Assembly: GCA_016793845.1 (NCBI GenBank)
Contig: JAEULI010000028.1
Span: forward strand, 1-48,832
Direction: 5' to 3'
DNA from: Sphingosinicella sp.
Lineage (GTDB): Bacteria > Pseudomonadota > Alphaproteobacteria > Sphingomonadales > Sphingomonadaceae
Length of the DNA stretch: 48,832 bases
Positions 1 to 48,832 of the stretch are shown here, one piece after another (within the stretch, counting starts at the first letter, position 1; each line of letters starts with the position of its first letter). The translations under genes and the position numbers were made by a program. A model generated the notes under the pieces. It was not told the DNA's origin. It did no database searches and worked only from the letters and a program-made list of their open reading frames with translations.

Positions 1-496
1 TCCCATGCTCCCGGCTCACGAGGTTGGTGTGCTTGCCCTGCCAGCCGATTCCCGCGGCGGCGGCAAGCGGCTTTTCCATCACCGGCGCGGTGTCCACGAA
101 CACCTTCACCTCGCCTTCGCCCGCCGCTTCGAGCAGCCAGCGCGCGAGCGTCTTCAGCCGCGCCTTGATCGTGTCGTGATAGTCCTGCCCCTGCGCGTAG
201 ACCGAAATGACGCCGATCTCGGGGTGCTCAGCATGGCGCAGCGGATCGAGCCCGGGCGCATAGCTCATGCCGAGCATGATGATGGATTTCACCTCGCCCC
301 AAAGCGCGCGCGGGCTTTCTCGGCGATCCGCCTTTTCGGCCATCCACAGCATGTCGCCGTGGCAGCCGCCCGCGATCCACGCCTTCAGCCGCACGCCAGC
401 CGCCGGGGCGGCGTCGGCGGGGGCGATGCCGATCGCGGAAAACCCCAGCTCGGCCGCTTTCGCGTTCAAGTCCTTCAAGATTTTGTTCGTATCCAC
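1..496 (-). CDS. queG: Epoxyqueuosine reductase QueG, 3' end cut by window edge
   Basis: QueG reduces epoxyqueuosine to queuosine, the last step of making this modified base at the wobble position of tRNAs. It is a cytosolic cobalamin and 4Fe-4S enzyme. The reverse strand from a GTG at 496 reads as the N-terminal domain, with FSAIGIAPAD near residue 18 and the conserved family segment VDTAPVMEKPLAAAAGIGWQ at the visible end. Only about 165 residues are present, so the 4Fe-4S ferredoxin-like part lies beyond the window. The GTG fits the family start, because the ATG at 509 opens a frame that stops after 10 codons. It diverges from the ABC ATPase with a 45-base gap. Family recognition is strong. 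Confidence 0.87.
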   Translation of the reverse strand, partial: MDTNKILKDLNAKAAELGFSAIGIAPADAAPAAGVRLKAWIAGGCHGDMLWMAEKADRRESPRALWGEVKSIIMLGMSYAPGLDPLRHAEHPEIGVISVYAQGQDYHDTIKARLKTLARWLLEAAGEGEVKVFVDTAPVMEKPLAAAAGIGWQGKHTNLVSREHG

Positions 497-541
497 CCGC
501 TATTCATAGCATCGTACGGGGGGCGCGTGTGAAGGATCGGG

Positions 542-1495
542 TTGTTGGATTACGCCATCGAAGCTGAAGCCCTGTCGAAACGCTTCGGCGACAAGCAGGC
601 GGTCGCGGGCGTCGACCTTCGCGTGCCGACGGGGGCCATCTACGGCTTCCTCGGCCAGAACGGCGCGGGCAAGACGACGACGCTGCGCATGTTGCTCGGC
701 ATTCTGGAGCCTGACGGCGGCACACGCCGCCTGCTCGGCTCGGAACGCCCGCTCTCGGTTGCTGCGCGCGTCGGCTATCTTCCCGAAGAACGCGGGCTCT
801 ATCCGGCGATGACGGCACGCGAAGCCATCGCCTATGTCGGCGCCCTGCGCGGCCTGAAGCTCGGCGAGGCCCGCCTTCGCGCTGACGAACTGCTCGCCGC
901 GCATGGCCTCGGTGATGAAGCGAACGCCCGCATCCGCACCTTCTCGAAAGGCATGGCACAGAAGGTGCAGCTCCTCGCCACCTTCGTGAACCGCCCCGAT
1001 CTCATCGTGCTCGACGAGCCCTTCTCGGGCCTCGACCCCGTGAATCAGCAGGATCTCGAAAACATGATCCGTGCCGAGCGCGCACGCGGCGCGACCATCC
1101 TGTTTTCCACGCACGTGATGGCGCACGCCGAGCGCATGTGCGACGGCCTCGTCATCATTGCGCACGGCCGCACGCGCTTTTCGGGCAGCGTCGACGCGGC
1201 GCGGGCGCATCTGCCCTCGCGTGTCGTCCTCGTCACCGAACGCCCGCTTGCCGAACTTCACGCGCTGCTGCCGCCCGGAAGCACGGTCGATATCCTGCCC
1301 CGAAGCGCAACCGACACCGGCAACGCCTATCGCTTCCCACTGCCGCCCGGAGGAATCGAGCCGCTGCTTGCGCGCCTCCTCGAAACGGGCAGCGGCATCC
1401 GCGACATGCATATCGAGCGCCCGACGCTGCACGACGCCTTCGTGACCATCGTCGGCGAGGCGGATGCGCCCGCCGAAACGCGGGAGGCGGCATGA
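542..1495 (+). CDS. ABC transporter ATP-binding protein (NatA-like exporter ATPase)
   Basis: This is the ATPase half of an ABC-2 type exporter, with its permease directly downstream. The 317-residue protein has a Walker A motif GQNGAGKTT at about residues 38-46, a degenerate signature FSKGMAQKVQ at about 134-143 and Walker B LIVLDEP at about 154-160. A C-terminal extension of about 100 residues follows, as in NatA/DUF4162-type ATPases. Initiation is at TTG 542 or TTG 545, with AAGGA at 532-536 in front of both. The stop overlaps the permease start as ATGA, so the two are probably co-translated. The substrate cannot be read from sequence; NatAB relatives export sodium or drugs. Confidence 0.88.
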   Translation: MLDYAIEAEALSKRFGDKQAVAGVDLRVPTGAIYGFLGQNGAGKTTTLRMLLGILEPDGGTRRLLGSERPLSVAARVGYLPEERGLYPAMTAREAIAYVGALRGLKLGEARLRADELLAAHGLGDEANARIRTFSKGMAQKVQLLATFVNRPDLIVLDEPFSGLDPVNQQDLENMIRAERARGATILFSTHVMAHAERMCDGLVIIAHGRTRFSGSVDAARAHLPSRVVLVTERPLAELHALLPPGSTVDILPRSATDTGNAYRFPLPPGGIEPLLARLLETGSGIRDMHIERPTLHDAFVTIVGEADAPAETREAA

Positions 1496-2856
1496 TCCGC
1501 GCGACGTTCACCATCGCCCGCCGCGATATCATGGCGACGATCCTGTCGCGCGGTTTCCTCATCTGGCTGGCGATGCCGGTGATCGGCCTCGCCTTCGCGG
1601 TGTTCGCCTCGATCGTCGGCGGTCCGCGGGCGACGGCAACGGCGTCGCAGGCGGTCGCAGTGATCGATCCGGCCGGCGATTTCACGCCGTGGATGCAGGC
1701 CGTCGCGGCGCGTGAGCGGACACGCACCGCCTACGAACGCCTGCGCGCCGGTCACAAGGATGCGGCCTTCGCGCGGCCCGCCGCGCTGCTCACCGATGCC
1801 GAACTCGATGCGCTGGCGAAGCGCGAGGATATCGGGGCGATTGCCGCGCTTGGCGCGCTGTCGTTCGCCGCGGTCAGCGCCGAGGCCGATCCGAAGGCTC
1901 AGGCGCACCGGCTGCTCTCGGAAAACACCCGCTTCGGCGCCGCGCTGGTCGTTACGCCAGGCACGCTTGCGCTTTTCACCGGAGACAAGGCACCCGCCGC
2001 CGATCGCATCCGAACCCTCGCGGGCCTTGCATGGACCAAGCGCGCGCTCGCGCAGGATGGTCTCGCCGCGCGCGTTGAAGCGGTTCGCGCGGCGCAGCCG
2101 GACGTTTCCGTCACCGTCCTCGATGAAGGCGCGCAGCCTGCCGGGCGCAAAGGCGGCGCGCCCGTCCTCGCCACGGGCGCCGCGACGGTGCTCTTCGCGC
2201 TGATTTCGCTGCTGGCGGGCGCGCTCCTCTCCAACATGGTCGAGGAAAAGTCGAACAAGATCATCGAGGTGCTGGTCGCCGCCGTGCCGGTTCCGGCGAT
2301 TTATGCTGGGAAGCTCATCGCCATGCTCGCCGTATCGCTGATCGGCGTCACCGTCTGGGGGCTGCTGTTCGGCGGCGGCTTCATGCTGGCGGCCGCGCAG
2401 CTTCCCGCCGGGCTCCTCCCCACGCCGCCGCGCGGCTGGCCGGAGCTGCTGGCGCTCGGCATCGCCTATTTCACCTGCGCCTATCTCATCTATGGCGCGA
2501 TCTATCTTGGCGTCGGCAGCCTTTGTTCCACGATCCGCGAGGTGCAGACGCTCTCGATGCCCGTCACCATCCTGCAGATGGTGATCCTGATCTCCACGCT
2601 CGGCGCGCTCGCGAACCCCGGTGGCCTCTGGTACCAGATCGTCTCGTGGTTCCCGCTTTCGGCGCCCTACATGATGCTGGGGCGCGGCGCCGCCGATACG
2701 GGGCTCGGCATCCATCTCGCGTCGATCGCGTGGCAGCTCGCCTTCGCGGCGCTGGTTATCGCGCTTGCCGCGCGGCTGTTCCGCTACGGCGTCCTCCGCT
2801 CAGGCCCGCCGCCGACGCTGCGTCAGCTGGCGGGCCTGAAACCGAGAGTGGCTTAA
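1492..2856 (+). CDS. ABC-2 family permease (NatB-like)
   Basis: This is the membrane partner of the preceding ATPase, 454 residues. The layout is that of ABC-2 permeases of the NatB/YhaP kind: one N-terminal membrane segment (about residues 18-40), a long extracytoplasmic domain (about 45-230), then a block of about five membrane segments. The motif NMVEEKSNKIIEVLVAAVP after the second membrane segment is typical of this family. ATG 1492 overlaps the upstream stop by 4 bases. The gene ends in TAA at 2854-2856, which overlaps the stop of the convergent SDR gene. The exported substrate is unknown. Confidence 0.86.
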   Translation: MIRATFTIARRDIMATILSRGFLIWLAMPVIGLAFAVFASIVGGPRATATASQAVAVIDPAGDFTPWMQAVAARERTRTAYERLRAGHKDAAFARPAALLTDAELDALAKREDIGAIAALGALSFAAVSAEADPKAQAHRLLSENTRFGAALVVTPGTLALFTGDKAPAADRIRTLAGLAWTKRALAQDGLAARVEAVRAAQPDVSVTVLDEGAQPAGRKGGAPVLATGAATVLFALISLLAGALLSNMVEEKSNKIIEVLVAAVPVPAIYAGKLIAMLAVSLIGVTVWGLLFGGGFMLAAAQLPAGLLPTPPRGWPELLALGIAYFTCAYLIYGAIYLGVGSLCSTIREVQTLSMPVTILQMVILISTLGALANPGGLWYQIVSWFPLSAPYMMLGRGAADTGLGIHLASIAWQLAFAALVIALAARLFRYGVLRSGPPPTLRQLAGLKPRVA

Positions 2857-3632
2857 CGGGGCGCCATGCGGATGCCGCCGTCGAGCCGCACATCCTCGCC
2901 GTTGAAATAGCCGATGGTGATCATCGCGAGCGCGAGCTTCGCATATTCTTCCGGCTCGCCGAGGCGCTTGGGGAACGGTACGGAGGCGGCGAGCGAGGCC
3001 TTCACATTGTCCGGCGCGGCCTGCAGCAGCGGCGTGTTGAAGATGCCGGGCAGGATGGTGTTGACGCGGATGCCCTCGCTCATCAGGTCACGCGCGATGG
3101 GGAGCGTCATGCCGACGACGCCGCCCTTGGAGGCGGAATAGGCGGCCTGGCCGATCTGGCCGTCTTCGGCGGCCACGGAAGCGGTGTTCACGATGGCGCC
3201 GCGCTCGCCGTCTTCCATCGGCTCCAGCGTCATCATGCCGGCGGCCGACTTCGCGATGCAGCGGAACGTGCCGATCAGGTTGATCTGGATGACCTTTTCG
3301 AAGGCGCCGAGTGGGTAGTGCTTGATCTCGCCGCTTGCCTTGTCGCGGCTCGCGGTCTTCACGGCGCTGCCGACACCGGCGCAGTTGACGAGGATGCGTT
3401 CCTGTCCGTGCGCGGCGCGCGCCTTCGCGAAGCCCGCGTCGACCGAATCGTCGCTCGTCACGTCGACGTTGCAGAAGATGCCGCCGATCTCGGCGGCGAG
3501 TGCCTCGCCCTTCTCAGCGCTCATGTCGAAGATGGCGACCTTCACGCCTTCCTTGGCCAGCGCGCGCGCCGTTGCGGCGCCGAGGCCGGAGGAGGCGCCC
3601 GTCACAACCGCTGCGGTTCCTGCAAGCTTCAT
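2853..3632 (-). CDS. SDR family oxidoreductase, 3-hydroxyacyl-CoA dehydrogenase type 2-like
   Basis: This is a 259-residue short-chain dehydrogenase/reductase. The cofactor motif TGASSGLG is near residue 11, NCAG near residue 80, and the catalytic Ser-Tyr-Lys is seen in NTASVAAEDGQIGQAAYSASK. Overall similarity (LPGIFNTPLL, FNGEDVRLDGGIRMAPR at the end) is to the HSD17B10/type 2 3-hydroxyacyl-CoA dehydrogenase group, which oxidises 3-hydroxyacyl-CoA with NAD in fatty acid or branched amino acid breakdown. The start at ATG 3632 is preceded by GGGAG; the open frame extends 25 codons further upstream without a better site. It lies upstream of no obvious operon partner, but an acyl-CoA ligase is encoded nearby on the same strand. 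Confidence 0.86.
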   Translation of the reverse strand: MKLAGTAAVVTGASSGLGAATARALAKEGVKVAIFDMSAEKGEALAAEIGGIFCNVDVTSDDSVDAGFAKARAAHGQERILVNCAGVGSAVKTASRDKASGEIKHYPLGAFEKVIQINLIGTFRCIAKSAAGMMTLEPMEDGERGAIVNTASVAAEDGQIGQAAYSASKGGVVGMTLPIARDLMSEGIRVNTILPGIFNTPLLQAAPDNVKASLAASVPFPKRLGEPEEYAKLALAMITIGYFNGEDVRLDGGIRMAPR

Positions 3633-3717
3633 TCCTGATCTCCCATGTTCAAAACTGTCTGTCGCGCGCCTTCCTAATCGAAGCGGCGGCAGGAGCAACC
3701 TCTTCACATGCGAAGGT

Positions 3718-4626
3718 TCAGTCGAGAGCGGGTGTGCTGGCCGGGCCCTTTCGGGCGAGCACGGCTTCGCGATAGGCGAGATAGATCGCGCTGCCGAGGA
3801 TGAGCGCGCCGCCGATCAGCGTGATGCCGTCCACGGTTTCGCCGAAGAGCACGAAACCGATGGCGATCATGATGCCGAAACGCACGAAATCATAAGGCAT
3901 CACGGCGGTCGCCTCGGCGATGGCGAAGGCGCGCACCGTCGCGATCTGGGCGATGAGCGTGCCCGCGCCGAGGCCGAGGATGTAAAGCCAGGCCACGCCC
4001 GACGGCGTTGTCCAGAACGCGAGCGCGACGAGGAAGGTCGGCAGCACAGGCAGTGCAAAGCTCCAGAACACGACCGACATCGGGCGGGCGATCCCCACCA
4101 GCCGTTTGACGGCGATGATCGAGAAGGCGACCGCGGCGGCCGCGACAACCGCGGAAAGGATGCCTGGCGTCAGCGGCTGTTCGCCGGGGCGCAGCACGAC
4201 GAGCACGCCGGCGAAGCCCGTCAGCAGTGCGCCGACCCGCCGCGCCCGCAGCTTTTCTCCCAGAAACAGCGCCGCACCAGCGGTCGCGAAGATCGGCGCG
4301 GCGAAGTTGATTGCCTGCACGGTCGCCATCGGTGCGTTCGCCACGGCATAGAAGACGGTGAACATGCCGATCACGCCGCTCGTGGATCGTGCGGCATGGC
4401 TTTTCCACTGGCGCGGCGATGCCATGGAAGGATCGCGCAGCACGAGCGGCAGGATCAGCAGCAGTCCCGCGGCATTTCGCCAGAAAACGAGCGCGAACGG
4501 GTGAATGGTCTCGCTTGCAAGCCGGATGAAGACCCACGCCGCGGAAAAGCCCACGGAGGCAACGAGGATCCATGCCGCCCCTGCGAGCGGTCGGCTTGCG
4601 GCGGTGCTACTTGTAGAGGGCGTCAA
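3718..4626 (-). CDS. EamA/DMT superfamily permease
   Basis: This is an inner-membrane protein of 302 residues with about ten hydrophobic segments in two EamA repeats, typical of drug/metabolite transporters. Recognisable parts are a first helix with GAAWILVASVGFSAAWVFIR, the end of the first repeat AALFLGEKLRARRVGALLTG and the matching end of the second repeat FGETVDGITLIGGALILGSA. No ATG lies near the N terminus. The only plausible start is TTG 4626, which overlaps the end of the acyl-CoA ligase gene by 20 bases, so it is likely translated by coupling. The substrate is unknown; relatives export amino acids, nucleotides or sugars. Confidence 0.85.
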   Translation of the reverse strand: MTPSTSSTAASRPLAGAAWILVASVGFSAAWVFIRLASETIHPFALVFWRNAAGLLLILPLVLRDPSMASPRQWKSHAARSTSGVIGMFTVFYAVANAPMATVQAINFAAPIFATAGAALFLGEKLRARRVGALLTGFAGVLVVLRPGEQPLTPGILSAVVAAAAVAFSIIAVKRLVGIARPMSVVFWSFALPVLPTFLVALAFWTTPSGVAWLYILGLGAGTLIAQIATVRAFAIAEATAVMPYDFVRFGIMIAIGFVLFGETVDGITLIGGALILGSAIYLAYREAVLARKGPASTPALD

Positions 4627-6409
4627 GTCGCTCCCCGTACACCTGCTTCAGCACGTGGCGCCGGATCTTCATCGAGGGCGTCATCTGTTCGTTTTCCACG
4701 GTGAACGCCTCGTCGGCAACGATCACGCGCCGCACCTTTTCGATCACCGAAAGCTGCGCGTTCACGCGGTCCACTGCCGCGGCGATGGCGCGGTGGAATT
4801 CGGGAATGCCCTTCAGCATCGCGAGGTCACTGGAATGGCCGTGTGCTGCGGCCCATTCGCCCGACCATTCAGGGTCCGGCACCACGAGGCCCACCAGATG
4901 CGGACGCTTGTCGCCATAAACCATGGCCTGCAGGATTTCGGGCTGCAGCGTCAGCATCCCCTCCACCCGCTGCGGCGCGACATTGTCGCCCTTGTCGTTG
5001 ACGATGATGTCCTTCTTGCGGTCGGTGATCACGATGTGGCCATCGGTGTCGATATGGCCGATGTCGCCGGTGTGCAGCCAGCCGTCCTTCAGCACGCGTT
5101 CGGTTTCCGCCGGGTTCTGCCAGTAGCCGTGCATCACGAGTTCGCCGCGCACGAGGATTTCGCCGTCCTCCGCGATGCGCACCTCTACGCCTTTCAGCGC
5201 GGGGCCGACGCTGTGCATCTTCAGCTTCGCGCGCGGCCGATTGCAGGAGATGACGGGCGCGGCCTCGGTCTGTCCATAGCCCTGCAGCAGCGTTACGCCG
5301 AGCGCGGCGAAGAAGATGCCGACCTCGGGGTTCAGCGGCGCGCCACCCGCCACCATCGCCTTCAGCCGCCCGCCAAGGCGGCCCTGCACTTTCTTGCGGA
5401 TCGTGCGGTCGAGCAGCAGGTCGAGCGGCTTGTCGGTCAGCGGCAGCCGCCCCTTCTCATAGCGCTTGCGGCCGAGCCGCAGCGCCTGCTCCAGCATCCA
5501 TACCGCCGCGCCGCCCTGCTTTTCGATCGCTTTCGACATGCGCTGGCGCAGCACCTCGAACAGGCGCGGCACCACCACCATGAGCGTCGGTCGCGTCTCC
5601 TCGATGTTGGCGGCGAGCTTCTCGAGACCTTCCGAATAATAGATCTCGGCGCCGAGCGCGATCGGCAGAAATTGCCCGCCGGTGTGCTCGTAGGCGTGGC
5701 TCAAAGGCAGGAACGACAGGAAGGTCTCGGTGCCCTTGGGGAAGTCGTTCCACAGCACGTCCTCGCAGCCCGCGAGGTTGCAGAGGATGGCGCCGTGGTG
5801 CTGGCAGACGCCGCGCGGCGCGCCGCCGGTGCCGCTCGTGTAGATGATGCACGCCATATCGCCGCGCTGCATGGTCGCGCTCGCGCGCACTGCCGCGACG
5901 TCGCCCTTATGCGCCGTCATCAGCTCCGCCCAGTCGATCAGCTCCGCGCCGCTCGCCTGCCCGATGCGTAGCTTCTCCATGCCGATCACCTGGCGGCAGT
6001 TGGTGGATCGGTAGACGGCAGGCAGCAGCACCTTCGCGAGCTTCGCATTGGAAACGATCGCCGCCTTCGCCCCGCTGTTCTCCAGGATATGGAGGTGGTC
6101 CCGCTCCGTATTGGTCGTATATGTCGGCACCGTGATCGCGCCCGCCGCCATGATGGCGAGGTCGGCGATGCACCACTCGGGCCGGTTCTCGCTCACCAGC
6201 ACCACGCGGTCGCCCTTGCCGATGCCGCGCGCGTTCAGCGCGGTCGTCAGCGTCGCCACCTGCTGCGCGGCCTCGGCCCACGTCGTCGTCCGCCACGCGC
6301 CGTCCATCTTGGCGTGCAGCATCGGGCGCTTGCCGCGCCGGCTCGCCTGATCGAAGAACATCTCGACGAGGTTGGGCCACGTCTCCGCTGTTTGCTCTGC
6401 GGTCTGCAT
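4607..6409 (-). CDS. AMP-dependent long-chain fatty acyl-CoA synthetase/ligase
   Basis: This 600-residue ANL-superfamily enzyme activates a carboxylic acid, probably a long-chain fatty acid, with ATP and CoA. The phosphate-binding motif YTSGTGGAPRGV lies at about residues 190-201. The adenine motif region reads GYGQTEAAPVIS and the hinge region WLHTGDIGHIDTDGHIVITD. The C-terminal domain carries the NDKGDNVAPQRVE segment. Length and layout match FadD15-type bacterial long-chain ligases. ATG 6409 is preceded by GGAGGAGACG, a strong ribosome binding site. It is followed, with a 20-base overlap, by the EamA gene. Exact chain-length preference cannot be told. Confidence 0.88.
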   Translation of the reverse strand: MQTAEQTAETWPNLVEMFFDQASRRGKRPMLHAKMDGAWRTTTWAEAAQQVATLTTALNARGIGKGDRVVLVSENRPEWCIADLAIMAAGAITVPTYTTNTERDHLHILENSGAKAAIVSNAKLAKVLLPAVYRSTNCRQVIGMEKLRIGQASGAELIDWAELMTAHKGDVAAVRASATMQRGDMACIIYTSGTGGAPRGVCQHHGAILCNLAGCEDVLWNDFPKGTETFLSFLPLSHAYEHTGGQFLPIALGAEIYYSEGLEKLAANIEETRPTLMVVVPRLFEVLRQRMSKAIEKQGGAAVWMLEQALRLGRKRYEKGRLPLTDKPLDLLLDRTIRKKVQGRLGGRLKAMVAGGAPLNPEVGIFFAALGVTLLQGYGQTEAAPVISCNRPRAKLKMHSVGPALKGVEVRIAEDGEILVRGELVMHGYWQNPAETERVLKDGWLHTGDIGHIDTDGHIVITDRKKDIIVNDKGDNVAPQRVEGMLTLQPEILQAMVYGDKRPHLVGLVVPDPEWSGEWAAAHGHSSDLAMLKGIPEFHRAIAAAVDRVNAQLSVIEKVRRVIVADEAFTVENEQMTPSMKIRRHVLKQVYGERLDALYK

Positions 6410-6433
6410 CGGTTCGTCTCCTCCCCGGATCGG

Positions 6434-8173
6434 CTAGAGCCCGGCGACTGCGCCCTCACTGCGCGGGTCGGCGCCGCCGATCCATCCCCTTGCTTTTCGT
6501 TGTACGCCATTCGCCTTCAGCGGCAGTGTGGCCGTGGTCGGCGCATGTCCCTTGGCGGTGAGCGCCGGGACCATCGCTTCCAACCGCGATCCGGCCTCGA
6601 TGGCAACGCGGTCGCCGGGCGCGTAGATCTGGGGGAGCGCGATCGCGTCCTCCACGTCCATCTCCCAGTCGAGCACGCCGACGAGCGCCTTCGCCACCTG
6701 CGCGATGATCGTCGATCCGCCCGCCGCGCCGATCGCAAGCACGGGCTTGCTGGATGCATCGTAAACGATGGTCGGCGCCATCGAGCTGCGCGGCCGCTTG
6801 CCCGGCTGCACGCGGTTCGGCGCCGTCTTGCCGTCCACCTCGGGCAGCATCGAGAAGTCGGTAAGCTCGTTGTTGAGGAAGAAGCCGTTGACGGTGAGGC
6901 CGCTGCCCCACGTCCCCTCGATGGTGGAGGTGTAGCTCGCCACGTCGCCCTGCCGGTCGGCCGCCGCGAAGTGCGAGGTCGACGGCACTTCTCCATCCGG
7001 CACGCGCGCCACGGCACCCGCGCCCGGCGGGGTTCCCGCCTCGACCTTCGCGGCGGCCTTCGCCGGGTCGATGAGCGCGCTGCGCCCCGAAAGATAGGCG
7101 GTGTCGACAAGGCCCGCTGTCGGCACGGAGACGAAATCGGGATCGCCGAGATAGGCCTCGCGGTCCGCGTAGGCGAGCCTCATGCTTTCCGCGATCAGGT
7201 GCCAGCTTTCCGGGCTGCCGGGGCCAAGCGCTTTCAGGTCGAAGCGTTCGAGCTGCTTCAGGATGGCGAGCACGGTGGTGCCGCCCGAAGACGGCGGCGC
7301 CATGCCGCAGACGCGCCACGTACGATAGGTGCCGCACACCGGATCGCGCCACACGGCCTTGTAGCCCGCAACGTCGCCCACCGTCATCGCCTGCGGATTC
7401 TTCGGCGCGCTCGCCACGGTGTTGACCAGCCGTGCCGCCTCGGCGCCGCGATAGAAGGCGTCGGGGCCTTCTTCGGCGAGCTTCTCGAGGAAACGGGCGA
7501 GCATGGGGTTGCGGATCGTCTCGCCGGCAAGGCGCGGCGTGTCGTCGGCGCGGAAGAAGGTCGCTTTCGCCCATTCGGTCATGCCCGCGTGCTGCGGGCG
7601 CGCCGCCAGCATCTCGTGCAGCCGCGGGCTCATCTCGAAGCCGTCCCGCGCGAGCCGGATCGCCGGTTCGAACAGCTTCGCCCAAGGCAGGCGGCCGAAG
7701 CGCGCATGCGCCATCGCCATCAGCCGGATGTTGCCGGGCACGCCGACGCTCTTGCCGCCGGGCACAGCCTCGCGGAACGGCATGGGTGTGCCGTCGGCAT
7801 TCAGGAACATCGTGGGTGTGGCCGCCTTGGGCGCCGTTTCGCGCCCGTCGATCGTGTAGAGCTTGTCGCTCTCGGCATCGTGGTAAAGCAGGAAGCCGCC
7901 GCCGCCGATCCCTGACGACTGGGGCTCCACCACTGTCAGCGTTAGCATCGTGGCAAGCGCGGCGTCCGCGGCGCTGCCGCCCGCCGCCAGCATCTCCTTG
8001 CCCGCATTCGCCGCGAGCGGGTGCGCCGCGGAAACGAGGCCGTTGTAAACAGGCGTGTCCTCGAACGCCGGCGGCGGCAAGGCCGCGGATGGCGCGGGCG
8101 TCTGTGTGGCACAGGCGGCGAGGCCGAGGAAAAGCGCGCCTGTCGCGGCGCGTGCGATCGTATGCTTCAACAC
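6434..8173 (-). CDS. ggt: Gamma-glutamyltransferase, predicted lipoprotein precursor
   Basis: This enzyme hydrolyses or transfers the gamma-glutamyl group of glutathione and related peptides in the periplasm; the precursor cleaves itself into two chains. From GTG 8173 it has 579 residues and starts with a hydrophobic leader ending in the lipobox-like LGLAAC, so it may be anchored as a lipoprotein. The N-nucleophile threonine is T399 in PSTSHFAA, preceding the small subunit. The open frame continues upstream to a TTG at 8209, which would place charged residues before the signal peptide, so I prefer the GTG or the TTG right after it. It lies 24 bases upstream of the acyl-CoA ligase gene on the same strand. 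Confidence 0.9.
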   Translation of the reverse strand: MLKHTIARAATGALFLGLAACATQTPAPSAALPPPAFEDTPVYNGLVSAAHPLAANAGKEMLAAGGSAADAALATMLTLTVVEPQSSGIGGGGFLLYHDAESDKLYTIDGRETAPKAATPTMFLNADGTPMPFREAVPGGKSVGVPGNIRLMAMAHARFGRLPWAKLFEPAIRLARDGFEMSPRLHEMLAARPQHAGMTEWAKATFFRADDTPRLAGETIRNPMLARFLEKLAEEGPDAFYRGAEAARLVNTVASAPKNPQAMTVGDVAGYKAVWRDPVCGTYRTWRVCGMAPPSSGGTTVLAILKQLERFDLKALGPGSPESWHLIAESMRLAYADREAYLGDPDFVSVPTAGLVDTAYLSGRSALIDPAKAAAKVEAGTPPGAGAVARVPDGEVPSTSHFAAADRQGDVASYTSTIEGTWGSGLTVNGFFLNNELTDFSMLPEVDGKTAPNRVQPGKRPRSSMAPTIVYDASSKPVLAIGAAGGSTIIAQVAKALVGVLDWEMDVEDAIALPQIYAPGDRVAIEAGSRLEAMVPALTAKGHAPTTATLPLKANGVQRKARGWIGGADPRSEGAVAGL

Positions 8174-8226
8174 CCTGACGTCATAGGACGCTGGGGCGCG
8201 TGGGGGCAAGGCGTCAGCCGCGCCTT

Positions 8227-9279
8227 TTAGGCGTCGACGCCCACGGCCTGCGAGACGCGTTCGAAGCCGTCTGCCCGCAGATGAGCGGCGATCCCCGCCT
8301 TGATCGCGCTGACGAGGCTGGGGCCCTGATAGACGAGCGCGGTGTAGAGCTGCACGAGGCTCGCGCCCGCGCGAATCTTCGCATAGGCGTCGTCGGCGCT
8401 CGCGATCCCGCCGACACCGATCAGCGGCACAGCGCCCACGGTCGCCTGCCGGAACGCGCGCAGCACCTCGGTCGAGCGCGCCATCAGCGGCCGCCCCGAA
8501 AGGCCGCCGGTTTCGGAGACGTGGCGGTTCTTCAGCATGTCCGGCCGCGCGATGGTCGTATTCGAAACGACAAGACCATCGACGCCCGCCGCCACCACCG
8601 CGACCGCGATGTCGCCGATATCGGCGTCGGTAACGTCGGGGGCCACTTTCAGGAAGATCGGCGTCTTGCGATGGCCGCGCGCATCCATCACGCGGCCGAG
8701 CAGTTCGGCGAGCTCATCCTTCGATTGCAACGTGCGCAGGCCGGGCGTGTTGGGCGAGCTGATGTTGACCGTGATGTAGTCGACGAACGGCGCTGCGTGC
8801 TCCACCGAAAGCGCATAGTCGGCGATCCGGTCGCGCGAGTCCTTGTTCGCGCCGACGTTGAGCCCGGTCACACCGCGCGGCCCCCGGTGCCAGGCACGTT
8901 CCTTGAACTTGTCGAGCGCCTGTTCGAGGCCGTTGTTGTTGAAGCCGAGCCGGTTGATGACGGCCTGGTCTTCGGTGAGGCGGAACATGCGCGGCTTCGG
9001 ATTGCCCGGTTGCGGTAGCGGCGTGACCGTCCCCGCCTCCACGAAGCCGAAGCCGAGCCGCAGCAGCGGATTCAGCACCTCGGCGTTCTTGTCGAAGCCC
9101 GCGGCGATGCCCACCGGGTTAGAAAAGCGCAGCCCCGCAACCGTCGTCCGCAGGCTGGGCGGGTCGTCCGCGATGCGCGACGGCGGCATTGCGCCCAGCA
9201 ACCGCAACGTCAGGCGGTGCGCGCGTTCGGCATCGAGCTTGAAGAGGACGGGGCGGACCAGCCCGTAAGGGATCTGCAT
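8227..9279 (-). CDS. pyrD: Quinone-dependent dihydroorotate dehydrogenase (class 2)
   Basis: PyrD oxidises dihydroorotate to orotate and passes electrons to quinones at the inner membrane, in pyrimidine synthesis. The 350-residue protein has the class 2 N-terminal helix region (GLVRPVLFKLDAERAHRLTL) that binds the membrane, then a TIM barrel with GIAAGFDKNAEVLN, NISSPNTPGLR bearing the catalytic serine region, and VGVGGIASADDAYAKIRAGA for phosphate binding of FMN. ATG 9279 is chosen over an upstream in-frame TTG at 9288. A promoter-like pair lies so close that the transcript would have almost no leader. The gene ends 53 bases before the ggt start and may be co-transcribed with it. Confidence 0.93.
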   Translation of the reverse strand: MQIPYGLVRPVLFKLDAERAHRLTLRLLGAMPPSRIADDPPSLRTTVAGLRFSNPVGIAAGFDKNAEVLNPLLRLGFGFVEAGTVTPLPQPGNPKPRMFRLTEDQAVINRLGFNNNGLEQALDKFKERAWHRGPRGVTGLNVGANKDSRDRIADYALSVEHAAPFVDYITVNISSPNTPGLRTLQSKDELAELLGRVMDARGHRKTPIFLKVAPDVTDADIGDIAVAVVAAGVDGLVVSNTTIARPDMLKNRHVSETGGLSGRPLMARSTEVLRAFRQATVGAVPLIGVGGIASADDAYAKIRAGASLVQLYTALVYQGPSLVSAIKAGIAAHLRADGFERVSQAVGVDA

Positions 9280-9289
9280 ATGATGCAAG

Positions 9290-9318
9290 CCTTAGCGCAG
9301 GCAACGCCCGGTGGTCAA
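9290..9318 (-). promoter_or_regulatory. Candidate pyrD promoter
   Basis: On the reverse strand TTGACC (9318-9313) and CTAAGG (9295-9290) are separated by 17 bases. A start site about 6-7 bases further on would fall near 9283, only a few bases before ATG 9279, giving an almost leaderless mRNA. The -35 element is good and the -10 element is weak, so this is a suggestion only. Confidence 0.3.
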
Positions 9319-9470
9319 AAGGAAGCGCGCACGGGATGGCGCAAATGCGCGACTCGGCGCTCATCGCAAACCGCCCTCTTCGAGGAACTGCAGCCTCTGG
9401 CGATGAACGGGCATAAACCTCTGGATCGAAACACAAAGCCGGCTTGATGTCGGATTCGTACAATCCACGG

Positions 9471-9601
9471 TCAGGACCGCCCGCTAGGGTCCGCCTCGCG
9501 ACTCAGGGGACGTCCTTTCTTCCGGTAACCAGCAGGCCGGAACGAACACGACCCTCACTTTCCGGCCCGGGCGTTTCAATGCGTCCGGGCCTTCTTTTTT
9601 T
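9471..9601 (+). ncRNA. Candidate small RNA 1 (about 130 nt) ending in intrinsic terminator
   Basis: TACAAT at 9459-9464 is a close -10 match, though no good -35 is seen. A start near 9471 would give an RNA that opens with a GGACC/GGTCC hairpin (9474-9478 with 9488-9492). A perfect TTCCGG/CCGGAA stem of 6 bp around 9520-9542 follows, and it ends in the terminator at 9564-9601. It does not fit tRNA, 4.5S RNA or tmRNA signatures that I know. The terminator is certain as a structure; the start and the existence of a stable RNA are inferred. Confidence 0.5.
9564..9601 (+). terminator. Intrinsic terminator of candidate sRNA 1
   Basis: GGCCCGG at 9564-9570 pairs with CCGGGCC at 9585-9591. The stem extends inward by GCG against CGT with one G-T pair, giving about 10 bp. 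It is followed by TTC and a run of seven T at 9595-9601. The T run is only on the right side, so it acts on rightward transcripts. Confidence 0.85.
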
Positions 9602-9638
9602 CGCTCTCACGACGTTTTTGCGAACGGCTCACAGCATT

Positions 9639-9667
9639 TTGACGGGGCTTTGACGGGGCCGCCCTAA
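9639..9667 (+). promoter_or_regulatory. Candidate promoter of sRNA 2, with repeated TTGACGGGGC
   Basis: TTGACG at 9639-9644 lies 17 bases before CCCTAA at 9662-9667. A second copy, TTGACG at 9650-9655, follows the first as a direct repeat (TTGACGGGGC twice). The -35 match is good and the -10 match poor. It sits right after the first terminator and right before the structured stretch that ends at the second terminator. Confidence 0.35.
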
Positions 9668-9673
9668 ACGCAG

Positions 9674-9768
9674 CCCTGCGACCCAAGGGTTCGTCTCCTA
9701 TGCCCTCAAGGCATTCACGACCCCGACTGACAGGGGGGTCCGTTCCAACCCGGACCCCCCGCTTTTTT
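9674..9768 (+). ncRNA. Candidate small RNA 2 (about 95 nt) with exposed CTCCT
   Basis: The proposed RNA begins with a short hairpin (CCCT 9674-9677 with AGGG 9686-9689). It then has an unpaired stretch containing TCTCCT (9694-9699), next a perfect ATGCC/GGCAT hairpin with loop CTCAA (9700-9714), and ends in a 10-bp terminator (9733-9768). The CUCCU lies exactly between the two hairpins, so it could pair with Shine-Dalgarno sequences of target mRNAs, as known for several alphaproteobacterial trans-acting sRNAs. The hairpins are seen directly; expression and function are inference. Confidence 0.5.
9733..9768 (+). terminator. Intrinsic terminator of candidate sRNA 2
   Basis: GGGGGGTCCG at 9733-9742 pairs perfectly with CGGACCCCCC at 9751-9760 over an 8-base loop, followed by GC and six T at 9763-9768. 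It is oriented rightward. Confidence 0.9.
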
Positions 9769-9867
9769 GTCAGCAGCGAACTGCGACTCGCCGGGCGCCG
9801 CAAGCTTTGGTATCTGAGCCGAAACTTTCGGCTCAGGCAGGGTGCACGAAAGGCCGGTCGCAGTCTC

Positions 9868-10716
9868 ATGTTCTCGATGCGTTACCACTCGCCAGCGCCG
9901 CCGCTTCGGCGGCTGCTTTCGAGCTATTACGTCGTCGAGATCGGCCCGGGACGCATCACCGACGTGATGCGGGCAGAGCTTCCCAATGTGCGCTTCGTGA
10001 TTCGCGGCCATTCCGATCTCACCTGGCCCGACGGCAGCGTGCGGCGCAGCTATGGCGCCAGCCTGTTCGGCCCGCGCTGCCTGCCGCTCGGCATGGTGCT
10101 CGAAGGCCCGGCGCTGGTGTTCGGCGCCGGGATCATGTCCGATGGCTGGCTGCGCTTTTTCGGCGTCGATTCCGACGAGATGGCCGATGCGATGCTGCCC
10201 TTGGAGGACGTTGCGGGAAGCGCGGCGTGTTCGGCGCTGTGCCGGATGCAGAACGGCGTCACCGATCATGATCTCGTCGCGGCGGCGGACGCCTTTTTCC
10301 TGTCGATGGCACGGCGCCATGCCGCGCGACAGGACATCGGCTTCGGAATGCTGGTGGAAGACTGGCTGGTGCGCGGCAGCCTTGGCGGTGTCGATGCGCT
10401 GATCGGGGTGGCGGACCGCTCGGCGCGGCAGGTGGAACGCCTGTGCCGCCGCACCTATGGCGCGCCGCCCAAGCTGCTGATGCGCAAATATCGCGCACTG
10501 CGTGCGGCGGTCCAGATCAGCGTCGATCCCGATGCGCGCTGGTTCGATGTTGCGGGCGAGGACTTCTACGATCAGTCGCACTTCATCCGCGAGTTCCGCA
10601 CGTTCGTGGGCATGACACCCACGCAGTTCGCGGCGAACGGGGCTGCGGTGATGAGTCACAGCATTCGCCTGCGCCGCCAGCTTCCGACGCTTCCCAGGCT
10701 CTCGCTCGTCAGCTAG
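9868..10716 (+). CDS. AraC family transcriptional regulator
   Basis: This is a 282-residue DNA-binding regulator. The N-terminal part (about residues 1-170) resembles the AraC group with a DUF6597-like ligand domain. The C-terminal domain carries two helix-turn-helix units, seen in DRSARQVERLCRRTYGAPPK and in FYDQSHFIREFRTFVGMTPT, the usual AraC signature. ATG 9868 is the first start after the second terminator; ATG 9877 is an alternative. The frame stays open back to 9700 but would cross the terminator. No ribosome binding site is obvious. Neighbours are the sRNA region and the suf operon, and its targets are unknown. Confidence 0.82.
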   Translation: MFSMRYHSPAPPLRRLLSSYYVVEIGPGRITDVMRAELPNVRFVIRGHSDLTWPDGSVRRSYGASLFGPRCLPLGMVLEGPALVFGAGIMSDGWLRFFGVDSDEMADAMLPLEDVAGSAACSALCRMQNGVTDHDLVAAADAFFLSMARRHAARQDIGFGMLVEDWLVRGSLGGVDALIGVADRSARQVERLCRRTYGAPPKLLMRKYRALRAAVQISVDPDARWFDVAGEDFYDQSHFIREFRTFVGMTPTQFAANGAAVMSHSIRLRRQLPTLPRLSLVS

Positions 10717-10730
10717 AGGCACCTCGCCGC

Positions 10731-10774
10731 TTGACTCGGGCGCGGCGCGCCCCACATAAGCCGGACCGAATTCG
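10731..10774 (+). promoter_or_regulatory. Candidate suf operon promoter and operator
   Basis: TTGACT (10731-10736) and CATAAG (10755-10760) are 18 bases apart. Just downstream lies the palindrome CGAATTCG (10767-10774) within GACCGAATTCGTC, which could be the site of the Rrf2 regulator encoded next. Only the pattern is seen; binding is not shown. Confidence 0.35.
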
Positions 10775-10797
10775 TCTGATTTAGCGCCGGAGCGTCC

Positions 10798-11235
10798 GTG
10801 ATCCGCCTGACCAACCTTGCCGACTATGCGGTCGTCGTGATGACGGCGGCGGCGCGCGCGCCCGATCGTCGCTTTTCCGCCGCCGAGCTTGCCGCCGAAA
10901 CCGGCGTGCCCGCGCCCACGGCGGCAAAGCTCACCGGCATTCTCGCGCGCGCAGGGCTGCTTGATTCGGCGCGCGGCGTCACCGGCGGTGTCCAGCTTGG
11001 GCGCGGCGCAGCAGAGATCAGCATTGCGGACATCGTCGAGGCGGTGGACGGCCCCATCGCCATCGCCCAGTGCCTGCACGACAAATCGTCGGACTGCGCG
11101 CTCGAATCGAGCTGCGCGGTACGCCCGCACTGGTCGCTTATCAACGTGCGCGTGCGCGAGGCGCTCAGCGACGTGAGCCTCGCCGCCATCGTTGCCGCTG
11201 AACGCGCGAACCAGCGCATCGGGGAGCCCGCCTGA
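10798..11235 (+). CDS. Rrf2 family SUF system Fe-S regulator
   Basis: This 145-residue winged-helix protein probably senses Fe-S cluster status and controls the suf operon it heads. It begins [15 protein letters not shown], the classic Rrf2 start. It has a recognition helix around [19 protein letters not shown] and three cysteines at C92, C100 and C106, the likely cluster ligands. Spacing is Cys-x7-Cys-x5-Cys, wider in the first interval than in IscR (Cys-x5-Cys-x5-Cys), as expected of the separate SUF regulator branch. Translation starts at GTG 10798, and its stop overlaps the sufB start as TGATG. Confidence 0.87.
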
Positions 11236-12700
11236 TGGCCGCGAACGAACAGGCGCTCGCGCTCGCCAAGGAGCAGTCGAAGTACAAGTGGGGTTTCTCG
11301 TCCGACATCGAATCCGATTTCGCGCCGAAGGGTCTCGACGAGGATACTGTCCGCTTCATCTCGGCGAAGAAGGCTGAGCCGGAATGGATGCTGGAATGGC
11401 GCCTGAAGGCGTTCCGGCTCTGGCAGGGCATGGAAAGTCCGGACTGGGCGAAGCTCTCGATCCCGCCGATCGACTATCAGGACGCCTATTATTACGCCGC
11501 GCCGCGCAAGAAGCCGACGCTGAAGTCGCTGGACGAACTCGATCCCGAGATCCTGCTCACCTACCAGAAGCTCGGCATCCCCATCGAGGAGCAGAAAGTG
11601 CTCGCCGGCGTCGAGGGCGCTCGCAAGGTCGCCGTCGACGCGGTATTCGATTCGGTCTCCGTCGCCACCACCTTCCGCGAGGAGCTGAAGCGCGCCGGCG
11701 TCATCTTCCTGTCGATCAGCGAGGCGATCCGCGAATATCCGGACCTCGTGAAGAAGTATCTCGGCGCGGTCGTCCCCGTGCGCGACAACTTCTTCGCCTG
11801 CCTCAACAGCGCGGTCTTCTCGGACGGCACCTTCGTCTACGTGCCCGAAGGCGTCCGCTGCCCGATGGAGCTGTCGACCTATTTCCGCATCAACGCGGAG
11901 AACACCGGCCAGTTCGAGCGCACGCTGATCATCGCCGACAAGGGGTCGTACGTCTCCTACCTCGAAGGCTGCACCGCGCCGCAGCGCGACGAGAACCAGC
12001 TTCACGCCGCTGTCGTCGAGCTGATCGCGCTCGAAGATGCCGAGATCAAATATTCCACCGTCCAGAACTGGTATCCGGGCGACGAGAACGGCAAGGGCGG
12101 CATCTACAACTTCGTCACCAAGCGCGCGCATTGCCGGGGCGACCGCTCCAAGGTGTCGTGGACGCAGGTCGAAACCGGCTCGGCGATCACCTGGAAATAT
12201 CCGTCCTGCGTGCTCTCGGGAAAAGACAGCGTGGGCGAGTTCTATTCGGTCGCGCTCACCAACAACATGCAGCAGGCCGACACCGGCACGAAGATGATCC
12301 ATCTGGGCGCCGGCTCGCGCTCCACGATCATCTCGAAGGGCATCTCGGCGGGCCGCTCGAACAACACCTACCGCGGCCTCGTCCGCGTCGGCCCCACGGC
12401 CGAAGGCGTGCGCAACTTCACACAGTGCGACAGTCTTCTGCTCGGCAGCGAATGCGGCGCCCACACCGTGCCCTACATCGAGGTGAAGAACCCCTCGGCG
12501 CAGATCGAGCACGAAGCGACGACCAGCAAGATCAGCGACGACCAGCTCTTCTACGCCCAGTCGCGTGGCCTCGACCGCGAGGCGGCGGTGGCGCTCATCG
12601 TCAACGGTTTCGCCAAGGAGGTGCTCCAGCAGCTCCCGATGGAATTCGCCGTGGAGGCGCAGAAGCTCCTCGGCATCAGTCTGGAAGGAAGCGTCGGCTG

Positions 12701-12701
<1 letters not shown>
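11235..12701 (+). CDS. sufB: Fe-S cluster assembly scaffold SufB
   Basis: SufB is the scaffold subunit of the SufBCD complex, on which Fe-S clusters are built from sulfide and iron in the cytosol. The 488-residue length matches the family. The segments [36 protein letters not shown] and the C-terminal [20 protein letters not shown] are typical, with the cysteine in TQCDS in the expected sulfur-receiving region. It is the second gene of the operon, with 1-base overlaps on both sides. Translation coupling suggests matched levels with SufC and SufD. Confidence 0.95.
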
Positions 12702-13443
<742 letters not shown>

Positions 13444-13447
<4 letters not shown>

Positions 13448-14196
13448 ACGCCCTGCCGATCCCCACCCGCCGCGACGAGGCATGGCGCTACAGCGACCTT
13501 GAGGCGCTGGGCGAGGTCTGGCCGTCGGGCGTCGTGTCGGAACGCATCGATGTGCCGGCCGGCGAAACCCGCGCGCTCACGCTCGTGGCGGACGCCGCGC
13601 AGCCCGTGGCGGTGCGCGACTGGACCGTCACCATCGCCGACGGTGCCCGCCTCGATCTCCACATCCTCAATCTCGGTGGCCGCTATGGCCGCGTCGCGCT
13701 CGACGTCACGCTTGGCGAAGGATCGCATTTCGAACTCGGCGCCGCGCAGGTCGCCGGCGGCAAGACCACGCTCGAAATCGTCACCCATGTCCGCCACGCC
13801 GCCCCCGGCGCCACCAGCCGCCAGACCGTGCGCACCGTGCTCGCGCAGCAGGCGACCGGCACCTATCTCGGCAAGGTTGCCGTCGATCGCGGTGCGCAGA
13901 AGACGGATGCCGCGCAGTCGGTGAAGGCGATGCTGCTCGATCGCACCGCGACGGCGAACGCCAAACCCGAGCTCGAAATCTTCGCCGACGACGTGAAGTG
14001 CGCGCACGGCGCCACCGTCGGCGAGCTGGACGCGACGCAGTATTTCTACCTGACGAGCCGGGGCCTGCCCCCTGCAGAGGCGAAGCGGCTCCTCCTGCAC
14101 GCCTTCCTCGCCGATGCCTTCGCGGGCATGGACGATGCCGGCGCGCGCGAAACGCTGGAAGCGGCGGCGCTCGCCGCGCTGGAGCGGCTCGCATGA
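13444..14196 (+). CDS. sufD: Short SufD family Fe-S assembly protein
   Basis: SufD pairs with SufB and SufC in the scaffold complex. At 250 residues it is much shorter than E. coli SufD (423). The N terminus starts almost at once with the family segment PTRRDEAWRYSDLEALGEVW, so the usual leading helical part is missing and the beta-helix core is reduced. The C-terminal signature FADDVKCAHGATVGELDATQ is intact, including the histidine of CAHGAT that matches the conserved SufD His. GTG 13444 overlaps sufC by 4 bases, so no room exists for a longer start. I believe such short forms are common in sphingomonads; this was not checked. Confidence 0.88.
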
Positions 14197-15401
14197 ACGC
14201 GCTGACGCCGATCACCGTCTCGCGCCGCGCCGATTTTCCGGGCGTTGGAGCGTGGGCCTATCTCGATTCCGCCGCGACCGCGCAGAAGCCGCAGGCCGTG
14301 ATCGACGCGATCGCAGCCGCTTACGGCCCCGAGTACGCCACCGTGCATCGCGGCGTCTACGCGCGCTCGGCGACGATGACCGAGCGTTTCGAGGCGGCGC
14401 GGAGTACAGCCGCGCGCTTCATCAACGCCGCCAGCCCGAACGAGATCGTCTTCGTGCGCGGCGCCACCGAAGCGATCAACCTCGTCGCGCAGACGTGGGG
14501 GCTGGCGAACCTCAAGGCCGGCGACCGCATCCTGCTGACGCGGCTGGAGCATCATTCGAACATCGTGCCGTGGCAGCTCCTGCGGGATCGCACCGGCATC
14601 GAGATCGACGTCGCGCCGCTCACCGCCGACCACCGCATCGATGAAGATGCGCTGGAGGCGATGCTCACCCCAGCTCACAAGCTCGTCGCTGTCGCCCACG
14701 TCTCGAACGTGCTCGGGTCGGTCGCGGACATCGCCCGCATCGCTCGCGCCGCGCACGCCGTGGGCGCGAAGCTGCTTGTCGATGGCTGTCAGGCGGTGCC
14801 GCGCATGGGCGTGGACGTGCAGGCGCTCGGCGCCGATTTCTACGCTTTCTCCGCCCACAAGCTCTACGGTCCCACCGGCATCGGGGTGCTGTGGGCACGC
14901 GGCGACATCCTCTCGGCGATGCCGCCGTGGCAGGGCGGCGGCTCGATGATCGAGACGGTGACGTTCGAGAAGACCACCTATGCGCCGGCGCCGACGCGCT
15001 TCGAGGCAGGCACGCCGCACATCGTCGGCGCCGTCGGCCTCGCCGCCGCCATGGATTATGTCTCGGCGATCGGCCTCGATACCATCGACGCGCACGAGCG
15101 GCACCTCGCGGGTCTCGCGCGCGCCGAACTGCGCAAGGTCAATTCGCTGCGCCTGTTCGGACCCGAGGATTCGAGCGGTATTGTCAGCTTCGCCATGGAG
15201 GGGGTGCATCCCCACGACATCGGTACCATATTGGATGAGGAAGGCGTCGCCATCCGCGCCGGGCACCACTGCGCCCAGCCCCTGATGGAAACATTGGGCG
15301 TGCCGGCCACGGCGCGCGCCAGCTTCGGCGTCTACAGCGATGAAAGCGATGTCGAGCGGCTGCTTCGCGGCATCGCGCGTGTGAAGAGGATTTTCGGATG
15401 A
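14193..15401 (+). CDS. sufS: Cysteine desulfurase SufS
   Basis: SufS is a pyridoxal-phosphate enzyme that takes sulfur from cysteine and delivers it as persulfide to the scaffold. The 402-residue protein shows the PLP lysine K223 in FSAHKLYGPTGIG and the catalytic cysteine C360 in RAGHHCAQPLMETLG, the group II (SufS) arrangement. ATG 14193 overlaps the sufD stop by 4 bases. No SufE or SufU sulfur acceptor is encoded in this operon, so the acceptor must be elsewhere or sulfur passes directly. Confidence 0.94.
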   Translation: MNALTPITVSRRADFPGVGAWAYLDSAATAQKPQAVIDAIAAAYGPEYATVHRGVYARSATMTERFEAARSTAARFINAASPNEIVFVRGATEAINLVAQTWGLANLKAGDRILLTRLEHHSNIVPWQLLRDRTGIEIDVAPLTADHRIDEDALEAMLTPAHKLVAVAHVSNVLGSVADIARIARAAHAVGAKLLVDGCQAVPRMGVDVQALGADFYAFSAHKLYGPTGIGVLWARGDILSAMPPWQGGGSMIETVTFEKTTYAPAPTRFEAGTPHIVGAVGLAAAMDYVSAIGLDTIDAHERHLAGLARAELRKVNSLRLFGPEDSSGIVSFAMEGVHPHDIGTILDEEGVAIRAGHHCAQPLMETLGVPATARASFGVYSDESDVERLLRGIARVKRIFG

Positions 15402-15853
15402 GCGAAGAGTCTCGGCCCTATACCGTGGAAAGCGTCGACGCGCCGCCGCCGGCGCCGGAGCGGCCCGTGCTGGAGCAGGCGCGGCGCAAGGCCGATTATC
15501 TCGAAGGCTTTCTCAGCCAGAAGCCTGCCGCGCCCGATCCCGGCAGCCCGGGCGGCGAGGTCTATGATCAGGTCATCCAGGCGCTGCGCGAGATTTACGA
15601 TCCCGAGATTCCGGTGAACATCTACGATCTCGGGCTCATCTACGGCGTCGATATCGCCGATGATCACGTCGTCGTCACCATGACGCTGACGACGCCGCAC
15701 TGCCCGGTCGCCGAATCGATGCCCGCCGAGGTGGAAATCCGCGTCGGCAGCGTGCCCGGCGTCGGCTCGGCGGAGGTCAACCTCGTCTGGGATCCGCCGT
15801 GGGACCCGCAGAAGATGTCCGACGAGGCGAAGCTGGAGCTTGGAATGCTATGA
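15398..15853 (+). CDS. sufT: SUF system DUF59/MIP18 protein SufT
   Basis: This 151-residue protein has a proline-rich N-terminal extension (about residues 10-50). A DUF59 (MIP18-like) domain follows, with the signature EIYDPEIPVNIYDLGLIYGV and the cysteine in TLTTPHCPVAES. SufT-type proteins help Fe-S cluster maturation or delivery to client proteins. The stretch ending NLVWDPPWDPQKMSDEAKLEL is the usual C terminus. It overlaps sufS by 4 bases and sufA by 4 bases, so it belongs to the operon. Confidence in the family is high; its exact step is not settled. Confidence 0.9.
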   Translation: MSEESRPYTVESVDAPPPAPERPVLEQARRKADYLEGFLSQKPAAPDPGSPGGEVYDQVIQALREIYDPEIPVNIYDLGLIYGVDIADDHVVVTMTLTTPHCPVAESMPAEVEIRVGSVPGVGSAEVNLVWDPPWDPQKMSDEAKLELGML

Positions 15854-16203
15854 GCACCATTGTTCGAGAACGCCCGGCGCCCATCGCGCTCACCGAGAAC
15901 GCCAACGCGCGCATCGCCGCGATGATGGCGCGCGCTCCCGAAGGCACGCTCGGCGTGCGCCTGTCGACGCCCCGGCGCGGCTGCTCGGGCCTTGCCTACA
16001 GCATCGACTATGTCGCCGAGGCGAAGCCGGGCGACGAGCGTATCGAGACGCCCGGCGGCACGCTCTTCGTCGACGGCGGTTCGCTGCTCTACCTGATCGG
16101 CAGCCGCATGGACTGGAAGGAAGACGATTTCGCCGCCGGCTTCGTCTTCGAAAATCCTAACGCCAAGGGCAGCTGCGGCTGCGGCGAGAGCTTCACGGTC
16201 TGA
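15850..16203 (+). CDS. sufA: A-type Fe-S carrier SufA/HesB family
   Basis: A-type carriers accept clusters from the scaffold and pass them to apoproteins. The 117-residue protein has the three ligand cysteines: C45 in RRGCSGLAY, and C109 and C111 in the C-terminal GSCGCGESF. It is the last gene of the overlapping suf set. ATG 15850 overlaps the sufT stop as ATGA, and the frame upstream is only a shadow. It could equally be called IscA or ErpA by sequence alone; position supports SufA. Confidence 0.9.
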   Translation: MSTIVRERPAPIALTENANARIAAMMARAPEGTLGVRLSTPRRGCSGLAYSIDYVAEAKPGDERIETPGGTLFVDGGSLLYLIGSRMDWKEDDFAAGFVFENPNAKGSCGCGESFTV

Positions 16204-16226
16204 CGCTTTGCGGTTACGAAAGCGGG

Positions 16227-17453
16227 ATGAAAACCCTTCCTCTCGCCCTTGCCGTCGCCCTTCTCGCCACAACCGCTCAGGCCCAATCGCTACCCTCTGC
16301 GGTGCCCGCGCCCATTATCGACGGCCACAACGACCTGCCCTGGGCGCTCCGCCAGCTGAACGGCAGCCGTACAAGCGATTTCGATTTCCGCAACCTGCCG
16401 GAGCGGCTGCGCGGCAAGATCGTCACCGATTTCACGATGCTGAAAGCGGGCGGCGTCGGCGGCCAGTTCTGGTCGGTCTACGTCCCCGCCGACACCGAAG
16501 GCCCCGAGGCCGTTCGCCTGACGATCGAGCAGATCGACATCATGCAGCGCCTCATCGATGCGAACCCGTCGATGCTCGCCAAGGCCGCCACCGTCGCCGA
16601 TTTCGAACGCGCGATGAAAGCTGGAAAAATTGCATCGGTGTTCGGCGTGGAGGGCGGCCATTCCATTGGTAATTCGCTTGGTGTACTGCGCCAGTTCCAT
16701 GCCCTCGGTGCGCGCTACATGACGCTCACCCACAGCAAGACGACGGCATGGGCGGACAGCGCCACCGATGCGCCCAGACACAACGGCCTCGCACCCTTCG
16801 GCAAGGAGGTGGTGCGCGAGATGAACCGCCTCGGGATGCTCGTCGATCTCAGCCACGTGACACCGAAGGTGATGCACGACGCCCTCGATGTAAGCGTGGC
16901 GCCGGTGATCTTCAGCCATTCGTCGGCAAAAGCCGTGCAGAACCGCCCGCGCAACGTGCCGGATGACGTGCTCGTCCGCCTCAAGGACAATGGCGGCGTC
17001 ATCATGGTGTTCTTCGCCCAGGATGCGGTGACGGAAACCGTGGCGGCATGGCACCGTGAGCTGGCGGCGCAGAAGGCTCGGCTCGGCTATGATCACCCGG
17101 ATCGGCCGGACCTTGTCGAGAAAGGTGTCGCGGACTGGCAGGCGGCAAATCCGCAACCTCATGCGAACGTTGCGCAGGTGGCCGAGCATATCGATCATAT
17201 CCGCAAGGTGGCGGGGATCGACGTCATCGGCATCGGTTCTGATTTCGATGGGCTGCCGAGCTATCCGGACGGGCTCGGCACGGTTGCTGATTACCCTGCG
17301 CTGTTCGCGGAGCTTGCGAAGCGCGGCTATTCGAAGGCCGATCTCGCGAAGATCGCCAGCGGCAACATCCTGCGCGCGATGCGGCAGGCGGAAAAAGTCT
17401 CGGCCCGGCTCAAGGCTGAGCGCGGGCCGAGCGAGGTCAGGTTCGCGGGCTAA
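16227..17453 (+). CDS. Secreted M19 family membrane dipeptidase
   Basis: This is a renal-dipeptidase-type zinc peptidase that hydrolyses dipeptides, some with D-amino acids, in the periplasm. It has 408 residues with a clear signal peptide (MKTLPLALAVALLATTAQAQ, cut likely after AQA). Metal-site segments are visible in order: DGHNDLPWAL, FGVEGGHSIGNS, LVDLSHVTPK, IFSHSSAKAV and IGSDFDGLPS. It starts 23 bases after sufA and may be transcribed with it by read-through, although its role is unrelated. A second M19 enzyme lies at 30344-31501. Confidence 0.9.
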   Translation: MKTLPLALAVALLATTAQAQSLPSAVPAPIIDGHNDLPWALRQLNGSRTSDFDFRNLPERLRGKIVTDFTMLKAGGVGGQFWSVYVPADTEGPEAVRLTIEQIDIMQRLIDANPSMLAKAATVADFERAMKAGKIASVFGVEGGHSIGNSLGVLRQFHALGARYMTLTHSKTTAWADSATDAPRHNGLAPFGKEVVREMNRLGMLVDLSHVTPKVMHDALDVSVAPVIFSHSSAKAVQNRPRNVPDDVLVRLKDNGGVIMVFFAQDAVTETVAAWHRELAAQKARLGYDHPDRPDLVEKGVADWQAANPQPHANVAQVAEHIDHIRKVAGIDVIGIGSDFDGLPSYPDGLGTVADYPALFAELAKRGYSKADLAKIASGNILRAMRQAEKVSARLKAERGPSEVRFAG

Positions 17454-17456
17454 ACA

Positions 17457-18071
17457 CTAAGCGGCCAGCGCGAACCCCTCTGCACCGAGTTTCTTGATTT
17501 CATCAGCCGCGGCGGCGAGCGATTCCGTGCGCGCTTCGGGCGAAATCGCCAGGCGTTCGGCGCGGACGAAAGTGATGTCGGTGATGCCGATGAAGTTCAG
17601 CATGGTGCGGATGTGCGGCTCCTGCGCGTCGAGCGCCTTGCCGTCCCCTTCGCTGTAGAAGCCGCCGCGCGTCTCGACGACGACGACGCGCTTGCCGGCA
17701 AGGTGCCCGACGGGGCCTTCCGCCGTGTAGTGGAAGGTGACGCCGGCGCGCAGCACGCGGTCGAACCAGCTCTTGAGGTTGGAGGTGATGCCGAAGTTGT
17801 ACATCGGTGCGCCGATCACAACGACGTCCGCGGCCTGAAGCTCGGCGATAAGCGCATCGGAAAGCGCGCGTTCGGTGGCCGCTTCCGGCGTATCCGCGCC
17901 GCTGAAACCGCCGAGCGTGGTGCCCGAAAGATGCGGCAGGGGACTCCCACCGACGTCGCGGATCGTGACGTTCGCGTTCGTTCCGACGGCAGTGAGGAAA
18001 TCGGCGATCAGGCTCCGCGACGCCGATGCGTCGCCGAGTACGCTGCTTTGCACGACAAGAATATTCTGCAT
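17457..18071 (-). CDS. azoR: FMN-dependent NADH-azoreductase
   Basis: This is a flavodoxin-fold enzyme of 204 residues that reduces quinones and azo compounds with NADH and FMN. Recognisable features are the N-terminal strand and phosphate loop region (ILVVQSSVLGDASASRSL), the FMN-site segment GAPMYNFGITSNLKSWFDRV, and the VVVVETRGGFYSEGDG loop. ATG 18071 is supported by AAGGA upstream. The open frame continues far upstream but as antisense to the LysR gene. It diverges from that LysR gene across a 93-base gap carrying a nested inverted repeat, so it is probably the regulator's target. Confidence 0.91.
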   Translation of the reverse strand: MQNILVVQSSVLGDASASRSLIADFLTAVGTNANVTIRDVGGSPLPHLSGTTLGGFSGADTPEAATERALSDALIAELQAADVVVIGAPMYNFGITSNLKSWFDRVLRAGVTFHYTAEGPVGHLAGKRVVVVETRGGFYSEGDGKALDAQEPHIRTMLNFIGITDITFVRAERLAISPEARTESLAAAADEIKKLGAEGFALAA

Positions 18072-18117
18072 GGGTCTGGTCCTTGTTCTCGGTTGCAGAG
18101 CCATAGCTAATGTGCGA

Positions 18118-18153
18118 CCGGTGTTGCCGATAGCGCAGCAACACGAACACCGG
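18118..18153. promoter_or_regulatory. Nested inverted repeat, candidate LysR operator
   Basis: Two overlapping dyads sit between azoR and the LysR gene. GTGTTGC (18121-18127) pairs with GCAACAC (18138-18144), and CCGGTGTT (18118-18125) pairs with AACACCGG (18146-18153). Both are perfect. The right arm therefore has two tandem half-sites for one left arm, as expected of a LysR tetramer site that shifts with inducer. The second arm ends next to the LysR ribosome binding site (GGAG at 18152), suggesting autorepression. Confidence 0.6.
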
Positions 18154-18164
18154 AGTTGCAGGAA

Positions 18165-19103
18165 ATGGAACAGTCGAGCGACCTTTCCGATATCGCGGCG
18201 CTGGTTGCCGTTGTCGAAACCGGCAGCTTCAGCCGTGCCGCGGAGCGCCTCGGTATTTCCAAGTCGATCGTCAGCCGCCGTGTCGCACGGCTTGAAGCCG
18301 CGCTCGGCGCCCGCCTGCTGACACGCACCGCGCAGGGCGCGCGGCCAACGGATGTTGGCGTGGACTATTTCGGCCGCGTTCGGGAAGCGATTGCGGGCCT
18401 CGAAGCGGCGCGCGATGCGGTTGCCGCCGCGATGGCCGAGATCGCGGGGCCGATCCGCCTTTCCGCGCCGCTTTCGTTCGGCCTCGCCTATCTCGCGCCC
18501 GCGCTTGCGGAGTTCGCCGCCGCGCATCCGCGGGTCGAGTTCGACATCGCCTTCGACGACCGCCGCGCCGACATCATCGGCGAAGGGCTCGATCTGGCCG
18601 TTCGCATCGGCCAGCTTGTCGATTCGACGCTCATCGCGCGCAAGCTCGCGCCGATCCGTGCCGTCGCGATTGCGAGCCCCGCCTATCTCGCACGCATGGG
18701 AACACCGTCGCATCCGCGCGAAATCACGGATCACGATTTGCTGCAATATACGAACGTCGCCCCTTCGGAGACGTGGCGGTTCGAGATCGATGGGCGCAGT
18801 GAATATGTGAAGGGCCGTATGCGCCTGCGGTCCAACAGTGGAGAGATGCTGCTGGCCGCCGCAGAGGCGGGTCTCGGCATCGCCATGCTGCCCACCTTCA
18901 TCGCCTCTCCTGCGATCACCAAGGGAAGCGTGGAGATCGTGCTCGGGGACTGGGCGCCGGGCGAAACCGGTCTCTACGCGGTCATGCCGCCGGGCCGCAG
19001 CGCAACGGCGCGCGTACGTGCGCTTGTCGATTTCCTCGCCGCCCGCTTCGGCCCCGAGCCGACGTGGGATCCGTGCTGGACCGCGATGAAGGCCGCTGGC
19101 TAG
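18165..19103 (+). CDS. LysR family transcriptional regulator
   Basis: This is a 312-residue regulator with an N-terminal winged helix (FSRAAERLGISKSIVSRRVA recognition region) and a periplasmic-binding-like effector domain. The subgroup resembles LTTR proteins such as DmlR/AaeR-like regulators (RFEIDGRSEYVKGRMRLRSN). ATG 18165 has GGAG nine bases upstream; a TTG at 18156 is also in frame. It diverges from azoR, and azoreductase control by LysR proteins in response to quinones or electrophiles is common. Its stop overlaps the convergent HerA-type gene within the tetramer CTAG. The inducer is unknown. Confidence 0.88.
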   Translation: MEQSSDLSDIAALVAVVETGSFSRAAERLGISKSIVSRRVARLEAALGARLLTRTAQGARPTDVGVDYFGRVREAIAGLEAARDAVAAAMAEIAGPIRLSAPLSFGLAYLAPALAEFAAAHPRVEFDIAFDDRRADIIGEGLDLAVRIGQLVDSTLIARKLAPIRAVAIASPAYLARMGTPSHPREITDHDLLQYTNVAPSETWRFEIDGRSEYVKGRMRLRSNSGEMLLAAAEAGLGIAMLPTFIASPAITKGSVEIVLGDWAPGETGLYAVMPPGRSATARVRALVDFLAARFGPEPTWDPCWTAMKAAG

Positions 19104-20785
19104 CCGCGACCCTGCCCGCGCCAGCGATGGATGGTGCGGCTGAGGATTCCGGCTTCGTCGCCTTCTTCGGTCCAGAGCTGACTGAACAGCGGATCGTCCG
19201 ACGCCGGGCGAAGCTGCGCAGCAAGATCGTCGAGCCGCACGCGGATCGGGATCGAAACACCCTCGCCGCAGATGATGCATTCGCGGTTGCGGAGCGCCGG
19301 GATCGAATCGAGGAAGCCGCGCGCGCCTTCGGGCATGGCATTGCGCACATACATCTGGTCGCGCTCGTTGTTGAGGCGCATGGAGATGATCGTGCCGCAC
19401 TGCGAGAGCACGCCTTCGGCAAGGTCCGAGGGACGCTGCGTGATGAGGCCGAGCGAAACGCCGTATTTACGGCCTTCCTTGGCGATGCGTTCGAGAACTT
19501 TGCGAACGGCGACACCCTTCGTCTCGCGGTCGGAAGGCACGTAGCGGTGTGCCTCTTCGCAGACGAGCAGGATCGGCCGCTGCGGCTCGCGGCGCGCCCA
19601 GATCGCATAGTCGAACACCATGCGCGCGAGCACCGCGACCACAACGGTCACGATGTCGGACGGCACGCCCGACAGGTCGACGATCGAGATCGGCTTGCCC
19701 TCCGCCGGAAGCCGGAAGATCTTCGAAAGGAACGGCGCCATCGAATCCGAAACGAGCAGGCCGTTGAACATGAACGCATAGCGCGGATCGCCCTTCAGCT
19801 CCTCGATCTTGGTTTTGAGCCGCATGTACGGCCCGAGGTCGCTTGCCTTGTCGAGCTTGCCCATCTGCGCGTTGATGGCGCCGAGCAGGTCCGAAAGCAG
19901 GTAGGGCACCGGCGAATCGACCGTCATCTTGCCGAGCGATTCGGCGATACGGCTTTTGGAACGCGCGGCGAGCAGGCACTTGGCCAGCACGTCCATGTCC
20001 TTTTCGCGCTCGGAACCGTCGGTGGTGATGAAGACCTCGCAGTGTTCCTCGAAGTTCATCAGCCAGTAGGGCAGGTTGAGGTTGTCGACGTTGAAGATCA
20101 TGCCGTTCGAGCTGAACGCCGCGGCATATTCGCCGTGCGGGTCGAGCATCATGATGTGGCCCTTGGGCGCCTTCTCGACGATGCGGTGAAGGATGAGCGC
20201 GGCGCTCGTCGATTTACCCGTACCGGTGGAGCCGAGCAGCGCGAAGTGCTTGCCGAGCATCGCATCGATGAGCAGCGAGCCGCGCACGTCTTCGGTGGGA
20301 TAGACGGTGCCGATCTCGATGTGCGGCCGGTCCTCGGCGGCGAACACCAGCACGAGGTCGGCGCGCGAGACGGTGAACACGTCGTCGCCCGGCACGGGAT
20401 AGCGCGTCACACCGCGGCGGAACGCCTTCATCGATCCGGTCGCGGGGTCTTCGGGGCCTTCGCCGAGAAAGTCGATGTGCGAGAGAATGATCAGGCCCGC
20501 CTCGTCCATGCGCATGTCGCGGACGTTGCCGAGCAGCCAGAGGTCGCCGACGCGCATCTTCACCTGGCTGCCGACCTGCCCGGACATGGCAACGGTCGCG
20601 TCCTCGTGGCCGGTGATCGCCTTCAGCTGCGTCGGGTCGAAGCTGCAGATCGCGGAACCGCCGGCAATCTCGCGCACGCGGCCGATCACGCACGTGCTCG
20701 GCAGGCTTGTAGCCTTTTCAGGCTGCATGAAGACGTTGTGACCATCGGCCGACGACGGGTTCATCGGCATGAACGACTGATCCAA
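19100..20785 (-). CDS. HerA-type (DUF87) P-loop ATPase
   Basis: This is a predicted DNA-translocating ATPase of the HerA/FtsK superfamily, 561 residues from the TTG at 20785. An N-terminal beta-barrel-like region (about residues 25-110) precedes the motor. Walker A GSTGTGKST is at about 185-193, Walker B PILLVCEEAHRYVP near 400, and a sensor-like region ITQRPSDLAEGVLSQCGT follows. AAGGAG (20797-20792) lies six bases before TTG 20785, which decides the start over GTG 20800 and ATG 20770. Classical HerA works with the NurA nuclease in end resection, but no nuclease is encoded nearby. Its neighbour upstream is the TIGR02186 gene. Biological role unknown. Confidence 0.83.
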   Translation of the reverse strand: MDQSFMPMNPSSADGHNVFMQPEKATSLPSTCVIGRVREIAGGSAICSFDPTQLKAITGHEDATVAMSGQVGSQVKMRVGDLWLLGNVRDMRMDEAGLIILSHIDFLGEGPEDPATGSMKAFRRGVTRYPVPGDDVFTVSRADLVLVFAAEDRPHIEIGTVYPTEDVRGSLLIDAMLGKHFALLGSTGTGKSTSAALILHRIVEKAPKGHIMMLDPHGEYAAAFSSNGMIFNVDNLNLPYWLMNFEEHCEVFITTDGSEREKDMDVLAKCLLAARSKSRIAESLGKMTVDSPVPYLLSDLLGAINAQMGKLDKASDLGPYMRLKTKIEELKGDPRYAFMFNGLLVSDSMAPFLSKIFRLPAEGKPISIVDLSGVPSDIVTVVVAVLARMVFDYAIWARREPQRPILLVCEEAHRYVPSDRETKGVAVRKVLERIAKEGRKYGVSLGLITQRPSDLAEGVLSQCGTIISMRLNNERDQMYVRNAMPEGARGFLDSIPALRNRECIICGEGVSIPIRVRLDDLAAQLRPASDDPLFSQLWTEEGDEAGILSRTIHRWRGQGRG

Positions 20786-20851
20786 GACGTACTCCTTCAC
20801 TGCGACAAGGCTTTGCCGCAGCGGTGTAACAGCGAAGGGATAAGGAAGCGT

Positions 20852-21595
20852 TTATCGCCGCGTAAAGAGCCCGGCGGTCCAGCCGAGCAGCAGCGCCAGC
20901 ACGACCGCGAGCAACCCGTAGGAGAAACTGTGCTCCTCGGCGGCGACCGAAACCTGTCGTTCGAAGCCGGATTTGTCGATGCTGATCTCGCGCATGGCGC
21001 TTGCTACCACCTTGCCCTCGTCGATCAGGTGGATTTCGACCGTATAGTTGCCCACCGGCACCTGGCTCGGGATCTGGATTCGGGCGCGGTAGAGCACGTT
21101 TTCGGTGAGTTCGACCCCCTGTGCGTCGTCCGAATACAGGCCCTCGCGGCGGCGGAGGCTGAGGAAGCCCTGCTCGAACGTGCGGATATCGCCGGCGTCG
21201 CTTGAAACCGGCGAAAGCTGCAGGTGCGAGAGGCCGAGTTCATAGATCGCGGCCGTCTCGTCGTTGACCAGCTCCGAAATCGGGCGTGTCGTTGCGACGC
21301 TATAGAATGATGGCGCCGTCTCGAACCGAACGGAGCGCGTGTTGATCCAGATGCCCGCGACGCGCGCCTTGCGCCGCACCGTCACCGCTTCCGGCGGGCC
21401 GCGGACGATCACTGCGATATCGGGGGGCTCGTCGGGCGTCTGGCCGCCCGGATACTGGATCGCGCCGAAGATCAGCAGTTCGGCACCGGCGAAGCTGTAC
21501 ACGATGTCGATCTTGCTGTGGCTGATATCCGTGATCAGCCGCGGCGGTGCCGCCGCCGAGAGCAGCAGGAGCAGGGGCAGCAGGAGCCGCTTCAT
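20852..21595 (-). CDS. TIGR02186 family membrane-anchored protein
   Basis: This 247-residue protein has a signal peptide (MKRLLLPLLLLLSAAAPP), a beta-rich periplasmic body (about 20-220) and one C-terminal membrane helix (SYGLLAVVLALLLGWTAGLF) with a short basic tail. It belongs to the alphaproteobacterial TIGR02186 group by layout and by segments such as DISHSKIDIVYSFAGAELLI and VRGPPEAVTVRRKARVAGIW. Its start overlaps the end of the TauE exporter gene by 4 bases, a pairing that suggests a joint function in sulfur or anion export. No biochemical role is known to me. Confidence 0.8.
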   Translation of the reverse strand: MKRLLLPLLLLLSAAAPPRLITDISHSKIDIVYSFAGAELLIFGAIQYPGGQTPDEPPDIAVIVRGPPEAVTVRRKARVAGIWINTRSVRFETAPSFYSVATTRPISELVNDETAAIYELGLSHLQLSPVSSDAGDIRTFEQGFLSLRRREGLYSDDAQGVELTENVLYRARIQIPSQVPVGNYTVEIHLIDEGKVVASAMREISIDKSGFERQVSVAAEEHSFSYGLLAVVLALLLGWTAGLFTRR

Positions 21596-22506
21596 TCGGC
21601 ATAGACCGAGTAGAGCTCGCTCGGCGTCCAGGTGAGGCCGACCAGCAGGCGGATCGCCACCGCGATCACGAGCAGCGCGAGCCCGAAGCGCAGTTTTTCA
21701 GGCGGCAGCCGCTGCGCCATCCGCGCGCCGATCTGCGCGCCGATGACGCCGCCGATCAGCAGCATCAGCGCAAGCACGATGTCGACCGTCTTCGATTGTA
21801 CGGCGTGCATCAGCGTGACCGCGGCGGTCGTGAACACGATCTGGAACAGCGAGGTGCCGACCACGACCGAGACGGACATGCCGAGCAGGTAGATCATCGC
21901 CGGCACCATGATGAAGCCGCCGCCGATACCCATGATGAAGGTGAGGATGCCGACCACAACGCCGATGCCGAACGGCGCGAGGGGCGAGATGTAGAGGCCC
22001 GATTTATAGAAGCGCATCTTCCACGGCAGCGCCGAGATGAACGGGATGTGCGGGTGCAGCTTCACGCGGCGGATTTCGCCGGCGCGCGAGCGCCGCAGCG
22101 TCTGCCAGGATTCGACAAGCATCAGCCCGCCCATCGTCGACAGGAACACCACGTAGATCAGGGAGATGGTGATATCGATCTGGCCGATTTTCTGGAGCAG
22201 CTTGAACACGTAGGAGCCGATCCCGGAGCCCACCACGCCGCCCGCCACGAGGACGGCGCCCATCTTGGGATCGACGCCGTTACGCCGCCAGTGCGCAAGC
22301 GCGCCCGAAACGCTCGACCCGGTGATCTGCGTGGCGGACGAGGCCACGGCGATGGCTGGTGGAATGCCGTAGAAGATCAGCATCGGCGTGGTCAGGAATC
22401 CGCCGCCGACGCCGAACATGCCGGACATGAAGCCGACGAGAACGCCGAACCCCACAATCACCAGCGAATTGACGCTGAGTTCGGCGATCGGGAGATAGAT
22501 GTCCAT
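21592..22506 (-). CDS. TauE/SafE family exporter
   Basis: This is an inner-membrane permease of 304 residues with about eight helices in two related halves, each carrying the family glycine motif: FMSGMFGVGGGFLTTP near residue 26, and FIMGIGGGFIMVPAMIYLLG in the second half. TauE/SafE proteins export sulfite, sulfoacetate or similar anions. ATG 22506 is the first ATG of the frame that makes a sensible N terminus. The TIGR02186 gene is translationally coupled downstream and a HerA-type ATPase follows. The substrate is unknown. Confidence 0.87.
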   Translation of the reverse strand: MDIYLPIAELSVNSLVIVGFGVLVGFMSGMFGVGGGFLTTPMLIFYGIPPAIAVASSATQITGSSVSGALAHWRRNGVDPKMGAVLVAGGVVGSGIGSYVFKLLQKIGQIDITISLIYVVFLSTMGGLMLVESWQTLRRSRAGEIRRVKLHPHIPFISALPWKMRFYKSGLYISPLAPFGIGVVVGILTFIMGIGGGFIMVPAMIYLLGMSVSVVVGTSLFQIVFTTAAVTLMHAVQSKTVDIVLALMLLIGGVIGAQIGARMAQRLPPEKLRFGLALLVIAVAIRLLVGLTWTPSELYSVYAE

Positions 22507-22669
22507 GCCGTCCTGACTAACCCAGCGGGGAGTCGCCCGCCACCACCTTTGCCGCCAACATGCGCCTGTATCGAGACAAAATTTGGGCCGTGCGTATCGC
22601 TGCAAGGATCGGAACGCCTGCTGCTTCCGAGGCGCCTAGCTTGCGGGCCTGTCCGAAAAGGAGGAGCAG

Positions 22670-23758
22670 ATGATCATGGAAACGGAATTGGCCGATCAGC
22701 CGCAATTCTGGGATGCCGTCGTAGGGCGGGATCGCGCGTTTGACGGACGGTTCGTCTATGCCGTGAAACGGTCGGGGGTCTATTGCCGCCCGTCGTGCCC
22801 GGCGCGGACGCCGAAGCGCGAAAACGTGCGCTTTTATCCGAGCGGCACGGCTGCCGAGGCGGATGGCTACAGAGCGTGCCTGCGCTGCCGCCCCGGCGCG
22901 CTCGAGGGGCGCGATCCGGCAGCGGAAAAGATGACGGCCCTCGCGCGCTATATCGAGGCGAATGCCGACACGCCGCTGCCGCTCGCCCGCCTTGCGGAGA
23001 TCGCGGGTCTCAGCAGCTTTCAGGTGCAGCGGGCGTTCACGGCGGTGATCGGCGTCAGCCCGAAAGCGTTCCAGACCGCGCTCAGGATGAAGCGGCTGAA
23101 GGCAAGCCTGAAGGGGGGCGACGGTGTCGCCGGTGCGATCTTCGAGGCGGGCTTCGGATCGACGAGCCGCGCCTACGAACGGATGGACGGCCATCTCGGC
23201 ATGACGCCCGCGGCCTACCGCGCGGGCGGCGCTGGCGAGACGATCGCGTGGGCGTGTCGCTCCACCGGCCTTGGCCTGCTGCTGATGGCGGCGACGGCGC
23301 GGGGCGTTTGCGCGGTCGATTTTGGCGACGATGAAAGCGCGCTCGTCGCGCGGCTGCAGGCTGAATTCCCGCGCGCCGATATCGTGCCCTCGGATGCCGC
23401 GGCGTCGCCGCAGCTCGATGCCTGGATCGATGCGCTTCGGGCGCATCTCGCGGAGGGTGCGCCGCATCCCGATATCCCCGTCGATCTGCGCGGCACGGCG
23501 TTCCAGATGAAGGTCTGGCGCTTCCTGCTCAGCGTGCCGAGCGGCACCGTCGTCTCCTATGCGGAAGTCGCCGCCGGGATCGGCGCGCCCAGTGCCGTCC
23601 GCGCCGCGGCGTCTGCCTGCGGTGCGAACCGGGTCGCCGTGCTGGTGCCCTGCCACCGCGTTCTGCGTGGCGACGGCGGCATCGGCGGATATCGCTGGGG
23701 TGTTGAACGGAAACGCACACTGCTGGAGGCCGAGCGCCGACGGGAACGGGCGGCGTGA
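22670..23758 (+). CDS. ada: Ada: alkylation-responsive regulator and O6-methylguanine-DNA methyltransferase
   Basis: Ada repairs methylphosphotriesters and O6-methylguanine and switches on the adaptive response. The 362-residue protein has all three parts. The N-terminal Ada zinc domain has cysteines C39, C43, C70 and C73 (GVYCRPSCPAR, ACLRC), where one accepts a methyl group. An AraC-type helix-turn-helix spans about 85-180. The C-terminal methyltransferase has the acceptor C328 in VLVPCHRVLRGDGG. GGAGGAG lies before ATG 22670. It overlaps the next gene as GTGA. Its operator is not obvious in the 163-base gap upstream. Confidence 0.94.
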   Translation: MIMETELADQPQFWDAVVGRDRAFDGRFVYAVKRSGVYCRPSCPARTPKRENVRFYPSGTAAEADGYRACLRCRPGALEGRDPAAEKMTALARYIEANADTPLPLARLAEIAGLSSFQVQRAFTAVIGVSPKAFQTALRMKRLKASLKGGDGVAGAIFEAGFGSTSRAYERMDGHLGMTPAAYRAGGAGETIAWACRSTGLGLLLMAATARGVCAVDFGDDESALVARLQAEFPRADIVPSDAAASPQLDAWIDALRAHLAEGAPHPDIPVDLRGTAFQMKVWRFLLSVPSGTVVSYAEVAAGIGAPSAVRAAASACGANRVAVLVPCHRVLRGDGGIGGYRWGVERKRTLLEAERRRERAA

Positions 23759-24462
23759 CACACGCCGAGAGTGTTGATGCGCTCGATTGGACGGCGCTTG
23801 AAGCCATGCTCGAAGAGCGCAGCTACGCGGTGACGCCGCCGCTGCTGGGTGCAGAAGCGTGCGCCGCGCTCGCAACGCGCTACGGAGACGATACGGCGTT
23901 TCGCAGCACGGTGGTGATGGGCCGGCACGGTTATGGGCAGGGCAGCTACCGCTACTTCGCCTACCCGCTGCCGCCCGTCGTCGCGGCGCTGCGCGAGGCG
24001 CTTTATCCGCACTTCGCGCGGATCGCGAATGGCTGGGCAGCGCGGCTCGGCACGCCTGCGAATTGGCCGCCGACGCACGCGGCGCTGCTCGAACGCTGCC
24101 ACGCCGCCGGGCAGGTGCGGCCGACGCCGCTTCTGCTCCGCTATGGGCCCGGCGACTACAACTGCCTGCATCAGGATCTTTACGGCCCGGTGCATTTCCC
24201 GCTGCAGGCGGTCGTCCAGCTTGATCGGCCGGGCACGGATTTCGATGGCGGTGCGCTCATCCTCGTGGAAAATCGCCCGCGCCGCCAGTCCCGCTGCGAG
24301 GCGGTTCTGGCGCCGCAGGGTGCGGTCACGATCCTGCCGGTGCGGGACCGGCCGCGGCAGGGTCCGCGTGGCGCGTATCGAACGCAGCTTCGCCACGGCG
24401 TTTCCAGCATCGAACGGGGCGAGCGGCGCACGCTCGGGATCATCTTTCACGATGCGCTCTGA
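23755..24462 (+). CDS. 2-oxoglutarate/Fe(II)-dependent oxygenase, Ada-linked
   Basis: This is a 235-residue double-stranded beta-helix oxygenase. Iron ligands fit H139 and D141 (LHQDLYG) and H214 (LRHGVSSI), with R224 or R225 (GERRTLGI) to hold 2-oxoglutarate. GTG 23755 overlaps the ada stop by 4 bases, so the two are made together. The link to ada suggests alkylation repair. However, the sequence is not a standard AlkB, because it lacks a clear AlkB nucleotide-recognition lid, so a role in nucleic acid demethylation is inference. Confidence 0.82.
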   Translation: MTHAESVDALDWTALEAMLEERSYAVTPPLLGAEACAALATRYGDDTAFRSTVVMGRHGYGQGSYRYFAYPLPPVVAALREALYPHFARIANGWAARLGTPANWPPTHAALLERCHAAGQVRPTPLLLRYGPGDYNCLHQDLYGPVHFPLQAVVQLDRPGTDFDGGALILVENRPRRQSRCEAVLAPQGAVTILPVRDRPRQGPRGAYRTQLRHGVSSIERGERRTLGIIFHDAL

Positions 24463-24476
24463 AGCGAGGCGGGACC

Positions 24477-24517
24477 CTATCAGATTTTGCGTATTACAAC
24501 TCCGCAAAATCTGATAG
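24477..24517. promoter_or_regulatory. Perfect 15-bp inverted repeat, candidate MerR operator
   Basis: CTATCAGATTTTGCG (24477-24491) and CGCAAAATCTGATAG (24503-24517) are exact reverse complements around an 11-base AT-rich spacer. The site is clearly richer in AT than its surroundings. It sits 26 bases before the MerR start and 17 before the AGGAGG. No T run follows, so it is not a standard terminator of the upstream oxygenase gene. Confidence 0.7.
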
Positions 24518-24542
24518 CTTCCGAGTCGTGCTCAGGAGGGAG

Positions 24543-25247
24543 ATGCACGGCGTGCGAATGCGCGAACTTGAACGGCTGACAGGCGTGGGGCGGGAAACCA
24601 TCCGCTTCTACATCCGCGAAGGCCTGCTCCCCGAACCCGACCGTGCGAGCGCGAACAGCGCCTTTTACAACGACATGCACGTGGCGCGGCTGAAGGCGAT
24701 CAAGCGCCTGCAGGAGGAACGCTTCCTGCCGCTCGCGATCATCCGCACGCTGCTCGATGGGGAAGATGGCGACCGCTGGCTCCACGCCGACGCCTTCCCC
24801 GATCTCGACGCCATGCTGCGCGCCCGGCTCGATACCGGCGGTGAGGGCGCGACGCTGGAAGAGCTTGCCGCCCAGACCGGTTTCACGATCGATGAGCTTG
24901 GCCGTGCGGTGGAGGAGGGCGTGCTCTGCCCCGATCGCGACGGTCGCTTCGGGCCGCGCGACCTTGCCGTTGCACGCTGCCTCAAGGAACTGAACGTCAT
25001 CGGCTTCACCGAGGAACGCGGCTTTGTCGGCGGCGGCGCAATGTACGCGCAGTTCGTCGAATGGCTCGTGGGGCAGGAAATGCGCATGTTCTTCGAGAAC
25101 ACGGCGGGCAAGATCGGCGACGAGGAAGCGCTGACCATGGCCGAGCGCGGCATCTCCACCATCAACGAAATGCTGAGCCTGATGCGGACGCGGGAAATCC
25201 TCCGTCAGCTGGAGGCGCGGCGCAGGATCGCCAACGACAACATATGA
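24543..25247 (+). CDS. MerR family transcriptional regulator with long C-terminal domain
   Basis: This is a 234-residue regulator. The MerR helix-turn-helix (MRELERLTGVGRETIRFYIR, then EGLLPEPDR and a wing) is followed by a dimer helix. An unusual C-terminal part of about 120 residues carries a second helix-turn-helix-like stretch (TLEELAAQTGFTIDELGRAVE). No cysteine pattern for metal sensing is seen. The start could be ATG 24543, GTG 24552 or ATG 24558; AGGAGG at 24534-24539 favours the first two. It probably binds the palindrome just upstream and controls the diiron protein gene that starts 22 bases downstream. Confidence 0.82.
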   Translation: MHGVRMRELERLTGVGRETIRFYIREGLLPEPDRASANSAFYNDMHVARLKAIKRLQEERFLPLAIIRTLLDGEDGDRWLHADAFPDLDAMLRARLDTGGEGATLEELAAQTGFTIDELGRAVEEGVLCPDRDGRFGPRDLAVARCLKELNVIGFTEERGFVGGGAMYAQFVEWLVGQEMRMFFENTAGKIGDEEALTMAERGISTINEMLSLMRTREILRQLEARRRIANDNI

Positions 25248-25269
25248 TCCATTGGGAAGAGGATACGTC

Positions 25270-26343
25270 ATGGCTTTTGCGGATCTGTACCGGCTGACCC
25301 CGAACGGCCCGACCTGGAACGTTGCGCAGGAATTCCAAACGGTTTTCGATTTCGAATATTCCGACGATCGCAGCGATCTGCTCAGCCTCTATGCCAAGGG
25401 CAAGAAGATGCAGTGGGATGCGGCCGATCGTATCGACTGGTCGCAGGATCTCGATTGGGAAAATCCGCAGGGTATGCCGGAACAGACCATCGGCATCTTC
25501 GGCTCTCCGATGTGGGAGAAGATGTCGAAGCAGGAGCGCGTAGAACTGCGCCGCAACATGCAGGCGTGGTCGGTTTCGCAGTTCCTGCACGGCGAGCAGG
25601 GGGCGCTCATCTGCTCGGCGAAAATCGTGCAGCAGGTGCCCGACCTTGAAGCAAAGTTTTACGCCTCCACGCAGACGATCGACGAGGCGCGGCATGTGGA
25701 GGCCTACAAGCATCTGATCGAGAAGATCGGCATGAGCTATCCGATCACCGGCCCGCTCGCGACGCTGCTCGAACAGGTGCTCGAGGACAAGCGATGGGAC
25801 ATGACCTACCTTGGGATGCAGGTGGTGATCGAGGGGCTGGCGCTTGCCGCGTTCGCAGGCATCCGCGACATGTCGACCTCGCCGCTCGCCGGTGCCGTCA
25901 ATGCCTATGTGATGCAGGATGAAGCGCGCCACGTCGCCTTCGGTCGCCTCACCTTGCGCGAATATTATCCGCACCTGACAGCGGCAGAGAGGAAGGAGCG
26001 CGAGGAGTTCCTCGTCGAGGCCTGTTATCATATGCGCGACCGGTTCCAGTCGCGCGAGGTCTACGAGACTCTTGGCCTTGACGTTGGCGAGTGCATCGCC
26101 TGGGCGGATGAGAGCGAGGGTGCGCGCAACTTCCGCAACCACCTTTTCAACCGCATCGTTCCCGTCGTTGCCGACATCGGCCTGTGGGGCGAGACCGTGC
26201 AGCGCGGTTATGCCCAGATGGGCGTCCTCGATTACGTGAATGTCGATGTTGATGCGCTGCAGGCGAACGACGAGAAGATCGCCGAGGATTTCGACGCGCG
26301 CCGCAGGAATATCGAGGAGGTTGCCGGGGTCGCCGCCGAATAG
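25270..26343 (+). CDS. Ferritin-like diiron oxygenase/oxidase of unknown substrate
   Basis: This is a 357-residue helical protein. It shows the full six-ligand set of R2-like carboxylate-bridged diiron enzymes: E109, E139 with H142 (DEARHVEAY), E188 (IEGLAL), and E218 with H221 (DEARHVAFG). This is the pattern of ribonucleotide reductase R2, fatty acid desaturases and bacterial multicomponent monooxygenases, not storage ferritins. ATG 25270 has GAAGAGGA upstream. No reductase or second hydroxylase subunit is next to it. Pairing with a MerR regulator suggests an inducible oxidation. Substrate unknown. Confidence 0.82.
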   Translation: MAFADLYRLTPNGPTWNVAQEFQTVFDFEYSDDRSDLLSLYAKGKKMQWDAADRIDWSQDLDWENPQGMPEQTIGIFGSPMWEKMSKQERVELRRNMQAWSVSQFLHGEQGALICSAKIVQQVPDLEAKFYASTQTIDEARHVEAYKHLIEKIGMSYPITGPLATLLEQVLEDKRWDMTYLGMQVVIEGLALAAFAGIRDMSTSPLAGAVNAYVMQDEARHVAFGRLTLREYYPHLTAAERKEREEFLVEACYHMRDRFQSREVYETLGLDVGECIAWADESEGARNFRNHLFNRIVPVVADIGLWGETVQRGYAQMGVLDYVNVDVDALQANDEKIAEDFDARRRNIEEVAGVAAE

Positions 26344-26345
26344 GT

Positions 26346-27497
26346 TCAGAACCGCGTCGCGACGGTGAGGGTCGGACCGCTGCCCGGCGCGGCATCGCCC
26401 GCGATGCGGAACCGGTATTCACCGCGCAGCTCGATCGTGCCCTTGCCGATCTGTTGGGAAAGCTGTGCGCCGGGACCGAGTTCGAGGCGCGAGGCCGTGC
26501 GGGTTTCGCCGTCCTGCACGCTGCCCCATACGCCGCCGCCGATGCCGATCCGCGTCCCCTTGCGCGTTGCGACCGGATAGAGCGCGAACGCTTGCGCGCC
26601 TGCAAATCCGTCCCGCCTGTTGGCGCCGACGATACCGGCTTCGGCATAGGCGCTGAGATCGAGCGGGAGCTGTGCGTCCGCCGCGTGCCACGCGCCGCCG
26701 GAGACGCGGATGGCCCACGCATCCCGCCCCTCGCGGCCAAGGGCGATCAGCCGTTCCGCCCCGACAGTAGGGCCGCCCCGCCCAAGCGGCATCCACGCGG
26801 CACCGATCGCAGCCTGCGTGCTGCGGCCTTTGGGGCTGAGCCCGTCGTGCGCGATCGCAAGGCGGCCGAAGAGTTCGATCGGGCGCTGCGCCAGCGGATC
26901 GGGCGTGTAGCCGAGCCGGATGCCGCTCTGCCCGCCGCCGAGCAGTGGCCGGTCGCTGACGAGGCCGGAGGCGCCCTCGCGAACGAGGCTGTAGGCGTCC
27001 ATGCGCCAGCGTTTGCGCAGCGCGGAAAGCTCCGCGCGCCAGGCTGAGGCATTCGGGTGTCGGGGATCGGCGGCAAGCGCGGATGCGAAGCCCTGTGCTG
27101 CCGTGCGCCTGTCGCCCCCGGCGAGCGCGCGATACGCGGCTTCCGCGCTTCCGAATGCCGTATCTGTGCGGCCAAATTGGGTTGTCGGCACAGGTGGAAC
27201 GTTGCCGATCGTGTCCGGCCGGGGCGGTGCAGCGACGGCTGCGATCATCGTTTCCGCACTATGCTCAGGCGCGGAATGCGTCTCGATGAGCCGTCCAGCG
27301 ATCGCGGGAGCGTCGGAAGCGGCGAGCGGCGCAAGCACGTGCATGGCCGGAACGGGCTGGGCAGATCGCACCTGCGTCGCAGCCCCTCGCCGCGCGGAAA
27401 GCATCGCCGCATAGGTCACGCTGGCTTCATCGAAGCGCCAGACCGCCCACATGGTGAGCGTGACCGAAAGCATGGCGAAGGCGCGGACCGGGCGCAT
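26346..27497 (-). CDS. NfrA-like outer-membrane protein, short form
   Basis: This is a 383-residue protein with an N-terminal hydrophobic anchor or signal (about 8-22), a low-complexity linker, a TPR-like stretch (AYRALAGGDRRTAAQGFASA) and a C-terminal domain of about 200 residues rich in alternating strands. The C-terminal domain resembles the C-terminal domain of E. coli NfrA (GVGAERLI-like segment, YAEAGIVG). It ends in phenylalanine, as outer-membrane barrels do. E. coli NfrA is far longer, with many TPR units. ATG 27497 overlaps the stop of the NfrB-like gene by one base, which supports the pairing. Confidence 0.7.
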   Translation of the reverse strand: MRPVRAFAMLSVTLTMWAVWRFDEASVTYAAMLSARRGAATQVRSAQPVPAMHVLAPLAASDAPAIAGRLIETHSAPEHSAETMIAAVAAPPRPDTIGNVPPVPTTQFGRTDTAFGSAEAAYRALAGGDRRTAAQGFASALAADPRHPNASAWRAELSALRKRWRMDAYSLVREGASGLVSDRPLLGGGQSGIRLGYTPDPLAQRPIELFGRLAIAHDGLSPKGRSTQAAIGAAWMPLGRGGPTVGAERLIALGREGRDAWAIRVSGGAWHAADAQLPLDLSAYAEAGIVGANRRDGFAGAQAFALYPVATRKGTRIGIGGGVWGSVQDGETRTASRLELGPGAQLSQQIGKGTIELRGEYRFRIAGDAAPGSGPTLTVATRF

Positions 27498-28909
27498 CAG
27501 TCGTGCGCCAGCTTTTCCGGGAACCGGTGCGCGGTCTTTTCCCACACCGGCGCCGTTTTCCGAATCGCGCCGCGCACATAGAGCGCGGAGGCCCTGAGCG
27601 CTGCGAGGAAGTTCACGATGTTGCCGATGAAGGCGCGGGGGAGGGCGCGGACGGCTTCGATGATGCCGTGCTGGCGCCCTGTGAACATCATGCGCATGGC
27701 AAGCCGCCAGGCGAGCAGGATGGTCGTGAGGCGGAGCAGCCCGTGGAGCGCCGAGCCGGGCTCGACGACGGCGGGCAGCAGGCGCGCGTCCGGCACCGTG
27801 CCCTTCAGCACGATCGCGGCCGCGTAGGCGAGCGCCCCCACATAGGCGACGATCACGACGAGCGCGTTCAAAAGCGCCTTGCGGTCCCGCATCAGCATGT
27901 AGCGCGCGGCGAGGCCGCCCTGCCAGCCGATCCGGTCCCAGCCTTGGAGCGCGATGCCGAGCAGCCAGCGCGATTTCTGCCGGACGGCGGCTTCGAGCGT
28001 CGCCGGGAAATGCTCCCGCGTTGTCACGTGCGGAGCACCGGCACGGCCGGGAATGCGGACGAAGATCGCCTTGCCGCCGCGCGCATGGATGCGGTGGCCG
28101 AGTTCGTAATCCTCGGTCAGCGAGACGGGATCGAACGGCGCCCCGCCAAGGTCGTCCGCGATCCAACCCATCATCGCGCGCTCGAAACCGCAGGCGACAC
28201 CGGCGGCGGGGATCGCGGCGCCGATCGCCTCGCGCACCACCATGTCCTTGGTGTGGCTTTCGGCAAATTCGTCGAGATAATGACCGGCGATCCAGCGCGA
28301 CTCCGCGTCCGCGAAGGGAACCACCGGCAATTGCACCATCGCCTTTGCCGGGATCAGATAGTCGATGACGCCAAGCTCGCGCGGATGCACCACATCTTCG
28401 GCGTCGTGCAGCACGATCGCCTTGAAGCGTACGCCATAAGCCTCTTCGTGCCGGCACATCGCGCGCCAGATGGCGTTCAGGCAATGCGCCTTCGTCGTGG
28501 GGCCATCCCGCTCGACGACGACGAGAGCGATGCGCGGATCGGCAAGCCCGGCAACGACGCGCAGCGTCGCCGCGTCATTCGGATAGACGCCGACGAACAC
28601 CCGGTAATGCGGAAAGATCATGCGCCGCGTGAATGCGCCGAGCATCGGCCCGATAACCTCCGCCTCGTCCCACGCCGGAACGAACACGGCGATCGGCGCC
28701 GATCTCGTGCCGCCGTCGGGAAGCGAGCGCGCGTCGCTGCGCCTGCGCACGCGGTAGACCGTCATCCGCCGCCAGATCTGGCGCGCGAAATAGAGCATGT
28801 CGAAAAGCAGATCGTCGAGACTCGATACGGCAACACCCACCGCCGCGAGAAGCAGCAGCTCTCGCGTCAGCAGCCAGTATCCGGCCAGCCAGACGTATGG
28901 ATCCCCCAA
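27497..28909 (-). CDS. nfrB: NfrB-like membrane glycosyltransferase without C-terminal c-di-GMP domain
   Basis: This is a processive-type GT2 glycosyltransferase of the inner membrane, 470 residues from the TTG at 28909. After a first membrane helix come the substrate motifs HDAEDV (about 168-173), TED (about 265-267) and QKSRW (about 311-315), then four hydrophobic helices. The match to E. coli NfrB is close along the whole length ([41 protein letters not shown]). E. coli NfrB continues past this point for about 250 residues carrying an MshEN-type domain, which is absent here. The start is uncertain: GTG 29035 would overlap the thyA promoter region. It diverges from thyA. Confidence 0.84.
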
Positions 28910-29037
28910 CGCTGAACGATCCCCCCGTTCAGAAACGTATCCGTAATGAAAGCTGTTCGCGCCGATTCGGCAAGTCCTTAATTTTGAAGGATTTGCGGCG
29001 CTCGCCAAGCGACCTTCCCCGGCGTATACCTGCACCC

Positions 29038-29832
29038 ATGCAGCAATATCTCGATCTTCTCGCCCGCGTCCGCCGTCACGGCACGCAGCGCGGCGACCGC
29101 ACCGGCACGGGCACGCTCAGCGTTTTCGGGCACCAGATGCGCTTCGATCTCGCCGACGGCTTCCCGATGCTGACGACGAAGAAGCTGCACCTGAAATCGA
29201 TCGTGCACGAGTTGCTGTGGTTCCTCGCGGGGGACACCAACATCCGCTACCTGAAAGAGAATGGCGTCTCGATCTGGGATGACTGGGCGAACAGCGAAGG
29301 CGAGCTCGGCCCGGTCTACGGCAAGCAGTGGCGCCGCTGGGAAACGCCGGACGGGCGCGTGATCGATCAGGTTTCGCACCTCGTCGAGATGATCCGCCGC
29401 AATCCCGAATCGCGGCGCCTGATCGTCTCGGCATGGAATGTCGCGGAGGTGGACAGCATGGCGCTGCCGCCCTGCCACTGCCTCTTCCAGTTCTACGTCG
29501 CCGAAGGCCGGCTCTCCTGCCAGCTCTATCAGCGTAGCGCCGACGTGTTCCTCGGCGTGCCGTTCAACATCGCGTCCTACGCGCTCCTCACGCAGATGAT
29601 GGCGCAGGTGACGGGCCTGAAACCGGGCGAATTCGTCCACAGCTTCGGCGACGCGCACCTTTACCTCAACCATCTCGAACAGGCCGACCTGCAACTGACC
29701 CGCCGCCCGATGGCGCTCCCCGAGATGCGCATCAACCCGGACGTGAAGGACATCTTCGGCTTCCGCTACGACGACTTCGAACTCGTCGGCTACGAAGCGC
29801 ACCCGCACATCAAGGCGCCGGTGGCGGTGTGA
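29038..29832 (+). CDS. thyA: Thymidylate synthase ThyA
   Basis: ThyA converts dUMP to dTMP with methylenetetrahydrofolate, giving dihydrofolate that the next gene product reduces. The protein has 264 residues, the same as E. coli, with the nucleophile at C146 in [11 protein letters not shown] and the N-terminal [11 protein letters not shown] segment. ATG 29038 is chosen by alignment; the open frame continues upstream without meaning. It overlaps folA by 4 bases (GTGA). Confidence 0.96.
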
Positions 29833-30344
29833 CCCCGACTTATCGGCCGGACATCGTCCTCGTCGTTGCGCGTGCCGACAACCGGGTGATCGGCAAGGAC
29901 GGCGCAATGCCGTGGCACCTTTCCGAAGACCTGAAGCGCTTCAAGCGGATCACCGTCGGAAAGCCCGTGATCATGGGCCGCAAGACCTTCGAATCGATCG
30001 GCAAGCCGCTGCCGGGACGGCACAATATCGTGCTCACGCGCCAGCCGGGCTGGCAGGCGGAGGGCGTGACCGTGGTGCCGAACCTTGCCGAAGCGATCGC
30101 GGCGGCGGGCCTTGATCCGCGCACACGCGCCGATGCGATCATGGTGGTGGGCGGCGCGGAGATTTATGCGCAGGCGCTCCCCTTCGCGACGCGCATCGAG
30201 CTGACCGAAATTCATGCCGCACCCGATGGCGATACCTATTTTCCAGAGCTTGATCCCGCGCGCTGGCGTGAGACCTTCCGCGAAGTTCATCCGGCGGGGG
30301 AAACGCACCCCGCCTTTGATTTCGTGACGCTGGAGGCGGCTTGA
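29829..30344 (+). CDS. folA: Dihydrofolate reductase FolA
   Basis: FolA reduces dihydrofolate to tetrahydrofolate with NADPH. The 171-residue protein has the substrate-site segment [18 protein letters not shown], the NADPH segment [18 protein letters not shown] and [15 protein letters not shown] 29829 overlaps the thyA stop, and its own stop overlaps the next gene as TGATG. Coupling with thyA matches the shared folate cycle. Confidence 0.95.
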
Positions 30345-31501
30345 TGGCGAAGGCGAAGGTGCGCAGGCGGCGCTGGCCGTGGATCGTGGCGGCGCTGGTC
30401 GTGCTTGCCGCGGCGCTGTTCTTCGGCCTCGCCCCCGGCATCCTCGAGCGATCGATGAACCGCATCGCGGGTTCGGGCGAATGGACCGTCAGCCCCGCCG
30501 CGCAGGCGCTGCACGACCGGCTCGTGATCGCCGATCTCCACTCCGACACGCTGCTCTGGAAACGCGATCCCGAAGCGCGCGCCGAGCGCGGCCATGTCGA
30601 TCTGCCGCGGCTTCAGGACGGCAACGTGAAGCTGCAGATCTTCTCCTCCGTCACCAAGACGCCGAAGGGTCAGAACTACGAGGCGAACGGCGCCGATACC
30701 GACAACATCACCATGCTCGCCATTGCGCAGCTCCAGCCGCCGCGCACATGGGATTCGCTGCTCCAGCGCTCGCTCTGGCACGCCGAGCGGATGCAGCGCG
30801 CGAAGGGCTACCGGCTCGTGCAGACAGTGCGCGATCTCGATGCGCTGCTCGCCGACAGGACCGCGACCGGCGCGCTGCTTTCGATCGAAGGGCTGCAGAA
30901 CCTCGAAGGCAAGCTCGGCAACGTCGACGTGCTGTTCGATGCGGGCTACCGCATGGCGGGCCTCACGCACTTCTTCGACAACGAACTCGCAGGCTCGATG
31001 CACGGGCTCGAAAAGGGCGGACTCACCCCGCTCGGCCGTGACGTCATCCGTCGCATGGAAGCGAAGGGCATGGTCGTCGATCTCGCCCACGCCAGCCACA
31101 AGACCGTCGCCGAGGCGCTGAAGCTGGTGACGAAGCCGGTCGTCTACAGCCACGGCGGCGTCAAGGCGACGTGCAACACCAACCGCAACCTCACCGACGA
31201 GGAAATCCGCGGCATCGCGGCAACGGGCGGCGTGATCGGCATCGGTTTCTGGGATGCCGCCGTGTGCGAGCCGACGCCGCAGGCGACGGCGCGCGCGATG
31301 CGGCACGTGCGCGATCTCGTCGGTATCGATCACGTCGCGCTCGGGTCGGACTGGGACGGCGCGACGACCGTGGGCGTCGATGCCGCGCACCTTCCGGCGG
31401 TCACACAGGCGCTTCTCGATCAGGGTTTCACCGAAACCGAAATTGAGAAGGCGATGGGCGGCAACGTGCTCCGCGTGCTCCGCGCCACCTTGCCGCGCTA
31501 G
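30344..31501 (+). CDS. Membrane-anchored M19 dipeptidase
   Basis: This 385-residue M19 peptidase has a basic N terminus and an uncleaved-looking membrane helix (about 11-28, IVAALVVLAAALFFGL), unlike the signal peptide of the enzyme at 16227. Metal-site segments are ADLHSDTLLW, LLSIEGLQNLEG, VVDLAHASHKT, VVYSHGGVKA and LGSDWDGATT. ATG 30344 overlaps folA by one base. Its place after thyA-folA is a matter of operon layout more than pathway. It shares the fold, but not close identity, with the first dipeptidase. Confidence 0.88.
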   Translation: MAKAKVRRRRWPWIVAALVVLAAALFFGLAPGILERSMNRIAGSGEWTVSPAAQALHDRLVIADLHSDTLLWKRDPEARAERGHVDLPRLQDGNVKLQIFSSVTKTPKGQNYEANGADTDNITMLAIAQLQPPRTWDSLLQRSLWHAERMQRAKGYRLVQTVRDLDALLADRTATGALLSIEGLQNLEGKLGNVDVLFDAGYRMAGLTHFFDNELAGSMHGLEKGGLTPLGRDVIRRMEAKGMVVDLAHASHKTVAEALKLVTKPVVYSHGGVKATCNTNRNLTDEEIRGIAATGGVIGIGFWDAAVCEPTPQATARAMRHVRDLVGIDHVALGSDWDGATTVGVDAAHLPAVTQALLDQGFTETEIEKAMGGNVLRVLRATLPR

Positions 31502-31525
31502 GCCGGTCAGGATAGCAGGGCGGCC

Positions 31526-32455
31526 ATGGAACGCATCACGGGGGATGCGCCGCTCGCCAAGGCCCTGCGCGGCGGCGTCGCGGCGATCGGCAATTTCGAC
31601 GGCTTTCACATCGGCCATCAGGCGGTGGTGGGCCGAGCGCTCGAACGTGCGCGCTCAGAAGGGCTGCCCACGCTCGCGCTCACCTTCGATCCGCACCCCG
31701 CGCGACTGTTCCGCCCGCAATCGCCACCGTTCGCGCTGACGACGACCGACCAGAAGCTCGATCTTCTGGAAGCCTTCGGCGTGGACGCCGCCATCGTGCT
31801 ACGCTTCGATGCGGCGTTCGCGGCGCTCCCCGCCGATGAATTCGTCTCCGGCGTTCTCGTCGGGCGCCTCGGCCTTTCCGGTACCGTCACCGGCGAGGAC
31901 TTCACCTTCGGGCGCGGCGCGAGCGGCGACACGGCGAAACTGCTCGAATTCGGTGCGGCCCACGGCCTAATTCCCGAAACCGTCGCGCCGGTGCGCGACG
32001 AAGGTTCGGCGATCATCTCCTCCACGCGCGTGCGCGCCGCGCTGCAGGCGGGCCACTGCCGCGAGGCCGCCGCATTGATGGGGCGGCCCTTCGCCATTCG
32101 CGGCACGGTGGAACACGGCGACAAGCGCGGCCGCACGATCGACGTGCCGACCGCGAACGTCGCGATCGGCGCCGAATACGTGCGTCCGGCCTACGGCATC
32201 TATGCCGTGCGCTGCCGCCTTGAGGACGGGCGCGTGGTGGATGGTGTCGCGAACCTCGGCATCCGGCCGATGTTCACGCCGCCGAAGGAGCTGCTCGAAG
32301 TCCACTTGTTCGGCTACGCGGGCGACCTCTACGGGCAGACCATCGAGACGCAGCTCATCGCGCATCTGCGCCCTGAAATGAAACTCGCCAGCCTCGAGGC
32401 GCTGAAGGCGCAGATCGCCAAGGATATCGTGGACGCGCGCGCCGCTCTCCTCTAG
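31526..32455 (+). CDS. ribF: Bifunctional riboflavin kinase/FAD synthetase RibF
   Basis: RibF phosphorylates riboflavin to FMN and adenylates it to FAD. The 309-residue protein has the N-terminal nucleotidyl transferase motifs GNFDGFHIGHQ and LTFDPHPARLF plus ISSTRVRAAL. The C-terminal kinase domain has DVPTANVAIG and YGIYAVRCRLEDGRVVDGVAN. It starts 24 bases after the dipeptidase gene and ends 5 bases before ileS. The order ribF-ileS-lspA is widespread in proteobacteria. Confidence 0.95.
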   Translation: MERITGDAPLAKALRGGVAAIGNFDGFHIGHQAVVGRALERARSEGLPTLALTFDPHPARLFRPQSPPFALTTTDQKLDLLEAFGVDAAIVLRFDAAFAALPADEFVSGVLVGRLGLSGTVTGEDFTFGRGASGDTAKLLEFGAAHGLIPETVAPVRDEGSAIISSTRVRAALQAGHCREAAALMGRPFAIRGTVEHGDKRGRTIDVPTANVAIGAEYVRPAYGIYAVRCRLEDGRVVDGVANLGIRPMFTPPKELLEVHLFGYAGDLYGQTIETQLIAHLRPEMKLASLEALKAQIAKDIVDARAALL

Positions 32456-32460
32456 GGCGT

Positions 32461-35277
32461 ATGCCCGATATGAGCGACGATACCCGTAAAGACTACCGCG
32501 ACACCGTCTTCCTGCCGAAGACCGATTTCCCGATGAAGGCCGGCCTTGCCGAGGCGGAGCCGAAGTGGCTCGCCCGCTGGCAGGGCCTCGACTTCTACAA
32601 GCGGCTTCGCAACGAGCGGAAGGGCCGCGAAAAGTTCGTGCTGCACGACGGCCCGCCTTACGCCAATGGCGACATGCACATCGGCCACGCACTCAATCAC
32701 GTTCTCAAGGACATGGTGGTGCGCACGCAGACGCTGCTCGGCAAGGACGCGCCTTACGTGCCCGGCTGGGACTGCCACGGCCTTCCGATCGAATGGAAGG
32801 TCGAGGAGGAATACCGCAAGAAGGGTAAGAACAAGGACGAGGTCGACCCCAAGGCGTTCCGCGCCGAGTGCCGCGCCTACGCGCAGAACTGGGTGAACCG
32901 CCAGCGCGAGCAATTGAAGCGCCTCGGCATCAACGGCGACTGGGACAATCCGTACCTCACGATGGATTTCCAGGCGGAATCGATCATCGTCGCCGAACTG
33001 CTCAAGGTGGCGGAAAGCGGCCAGCTTTATCGCGGCGCGAAGCCGGTGATGTGGTCGCCGGTGGAAAAGACAGCGCTCGCCGAGGCGGAGGTCGAATACG
33101 AAGACATCGTTTCCACGCAGGTGGACGTGGCGTTCGAGATCACCGAGGCGCCGAACGCGCCGGAACTGGTCGGCGCCCACGCTGTGATCTGGACGACGAC
33201 CCCGTGGACACTGCCGGTGAACCGGGCTTTGGCGTATGGGCCGGACCTCGACTACGTACTTGTCGAGACTGGTGGCAAACGTCTGCTTGTTGCCGAAGCG
33301 CTGCTTGCTCCGACGCTGGCACGCTATGGCGCGCAACCATCGGGTGCCGCAAAACCGGTCAAGGGCGCCGATCTCGCCGCTGCCGTCGCACGCCACCCAT
33401 GGCATCACCTCGGCGGTTTCTTCGCCGAGCCGCGTCCTCTGCTCGCGGGCGATTTCGTCACGACTGACACCGGCACGGGCATCGTCCACATGGCGCCGGA
33501 CCACGGCGAGGACGACTTCTGGCTGTGCAAGGCGAACGGTATCGAGCCGAAGTTCGTGGTGGGGCCGGATGGCACCTATCAGGCGGATTGGCCGGTGGTC
33601 GGCGGCAATCACGTCTACAAGGTGAACGCGCCGGATGGCCCCGTGTGCACGGCGCTGAAAGAGGTCGGCGCGCTGCTCGCGGCGAGCGCGGACTACACGC
33701 ACTCCTATCCGCACTCCTGGCGCTCCAAGGCCAAGGTCATCTTCCGCTGCACGCCGCAGTGGTTCGTGCCGATGGACAAACCGATCGACGGCCAGATCCC
33801 GCTCTGCAAGACCGAAGCCGATATCCGCAGCGCGCAGGGGCAGGGCCGCACGCTCCGCGAAACCGCGATGTCGGAGATCGAGCGCGTGCGCTGGGTGCCG
33901 GAGCGCGGCGCGAACCGCATCGGCGCGATGGTCGCCGGGCGGCCGGACTGGGTGCTCTCGCGCCAGCGCGCGTGGGGCGTGCCGATCACGCTGTTCGTGC
34001 ACCGGCAGACGGGCGAATATCTCGTCGACGCGGAGGTCAACGCCCGCATCGTCGCGGCGGTTCGGGCTGAAGGCGTCGATGCGTGGACCGGCACCGATCC
34101 GCAGGTCTTCCTCGGGGATCGCTACAAGGCGGACGATTACGAGCGCATCGGCGATATCCTCGACGTGTGGTTCGATTCGGGCTGCACGCACGCCTTCGTG
34201 CTCGAATCGGGCCGCTGGCCGGATCTGCGCTGGCCTGCCGACCTCTATCTCGAAGGGTCGGACCAGCATCGCGGCTGGTTCCAGTCCTCGCTGCTCCAAT
34301 CCTGCGTCACGCGCGGCCGCGCGCCTTATGACGCGGTCGTCACGCACGGCTTCACGCTCGATGCGTCGGGCCGCAAGATGTCGAAGAGCCTCGGCAACAC
34401 CATCGATCCCAACAAGGTGATCGGCGAAAGCGGCGGCGACGTGCTGCGCTTGTGGGCGGTGAACGTCGATTGGCGCGAGGATCATCGCATCGGGCCGGAA
34501 ATCATGCGCGGCATGACCGATGCCTACCGCAAGATTCGCAACACCTTCCGCTATCTGCTCGGCGCGCTCGATGGCTTCGACGAAGCCGAACGCATCGCGG
34601 CGTCCGAAATGCCGGAGCTGGAACGCTGGGTGCTGCACCGCCTCGCGGAGCTGAGCGCCGAACTGCGCCAATGCGTGAACGATTACGATTTCACGCGCTA
34701 CGTGACCGTGCTGCAGGCGTTCTGCGTCCACGATCTCAGCGCCTTCTACTTCGATGTGCGCAAGGACAGCCTCTATTGTGACGCCGTGACGTCACCGAAA
34801 CGACGCGCCTGCCGCACGGTGATGGATGTGCTGTTCCACGCGCTCACCCGCTGGTTCGCGCCGGTGCTGGTGTTCACCGCCGAGGAAACCTGGCAGGCCC
34901 GCTTCCCGAGCGAAGACGGCTCCGTGCACCTGCTCGACTGGCCGGAAATCGATGCGTCGTGGCTGGACGCGGCGCTGGGCGAGAAGTGGGCAGCGATCCG
35001 CGCGGCGCGTGAAAGCGTCACCGAAGCGATCGAGCCGTTCCGCCGCGAAAAGACGATCCGTTCGTCGAACGAGGCGGTCGTGCGCCTCCCCGAAGTCGCC
35101 GGCATCGCTGCAGCAGACTTCGCCGAAGTTTCGATCGTCAGCGCAGTCGAATATGGCGGCGATGCCACGGTGGTGACGCGCACCGAGGCCGAAAAGTGCG
35201 CGCGCTGCTGGCGCCACACCGGCGATGTCGATCCGGCGACGGAGCTTTGCGTGCGCTGCGACGAGGTTCTCGCGTGA
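32461..35277 (+). CDS. ileS: Isoleucyl-tRNA synthetase
   Basis: IleS charges tRNA-Ile and edits misactivated valine. The 938-residue protein has the class I HIGH motif (ANGDMHIGHALNH) near residue 70. The editing domain has WTTTPWTLPVNRAL, and the KMSKS loop lies at about residue 639 (GRKMSKSLGN). A C-terminal zinc finger has KCARCW and LCVRC. ATG 32461 or ATG 32470 may start it. The stop overlaps the GTG of lspA by 4 bases. Confidence 0.96.
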   Translation: MPDMSDDTRKDYRDTVFLPKTDFPMKAGLAEAEPKWLARWQGLDFYKRLRNERKGREKFVLHDGPPYANGDMHIGHALNHVLKDMVVRTQTLLGKDAPYVPGWDCHGLPIEWKVEEEYRKKGKNKDEVDPKAFRAECRAYAQNWVNRQREQLKRLGINGDWDNPYLTMDFQAESIIVAELLKVAESGQLYRGAKPVMWSPVEKTALAEAEVEYEDIVSTQVDVAFEITEAPNAPELVGAHAVIWTTTPWTLPVNRALAYGPDLDYVLVETGGKRLLVAEALLAPTLARYGAQPSGAAKPVKGADLAAAVARHPWHHLGGFFAEPRPLLAGDFVTTDTGTGIVHMAPDHGEDDFWLCKANGIEPKFVVGPDGTYQADWPVVGGNHVYKVNAPDGPVCTALKEVGALLAASADYTHSYPHSWRSKAKVIFRCTPQWFVPMDKPIDGQIPLCKTEADIRSAQGQGRTLRETAMSEIERVRWVPERGANRIGAMVAGRPDWVLSRQRAWGVPITLFVHRQTGEYLVDAEVNARIVAAVRAEGVDAWTGTDPQVFLGDRYKADDYERIGDILDVWFDSGCTHAFVLESGRWPDLRWPADLYLEGSDQHRGWFQSSLLQSCVTRGRAPYDAVVTHGFTLDASGRKMSKSLGNTIDPNKVIGESGGDVLRLWAVNVDWREDHRIGPEIMRGMTDAYRKIRNTFRYLLGALDGFDEAERIAASEMPELERWVLHRLAELSAELRQCVNDYDFTRYVTVLQAFCVHDLSAFYFDVRKDSLYCDAVTSPKRRACRTVMDVLFHALTRWFAPVLVFTAEETWQARFPSEDGSVHLLDWPEIDASWLDAALGEKWAAIRAARESVTEAIEPFRREKTIRSSNEAVVRLPEVAGIAAADFAEVSIVSAVEYGGDATVVTRTEAEKCARCWRHTGDVDPATELCVRCDEVLA

Positions 35278-35753
35278 CGGCGGCGAAAGGCTATCTCGTC
35301 GCGGCGGCGATTTTCGTCGTCGATCAGCTCGTGAAGCTGTGGATCATCGCAGGGATCGGCCTGCAGGCGAAGGGCAGCATCAACCTGCTGCCAATCCTCA
35401 GCCTCACATGGGTGGAAAATCGCGGCGTTTCCATGGGTCTCCTGCAGGCGGATGGCGCCAAGGAGCGCTGGATTCTCACCGGCGTCACCGCGCTCATCGC
35501 GGCGGGCGTTGCGTGGTGGATGCGCAAGGAAACGAACCGCATCGACATTCTCGCGCTCGCGCTCGTGCTCGGCGGCGCGCTTGGCAACATCGTCGATCGC
35601 GTGCGTTTCGGGTATGTCGTCGATTTCGTGCACGTCCACGTGGGGACGTGGAGCTTTTATGTCTTCAATGTCGCCGACGCGGCGATTACGATAGGTGTCG
35701 CAATCCTGTTGCTGCGCGCGTTCTTCGAACGCAAGCCTGCGGCAGCAGAATGA
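35274..35753 (+). CDS. lspA: Lipoprotein signal peptidase LspA
   Basis: LspA cuts signal peptides from diacylated prolipoproteins in the inner membrane. The 159-residue protein has four membrane helices and the two catalytic aspartates D117 (YVVDFVHV) and D135 (FNVADAAI), with the NR(G)VSMG loop. GTG 35274 overlaps ileS. The next gene encodes a lipoprotein that would be a direct client. Confidence 0.95.
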   Translation: MTAAKGYLVAAAIFVVDQLVKLWIIAGIGLQAKGSINLLPILSLTWVENRGVSMGLLQADGAKERWILTGVTALIAAGVAWWMRKETNRIDILALALVLGGALGNIVDRVRFGYVVDFVHVHVGTWSFYVFNVADAAITIGVAILLLRAFFERKPAAAE

Positions 35754-35769
35754 AGTGGAGTTGAAAAGC

Positions 35770-36201
35770 ATGTCTTCCCTGACGCGCGCCGCTCTTGCGG
35801 CGATCACGGCGCTTGGCCTTTCCGCCTGCGGCAGCAGCGGCATCTTCGGGCGTGATGCGCCGGACGAGTTCGCCATCGGCCGTGCCGCGCCGCTCGTCGT
35901 GCCGCCGGACTACAACCTCGCGCCGCCGCGCCCCGGTGCCCCGCGCCCGATGGAAACCGACGCGCAGACGCAGGCGATGGAAGCGCTGTTCGGCCCCGGC
36001 GTGCGCCCTGCCCCGAAATCGGCCGGCGAACAGAAGCTGCTCGACGACGCAGGCGCCGCCCGCCCCGATCCCTCGGCGCGCTCCACGGCGGGCGATCCGA
36101 GCACGGAGGTCGTCAACAAGGGCGCACTTCTGAAAACGATCATCGACGCGCAGCCGGGCAGCAGCGATCCGGCGACGGCAAGCGTTTCGATCGGCGGCTG
36201 A
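35770..36201 (+). CDS. DUF3035 family lipoprotein
   Basis: This is a 143-residue lipoprotein with signal peptide and lipobox LGLSAC (C20 the lipidated residue). It then has APDEFAIGRAAPLVVPPDY, the defining DUF3035 segment, and a low-complexity proline- and alanine-rich body. DUF3035 proteins include a lipoprotein reported as a BAM complex subunit (BamF) in alphaproteobacteria; I state this from memory and with moderate certainty. It follows lspA by 16 bases and ends three bases before the convergent HerA-like gene. Confidence 0.82.
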   Translation: MSSLTRAALAAITALGLSACGSSGIFGRDAPDEFAIGRAAPLVVPPDYNLAPPRPGAPRPMETDAQTQAMEALFGPGVRPAPKSAGEQKLLDDAGAARPDPSARSTAGDPSTEVVNKGALLKTIIDAQPGSSDPATASVSIGG

Positions 36202-36204
36202 TCG

Positions 36205-37827
36205 TCAGCCGATTTTCTTGGCCACGCCGCGACTGAAGCTGCCGAGCACGCCGCGGCCGATGCGGCCGCCCATCGGGCCGGCGATCGCCTTGCCGATCTC
36301 GTAGCCGATCTGGCTGCCCGCCGTACCCACGGCGGTCGAGGTCGCGGATGCGCTTCGGCGCGAAGGCTTCTTGCCCGCGAGGCTGTCCCCGAAGTCGCGC
36401 GCCTTCTTCGCCACGAACGCGCCGATCACCGCGCCCGCGATCTTGCCGAGGATGCTGTTCGACCAGCTGCTGCCGGTCTTGCCGCGTGCCGCCGGCCGCT
36501 CTTCGTTGGCCTCTGCTTCGCCTGCGTCCTCTAACGCTTTCTCGGCGCGTCCCTTCAGAATCTCGAACGCGGATTCGCGATCGATCGTCTCTTCGTAGCG
36601 TCCCGCGAACGGCGAGCTTGCGATCATCACCTTGCGCTCCTGCTCGGTGAGCGGCCCGAGCCGCGAGCAGGGCGGGCGGATGAAAGCGCGTTCCACCGGC
36701 GCGGGCGCACCGTCGCGATCGAGTAGCGAGACGAGCGCTTCGCCGACCTTCAGCTCGGTGATCGCGGTCACGACATCGAGCCCCGGATTGACCCGGAACG
36801 TTTCGGCGGCCGCCTTGATCGCCTTCTGGTCGCGCGGCGTGAAGGCGCGAAGCGCGTGCTGGATGCGGTTGCCGAGCTGCCCGCCGACGCCTTCGGGCAC
36901 ATCGATCGGGTTCTGCGTGATGAAATAGACGCCCACGCCCTTCGAACGGATCAGCCGCACGACCTGTTCGATCTTCTCGAGCAGTGCCTTCGGGGCCTCG
37001 TCGAAGAGCAGATGCGCCTCGTCGAAGAAGAACACCATCTTCGGCTGATCGGGATCGCCCACCTCGGGCAGCGCCTCGAAGAGCTCGGAGAGCAGCCACA
37101 GCAGGAAGGTGGAATAAAGCCGCGGGCTCTGCATCAATTTGTCGGCGGCGAGGATGTTCACCTGGCCGCGACCATCGTCGCCCACCTTCATGAAGTCCTT
37201 CACGTCGAGCGCGGGCTCGGCGAAGAAGCGCGCGCCGCCCTCGTTCTCCAGCACCAGCAGCTGCCGCTGGATCGCGCCGACGCTCGGCTTGGTGACGTTG
37301 CCGTAGCGCGTACCGATCGTCGCGGCATTGTCCGCCACGTACGTCAGCATCGATTGCAGGTCCTTGAGGTCCAGCAGCATCAGCTGCTCCTCGTCGGCGA
37401 TGCGGAACGCGATGGTGAGCACACCCTCCTGCGTCTCGTTGAGCCCCATCAGGCGCGAGAGCAGCAGCGGCCCCATCTCGGAAACGGTGGTGCGCACAGG
37501 GTGGCCCTGCTCGCCGAACAGATCCCAGAACACCGCCGGAAACGCCTCGTAGGCATAGTCGGTAAGGCCCATGCTCGCGGCCCGTTCCTGAAGCGTGGCG
37601 TGCGCCTTGTGCGTGGCCGAGCCCGGCATGGCGAGCCCGGCGAGATCGCCTTTCACGTCGGCCATGAACACGGGCACGCCGACCTTCGAGAAGCCCTCGG
37701 CGAGGATCTGCAGGCTCACCGTCTTGCCGGTGCCCGTGGCGCCCGCGATCAGCCCGTGCCGGTTGGCGCGTTTCAGGTCGAGTTCGAGCCGTTTGTCGCC
37801 CGCCGCACCGACGAAGATCGTTCCCAT
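36205..37827 (-). CDS. DUF853 family HerA-like ATPase
   Basis: This is a 540-residue P-loop ATPase. Walker A ATGTGKT is near residue 30 and Walker B KMVFFFDEAHLLFDEAP near 270. The core matches DUF853/YjgR proteins, including GVGVYFITQNPIDVPEGVGG and RIQHALRAFTPRDQKAIKAA. The C-terminal tail (about 430-540) is basic and glycine-rich (GKIAGAVIGAFVAKKARDFG). ATG 37827 has AAGGAG upstream. Cellular role is unknown. It is the second HerA-superfamily ATPase of the window, not closely similar to the first. Confidence 0.85.
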   Translation of the reverse strand: MGTIFVGAAGDKRLELDLKRANRHGLIAGATGTGKTVSLQILAEGFSKVGVPVFMADVKGDLAGLAMPGSATHKAHATLQERAASMGLTDYAYEAFPAVFWDLFGEQGHPVRTTVSEMGPLLLSRLMGLNETQEGVLTIAFRIADEEQLMLLDLKDLQSMLTYVADNAATIGTRYGNVTKPSVGAIQRQLLVLENEGGARFFAEPALDVKDFMKVGDDGRGQVNILAADKLMQSPRLYSTFLLWLLSELFEALPEVGDPDQPKMVFFFDEAHLLFDEAPKALLEKIEQVVRLIRSKGVGVYFITQNPIDVPEGVGGQLGNRIQHALRAFTPRDQKAIKAAAETFRVNPGLDVVTAITELKVGEALVSLLDRDGAPAPVERAFIRPPCSRLGPLTEQERKVMIASSPFAGRYEETIDRESAFEILKGRAEKALEDAGEAEANEERPAARGKTGSSWSNSILGKIAGAVIGAFVAKKARDFGDSLAGKKPSRRSASATSTAVGTAGSQIGYEIGKAIAGPMGGRIGRGVLGSFSRGVAKKIG

Positions 37828-37893
37828 CGCCCACTCCTTGTCCGTCTACGATCAACTAAAGCATGTGGCGCGAAAACAGGAAGCCGGAAAAGA

Positions 37894-37930
37894 AAAACCC
37901 CGGCCGCGAACATGTCGAGGCCGGGGTTTT
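37894..37930 (-). terminator. Intrinsic terminator downstream of degQ
   Basis: AAAACCCCGGCC (37894-37905) and GGCCGGGGTTTT (37919-37930) form a perfect 12-bp stem over a 13-base loop. On the reverse strand it is followed by TTTTTCTTTTCC, so it fits the end of degQ at 37955. A T run also follows on the other strand, so it could work both ways. Confidence 0.85.
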
Positions 37931-37954
37931 CGTTTCTTGCCGAAGCGCTGGGGC

Positions 37955-39508
37955 TCAGCCTTCGTCCTTGCCCATCATGGCGATGCCGATGAACTGCGGC
38001 GGGCGCGATCCGCGCTTCACGAACAGCACCACCGTGTCGCGCCCGGCCTTGCGTGCCGCAGCGACAGCGGCGGCGGCGGCGGCTGGCGTCTTCGTCGGCT
38101 GCTGGTTGATCGAGAGGATCACGTCGCCGCGCTGCAGGCCGCGCTTCGCGGCGTCGCTGTTGCGGTTGAGGCTGGCGATCACGACGCCTTCGACATCGGT
38201 GTCGACGCCGAGCTGGCGGCGAACTTCCGGCGTCAGCTCGGCAAGCGTGATGCCGAGGCTACGGCGCGCGGACGCGGCGGCTTCGTTCGCGGCCTTGTCG
38301 CCCTCCGCCGGTGTGTTGTCGCTGCCCGCGACGGCGATCTCGGCGGGCCGCTCGACGAGCGTTGCCTGTACGGTCTGGCGCTTGCCGTTCCGGTAGAGTT
38401 CAATCGGCACGCGGCTGCCGATGCCGCTGTTCGCGACGATCGCCGAAAGCGTGTTGTCGACGGTGACTTCCTGGCTGTTCACGCGCGTGATGACGTCACC
38501 CGCGAGAATGCCCGCCTTCTTCGCCGGGCCGTCGTTCTCGACGCTCGCGACGATCTCGCCGCGATCCTTCTGGAGCCCAAGTGCGGAAGCGATTTCCGGC
38601 GTCACCGGCTGGATGCTGACACCGAGGTAGCCGCGCCGCACGCGCCCGATCGAGCGCAGTTGGTCGATCACCGGCGAGGCTTGCTCGGCCGGGATCGCGA
38701 AGCCGATGCCGACATTGCCGCCCGTGGGTGAGAAGATCGCCGTGTTCACGCCGATCACGTTGCCGGAGAGGTCGAACATCGGTCCGCCCGAGTTGCCCTG
38801 ATTGATCGAGGCATCGGTCTGGATGTAGCGGTCGTATTGCCCCGCCTGGATGTTGCGGTGGAGCGCCGAGACGATGCCCGCCGTCACCGTGCCGCCGAGG
38901 CCGAAGGGGTTGCCGATCGCGATCACCCAGTCGCCGACGCGCACGCGCTCGGACTGGCCGAAGCGCACGTAAGGCAGATCCTTGCCCTCGATCTTGAGCA
39001 GCGCGAGGTCCGAAAGCGGATCGCGGCCGACGATGCGCGCCGAATATTCGGTGCGGTCCGAAAGCGTCACGGTGATCTTGTCGACGGGCTCGGTGCCGCC
39101 GCGCCCGGTGACGACGTGGTTGTTGGTGACGACATAGCCATCGGGCGAGATGATGAAGCCGGAGCCGAGCGACTGCGCCTCGCGCGTCTCTGGCTCCTGC
39201 CCGTCCTGCTGCTGTTCCTGGAAGCGGCGGAACAGTTCGTCGAGCGGCGTTCCGGGTGCCAGGCGCGGGATGCCGCGCAGGCGGCCGACCTCGATTTCCT
39301 GCGTGGTCGAAACGTTGACCACCGCGGGTTGAAGCCGCGCGGTCAGGTCGGCGAAGCTGCCGGGCGCGCCGCCGGGGGCGGATACCTGCGGCTGCGCGCT
39401 CAGCGATTCCTGCGCTGTTTGCTGGGCATGGCCCGGTTCCTGAAGGGCAAGTGTCGCGGCGCTGGCGAACAGAACCGCCGCGCCGGTCATGGCTAATGCG
39501 ATACGCAC
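37955..39508 (-). CDS. degQ: Do-family periplasmic serine endopeptidase (DegQ/DegP/HtrA)
   Basis: This protease degrades or refolds damaged envelope proteins. The 517-residue precursor has a signal peptide (MRIALAMTGAAVLFASAATL then AHAQ-like cleavage at GHAQQ), and a trypsin-like domain with the catalytic triad H131 (TNNHVV), D167 (SDLALL) and S240 (GNSGGPM). Two PDZ domains occupy about 275-375 and 415-510. GAGGAG before GTG 39508 decides the start over the upstream GTG 39544. It lies downstream of hflK-hflC-DUF2065, as in many alphaproteobacteria. DegQ, DegP and MucD cannot be told apart by sequence alone. Confidence 0.92.
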   Translation of the reverse strand: MRIALAMTGAAVLFASAATLALQEPGHAQQTAQESLSAQPQVSAPGGAPGSFADLTARLQPAVVNVSTTQEIEVGRLRGIPRLAPGTPLDELFRRFQEQQQDGQEPETREAQSLGSGFIISPDGYVVTNNHVVTGRGGTEPVDKITVTLSDRTEYSARIVGRDPLSDLALLKIEGKDLPYVRFGQSERVRVGDWVIAIGNPFGLGGTVTAGIVSALHRNIQAGQYDRYIQTDASINQGNSGGPMFDLSGNVIGVNTAIFSPTGGNVGIGFAIPAEQASPVIDQLRSIGRVRRGYLGVSIQPVTPEIASALGLQKDRGEIVASVENDGPAKKAGILAGDVITRVNSQEVTVDNTLSAIVANSGIGSRVPIELYRNGKRQTVQATLVERPAEIAVAGSDNTPAEGDKAANEAAASARRSLGITLAELTPEVRRQLGVDTDVEGVVIASLNRNSDAAKRGLQRGDVILSINQQPTKTPAAAAAAVAAARKAGRDTVVLFVKRGSRPPQFIGIAMMGKDEG

Positions 39509-39578
39509 GTATCTCGTCTCCTCAACTTGACGCCATGTAAGCACCGCCCGGCGTCAATACAATCTGCCCCTTATGTCT

Positions 39579-39773
39579 TCATCCCTGCAACCGCACCGCA
39601 GCGACGATCGCGACACCCGCGAGCACCGCGCCGAGCCCGGCGATGCGCACCGTGCTCTCTCCCTGCGCAAACAGCATCGCGGCCGCCCTTCGCATCGCAT
39701 CGGGGAACAGCGCATAGGCCGCGCCCTCCAGAACGAGCGCGAGGCCGATCGCCGCAAGGAGATCGCTTCCCAT
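39579..39773 (-). CDS. DUF2065 family small membrane protein
   Basis: This 64-residue protein has two membrane helices, MGSDLLAAIGLALVLEGAAY and VRIAGLGAVLAGVAIVAAV, joined by FPDAMRRAAAML, the DUF2065/YjeT signature. It sits five bases after hflC, a conserved position in proteobacteria, which suggests a role with the HflKC complex. No function is established. Confidence 0.85.
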   Translation of the reverse strand: MGSDLLAAIGLALVLEGAAYALFPDAMRRAAAMLFAQGESTVRIAGLGAVLAGVAIVAAVRLQG

Positions 39774-39778
39774 ACGGA

Positions 39779-40621
39779 TCAGCGGCTGCGGACCCCTTGG
39801 AACTCGCGCAGGAATTCATTGTCGGGCGACAGCACCACGCTGGCGTTGCCGTTGTTGAACGTCGTCCGGTACGCCTGCATCGCGCGGTAGAAGGCGTAGA
39901 AGTCCTTATCCTTGCCGAAGGACTGCGCATACACGCGTGATGCCTCGGCGTCGGCTTCGGCGCGAATGATCTGCGCCTGCTTGCGTCCCTGCGCGCGGAT
40001 CGATTCGGCTTCCTGCTGGCGCGCGGTCTGCATCCGCAGGAACGCGGACTGCAGGGGGTCGCCCGGCGGAAGATCGGCACGCTTGATGCGCACATCGACG
40101 ATTTCGGCGCCGTAGCGGCTGGCTTCGCGGTTCACCGCTTCCTGGATCGTATCCATCAGCTGCCCGCGCTCGGGGCTGAGCAGCGTCGCGAAGGTCTGCC
40201 GGCCGAGCTCGTTGCGCAGGCGCGAGCCGAGAATGCGCGACAGTTCGTCGGCAACGCGATCTTCCGATCGCACGGTCTGATACATGCGCAGCGGATCGAC
40301 GATGCGGAAGCGCGCGAAGGCATCCACGACAAGGCGAAGCTGATCGGTGGAAAGCACCACCTGCTGCGGCATGTCGAGATCGCGGATGCGCTTGTCGACC
40401 CACACGACGTTTTCGATGAACGGTGCCTTGAGCGTCAGCCCGGCGCCTGTGGCGCCGAAGGGGTCGTTCGGGTTGTACCGGTTGACGATCCTGTCGGGCT
40501 TGCCGAGCCGCACGATGATCGCCTGCTGCGATTCGGAGACGGTGAACAGCGACGTCGTAATCAGGATCAGCGCGAGGAAGGCGAGGCCGACGAGCGCGAT
40601 CGGGTTGCGAAGCAGGGTCAT
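39779..40621 (-). CDS. hflC: HflC, protease modulator (SPFH family)
   Basis: HflC forms a large membrane cage with HflK around the FtsH protease and controls its activity. The 280-residue protein has an N-terminal membrane helix (about 8-24), then an SPFH domain (TVSESQQAIIVRLGKP) and the long helical region AFLRMQTARQQEAESIRAQG. ATG 40621 overlaps the hflK stop by 4 bases. The C terminus ends SPDNEFLREFQGVRSR, as expected. Confidence 0.94.
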   Translation of the reverse strand: MTLLRNPIALVGLAFLALILITTSLFTVSESQQAIIVRLGKPDRIVNRYNPNDPFGATGAGLTLKAPFIENVVWVDKRIRDLDMPQQVVLSTDQLRLVVDAFARFRIVDPLRMYQTVRSEDRVADELSRILGSRLRNELGRQTFATLLSPERGQLMDTIQEAVNREASRYGAEIVDVRIKRADLPPGDPLQSAFLRMQTARQQEAESIRAQGRKQAQIIRAEADAEASRVYAQSFGKDKDFYAFYRAMQAYRTTFNNGNASVVLSPDNEFLREFQGVRSR

Positions 40622-41667
40622 TGCGCGTCTCCCGCCGCGTTTGCGACAGCGCGCTTTCGCACTTCCGGCAGCGGCAGATAGGGGACGACGCCGTCAGCCT
40701 CGATGATCGTCTTGTCCACCTTGCCGAGCACCTCTTCCATCGTCTCCAGATACATGCGCTTGCGCGTCACTTCCGGCGCCAGCCGATATTGTTCGTACAC
40801 CGCGTCGAAGGCGGCGGCCTGCCCCTGTGCCAGCGCGAGGAGCTGCTGCGAATAGCGGCGCGCCTCGTTCAGATACTGCTCGGCATTCTGCTGCGCGGCA
40901 GACACGTCCTTGAACGCCGTATCGACGGCGGCGGGCGGGTCGGCCTGCTTGATGTCCACGCCGACGATGTCGATGCCCGCCTTGTAACTGTCGAGCATCT
41001 CCTGCGTGCGGACCCGCACCTGCTCGGCGATCTGGGCGCGCTGGGGGCCGATCGCGGCGTCGAGCGGAACACGTGCCACTTCCGCGCGCATCGCCGATTC
41101 GGCGACTTCGCGGATCGTGGTTTCGGGCTCGGCGAGCTGGAACAGGAACTGCACCGGGTCCTTGATCTTCCAGCGCACCGCGTAGGCGATGTCTATGATG
41201 TTCTGATCGCCCGTCAGCATCAGGTTCTCTGTCGATGCATCCGTTGATCCGATGTCGATCGTGGCGACGGTTTCAACCGCGGGCTTGGTCACGGTTTCGA
41301 ACGGTGCGGGCAGCTTGAAGTGCATACCCGGCCCCGTCGTGCGTGAATAGGCGCCGAAGCGCTGCACGACGCCGCGCTGCTCCGGAATCACGCGATAGAA
41401 GGATGTGAATGCGATCCAGACGAGCACGATGCCGAGGATCACGTAGCCCCATGGCATCGAACCGCCTTTGGGGCCGCCGGGCAGGCCGGAACGCAGCCGT
41501 TCCTGGCTGCGACGGATGAACTCGTCGAAATCGGGTCCGCCGCCGCCGCGATTGCCGCCACCGCCGCCGGAGCCGCCGCCCGAGCCGCCACCCCAGGGGT
41601 TGCGCGGCCCGTTGCCGTTGCCGCTGCCCCAGGGCCCGGAATTGTTACTGTTGTTCTCCCAAGGCAT
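40618..41667 (-). CDS. hflK: HflK, FtsH protease activity modulator
   Basis: HflK is the partner of HflC. The 349-residue protein starts with a glycine- and asparagine-rich tail (about 1-45), a membrane helix (about 68-88) and an SPFH domain with YRVIPEQRGVVQRFGAYSRT. The coiled helix contains AQQNAEQYLNEARRYSQQLL. It diverges from mrp over an 88-base gap. The Gly-rich start is normal for HflK and should not be read as a sequencing problem. Confidence 0.94.
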   Translation of the reverse strand: MPWENNSNNSGPWGSGNGNGPRNPWGGGSGGGSGGGGGNRGGGGPDFDEFIRRSQERLRSGLPGGPKGGSMPWGYVILGIVLVWIAFTSFYRVIPEQRGVVQRFGAYSRTTGPGMHFKLPAPFETVTKPAVETVATIDIGSTDASTENLMLTGDQNIIDIAYAVRWKIKDPVQFLFQLAEPETTIREVAESAMRAEVARVPLDAAIGPQRAQIAEQVRVRTQEMLDSYKAGIDIVGVDIKQADPPAAVDTAFKDVSAAQQNAEQYLNEARRYSQQLLALAQGQAAAFDAVYEQYRLAPEVTRKRMYLETMEEVLGKVDKTIIEADGVVPYLPLPEVRKRAVANAAGDAQ

Positions 41668-41755
41668 TCGCTACCCGTCGATTGCTTCCAATGAGCAGCC
41701 TATATACGGACGCCTCCGCGCATTTGCGAGACATGCTGACCAGCAAGGAGTGAAA

Positions 41756-42814
41756 ATGGCGGGCGAAGACCTGTTGCGCGCGGCGCTGGAGCGGTTGGCC
41801 GATCCGGTATCCGGCAAGGATATCGTCAGCGCAGGGCGTGTTTCGGGCATCGTGCTCCGAAGCGCTCAGGCCGGGCTGGTGCTTACCGTGGACGGGCTTT
41901 CGCCGCACGACGCGAAGACGCTGGAGGCGCGCGTCGACGCCGCGTTGCGGTCCGTGCCGGGTGTCGAGGGCGCGCGGATCATCACCACCGCCGAACGCGG
42001 CGATGCGCCGCAGGGGCCGCACCCGACCGCACCGGCACCGCTTCCCGAAATCCGCCACATCATCGCCGTCGGCTCGGGCAAGGGCGGCGTCGGCAAGTCG
42101 ACCGTCGCGGCGAATCTCGCCGTCTCACTTGCTTCGCAGGGCCTCAGGGTCGGGTTGCTCGACGCCGATATCTATGGCCCGTCCGTGCCGATGCTGATGG
42201 GACGGCAGGAGCGGCTGACGCTGCGCGAGAAGCTCATCCAGCCCGCCGAGGTGCACGGTTTGAAGACCGTCTCGATGGGCGCGATGACCGATCCCGACCG
42301 CGCCGTCGTCTGGCGCGGACCGATGGCGTCGAGCGCGCTGATGCAGATGCTGACGCAGACCGAGTGGGGCCCGCTCGACGTGCTCGTCGTCGATCTGCCG
42401 CCGGGCACGGGCGATATCCAACTCACGATGGCGCAGAAGGTGCCGCTCGCGGGCGCGGTGATCGTCTCGACGCCGCAGGATCTAGCGCTCATCGATGCGA
42501 AGAAGGCGGTCGCGATGTTCGGCAAGGTCGGCGTGCCGATCCTCGGCATGATCGAGAACATGTCGACCTTCCACTGCCCGAACTGCGGCCACGAAAGCCA
42601 CATCTTCGGCCACGGCGGCGCGGAGGCGGCGGCGAAGGCGATGGGACTCGCCTTCCTCGGCGGTATCCCGCTCGAAATCGGTATTCGCGAGGCGAGCGAT
42701 TCGGGAACGCCTGTCGCGCTTCGCGATGACGCGTCAGGGAACGCCTTCCGCCGCATCGCCGTTCAGGTCATGGCAGCCTTGAAGGAGAACGCCCGTGCCG
42801 CTGACGTCCGCTGA
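41756..42814 (+). CDS. mrp: Mrp/NBP35 family Fe-S carrier ATPase ApbC
   Basis: Mrp/ApbC binds and hands over 4Fe-4S clusters. The 352-residue protein has an N-terminal DUF59-like domain (about 1-80). The deviant P-loop is GSGKGGVGKSTVAANLA, with WRGPMASSALMQML and DLPPGTGDIQLT. The cluster motif CPNC lies in FHCPNCGHESHIFG. AAGGAG lies before ATG 41756. The last 20 bases overlap the CoA-binding gene, so both are probably in one operon. It complements the suf operon functionally. Confidence 0.93.
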   Translation: MAGEDLLRAALERLADPVSGKDIVSAGRVSGIVLRSAQAGLVLTVDGLSPHDAKTLEARVDAALRSVPGVEGARIITTAERGDAPQGPHPTAPAPLPEIRHIIAVGSGKGGVGKSTVAANLAVSLASQGLRVGLLDADIYGPSVPMLMGRQERLTLREKLIQPAEVHGLKTVSMGAMTDPDRAVVWRGPMASSALMQMLTQTEWGPLDVLVVDLPPGTGDIQLTMAQKVPLAGAVIVSTPQDLALIDAKKAVAMFGKVGVPILGMIENMSTFHCPNCGHESHIFGHGGAEAAAKAMGLAFLGGIPLEIGIREASDSGTPVALRDDASGNAFRRIAVQVMAALKENARAADVR

Positions 42815-43223
42815 CGATATTCGCGACCTGCTGACGACCACCCGCACCATCGCGATGGTCGGTGCGTCCGATCGCCCGGATCGCCCGAGCCACGGCGTGA
42901 TGGCCTATCTGCAGGGGCGCGGCTACCGTGTGATCCCGGTGAACCCGACGCTCGCAGGCTCCACGATTCATGGCGAAACCGTCTACGCTTCGCTTCCCGA
43001 AGTTCCCCAGCCTGTCGACATGGTCGAGATCTTTCGCCGCTCCGACGCGGTCGGACCGGTCGTGGACGAGGCCATCGCGATCGGCGCGAAGGTGGTGTGG
43101 ATGCAGCTCGGCGTCATCAACGATGAAGCCGCCGCGAAGGCCGAAGCCGCCGGATTGAAGGTGGTGATGGACGATTGCCCCGCCCGCGCCATCCCCCGCC
43201 TCGGCGTGCCGAAGATTGGCTGA
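42795..43223 (+). CDS. CoA-binding domain protein (YccU-like)
   Basis: This 142-residue Rossmann-fold protein contains essentially a single CoA-binding domain, with AMVGASDRPDRPSHGVMAYL near the start, VIPVNPTLAG, and KVVWMQLGVINDEAAAKAEA with VMDDCPARAI at the end. Relatives of this kind (YccU) have no firm function. GTG 42795 overlaps the end of mrp. No catalytic partner domain is attached. Confidence 0.88.
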   Translation: MPLTSADDIRDLLTTTRTIAMVGASDRPDRPSHGVMAYLQGRGYRVIPVNPTLAGSTIHGETVYASLPEVPQPVDMVEIFRRSDAVGPVVDEAIAIGAKVVWMQLGVINDEAAAKAEAAGLKVVMDDCPARAIPRLGVPKIG

Positions 43224-43342
43224 CGCTGCTGGGGCTTCCGAAATAGGAAAGTCCGTGCAAGCCTTGCGGGTTCTTTGAAATCAGGGCGCAGGCCCGATCA
43301 GAAAAAACCGTCGTTGGCCTCTACTTCGCCTACTTGTGTGCG

Positions 43343-44689
43343 TCAGGCCCCTGCGACCGTCATGCCCTCGATGCGCAGCGTTGGCGCATTGACGGCATAG
43401 CGGAAAACAAGATCGTCCGCCGGAGTCAGGTTCAGGAACATGGACTTGAGATTGCCCGCCACGGTGATCTCGGCGACCGGGCCTGCGATCTCACCGTCCT
43501 CGATCAGGAAGCCCGCCGCGCCGCGGCTGTAATCGCCGGTAACGGCGTTGACGCCCTGGCCGATGAGCTCGGTGACGAGCACACCGCGGCGGATATCCGC
43601 GATGAGCGCGCTGCGGCTCTGCGCGCCCGCCTCCATGTAGAGGTTGGACGTGGACACGCCCGGCGGTCCGGAAACCCCGCGCGAGGCATGGCCGGATGGG
43701 CTGCTCCCAAGCTGCCGTGCCGAGGCGCTATCGAGCAGCCAGCCGGTGAGGCGGCCGCTGTCGACGAGCCGCGTGCGCGCCGTCGGCAGCCCCTCGCCGT
43801 CGAACGGGCGAGAACGGAGCCCGCGCACGCGCAGCGGGTCGTCAATGATCGCTATGCCCTGCGGAAAGATGTCCTCCCCCAGCGCGTCCTTCAGGAAACT
43901 GGTGCCCCGCGTGATCGCCGATCCGCTGATCGCTCCCACGAAATGGCCGATCAGCGAGCCCGCGACGCGCGGATCAAACACCACCGGCATCGCGCCCGTT
44001 GCAAGCTTCGCGGGCGACAGGCGGGAGACGGCGCGCTCGCCGGCAAGCCGGCCGACGGCCTCGGGCGCTTCCAGATCGGCATCGTGCCGCGCGCTGTGAT
44101 AGGCGTAGTCGCGCTGCATCGCGTCGCCGGTCCCGGCGATGATCGAGGCGGAAACGCCGTACGAACTGCCCGAATAAGCCCCCGCGAAACCATGCGAGGT
44201 GGCGAGCGCATAGACCGCGCGGCCGGTGCTGGCCGAGGCGCCCTGCGAATTGCTGACGCCCTCCACGGCGCGCGCGGCATCCTCGGCCGCGAGGGCACGG
44301 GCGCGTAGCGCTTCCACCGCAATGTCGGCGCCGTCATCGATATCGAGCGCGGCCCACGGCCCCTTCGTCAGCCGCTCGGCGGGGGCGAGCCCGGCATAGC
44401 GATCCTCCGGCGCCTCGCGCGCCATCGCGACCGCGCGCTCGGCGGCGGCAGCGAGCGCGGCGGCGGAGAGGTCGGACGAAGAGACGTTGGCGCTCTGCTG
44501 GCCAATGAAGACACGGATGCCGATCTCTTCGGCCTCCGAGCGGCCGATGTCCTCAAGCGCGCCGAGCCGCACATGGACGCTCGACGACATGTCGCCGAAA
44601 TAGACCCCATCTGCGGCATCGGCGCCGAGCGCCTTCGCGCGGGCAATGGCGTGGTCGAGGCGGTCGAGCGCGGCGTTCGGGTCAAGCAT
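43343..44689 (-). CDS. pmbA: TldE/PmbA family metalloprotease subunit
   Basis: The TldD-TldE heterodimer degrades or matures peptides such as microcins and unfolded peptides. This 448-residue protein fits TldE/PmbA, the subunit without the HEXXH metal site: I find no such motif. Recognisable are GIRVFIGQQSANVSSSDLS, VVFDPRVAGSLIGHFVGAIS, the run GGxNP-like SNLYMEAGAQS and VTELIGQGVNAVTGDYSRGA. The TldD partner is not in this window. It lies 34 bases downstream of ubiA on the same strand. Confidence 0.9.
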   Translation of the reverse strand: MLDPNAALDRLDHAIARAKALGADAADGVYFGDMSSSVHVRLGALEDIGRSEAEEIGIRVFIGQQSANVSSSDLSAAALAAAAERAVAMAREAPEDRYAGLAPAERLTKGPWAALDIDDGADIAVEALRARALAAEDAARAVEGVSNSQGASASTGRAVYALATSHGFAGAYSGSSYGVSASIIAGTGDAMQRDYAYHSARHDADLEAPEAVGRLAGERAVSRLSPAKLATGAMPVVFDPRVAGSLIGHFVGAISGSAITRGTSFLKDALGEDIFPQGIAIIDDPLRVRGLRSRPFDGEGLPTARTRLVDSGRLTGWLLDSASARQLGSSPSGHASRGVSGPPGVSTSNLYMEAGAQSRSALIADIRRGVLVTELIGQGVNAVTGDYSRGAAGFLIEDGEIAGPVAEITVAGNLKSMFLNLTPADDLVFRYAVNAPTLRIEGMTVAGA

Positions 44690-44722
44690 GGTTGCCGCGC
44701 ATAGGCGCTCGGCGCGCGCCCG

Positions 44723-45658
44723 TCAAAGCCCCGCCGCGAGGCAGGCGGCGAAGACCAGTGCGCCCGTCAGCGTATTCGAGCGGAACAGGCGCAGCGCGCC
44801 CAGCGTGTCGGCACTGCGCAGCGCGCGGACCTGCCACGCCAGATGGAGTGCAGCGGGAAGCAGCGCCGCGAGCACGAGCGGCCGCTCCGGTGCGGCGAGC
44901 CAGAGCGCGGCAGCGAGCAGGAGGATCGTGACCGCATAGAAGATCGCCACGCCCGTGCGAACATTGCTGCCGAGCCGCCGCGCCGAGGACTTGATGCCCG
45001 CCAGCGCATCGTCCTCGATATCCTGAAGCGCGTAGATCGTGTCGTAGCCGAGCGTCCAGAACAGGCCGGCCGCATAGAGCACGAGCGCCGCTGTAGGCAG
45101 GCTACCGGCGATTGCTGCAAAGCCGACGAGCGCTCCCCAGTTGAAGGTGAGGCCGAGCCAAGCCTGCGGCCACCAGGTGATGCGCTTCATGAACGGATAG
45201 CCCGCGACCAGCAGCAAGGAGCCGAGCGCTACGACCTGTGCAAACCCGCCGAGCTGAAGCAGCACGACGAGGCCGAGCAGCGACAGGCCGACAAGCAGCA
45301 CCCACGCGGCCTTCAGCGACACGGTGCCGCTGGCGAGCGGGCGGCTGCGCGTGCGCTCGACACTGGCGTCGAGATCGCGGTCAACAATGTCGTTGTAGAC
45401 GCACCCTGCCGAGCGCATCGCGAACGATCCGATCAGGAACAGCAGGACCAGATACGTTTCCTGCGGAAGCCCGCCCGCGAGCGCCACACCCCACGCACAG
45501 GGCCAGAACAGTAGCCAGGCGCCGATCGGCCGGTCGGCGCGCGCCAGGCGGGCATAGGGCTTCCACGACCGGGGTAGCATTTCGACCCAGCTTCCCGCGA
45601 TCGCATCGGGTGTCGCGCGATCGTTCGGCTCCGGCGTGGTCAGGGGCGGGGTCTCCAT
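44723..45658 (-). CDS. ubiA: 4-hydroxybenzoate polyprenyltransferase UbiA
   Basis: UbiA attaches the prenyl tail to 4-hydroxybenzoate in ubiquinone synthesis, in the inner membrane. The 311-residue protein has about eight helices and the two aspartate-rich sites NDIVDRDLDASVERT and YALQDIEDDALAG. The N-terminal 26 residues have no likeness to the family, so ATG 45580 might be the true start, which would give more room for promoters between it and rsmE. Confidence 0.92.
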   Translation of the reverse strand: METPPLTTPEPNDRATPDAIAGSWVEMLPRSWKPYARLARADRPIGAWLLFWPCAWGVALAGGLPQETYLVLLFLIGSFAMRSAGCVYNDIVDRDLDASVERTRSRPLASGTVSLKAAWVLLVGLSLLGLVVLLQLGGFAQVVALGSLLLVAGYPFMKRITWWPQAWLGLTFNWGALVGFAAIAGSLPTAALVLYAAGLFWTLGYDTIYALQDIEDDALAGIKSSARRLGSNVRTGVAIFYAVTILLLAAALWLAAPERPLVLAALLPAALHLAWQVRALRSADTLGALRLFRSNTLTGALVFAACLAAGL

Positions 45659-45673
45659 GCTAGCGGGGTCAGC

Positions 45674-46423
45674 ATGGGTGATCGATCATTGTCAAGCAAG
45701 GCGGGCCCCCGTCTGTTCGTGGACACGCCGTTGGGTACAGGGAAGACGCTGCCGCTAGCCTCGGCAGCAGGGCATTATCTGACGCGCGTGATGCGCCTGC
45801 GCGAAGGTGACGGTGTCAGGCTGTTCGATGACCGCACCGGCGAGTGGCAGGCGGTGATCGCGGCTATCGGCAAGCGCGAGGTTGTGGTGCGCGCCGAGGC
45901 ACTGCTGAAGCCGCGCGAGGTGGTGCCCGATCTCTGGCTCTGCGCCGCACCGCTGAAGGCTGGGCGCATCGACTGGCTCGCGGAAAAGGCGTGCGAACTC
46001 GGCGTCGCGCGGCTGGTGCCGACGGTGACGCGGCGTACGGTTGTGGGCAATCTGAAGCTGGACCGGCTACGAGCGCACATGATCGAGGCTGCCGAACAGT
46101 GCGAACGCACGGCGCTGCCGGAGCTGGGCGATCCCGTCCCACTCACGACGCTGCTCGCCGATTGGCCTACGGAGCGCACGCTGATCTTCTGCGACGAGGA
46201 GGGCGGCGAACCGGTCGCGAGGGTGCTACCGGGCGCTGCAGCGCCCGCAGCGATCCTCATCGGCCCGGAAGGCGGTTTCGACGACGGTGAGCGCGCCGCC
46301 ATCCGCGCGCTGCCACAGTGCGTGCGCGTATCACTCGGCCCCCGCGTCCTGCGTGCCGACACGGCGGCAGCGGCGGCGGTTTCGATCTGGCAGGCGCTTG
46401 TGGGGGATTGGCGGGCGGATTGA
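45674..46423 (+). CDS. rsmE: 16S rRNA m3U1498 methyltransferase RsmE
   Basis: RsmE methylates U1498 of 16S rRNA with S-adenosylmethionine. The 249-residue SPOUT protein has the N-terminal PUA-like part (HYLTRVMRLREGDGVRLFD) and the C-terminal knot with ILIGPEGGFDDGERAAI and LGPRVLRADTAAAAAV. ATG 45674 lies only 15 bases from the ubiA start, so one of the two starts may be further in. No ribosome binding site is clear. Confidence 0.93.
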   Translation: MGDRSLSSKAGPRLFVDTPLGTGKTLPLASAAGHYLTRVMRLREGDGVRLFDDRTGEWQAVIAAIGKREVVVRAEALLKPREVVPDLWLCAAPLKAGRIDWLAEKACELGVARLVPTVTRRTVVGNLKLDRLRAHMIEAAEQCERTALPELGDPVPLTTLLADWPTERTLIFCDEEGGEPVARVLPGAAAPAAILIGPEGGFDDGERAAIRALPQCVRVSLGPRVLRADTAAAAAVSIWQALVGDWRAD

Positions 46424-46477
46424 GCCTCGCTCATTTCCTCTCTGGCGCGCGGCCGCGAGGACGGCTAAGCGCTCGCC

Positions 46478-47851
46478 ATGAGCACGCGCAAGGCCGGTGA
46501 AGGGGATGCCCTTCCGATCGAGTCAAAAGACGATTTGCTGAGTGTTTTCGAGCACGGCAGCAAACCCGCGGAGCGTTGGCGAATCGGCACCGAGCACGAG
46601 AAGTTCGTGTATCGCACCAGCGATCACCGGGCGCCCTCCTATGACGAGCAAGGCGGCATCCGCGACCTCCTGATGGCGATGACGCGTTTCGGCTGGGAAC
46701 CGGTCGAAGAGAACGGGTATGTCATCGCCCTGGCGGGTGACGACGGCAACGTCAGTCTCGAACCCGCAGGACAGTTCGAGCTGTCGGGTGCGCCGCTCGA
46801 AAATCTGCATCAGACCTGCGCCGAGACCGGGCGGCATCTGCGGCAGGTGCAGGAGGTCGGCAAGGAACTGGGCCTCGGATTCCTCGGCCTTGGAATGTGG
46901 CCAGACAAGCGCCGCGACGAACTGCCGATCATGCCCAAGGGGCGCTACGCAATCATGCTGCGCCACATGCCACGCGTGGGCTCGCTCGGCCTCGACATGA
47001 TGCTGCGCACCTGCACCATCCAGACCAACCTCGACTATGCGAGCGAGGCGGACATGGTGAAGAAGTTCCGCGTCAGCCTCGCGCTGCAGCCGCTCGCGAC
47101 GGCGCTGTTTGCCAACTCGCCGTTCACCGAAGGAAAGCCCAACGGCTTCCTCAGCTATCGCAGCCATATCTGGACGGACACCGATGCGGCGCGCACGGGT
47201 ATGCTGCCGTTCGTGTTCGAGGACGGTTTCGGCTTCGAACGCTGGGCGGACTATATTCTCGATGTTCCCATGTATTTCGCCGTGCGCGATGGCAAGTATG
47301 TGGACCTCGCAGGACAGGATTTCCGTGCCTTCATGAACGGCAAGCTCGCGGCGCTGCCGGGCGAGCGCGCGACGCTCGGCGACTGGAACGATCATATCTC
47401 GACTGCTTTCCCGGAAGTGCGTCTCAAGTCCTACCTTGAAATGCGCGGCGCGGATGGCGGCCCGTGGAACCGTATCTGCGCGTTGCCCGCCTTCTGGGTG
47501 GGGCTGCTCTACGACGATGCGGCGCTCGATGCGGCATGGGATATGGTGAAGCACTGGACGATCGCGGATCATCATCGCATCCGCGAAGAGGTGCCGAGGC
47601 TGGGCCTTCAAGCGAAGGGGCCACGCGGCCGCACATTCCAGCAACTCGGCAAGGAAATCCTCGCGATCGCCGAGGCGGGGCTAACGCGCCGGGCGCGGCT
47701 CAACAGCTCGGGCGACAACGAAGCGATCTTCCTCGCACCGCTGTTCGAGATCGTCGAAAGTGGCAAGACGCCCGCCGAGCGATTGCTCGACGCCTATCAC
47801 GGCCGCTGGGCGGGCGATCTATCGCAAGTCTATGCAGAAGAAAGCTTCTAG
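46478..47851 (+). CDS. gshA: Glutamate-cysteine ligase GshA (plant/alphaproteobacterial type)
   Basis: GshA makes gamma-glutamylcysteine, the first step of glutathione synthesis. The 457-residue protein belongs to the plant-like class (GCS2), with RIGTEHEKFVYR, SLEPAGQFELSGAPLENLHQ, MRTCTIQTNLDY-like (LRTCTIQTNLDYASE) and RSHIWTDTDAARTGMLPFV. It ends seven bases before the convergent acyl-CoA dehydrogenase stop. GshB is not in the window. Confidence 0.93.
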   Translation: MSTRKAGEGDALPIESKDDLLSVFEHGSKPAERWRIGTEHEKFVYRTSDHRAPSYDEQGGIRDLLMAMTRFGWEPVEENGYVIALAGDDGNVSLEPAGQFELSGAPLENLHQTCAETGRHLRQVQEVGKELGLGFLGLGMWPDKRRDELPIMPKGRYAIMLRHMPRVGSLGLDMMLRTCTIQTNLDYASEADMVKKFRVSLALQPLATALFANSPFTEGKPNGFLSYRSHIWTDTDAARTGMLPFVFEDGFGFERWADYILDVPMYFAVRDGKYVDLAGQDFRAFMNGKLAALPGERATLGDWNDHISTAFPEVRLKSYLEMRGADGGPWNRICALPAFWVGLLYDDAALDAAWDMVKHWTIADHHRIREEVPRLGLQAKGPRGRTFQQLGKEILAIAEAGLTRRARLNSSGDNEAIFLAPLFEIVESGKTPAERLLDAYHGRWAGDLSQVYAEESF

Positions 47852-47857
47852 CCGCAC

Positions 47858-48832
47858 CTAGATGGTGCGGCTGACGACTTCCTTCATGATCTCCGACGTG
47901 CCGCCATAGATGCGCTGCACGCGTGCATCGCGCCACAGGCGGGCGATCGGATACTCGTTCATGTAGCCCGCACCGCCGTGAAGCTGGAGCGAGACGTCGC
48001 AGGCATCCCATTGCAGTTCGGTGTGCCAGAGCTTGGCGGCGGAGGCTTCGGCGGCAGTGAGCTTGCCTTCGACGTGGCGCTTCAGTGCCCAGTCGAGATG
48101 CGCCCAGCCGATCTGCAGTTTCGTCGCAAGGTCAGCGAGGGTGAACTTGGTGTTCTGGAAATCGAACACGGTCTTGCCGAACGCCTTGCGCTCCTTGGTG
48201 AACTTCACGGCCTCGTCGAACGCGCGCTGTGCGACCGCTTGACCAGAGAGTGCGATCTGCAGGCGTTCCTGCGGAAGCTGCTTCATCAGGTAGATGAAGC
48301 CCATGTTTTCCTCACCGATGCAGTTGGTGATCGGCACACGGACGTCGTTGAAGAACAGCTCGGATGTGTCGGCGGAATGCTGGCCGATCTTGTCGAGGTT
48401 ACGACCGCGCGCGAAGCCCTCCCGCTCCGCTTCGACGAGGATGAGCGAGGTGCCTTTCGCGCCCAGCGCCGGATCGGTCTTTGCGACGACGATGATGAGA
48501 TCTGCGTTCTGGCCGTTGGTGATGTAGGTTTTGGAGCCGTTCACTACATAGTGGTTGCCGTCGCGCTTCGCGGTCGTCTTCACGCCCTGAAGATCGGAGC
48601 CTGCGCCTGGTTCCGTCATCGCGATCGCGGTGATGACCTCGCCCGAAACCATTCCGGGGAGCCAGCGGCGCTTCTGCTCCTCCGAGCCGTAATTGATGAT
48701 GTAGTCGACAACGATGTCGGAGTGGAGCGTGATGCCCGCGGAGGAGCCAGCGTAGCACAGTTCCTCGCCGATCACCGCGTTGTAGCGGTAGTCGAGGCCA
48801 AGGCCGCCATATTCCTCCGGTACCTGCGGACA
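47858..48832 (-). CDS. Acyl-CoA dehydrogenase, N terminus cut by window edge
   Basis: This flavoenzyme oxidises acyl-CoA in fatty acid breakdown. The 324 visible residues run from VPEEYGGLGLDYRYNAVIGE, which continues beyond the window, to the natural stop. Signatures ITAIAMTEPGAGSDLQGVKT and the C-terminal FAD/Glu region RVQRIYGGTSEIMKEVVSRT are clear. An internal GTG at 48775 is not the start, since the frame and homology run on. It fits the long-chain acyl-CoA dehydrogenase group. Confidence 0.92.
   Translation of the reverse strand, partial: CPQVPEEYGGLGLDYRYNAVIGEELCYAGSSAGITLHSDIVVDYIINYGSEEQKRRWLPGMVSGEVITAIAMTEPGAGSDLQGVKTTAKRDGNHYVVNGSKTYITNGQNADLIIVVAKTDPALGAKGTSLILVEAEREGFARGRNLDKIGQHSADTSELFFNDVRVPITNCIGEENMGFIYLMKQLPQERLQIALSGQAVAQRAFDEAVKFTKERKAFGKTVFDFQNTKFTLADLATKLQIGWAHLDWALKRHVEGKLTAAEASAAKLWHTELQWDACDVSLQLHGGAGYMNEYPIARLWRDARVQRIYGGTSEIMKEVVSRTI

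Follow-up and report, generated by a model that had tools for sequence, protein, structure and literature searches.

Genomic context of the tandem RNA units

In the window, i.e., the whole stretch of 48,832 nucleotides that was analysed, the gap between pyrD and the codirectional araC-type regulator gene holds two plus-strand units, RNA1 and RNA2, each made up of a stem-loop and a terminator (Table 1). The araC-like gene starts about 100 bases 3' of the RNA2 terminator. A generic scan of positions 1-20000 returned 12 terminator-like sites, with 13 expected, and the two longest stems among them were the terminators of RNA1 and RNA2. A generic scan of the same 20000 positions for sigma-70-like promoters returned none, and the promoter-like pair upstream of RNA2 was not picked up either. 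Between RNA2 and araC, the sequence CTGCGACTCGC with a GACTC of the GANTC type lies at 9784-9794; in the genus alignment a single genome departs from it, by one base, and it is possibly part of an araC promoter.

Table 1. Genes and predicted RNA features around the two tandem units (positions in the window)
Feature	Position	Strand	Basis
pyrD (dihydroorotate dehydrogenase), divergent neighbour	8227..9288	-	Pfam DHO_dh, E 1.4e-86
RNA1 family promoter element TGTCG-N6-TACAA, with GATTC (GANTC type) at 9453-9457	9448..9463	+	sequence
RNA1 putative -10-like GCTAGG	9483..9488	+	T and A commonest at -12 and -11 in 73 members
RNA1, predicted first tandem small RNA: GCGACTCAGGGG start, hairpin, terminator	9498..9598	+	conservation; fold z -4.4; model R2
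RNA1 terminator stem-loop, 11 pairs, T run behind	9564..9591	+	terminator scan
RNA2 promoter-like pair, TTGACG at 9639-9644 and CCTAAA at 9663-9668	9639..9668	+	sequence; conservation in 6 genomes
RNA2, predicted second tandem small RNA	9678..9768	+	first-ranked in window by model R2; fold z -3.6
RNA2 invariant 27-base 5' block	9678..9704	+	100% identical in 6 genomes
CUCCU in RNA2 internal loop	9695..9699	+	P(unpaired) 0.91-0.95
RNA2 terminator stem-loop, perfect 10 pairs, then GC and six T	9733..9760	+	sequence; terminator scan
araC-type regulator gene, codirectional neighbour	9868..10716	+	Pfam HTH_18
Rrf2/IscR-type gene ahead of the sufB frame	10798..11235	+	Pfam Rrf2

Anatomy and fold of RNA2

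An earlier sequence-only reading, which covers RNA2 but neither RNA1 nor the family described below, had proposed an RNA of about 95 nt from 9674 with a -35/-10-like pair, two hairpins, a perfect 10-bp terminator with six T, and TCTCCT in the single-stranded gap between the hairpins. The promoter-like pair, with a spacing of 18 bases, and the terminator are present as described; another TTGACG lies at 9650-9655. A small RNA of about 91-95 nt is well borne out by comparison with all six genus genomes and with a covarying family. The start has to be moved: RNA2 begins with GCGACCCAAGGG, one base shorter than the family start GCGACCC(G)AAGGG, and from the family GCGACCC we infer a 5' end at about 9678 and not at 9674.

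The 95-nt stretch 9674-9768 folds at -38 kcal/mol against a mean of -27.7 kcal/mol (z -3.3) and beats all 200 dinucleotide shuffles. The part before the terminator taken by itself reaches z -1.4, with 23 of 200 shuffles equally good; thus, the low energy of the stretch is largely due to the terminator. In the minimum-energy fold, one irregular hairpin (GGG/CCC, UCGU/ACGA, AUGCC/GGCAU) is followed by a single-stranded stretch and the terminator, so of the two proposed hairpins the terminator hairpin remains and the separate one in front of TCTCCT does not. Of the TCTCCT at 9694-9699, CUCCU is predicted to be exposed in an internal loop of the irregular hairpin, and the first U of UCUCCU to be paired: in five distinct orthologues the unpaired probability is 0.91-0.95 for the pentamer and 0.05-0.06 for the whole hexamer. 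The shuffle control for exposure scored the hexamer, which is itself seldom fully unpaired (0.05), and the pentamer is outside its reach. As a word, TCTCCT is ordinary, with 18 occurrences in the window and 14.4 expected.

Conservation inside the genus

The whole RNA1-RNA2 stretch is found at the same place in six of six genus genomes, the other five being 89-94% identical to the window. Mean pairwise identity among the six is 95.1% for RNA1, 90.8% for RNA2 and 48.6% for the spacer between them; the araC start region has 89.9%, i.e., RNA2 overall is kept about equally well as that coding stretch. Changes in the RNA2 orthologues ahead of the terminator fall in the apical loop and on single bases past the small hairpin, and CTCCT and the hairpin are kept throughout the genus, as the sequence-only reading had expected of related genomes; in the wider family this holds for the structure and not for CTCCT (see below). 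A plain DNA search of 59 relatives found the RNA2 region nowhere beyond the six genus genomes, and in the nearest genera by PyrD (L231-L237) another gene lies upstream of pyrD, with no RNA seen there.

A covarying family of pyrD-linked RNAs

A first covariance model, R1, was made from RNA2 alone (five sequences) and matched 29 of 199 genomes at E<=0.1, three of them from the window's own genus. Among the 12 matches listed, L064 and L068 were RNA-like and the rest were short or gene ends with terminators. Both loci lie outside the genus and begin with GCGACCCGAAGGGCTC, which led to a search for this 16-base pattern. Of 119 genomes that belong to the taxonomic family, 51 contain the exact 16-mer and none contains the reversed pattern. 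The 16-mer occurs at 57 places, 30 of which were returned as loci, 28 with an RNA-like unit behind the 16-mer; L170 and L174 were dropped as family members because no terminator follows it.

The second model, R2, is an alignment of 27 members, none from the window's genus. In this alignment, 8 of 18 pairs changed on both sides, compared with 4.1 in shuffles, and 94.6% of cells were paired, compared with 37-53% when the partners were slid. In a set of 73 members (74 loci chosen from those fetched, minus L244, which was below the threshold), 15 of 18 pairs changed on both sides and 95.3% were paired, in an alignment that was fitted to the model and leans towards it. The hairpin and terminator helices of the family thus covary. 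Members share the start GCGACCCGAAGGG, one irregular hairpin and a terminator, with GCGACCC in 72 of 73; RNA1 starts with GCGACTC. The omitted L244 (genome G022) carries GCGACCCGAGGGGACCGUC and the same promoter element as the family and is RNA1-like by eye.

In the 48.8-kb window, run with filters off, the best R2 match is RNA2 (23.7 bits, E 1.7e-4). Next comes the RNA1 region, which scores 15.8 bits (E 0.017) in a partial register that is shifted. RNA2 is recovered in six of six genus loci with 21.8-28.6 bits, RNA1 in two of six, in L012 from the first base (21.0 bits) and in L008 partly. In the window's own whole genome RNA2 again comes first, but with E 0.012, the next match (0.018) being a chance-like gene end with a terminator; in the run over 199 genomes with stricter filters, this genome (G000) has no match at E<=0.01 and the sole place listed for G001 is another locus. 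The R2 score of RNA2 alone is borderline genome-wide, and therefore the case for its membership rests on score, place and anatomy together.

The place is well conserved. A divergent pyrD lies within 1.5 kb in 23 of 28 members, as in the window, and in the other five it is about 2 kb off and an araC-like gene follows the RNA. At 80 PyrD loci of named genomes, R2 gave five matches at E<=0.001: in Qipengyuania algicida, two Novosphingobium and a Sphingomonadales MAG the RNA is 125-172 bases from the PyrD match, and in Parasphingopyxis marina about 2 kb from it; the PyrD loci of Pacificimonas flava and Sandaracinobacteroides hominis gave no match at this threshold. At E<=0.01, R2 has matches in 133 of 199 genomes of the taxonomic family, which represent 70 of 96 genera; among these 133 genomes, 27 are weak, with a best E above 1e-4, and some of the weak matches are probably due to chance. 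An order-wide sample of 147 genomes gave 41 matches at E<=0.001, 37 of them in the same taxonomic family; the four outside it are marginal (6e-4 to 1e-3), and the number of outsiders among the 147 is not shown.

In G155, which belongs to another genus, L344 holds a tandem pair of members (1630-1708 and 1809-1882) in the order pyrD, RNA, RNA, araC-like, which is the order of the window. The TGTCG/TCCAA element (see below) stands at the first RNA of this pair and is absent at the second. Tandem doubling with a changed predicted second promoter is thus seen in two genera, be it shared or repeated.

Rfam 15 returned nothing at gathering score in the window, which agrees with the earlier view of an unnamed RNA, nor in 13 member loci, and for six further member loci it gave one weak match (E 0.33, a Listeria family). 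A search of the open-licence literature gave no paper with GCGACCCGAAGGG or with a sphingomonad pyrD-linked intergenic sRNA, and pyrD is absent from the main text of a Zymomonas sRNA paper (PMC6970203). What is new here is the family and the tandem pair.

Promoter elements and GANTC sites

The element TG[TA]CG-N6-T[AC]CAA is located at -51 to -49 in 67 of 73 members, the other six lacking the searched form; to our knowledge, it is not a recognised one. RNA1 carries it as TGTCGGATTCGTACAA at -50, and RNA2 has no TGTCG-N6-T(A/C)CAA. The strict form TGTCGNNTTNNTACAA has a single occurrence in the window's own genome. The GCTAGG of RNA1 sits one base further upstream than the T and A that are commonest in the family. 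In the region of 9454-9468, a short inverted repeat GGATT-N5-AATCC (GGATTCGTACAATCC) lies partly over the RNA1 promoter element; it does not vary within the genus alignment and is a possible regulator site.

GANTC occurs within the 62 upstream bases of 48 of 73 members; 500 base shuffles, which ignore the kinship of the loci, averaged 14.7 such members and never exceeded 27. The site falls inside the TGTCG element in 13 of 73 members and between -33 and -7 in 39 of 73, for which the shuffles, again ignoring kinship, averaged 7.7 and never exceeded 18. The region upstream of RNA2 (9616-9677) has no GANTC. In Caulobacter, GcrA is brought to promoters by GAnTC sites that CcrM has methylated (PMC3667746), and by this analogy the transcription of the family may be under cell-cycle control.

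Interpretation of the tandem pair

Taken together, 9678-9768 is probably a small-RNA gene that stands alone. It would be the second copy in a tandem pair, from a family that resides near pyrD in the taxonomic family of the window. Comparison of the predicted RNAs shows a common 5' end, a common hairpin and terminator, a conserved place and copies that appear to stand alone elsewhere. We hypothesize that RNA1 and RNA2 each start at GCGAC from their own promoter, end at their own terminator and pair with mRNAs in trans, as terminator-ended small RNAs usually do; by this analogy, base pairing in trans is the likeliest mechanism, and the invariant unpaired 5' end and the single strand ahead of the terminator would probably serve for pairing or for binding a chaperone. 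RNA1 keeps the family promoter element, and RNA2 has a different, TTGAC-like putative promoter and a CUCCU predicted to be exposed; RNA2 may thus answer another signal and reach other targets than RNA1.

A special case of this explanation, which adds a candidate target to the first reading, is that RNA2 acts as an anti-Shine-Dalgarno riboregulator, in which CUCCU and its neighbours (GUCUCCUAUGCC, 9693-9704) block translation of mRNAs such as that for a Flp pilin. The predicted exposure of CUCCU and its invariance in the genus speak for it, and so does an orthologous Flp pilin gene (Pfam Flp_Fap) that in four of six genus genomes has GGUAUAGGAGAC over its ribosome site. With 9693-9704 this site can form 12 pairs out of 12, one of them G-U, a number that was not reached at any of 290 background gene starts taken from 400 kb of G003. 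However, the target search at ribosome sites foreseen by the sequence-only reading brought no overall enrichment: 8-nt complements before ATG (TAGGAGAC-N2-11-ATG) gave 14 matches in the six genus genomes, and the reversed control gave 13. With shuffled seeds, 12 pairs occur 0.11 times per 290 starts, so that chance would supply about one such site in each genome. In terms of energy, 3 of 290 starts equal the pilin site, and 98.5% of shuffled seeds find an equal one. The four genomes with the site are at least 99% complete; no such site was found in G000 or G005, both incomplete genomes. Moreover, CUCCU occurs in 6 of 73 family members and never at the place it has in RNA2, being located before the terminator in four and in a helix in two, so masking of ribosome sites by CUCCU would be particular to the RNA2 copy. 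The pilin leader is therefore a weak lead, and we regard the anti-Shine-Dalgarno role of RNA2 as a tentative and rather unlikely one. In G003, L311 (G003:C1:797000-816999) holds two adjacent Flp-type pilin genes at about 9777-10320, only one of them with the AUAGGAGAC ribosome site to which RNA2 could pair.

A leader had to be considered since a codirectional gene is often close behind the terminator: at many other loci the same strand has the start of an araC-like gene or iscR at a distance of roughly 75-110 bases, similar to the araC-like start in the window. The stretch would then be an attenuated 5' leader of the araC-like (or iscR-suf) operon, with transcription stopping at the terminator or conditionally reading through it. 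The gene downstream varies, araC-like or iscR, while the RNA stays constant, and copies away from pyrD are placed differently. Around further R2 matches, 18 stretches were fetched with 20 matches in all and at least one in each; L343, L344 and L346 lie at pyrD and L348 is doubtful (overlapping matches on both strands), which leaves 14. In 11 of these 14 (L332, L334-L337, L339-L342, L345, L347), a convergent gene with a Pfam domain follows the RNA, and the codirectional frames tested in five of these stretches have no Pfam domain; L331, L333 and L338 make up the rest of the 14. The 11 copies with convergent genes behind them indicate a stand-alone family rather than a leader, which makes the leader improbable, while some read-through into araC is possible in the window. 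At L344, tblastn places the araC-like gene on the other strand from the longest frame.

Some of the copies away from pyrD have neighbours of note. In L335, L336, L340, L341 and L347, an extra RNA copy lies about 50 bases from a convergent gene with a YAcAr (SLOG family) domain, which makes a second recurrent site, in five genomes, perhaps on mobile DNA. The extra copies in L342 and L345 lie beside a recombinase/resolvase gene and a phage-lysozyme gene, respectively, which suggests that mobile elements carry the small RNA.

Quite unlikely is a more far-reaching scenario, in which transcription of a core small RNA of the taxonomic family is tied to CcrM methylation at GANTC and thereby to the cell cycle. 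In this genus, one copy of the duplicated gene would have escaped from this control, gained an anti-Shine-Dalgarno loop and come to repress a Flp pilin. If true, tandem duplication would have let a small RNA change its input as well as its output.

It is highly unlikely that the stretch is no RNA gene at all and is instead a chance stem, a plain terminator or a piece of a coding frame. In the window, the frame that begins with ATG 9700 runs on without a stop into the araC gene, and the count of terminator-like sites in 1-20000 is at chance level; but this frame stops within its first 75 codons in four of six genus sequences and shifts with the loop length, and the 27 invariant 5' bases fit a family model that was built independently.

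Sphingomonads attract study for their breakdown of pollutants, and few named small RNAs of theirs surfaced in the open-licence literature. The family is present in over half of the genomes sampled from the taxonomic family. With its conserved place, its start and its unusual common promoter element, it could readily be entered into RNA annotation and lends itself clearly to deletion and to the mapping of targets. The two tandem copies, with their unlike promoters, offer a natural comparison of small-RNA divergence after duplication.

Relation to known small RNAs

Several suhB/MmgR/alphaR8 RNAs (RF00519) often share a genome, and some of them are adjacent (PMC12559287). That RNA2 is a diverged member of this family, as its weak score (28.7 bits, E 4.7e-4 for 421 bases) and its like outline of hairpin, single strand and terminator might suggest, is scarcely credible and was rejected by the Rfam test: RNA2 and the RNA1 region (17.7 bits) stay below the gathering score of 41, the single strand between hairpin and terminator reads UCACGACCCCGACUGACA in place of CCUCCC, the same genome holds two better candidates with AUCCUCCCC (L043 and L045), another family accounts for the locus with its place and start, and 13 loci of that family have no match at gathering score. 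The two candidates, L043 (G000:C29:15811-15876) and L045 (G000:C120:760-839), are alphaR8/suhB-like with AUCCUCCCCAAGGAUUU, score 29.3 and 24.9 bits against the cut-off of 41 and are apparently a diverged, genus-specific form. Of 119 genomes in the taxonomic family, 94 have RF00519 matches above the cut-off, frequently several in one genome, and some of these matches are tandem about 200 bases apart, e.g., G064:C10:100449-100530 and 100673-100752. CrfA of Caulobacter is a sponge for alphaR8 RNAs (PMC12559287); a sponge role was found unsupported here, with duplex energies averaging -19.2 kcal/mol compared with -20.9 kcal/mol for shuffled RNAs in 15 genomes.

As a candidate trans-acting Hfq-dependent small RNA, RNA2 has a predicted terminator of its own in the sequence. 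The CUCCU in a loop recalls C-rich or anti-Shine-Dalgarno RNAs, i.e., SmelC671, in which variable hairpins flank a conserved, single-stranded CUCCCUGU, and RS0680a, whose two stem loops each carry an aSD motif (PMC3927594). In RNA2, however, CUCCU lies in an internal loop, is present in one copy and in one genus, and is no feature of the family, homology having been compared via Rfam. The GANTC sites upstream of most members resemble the GcrA/CcrM-controlled promoters of Caulobacter, a link predicted from sequence, whereas RNA2 itself lacks them. Like SuhB of Sphingopyxis granuli TFA and SisA-D of Caulobacter, both of the suhB/MmgR/alphaR8 type, RNA2 is short and terminator-ended, with hairpin, single strand and terminator in this order, but it falls under the Rfam cut-off, lacks the CCUCCC stretch there and has its own start, promoter and place next to pyrD.
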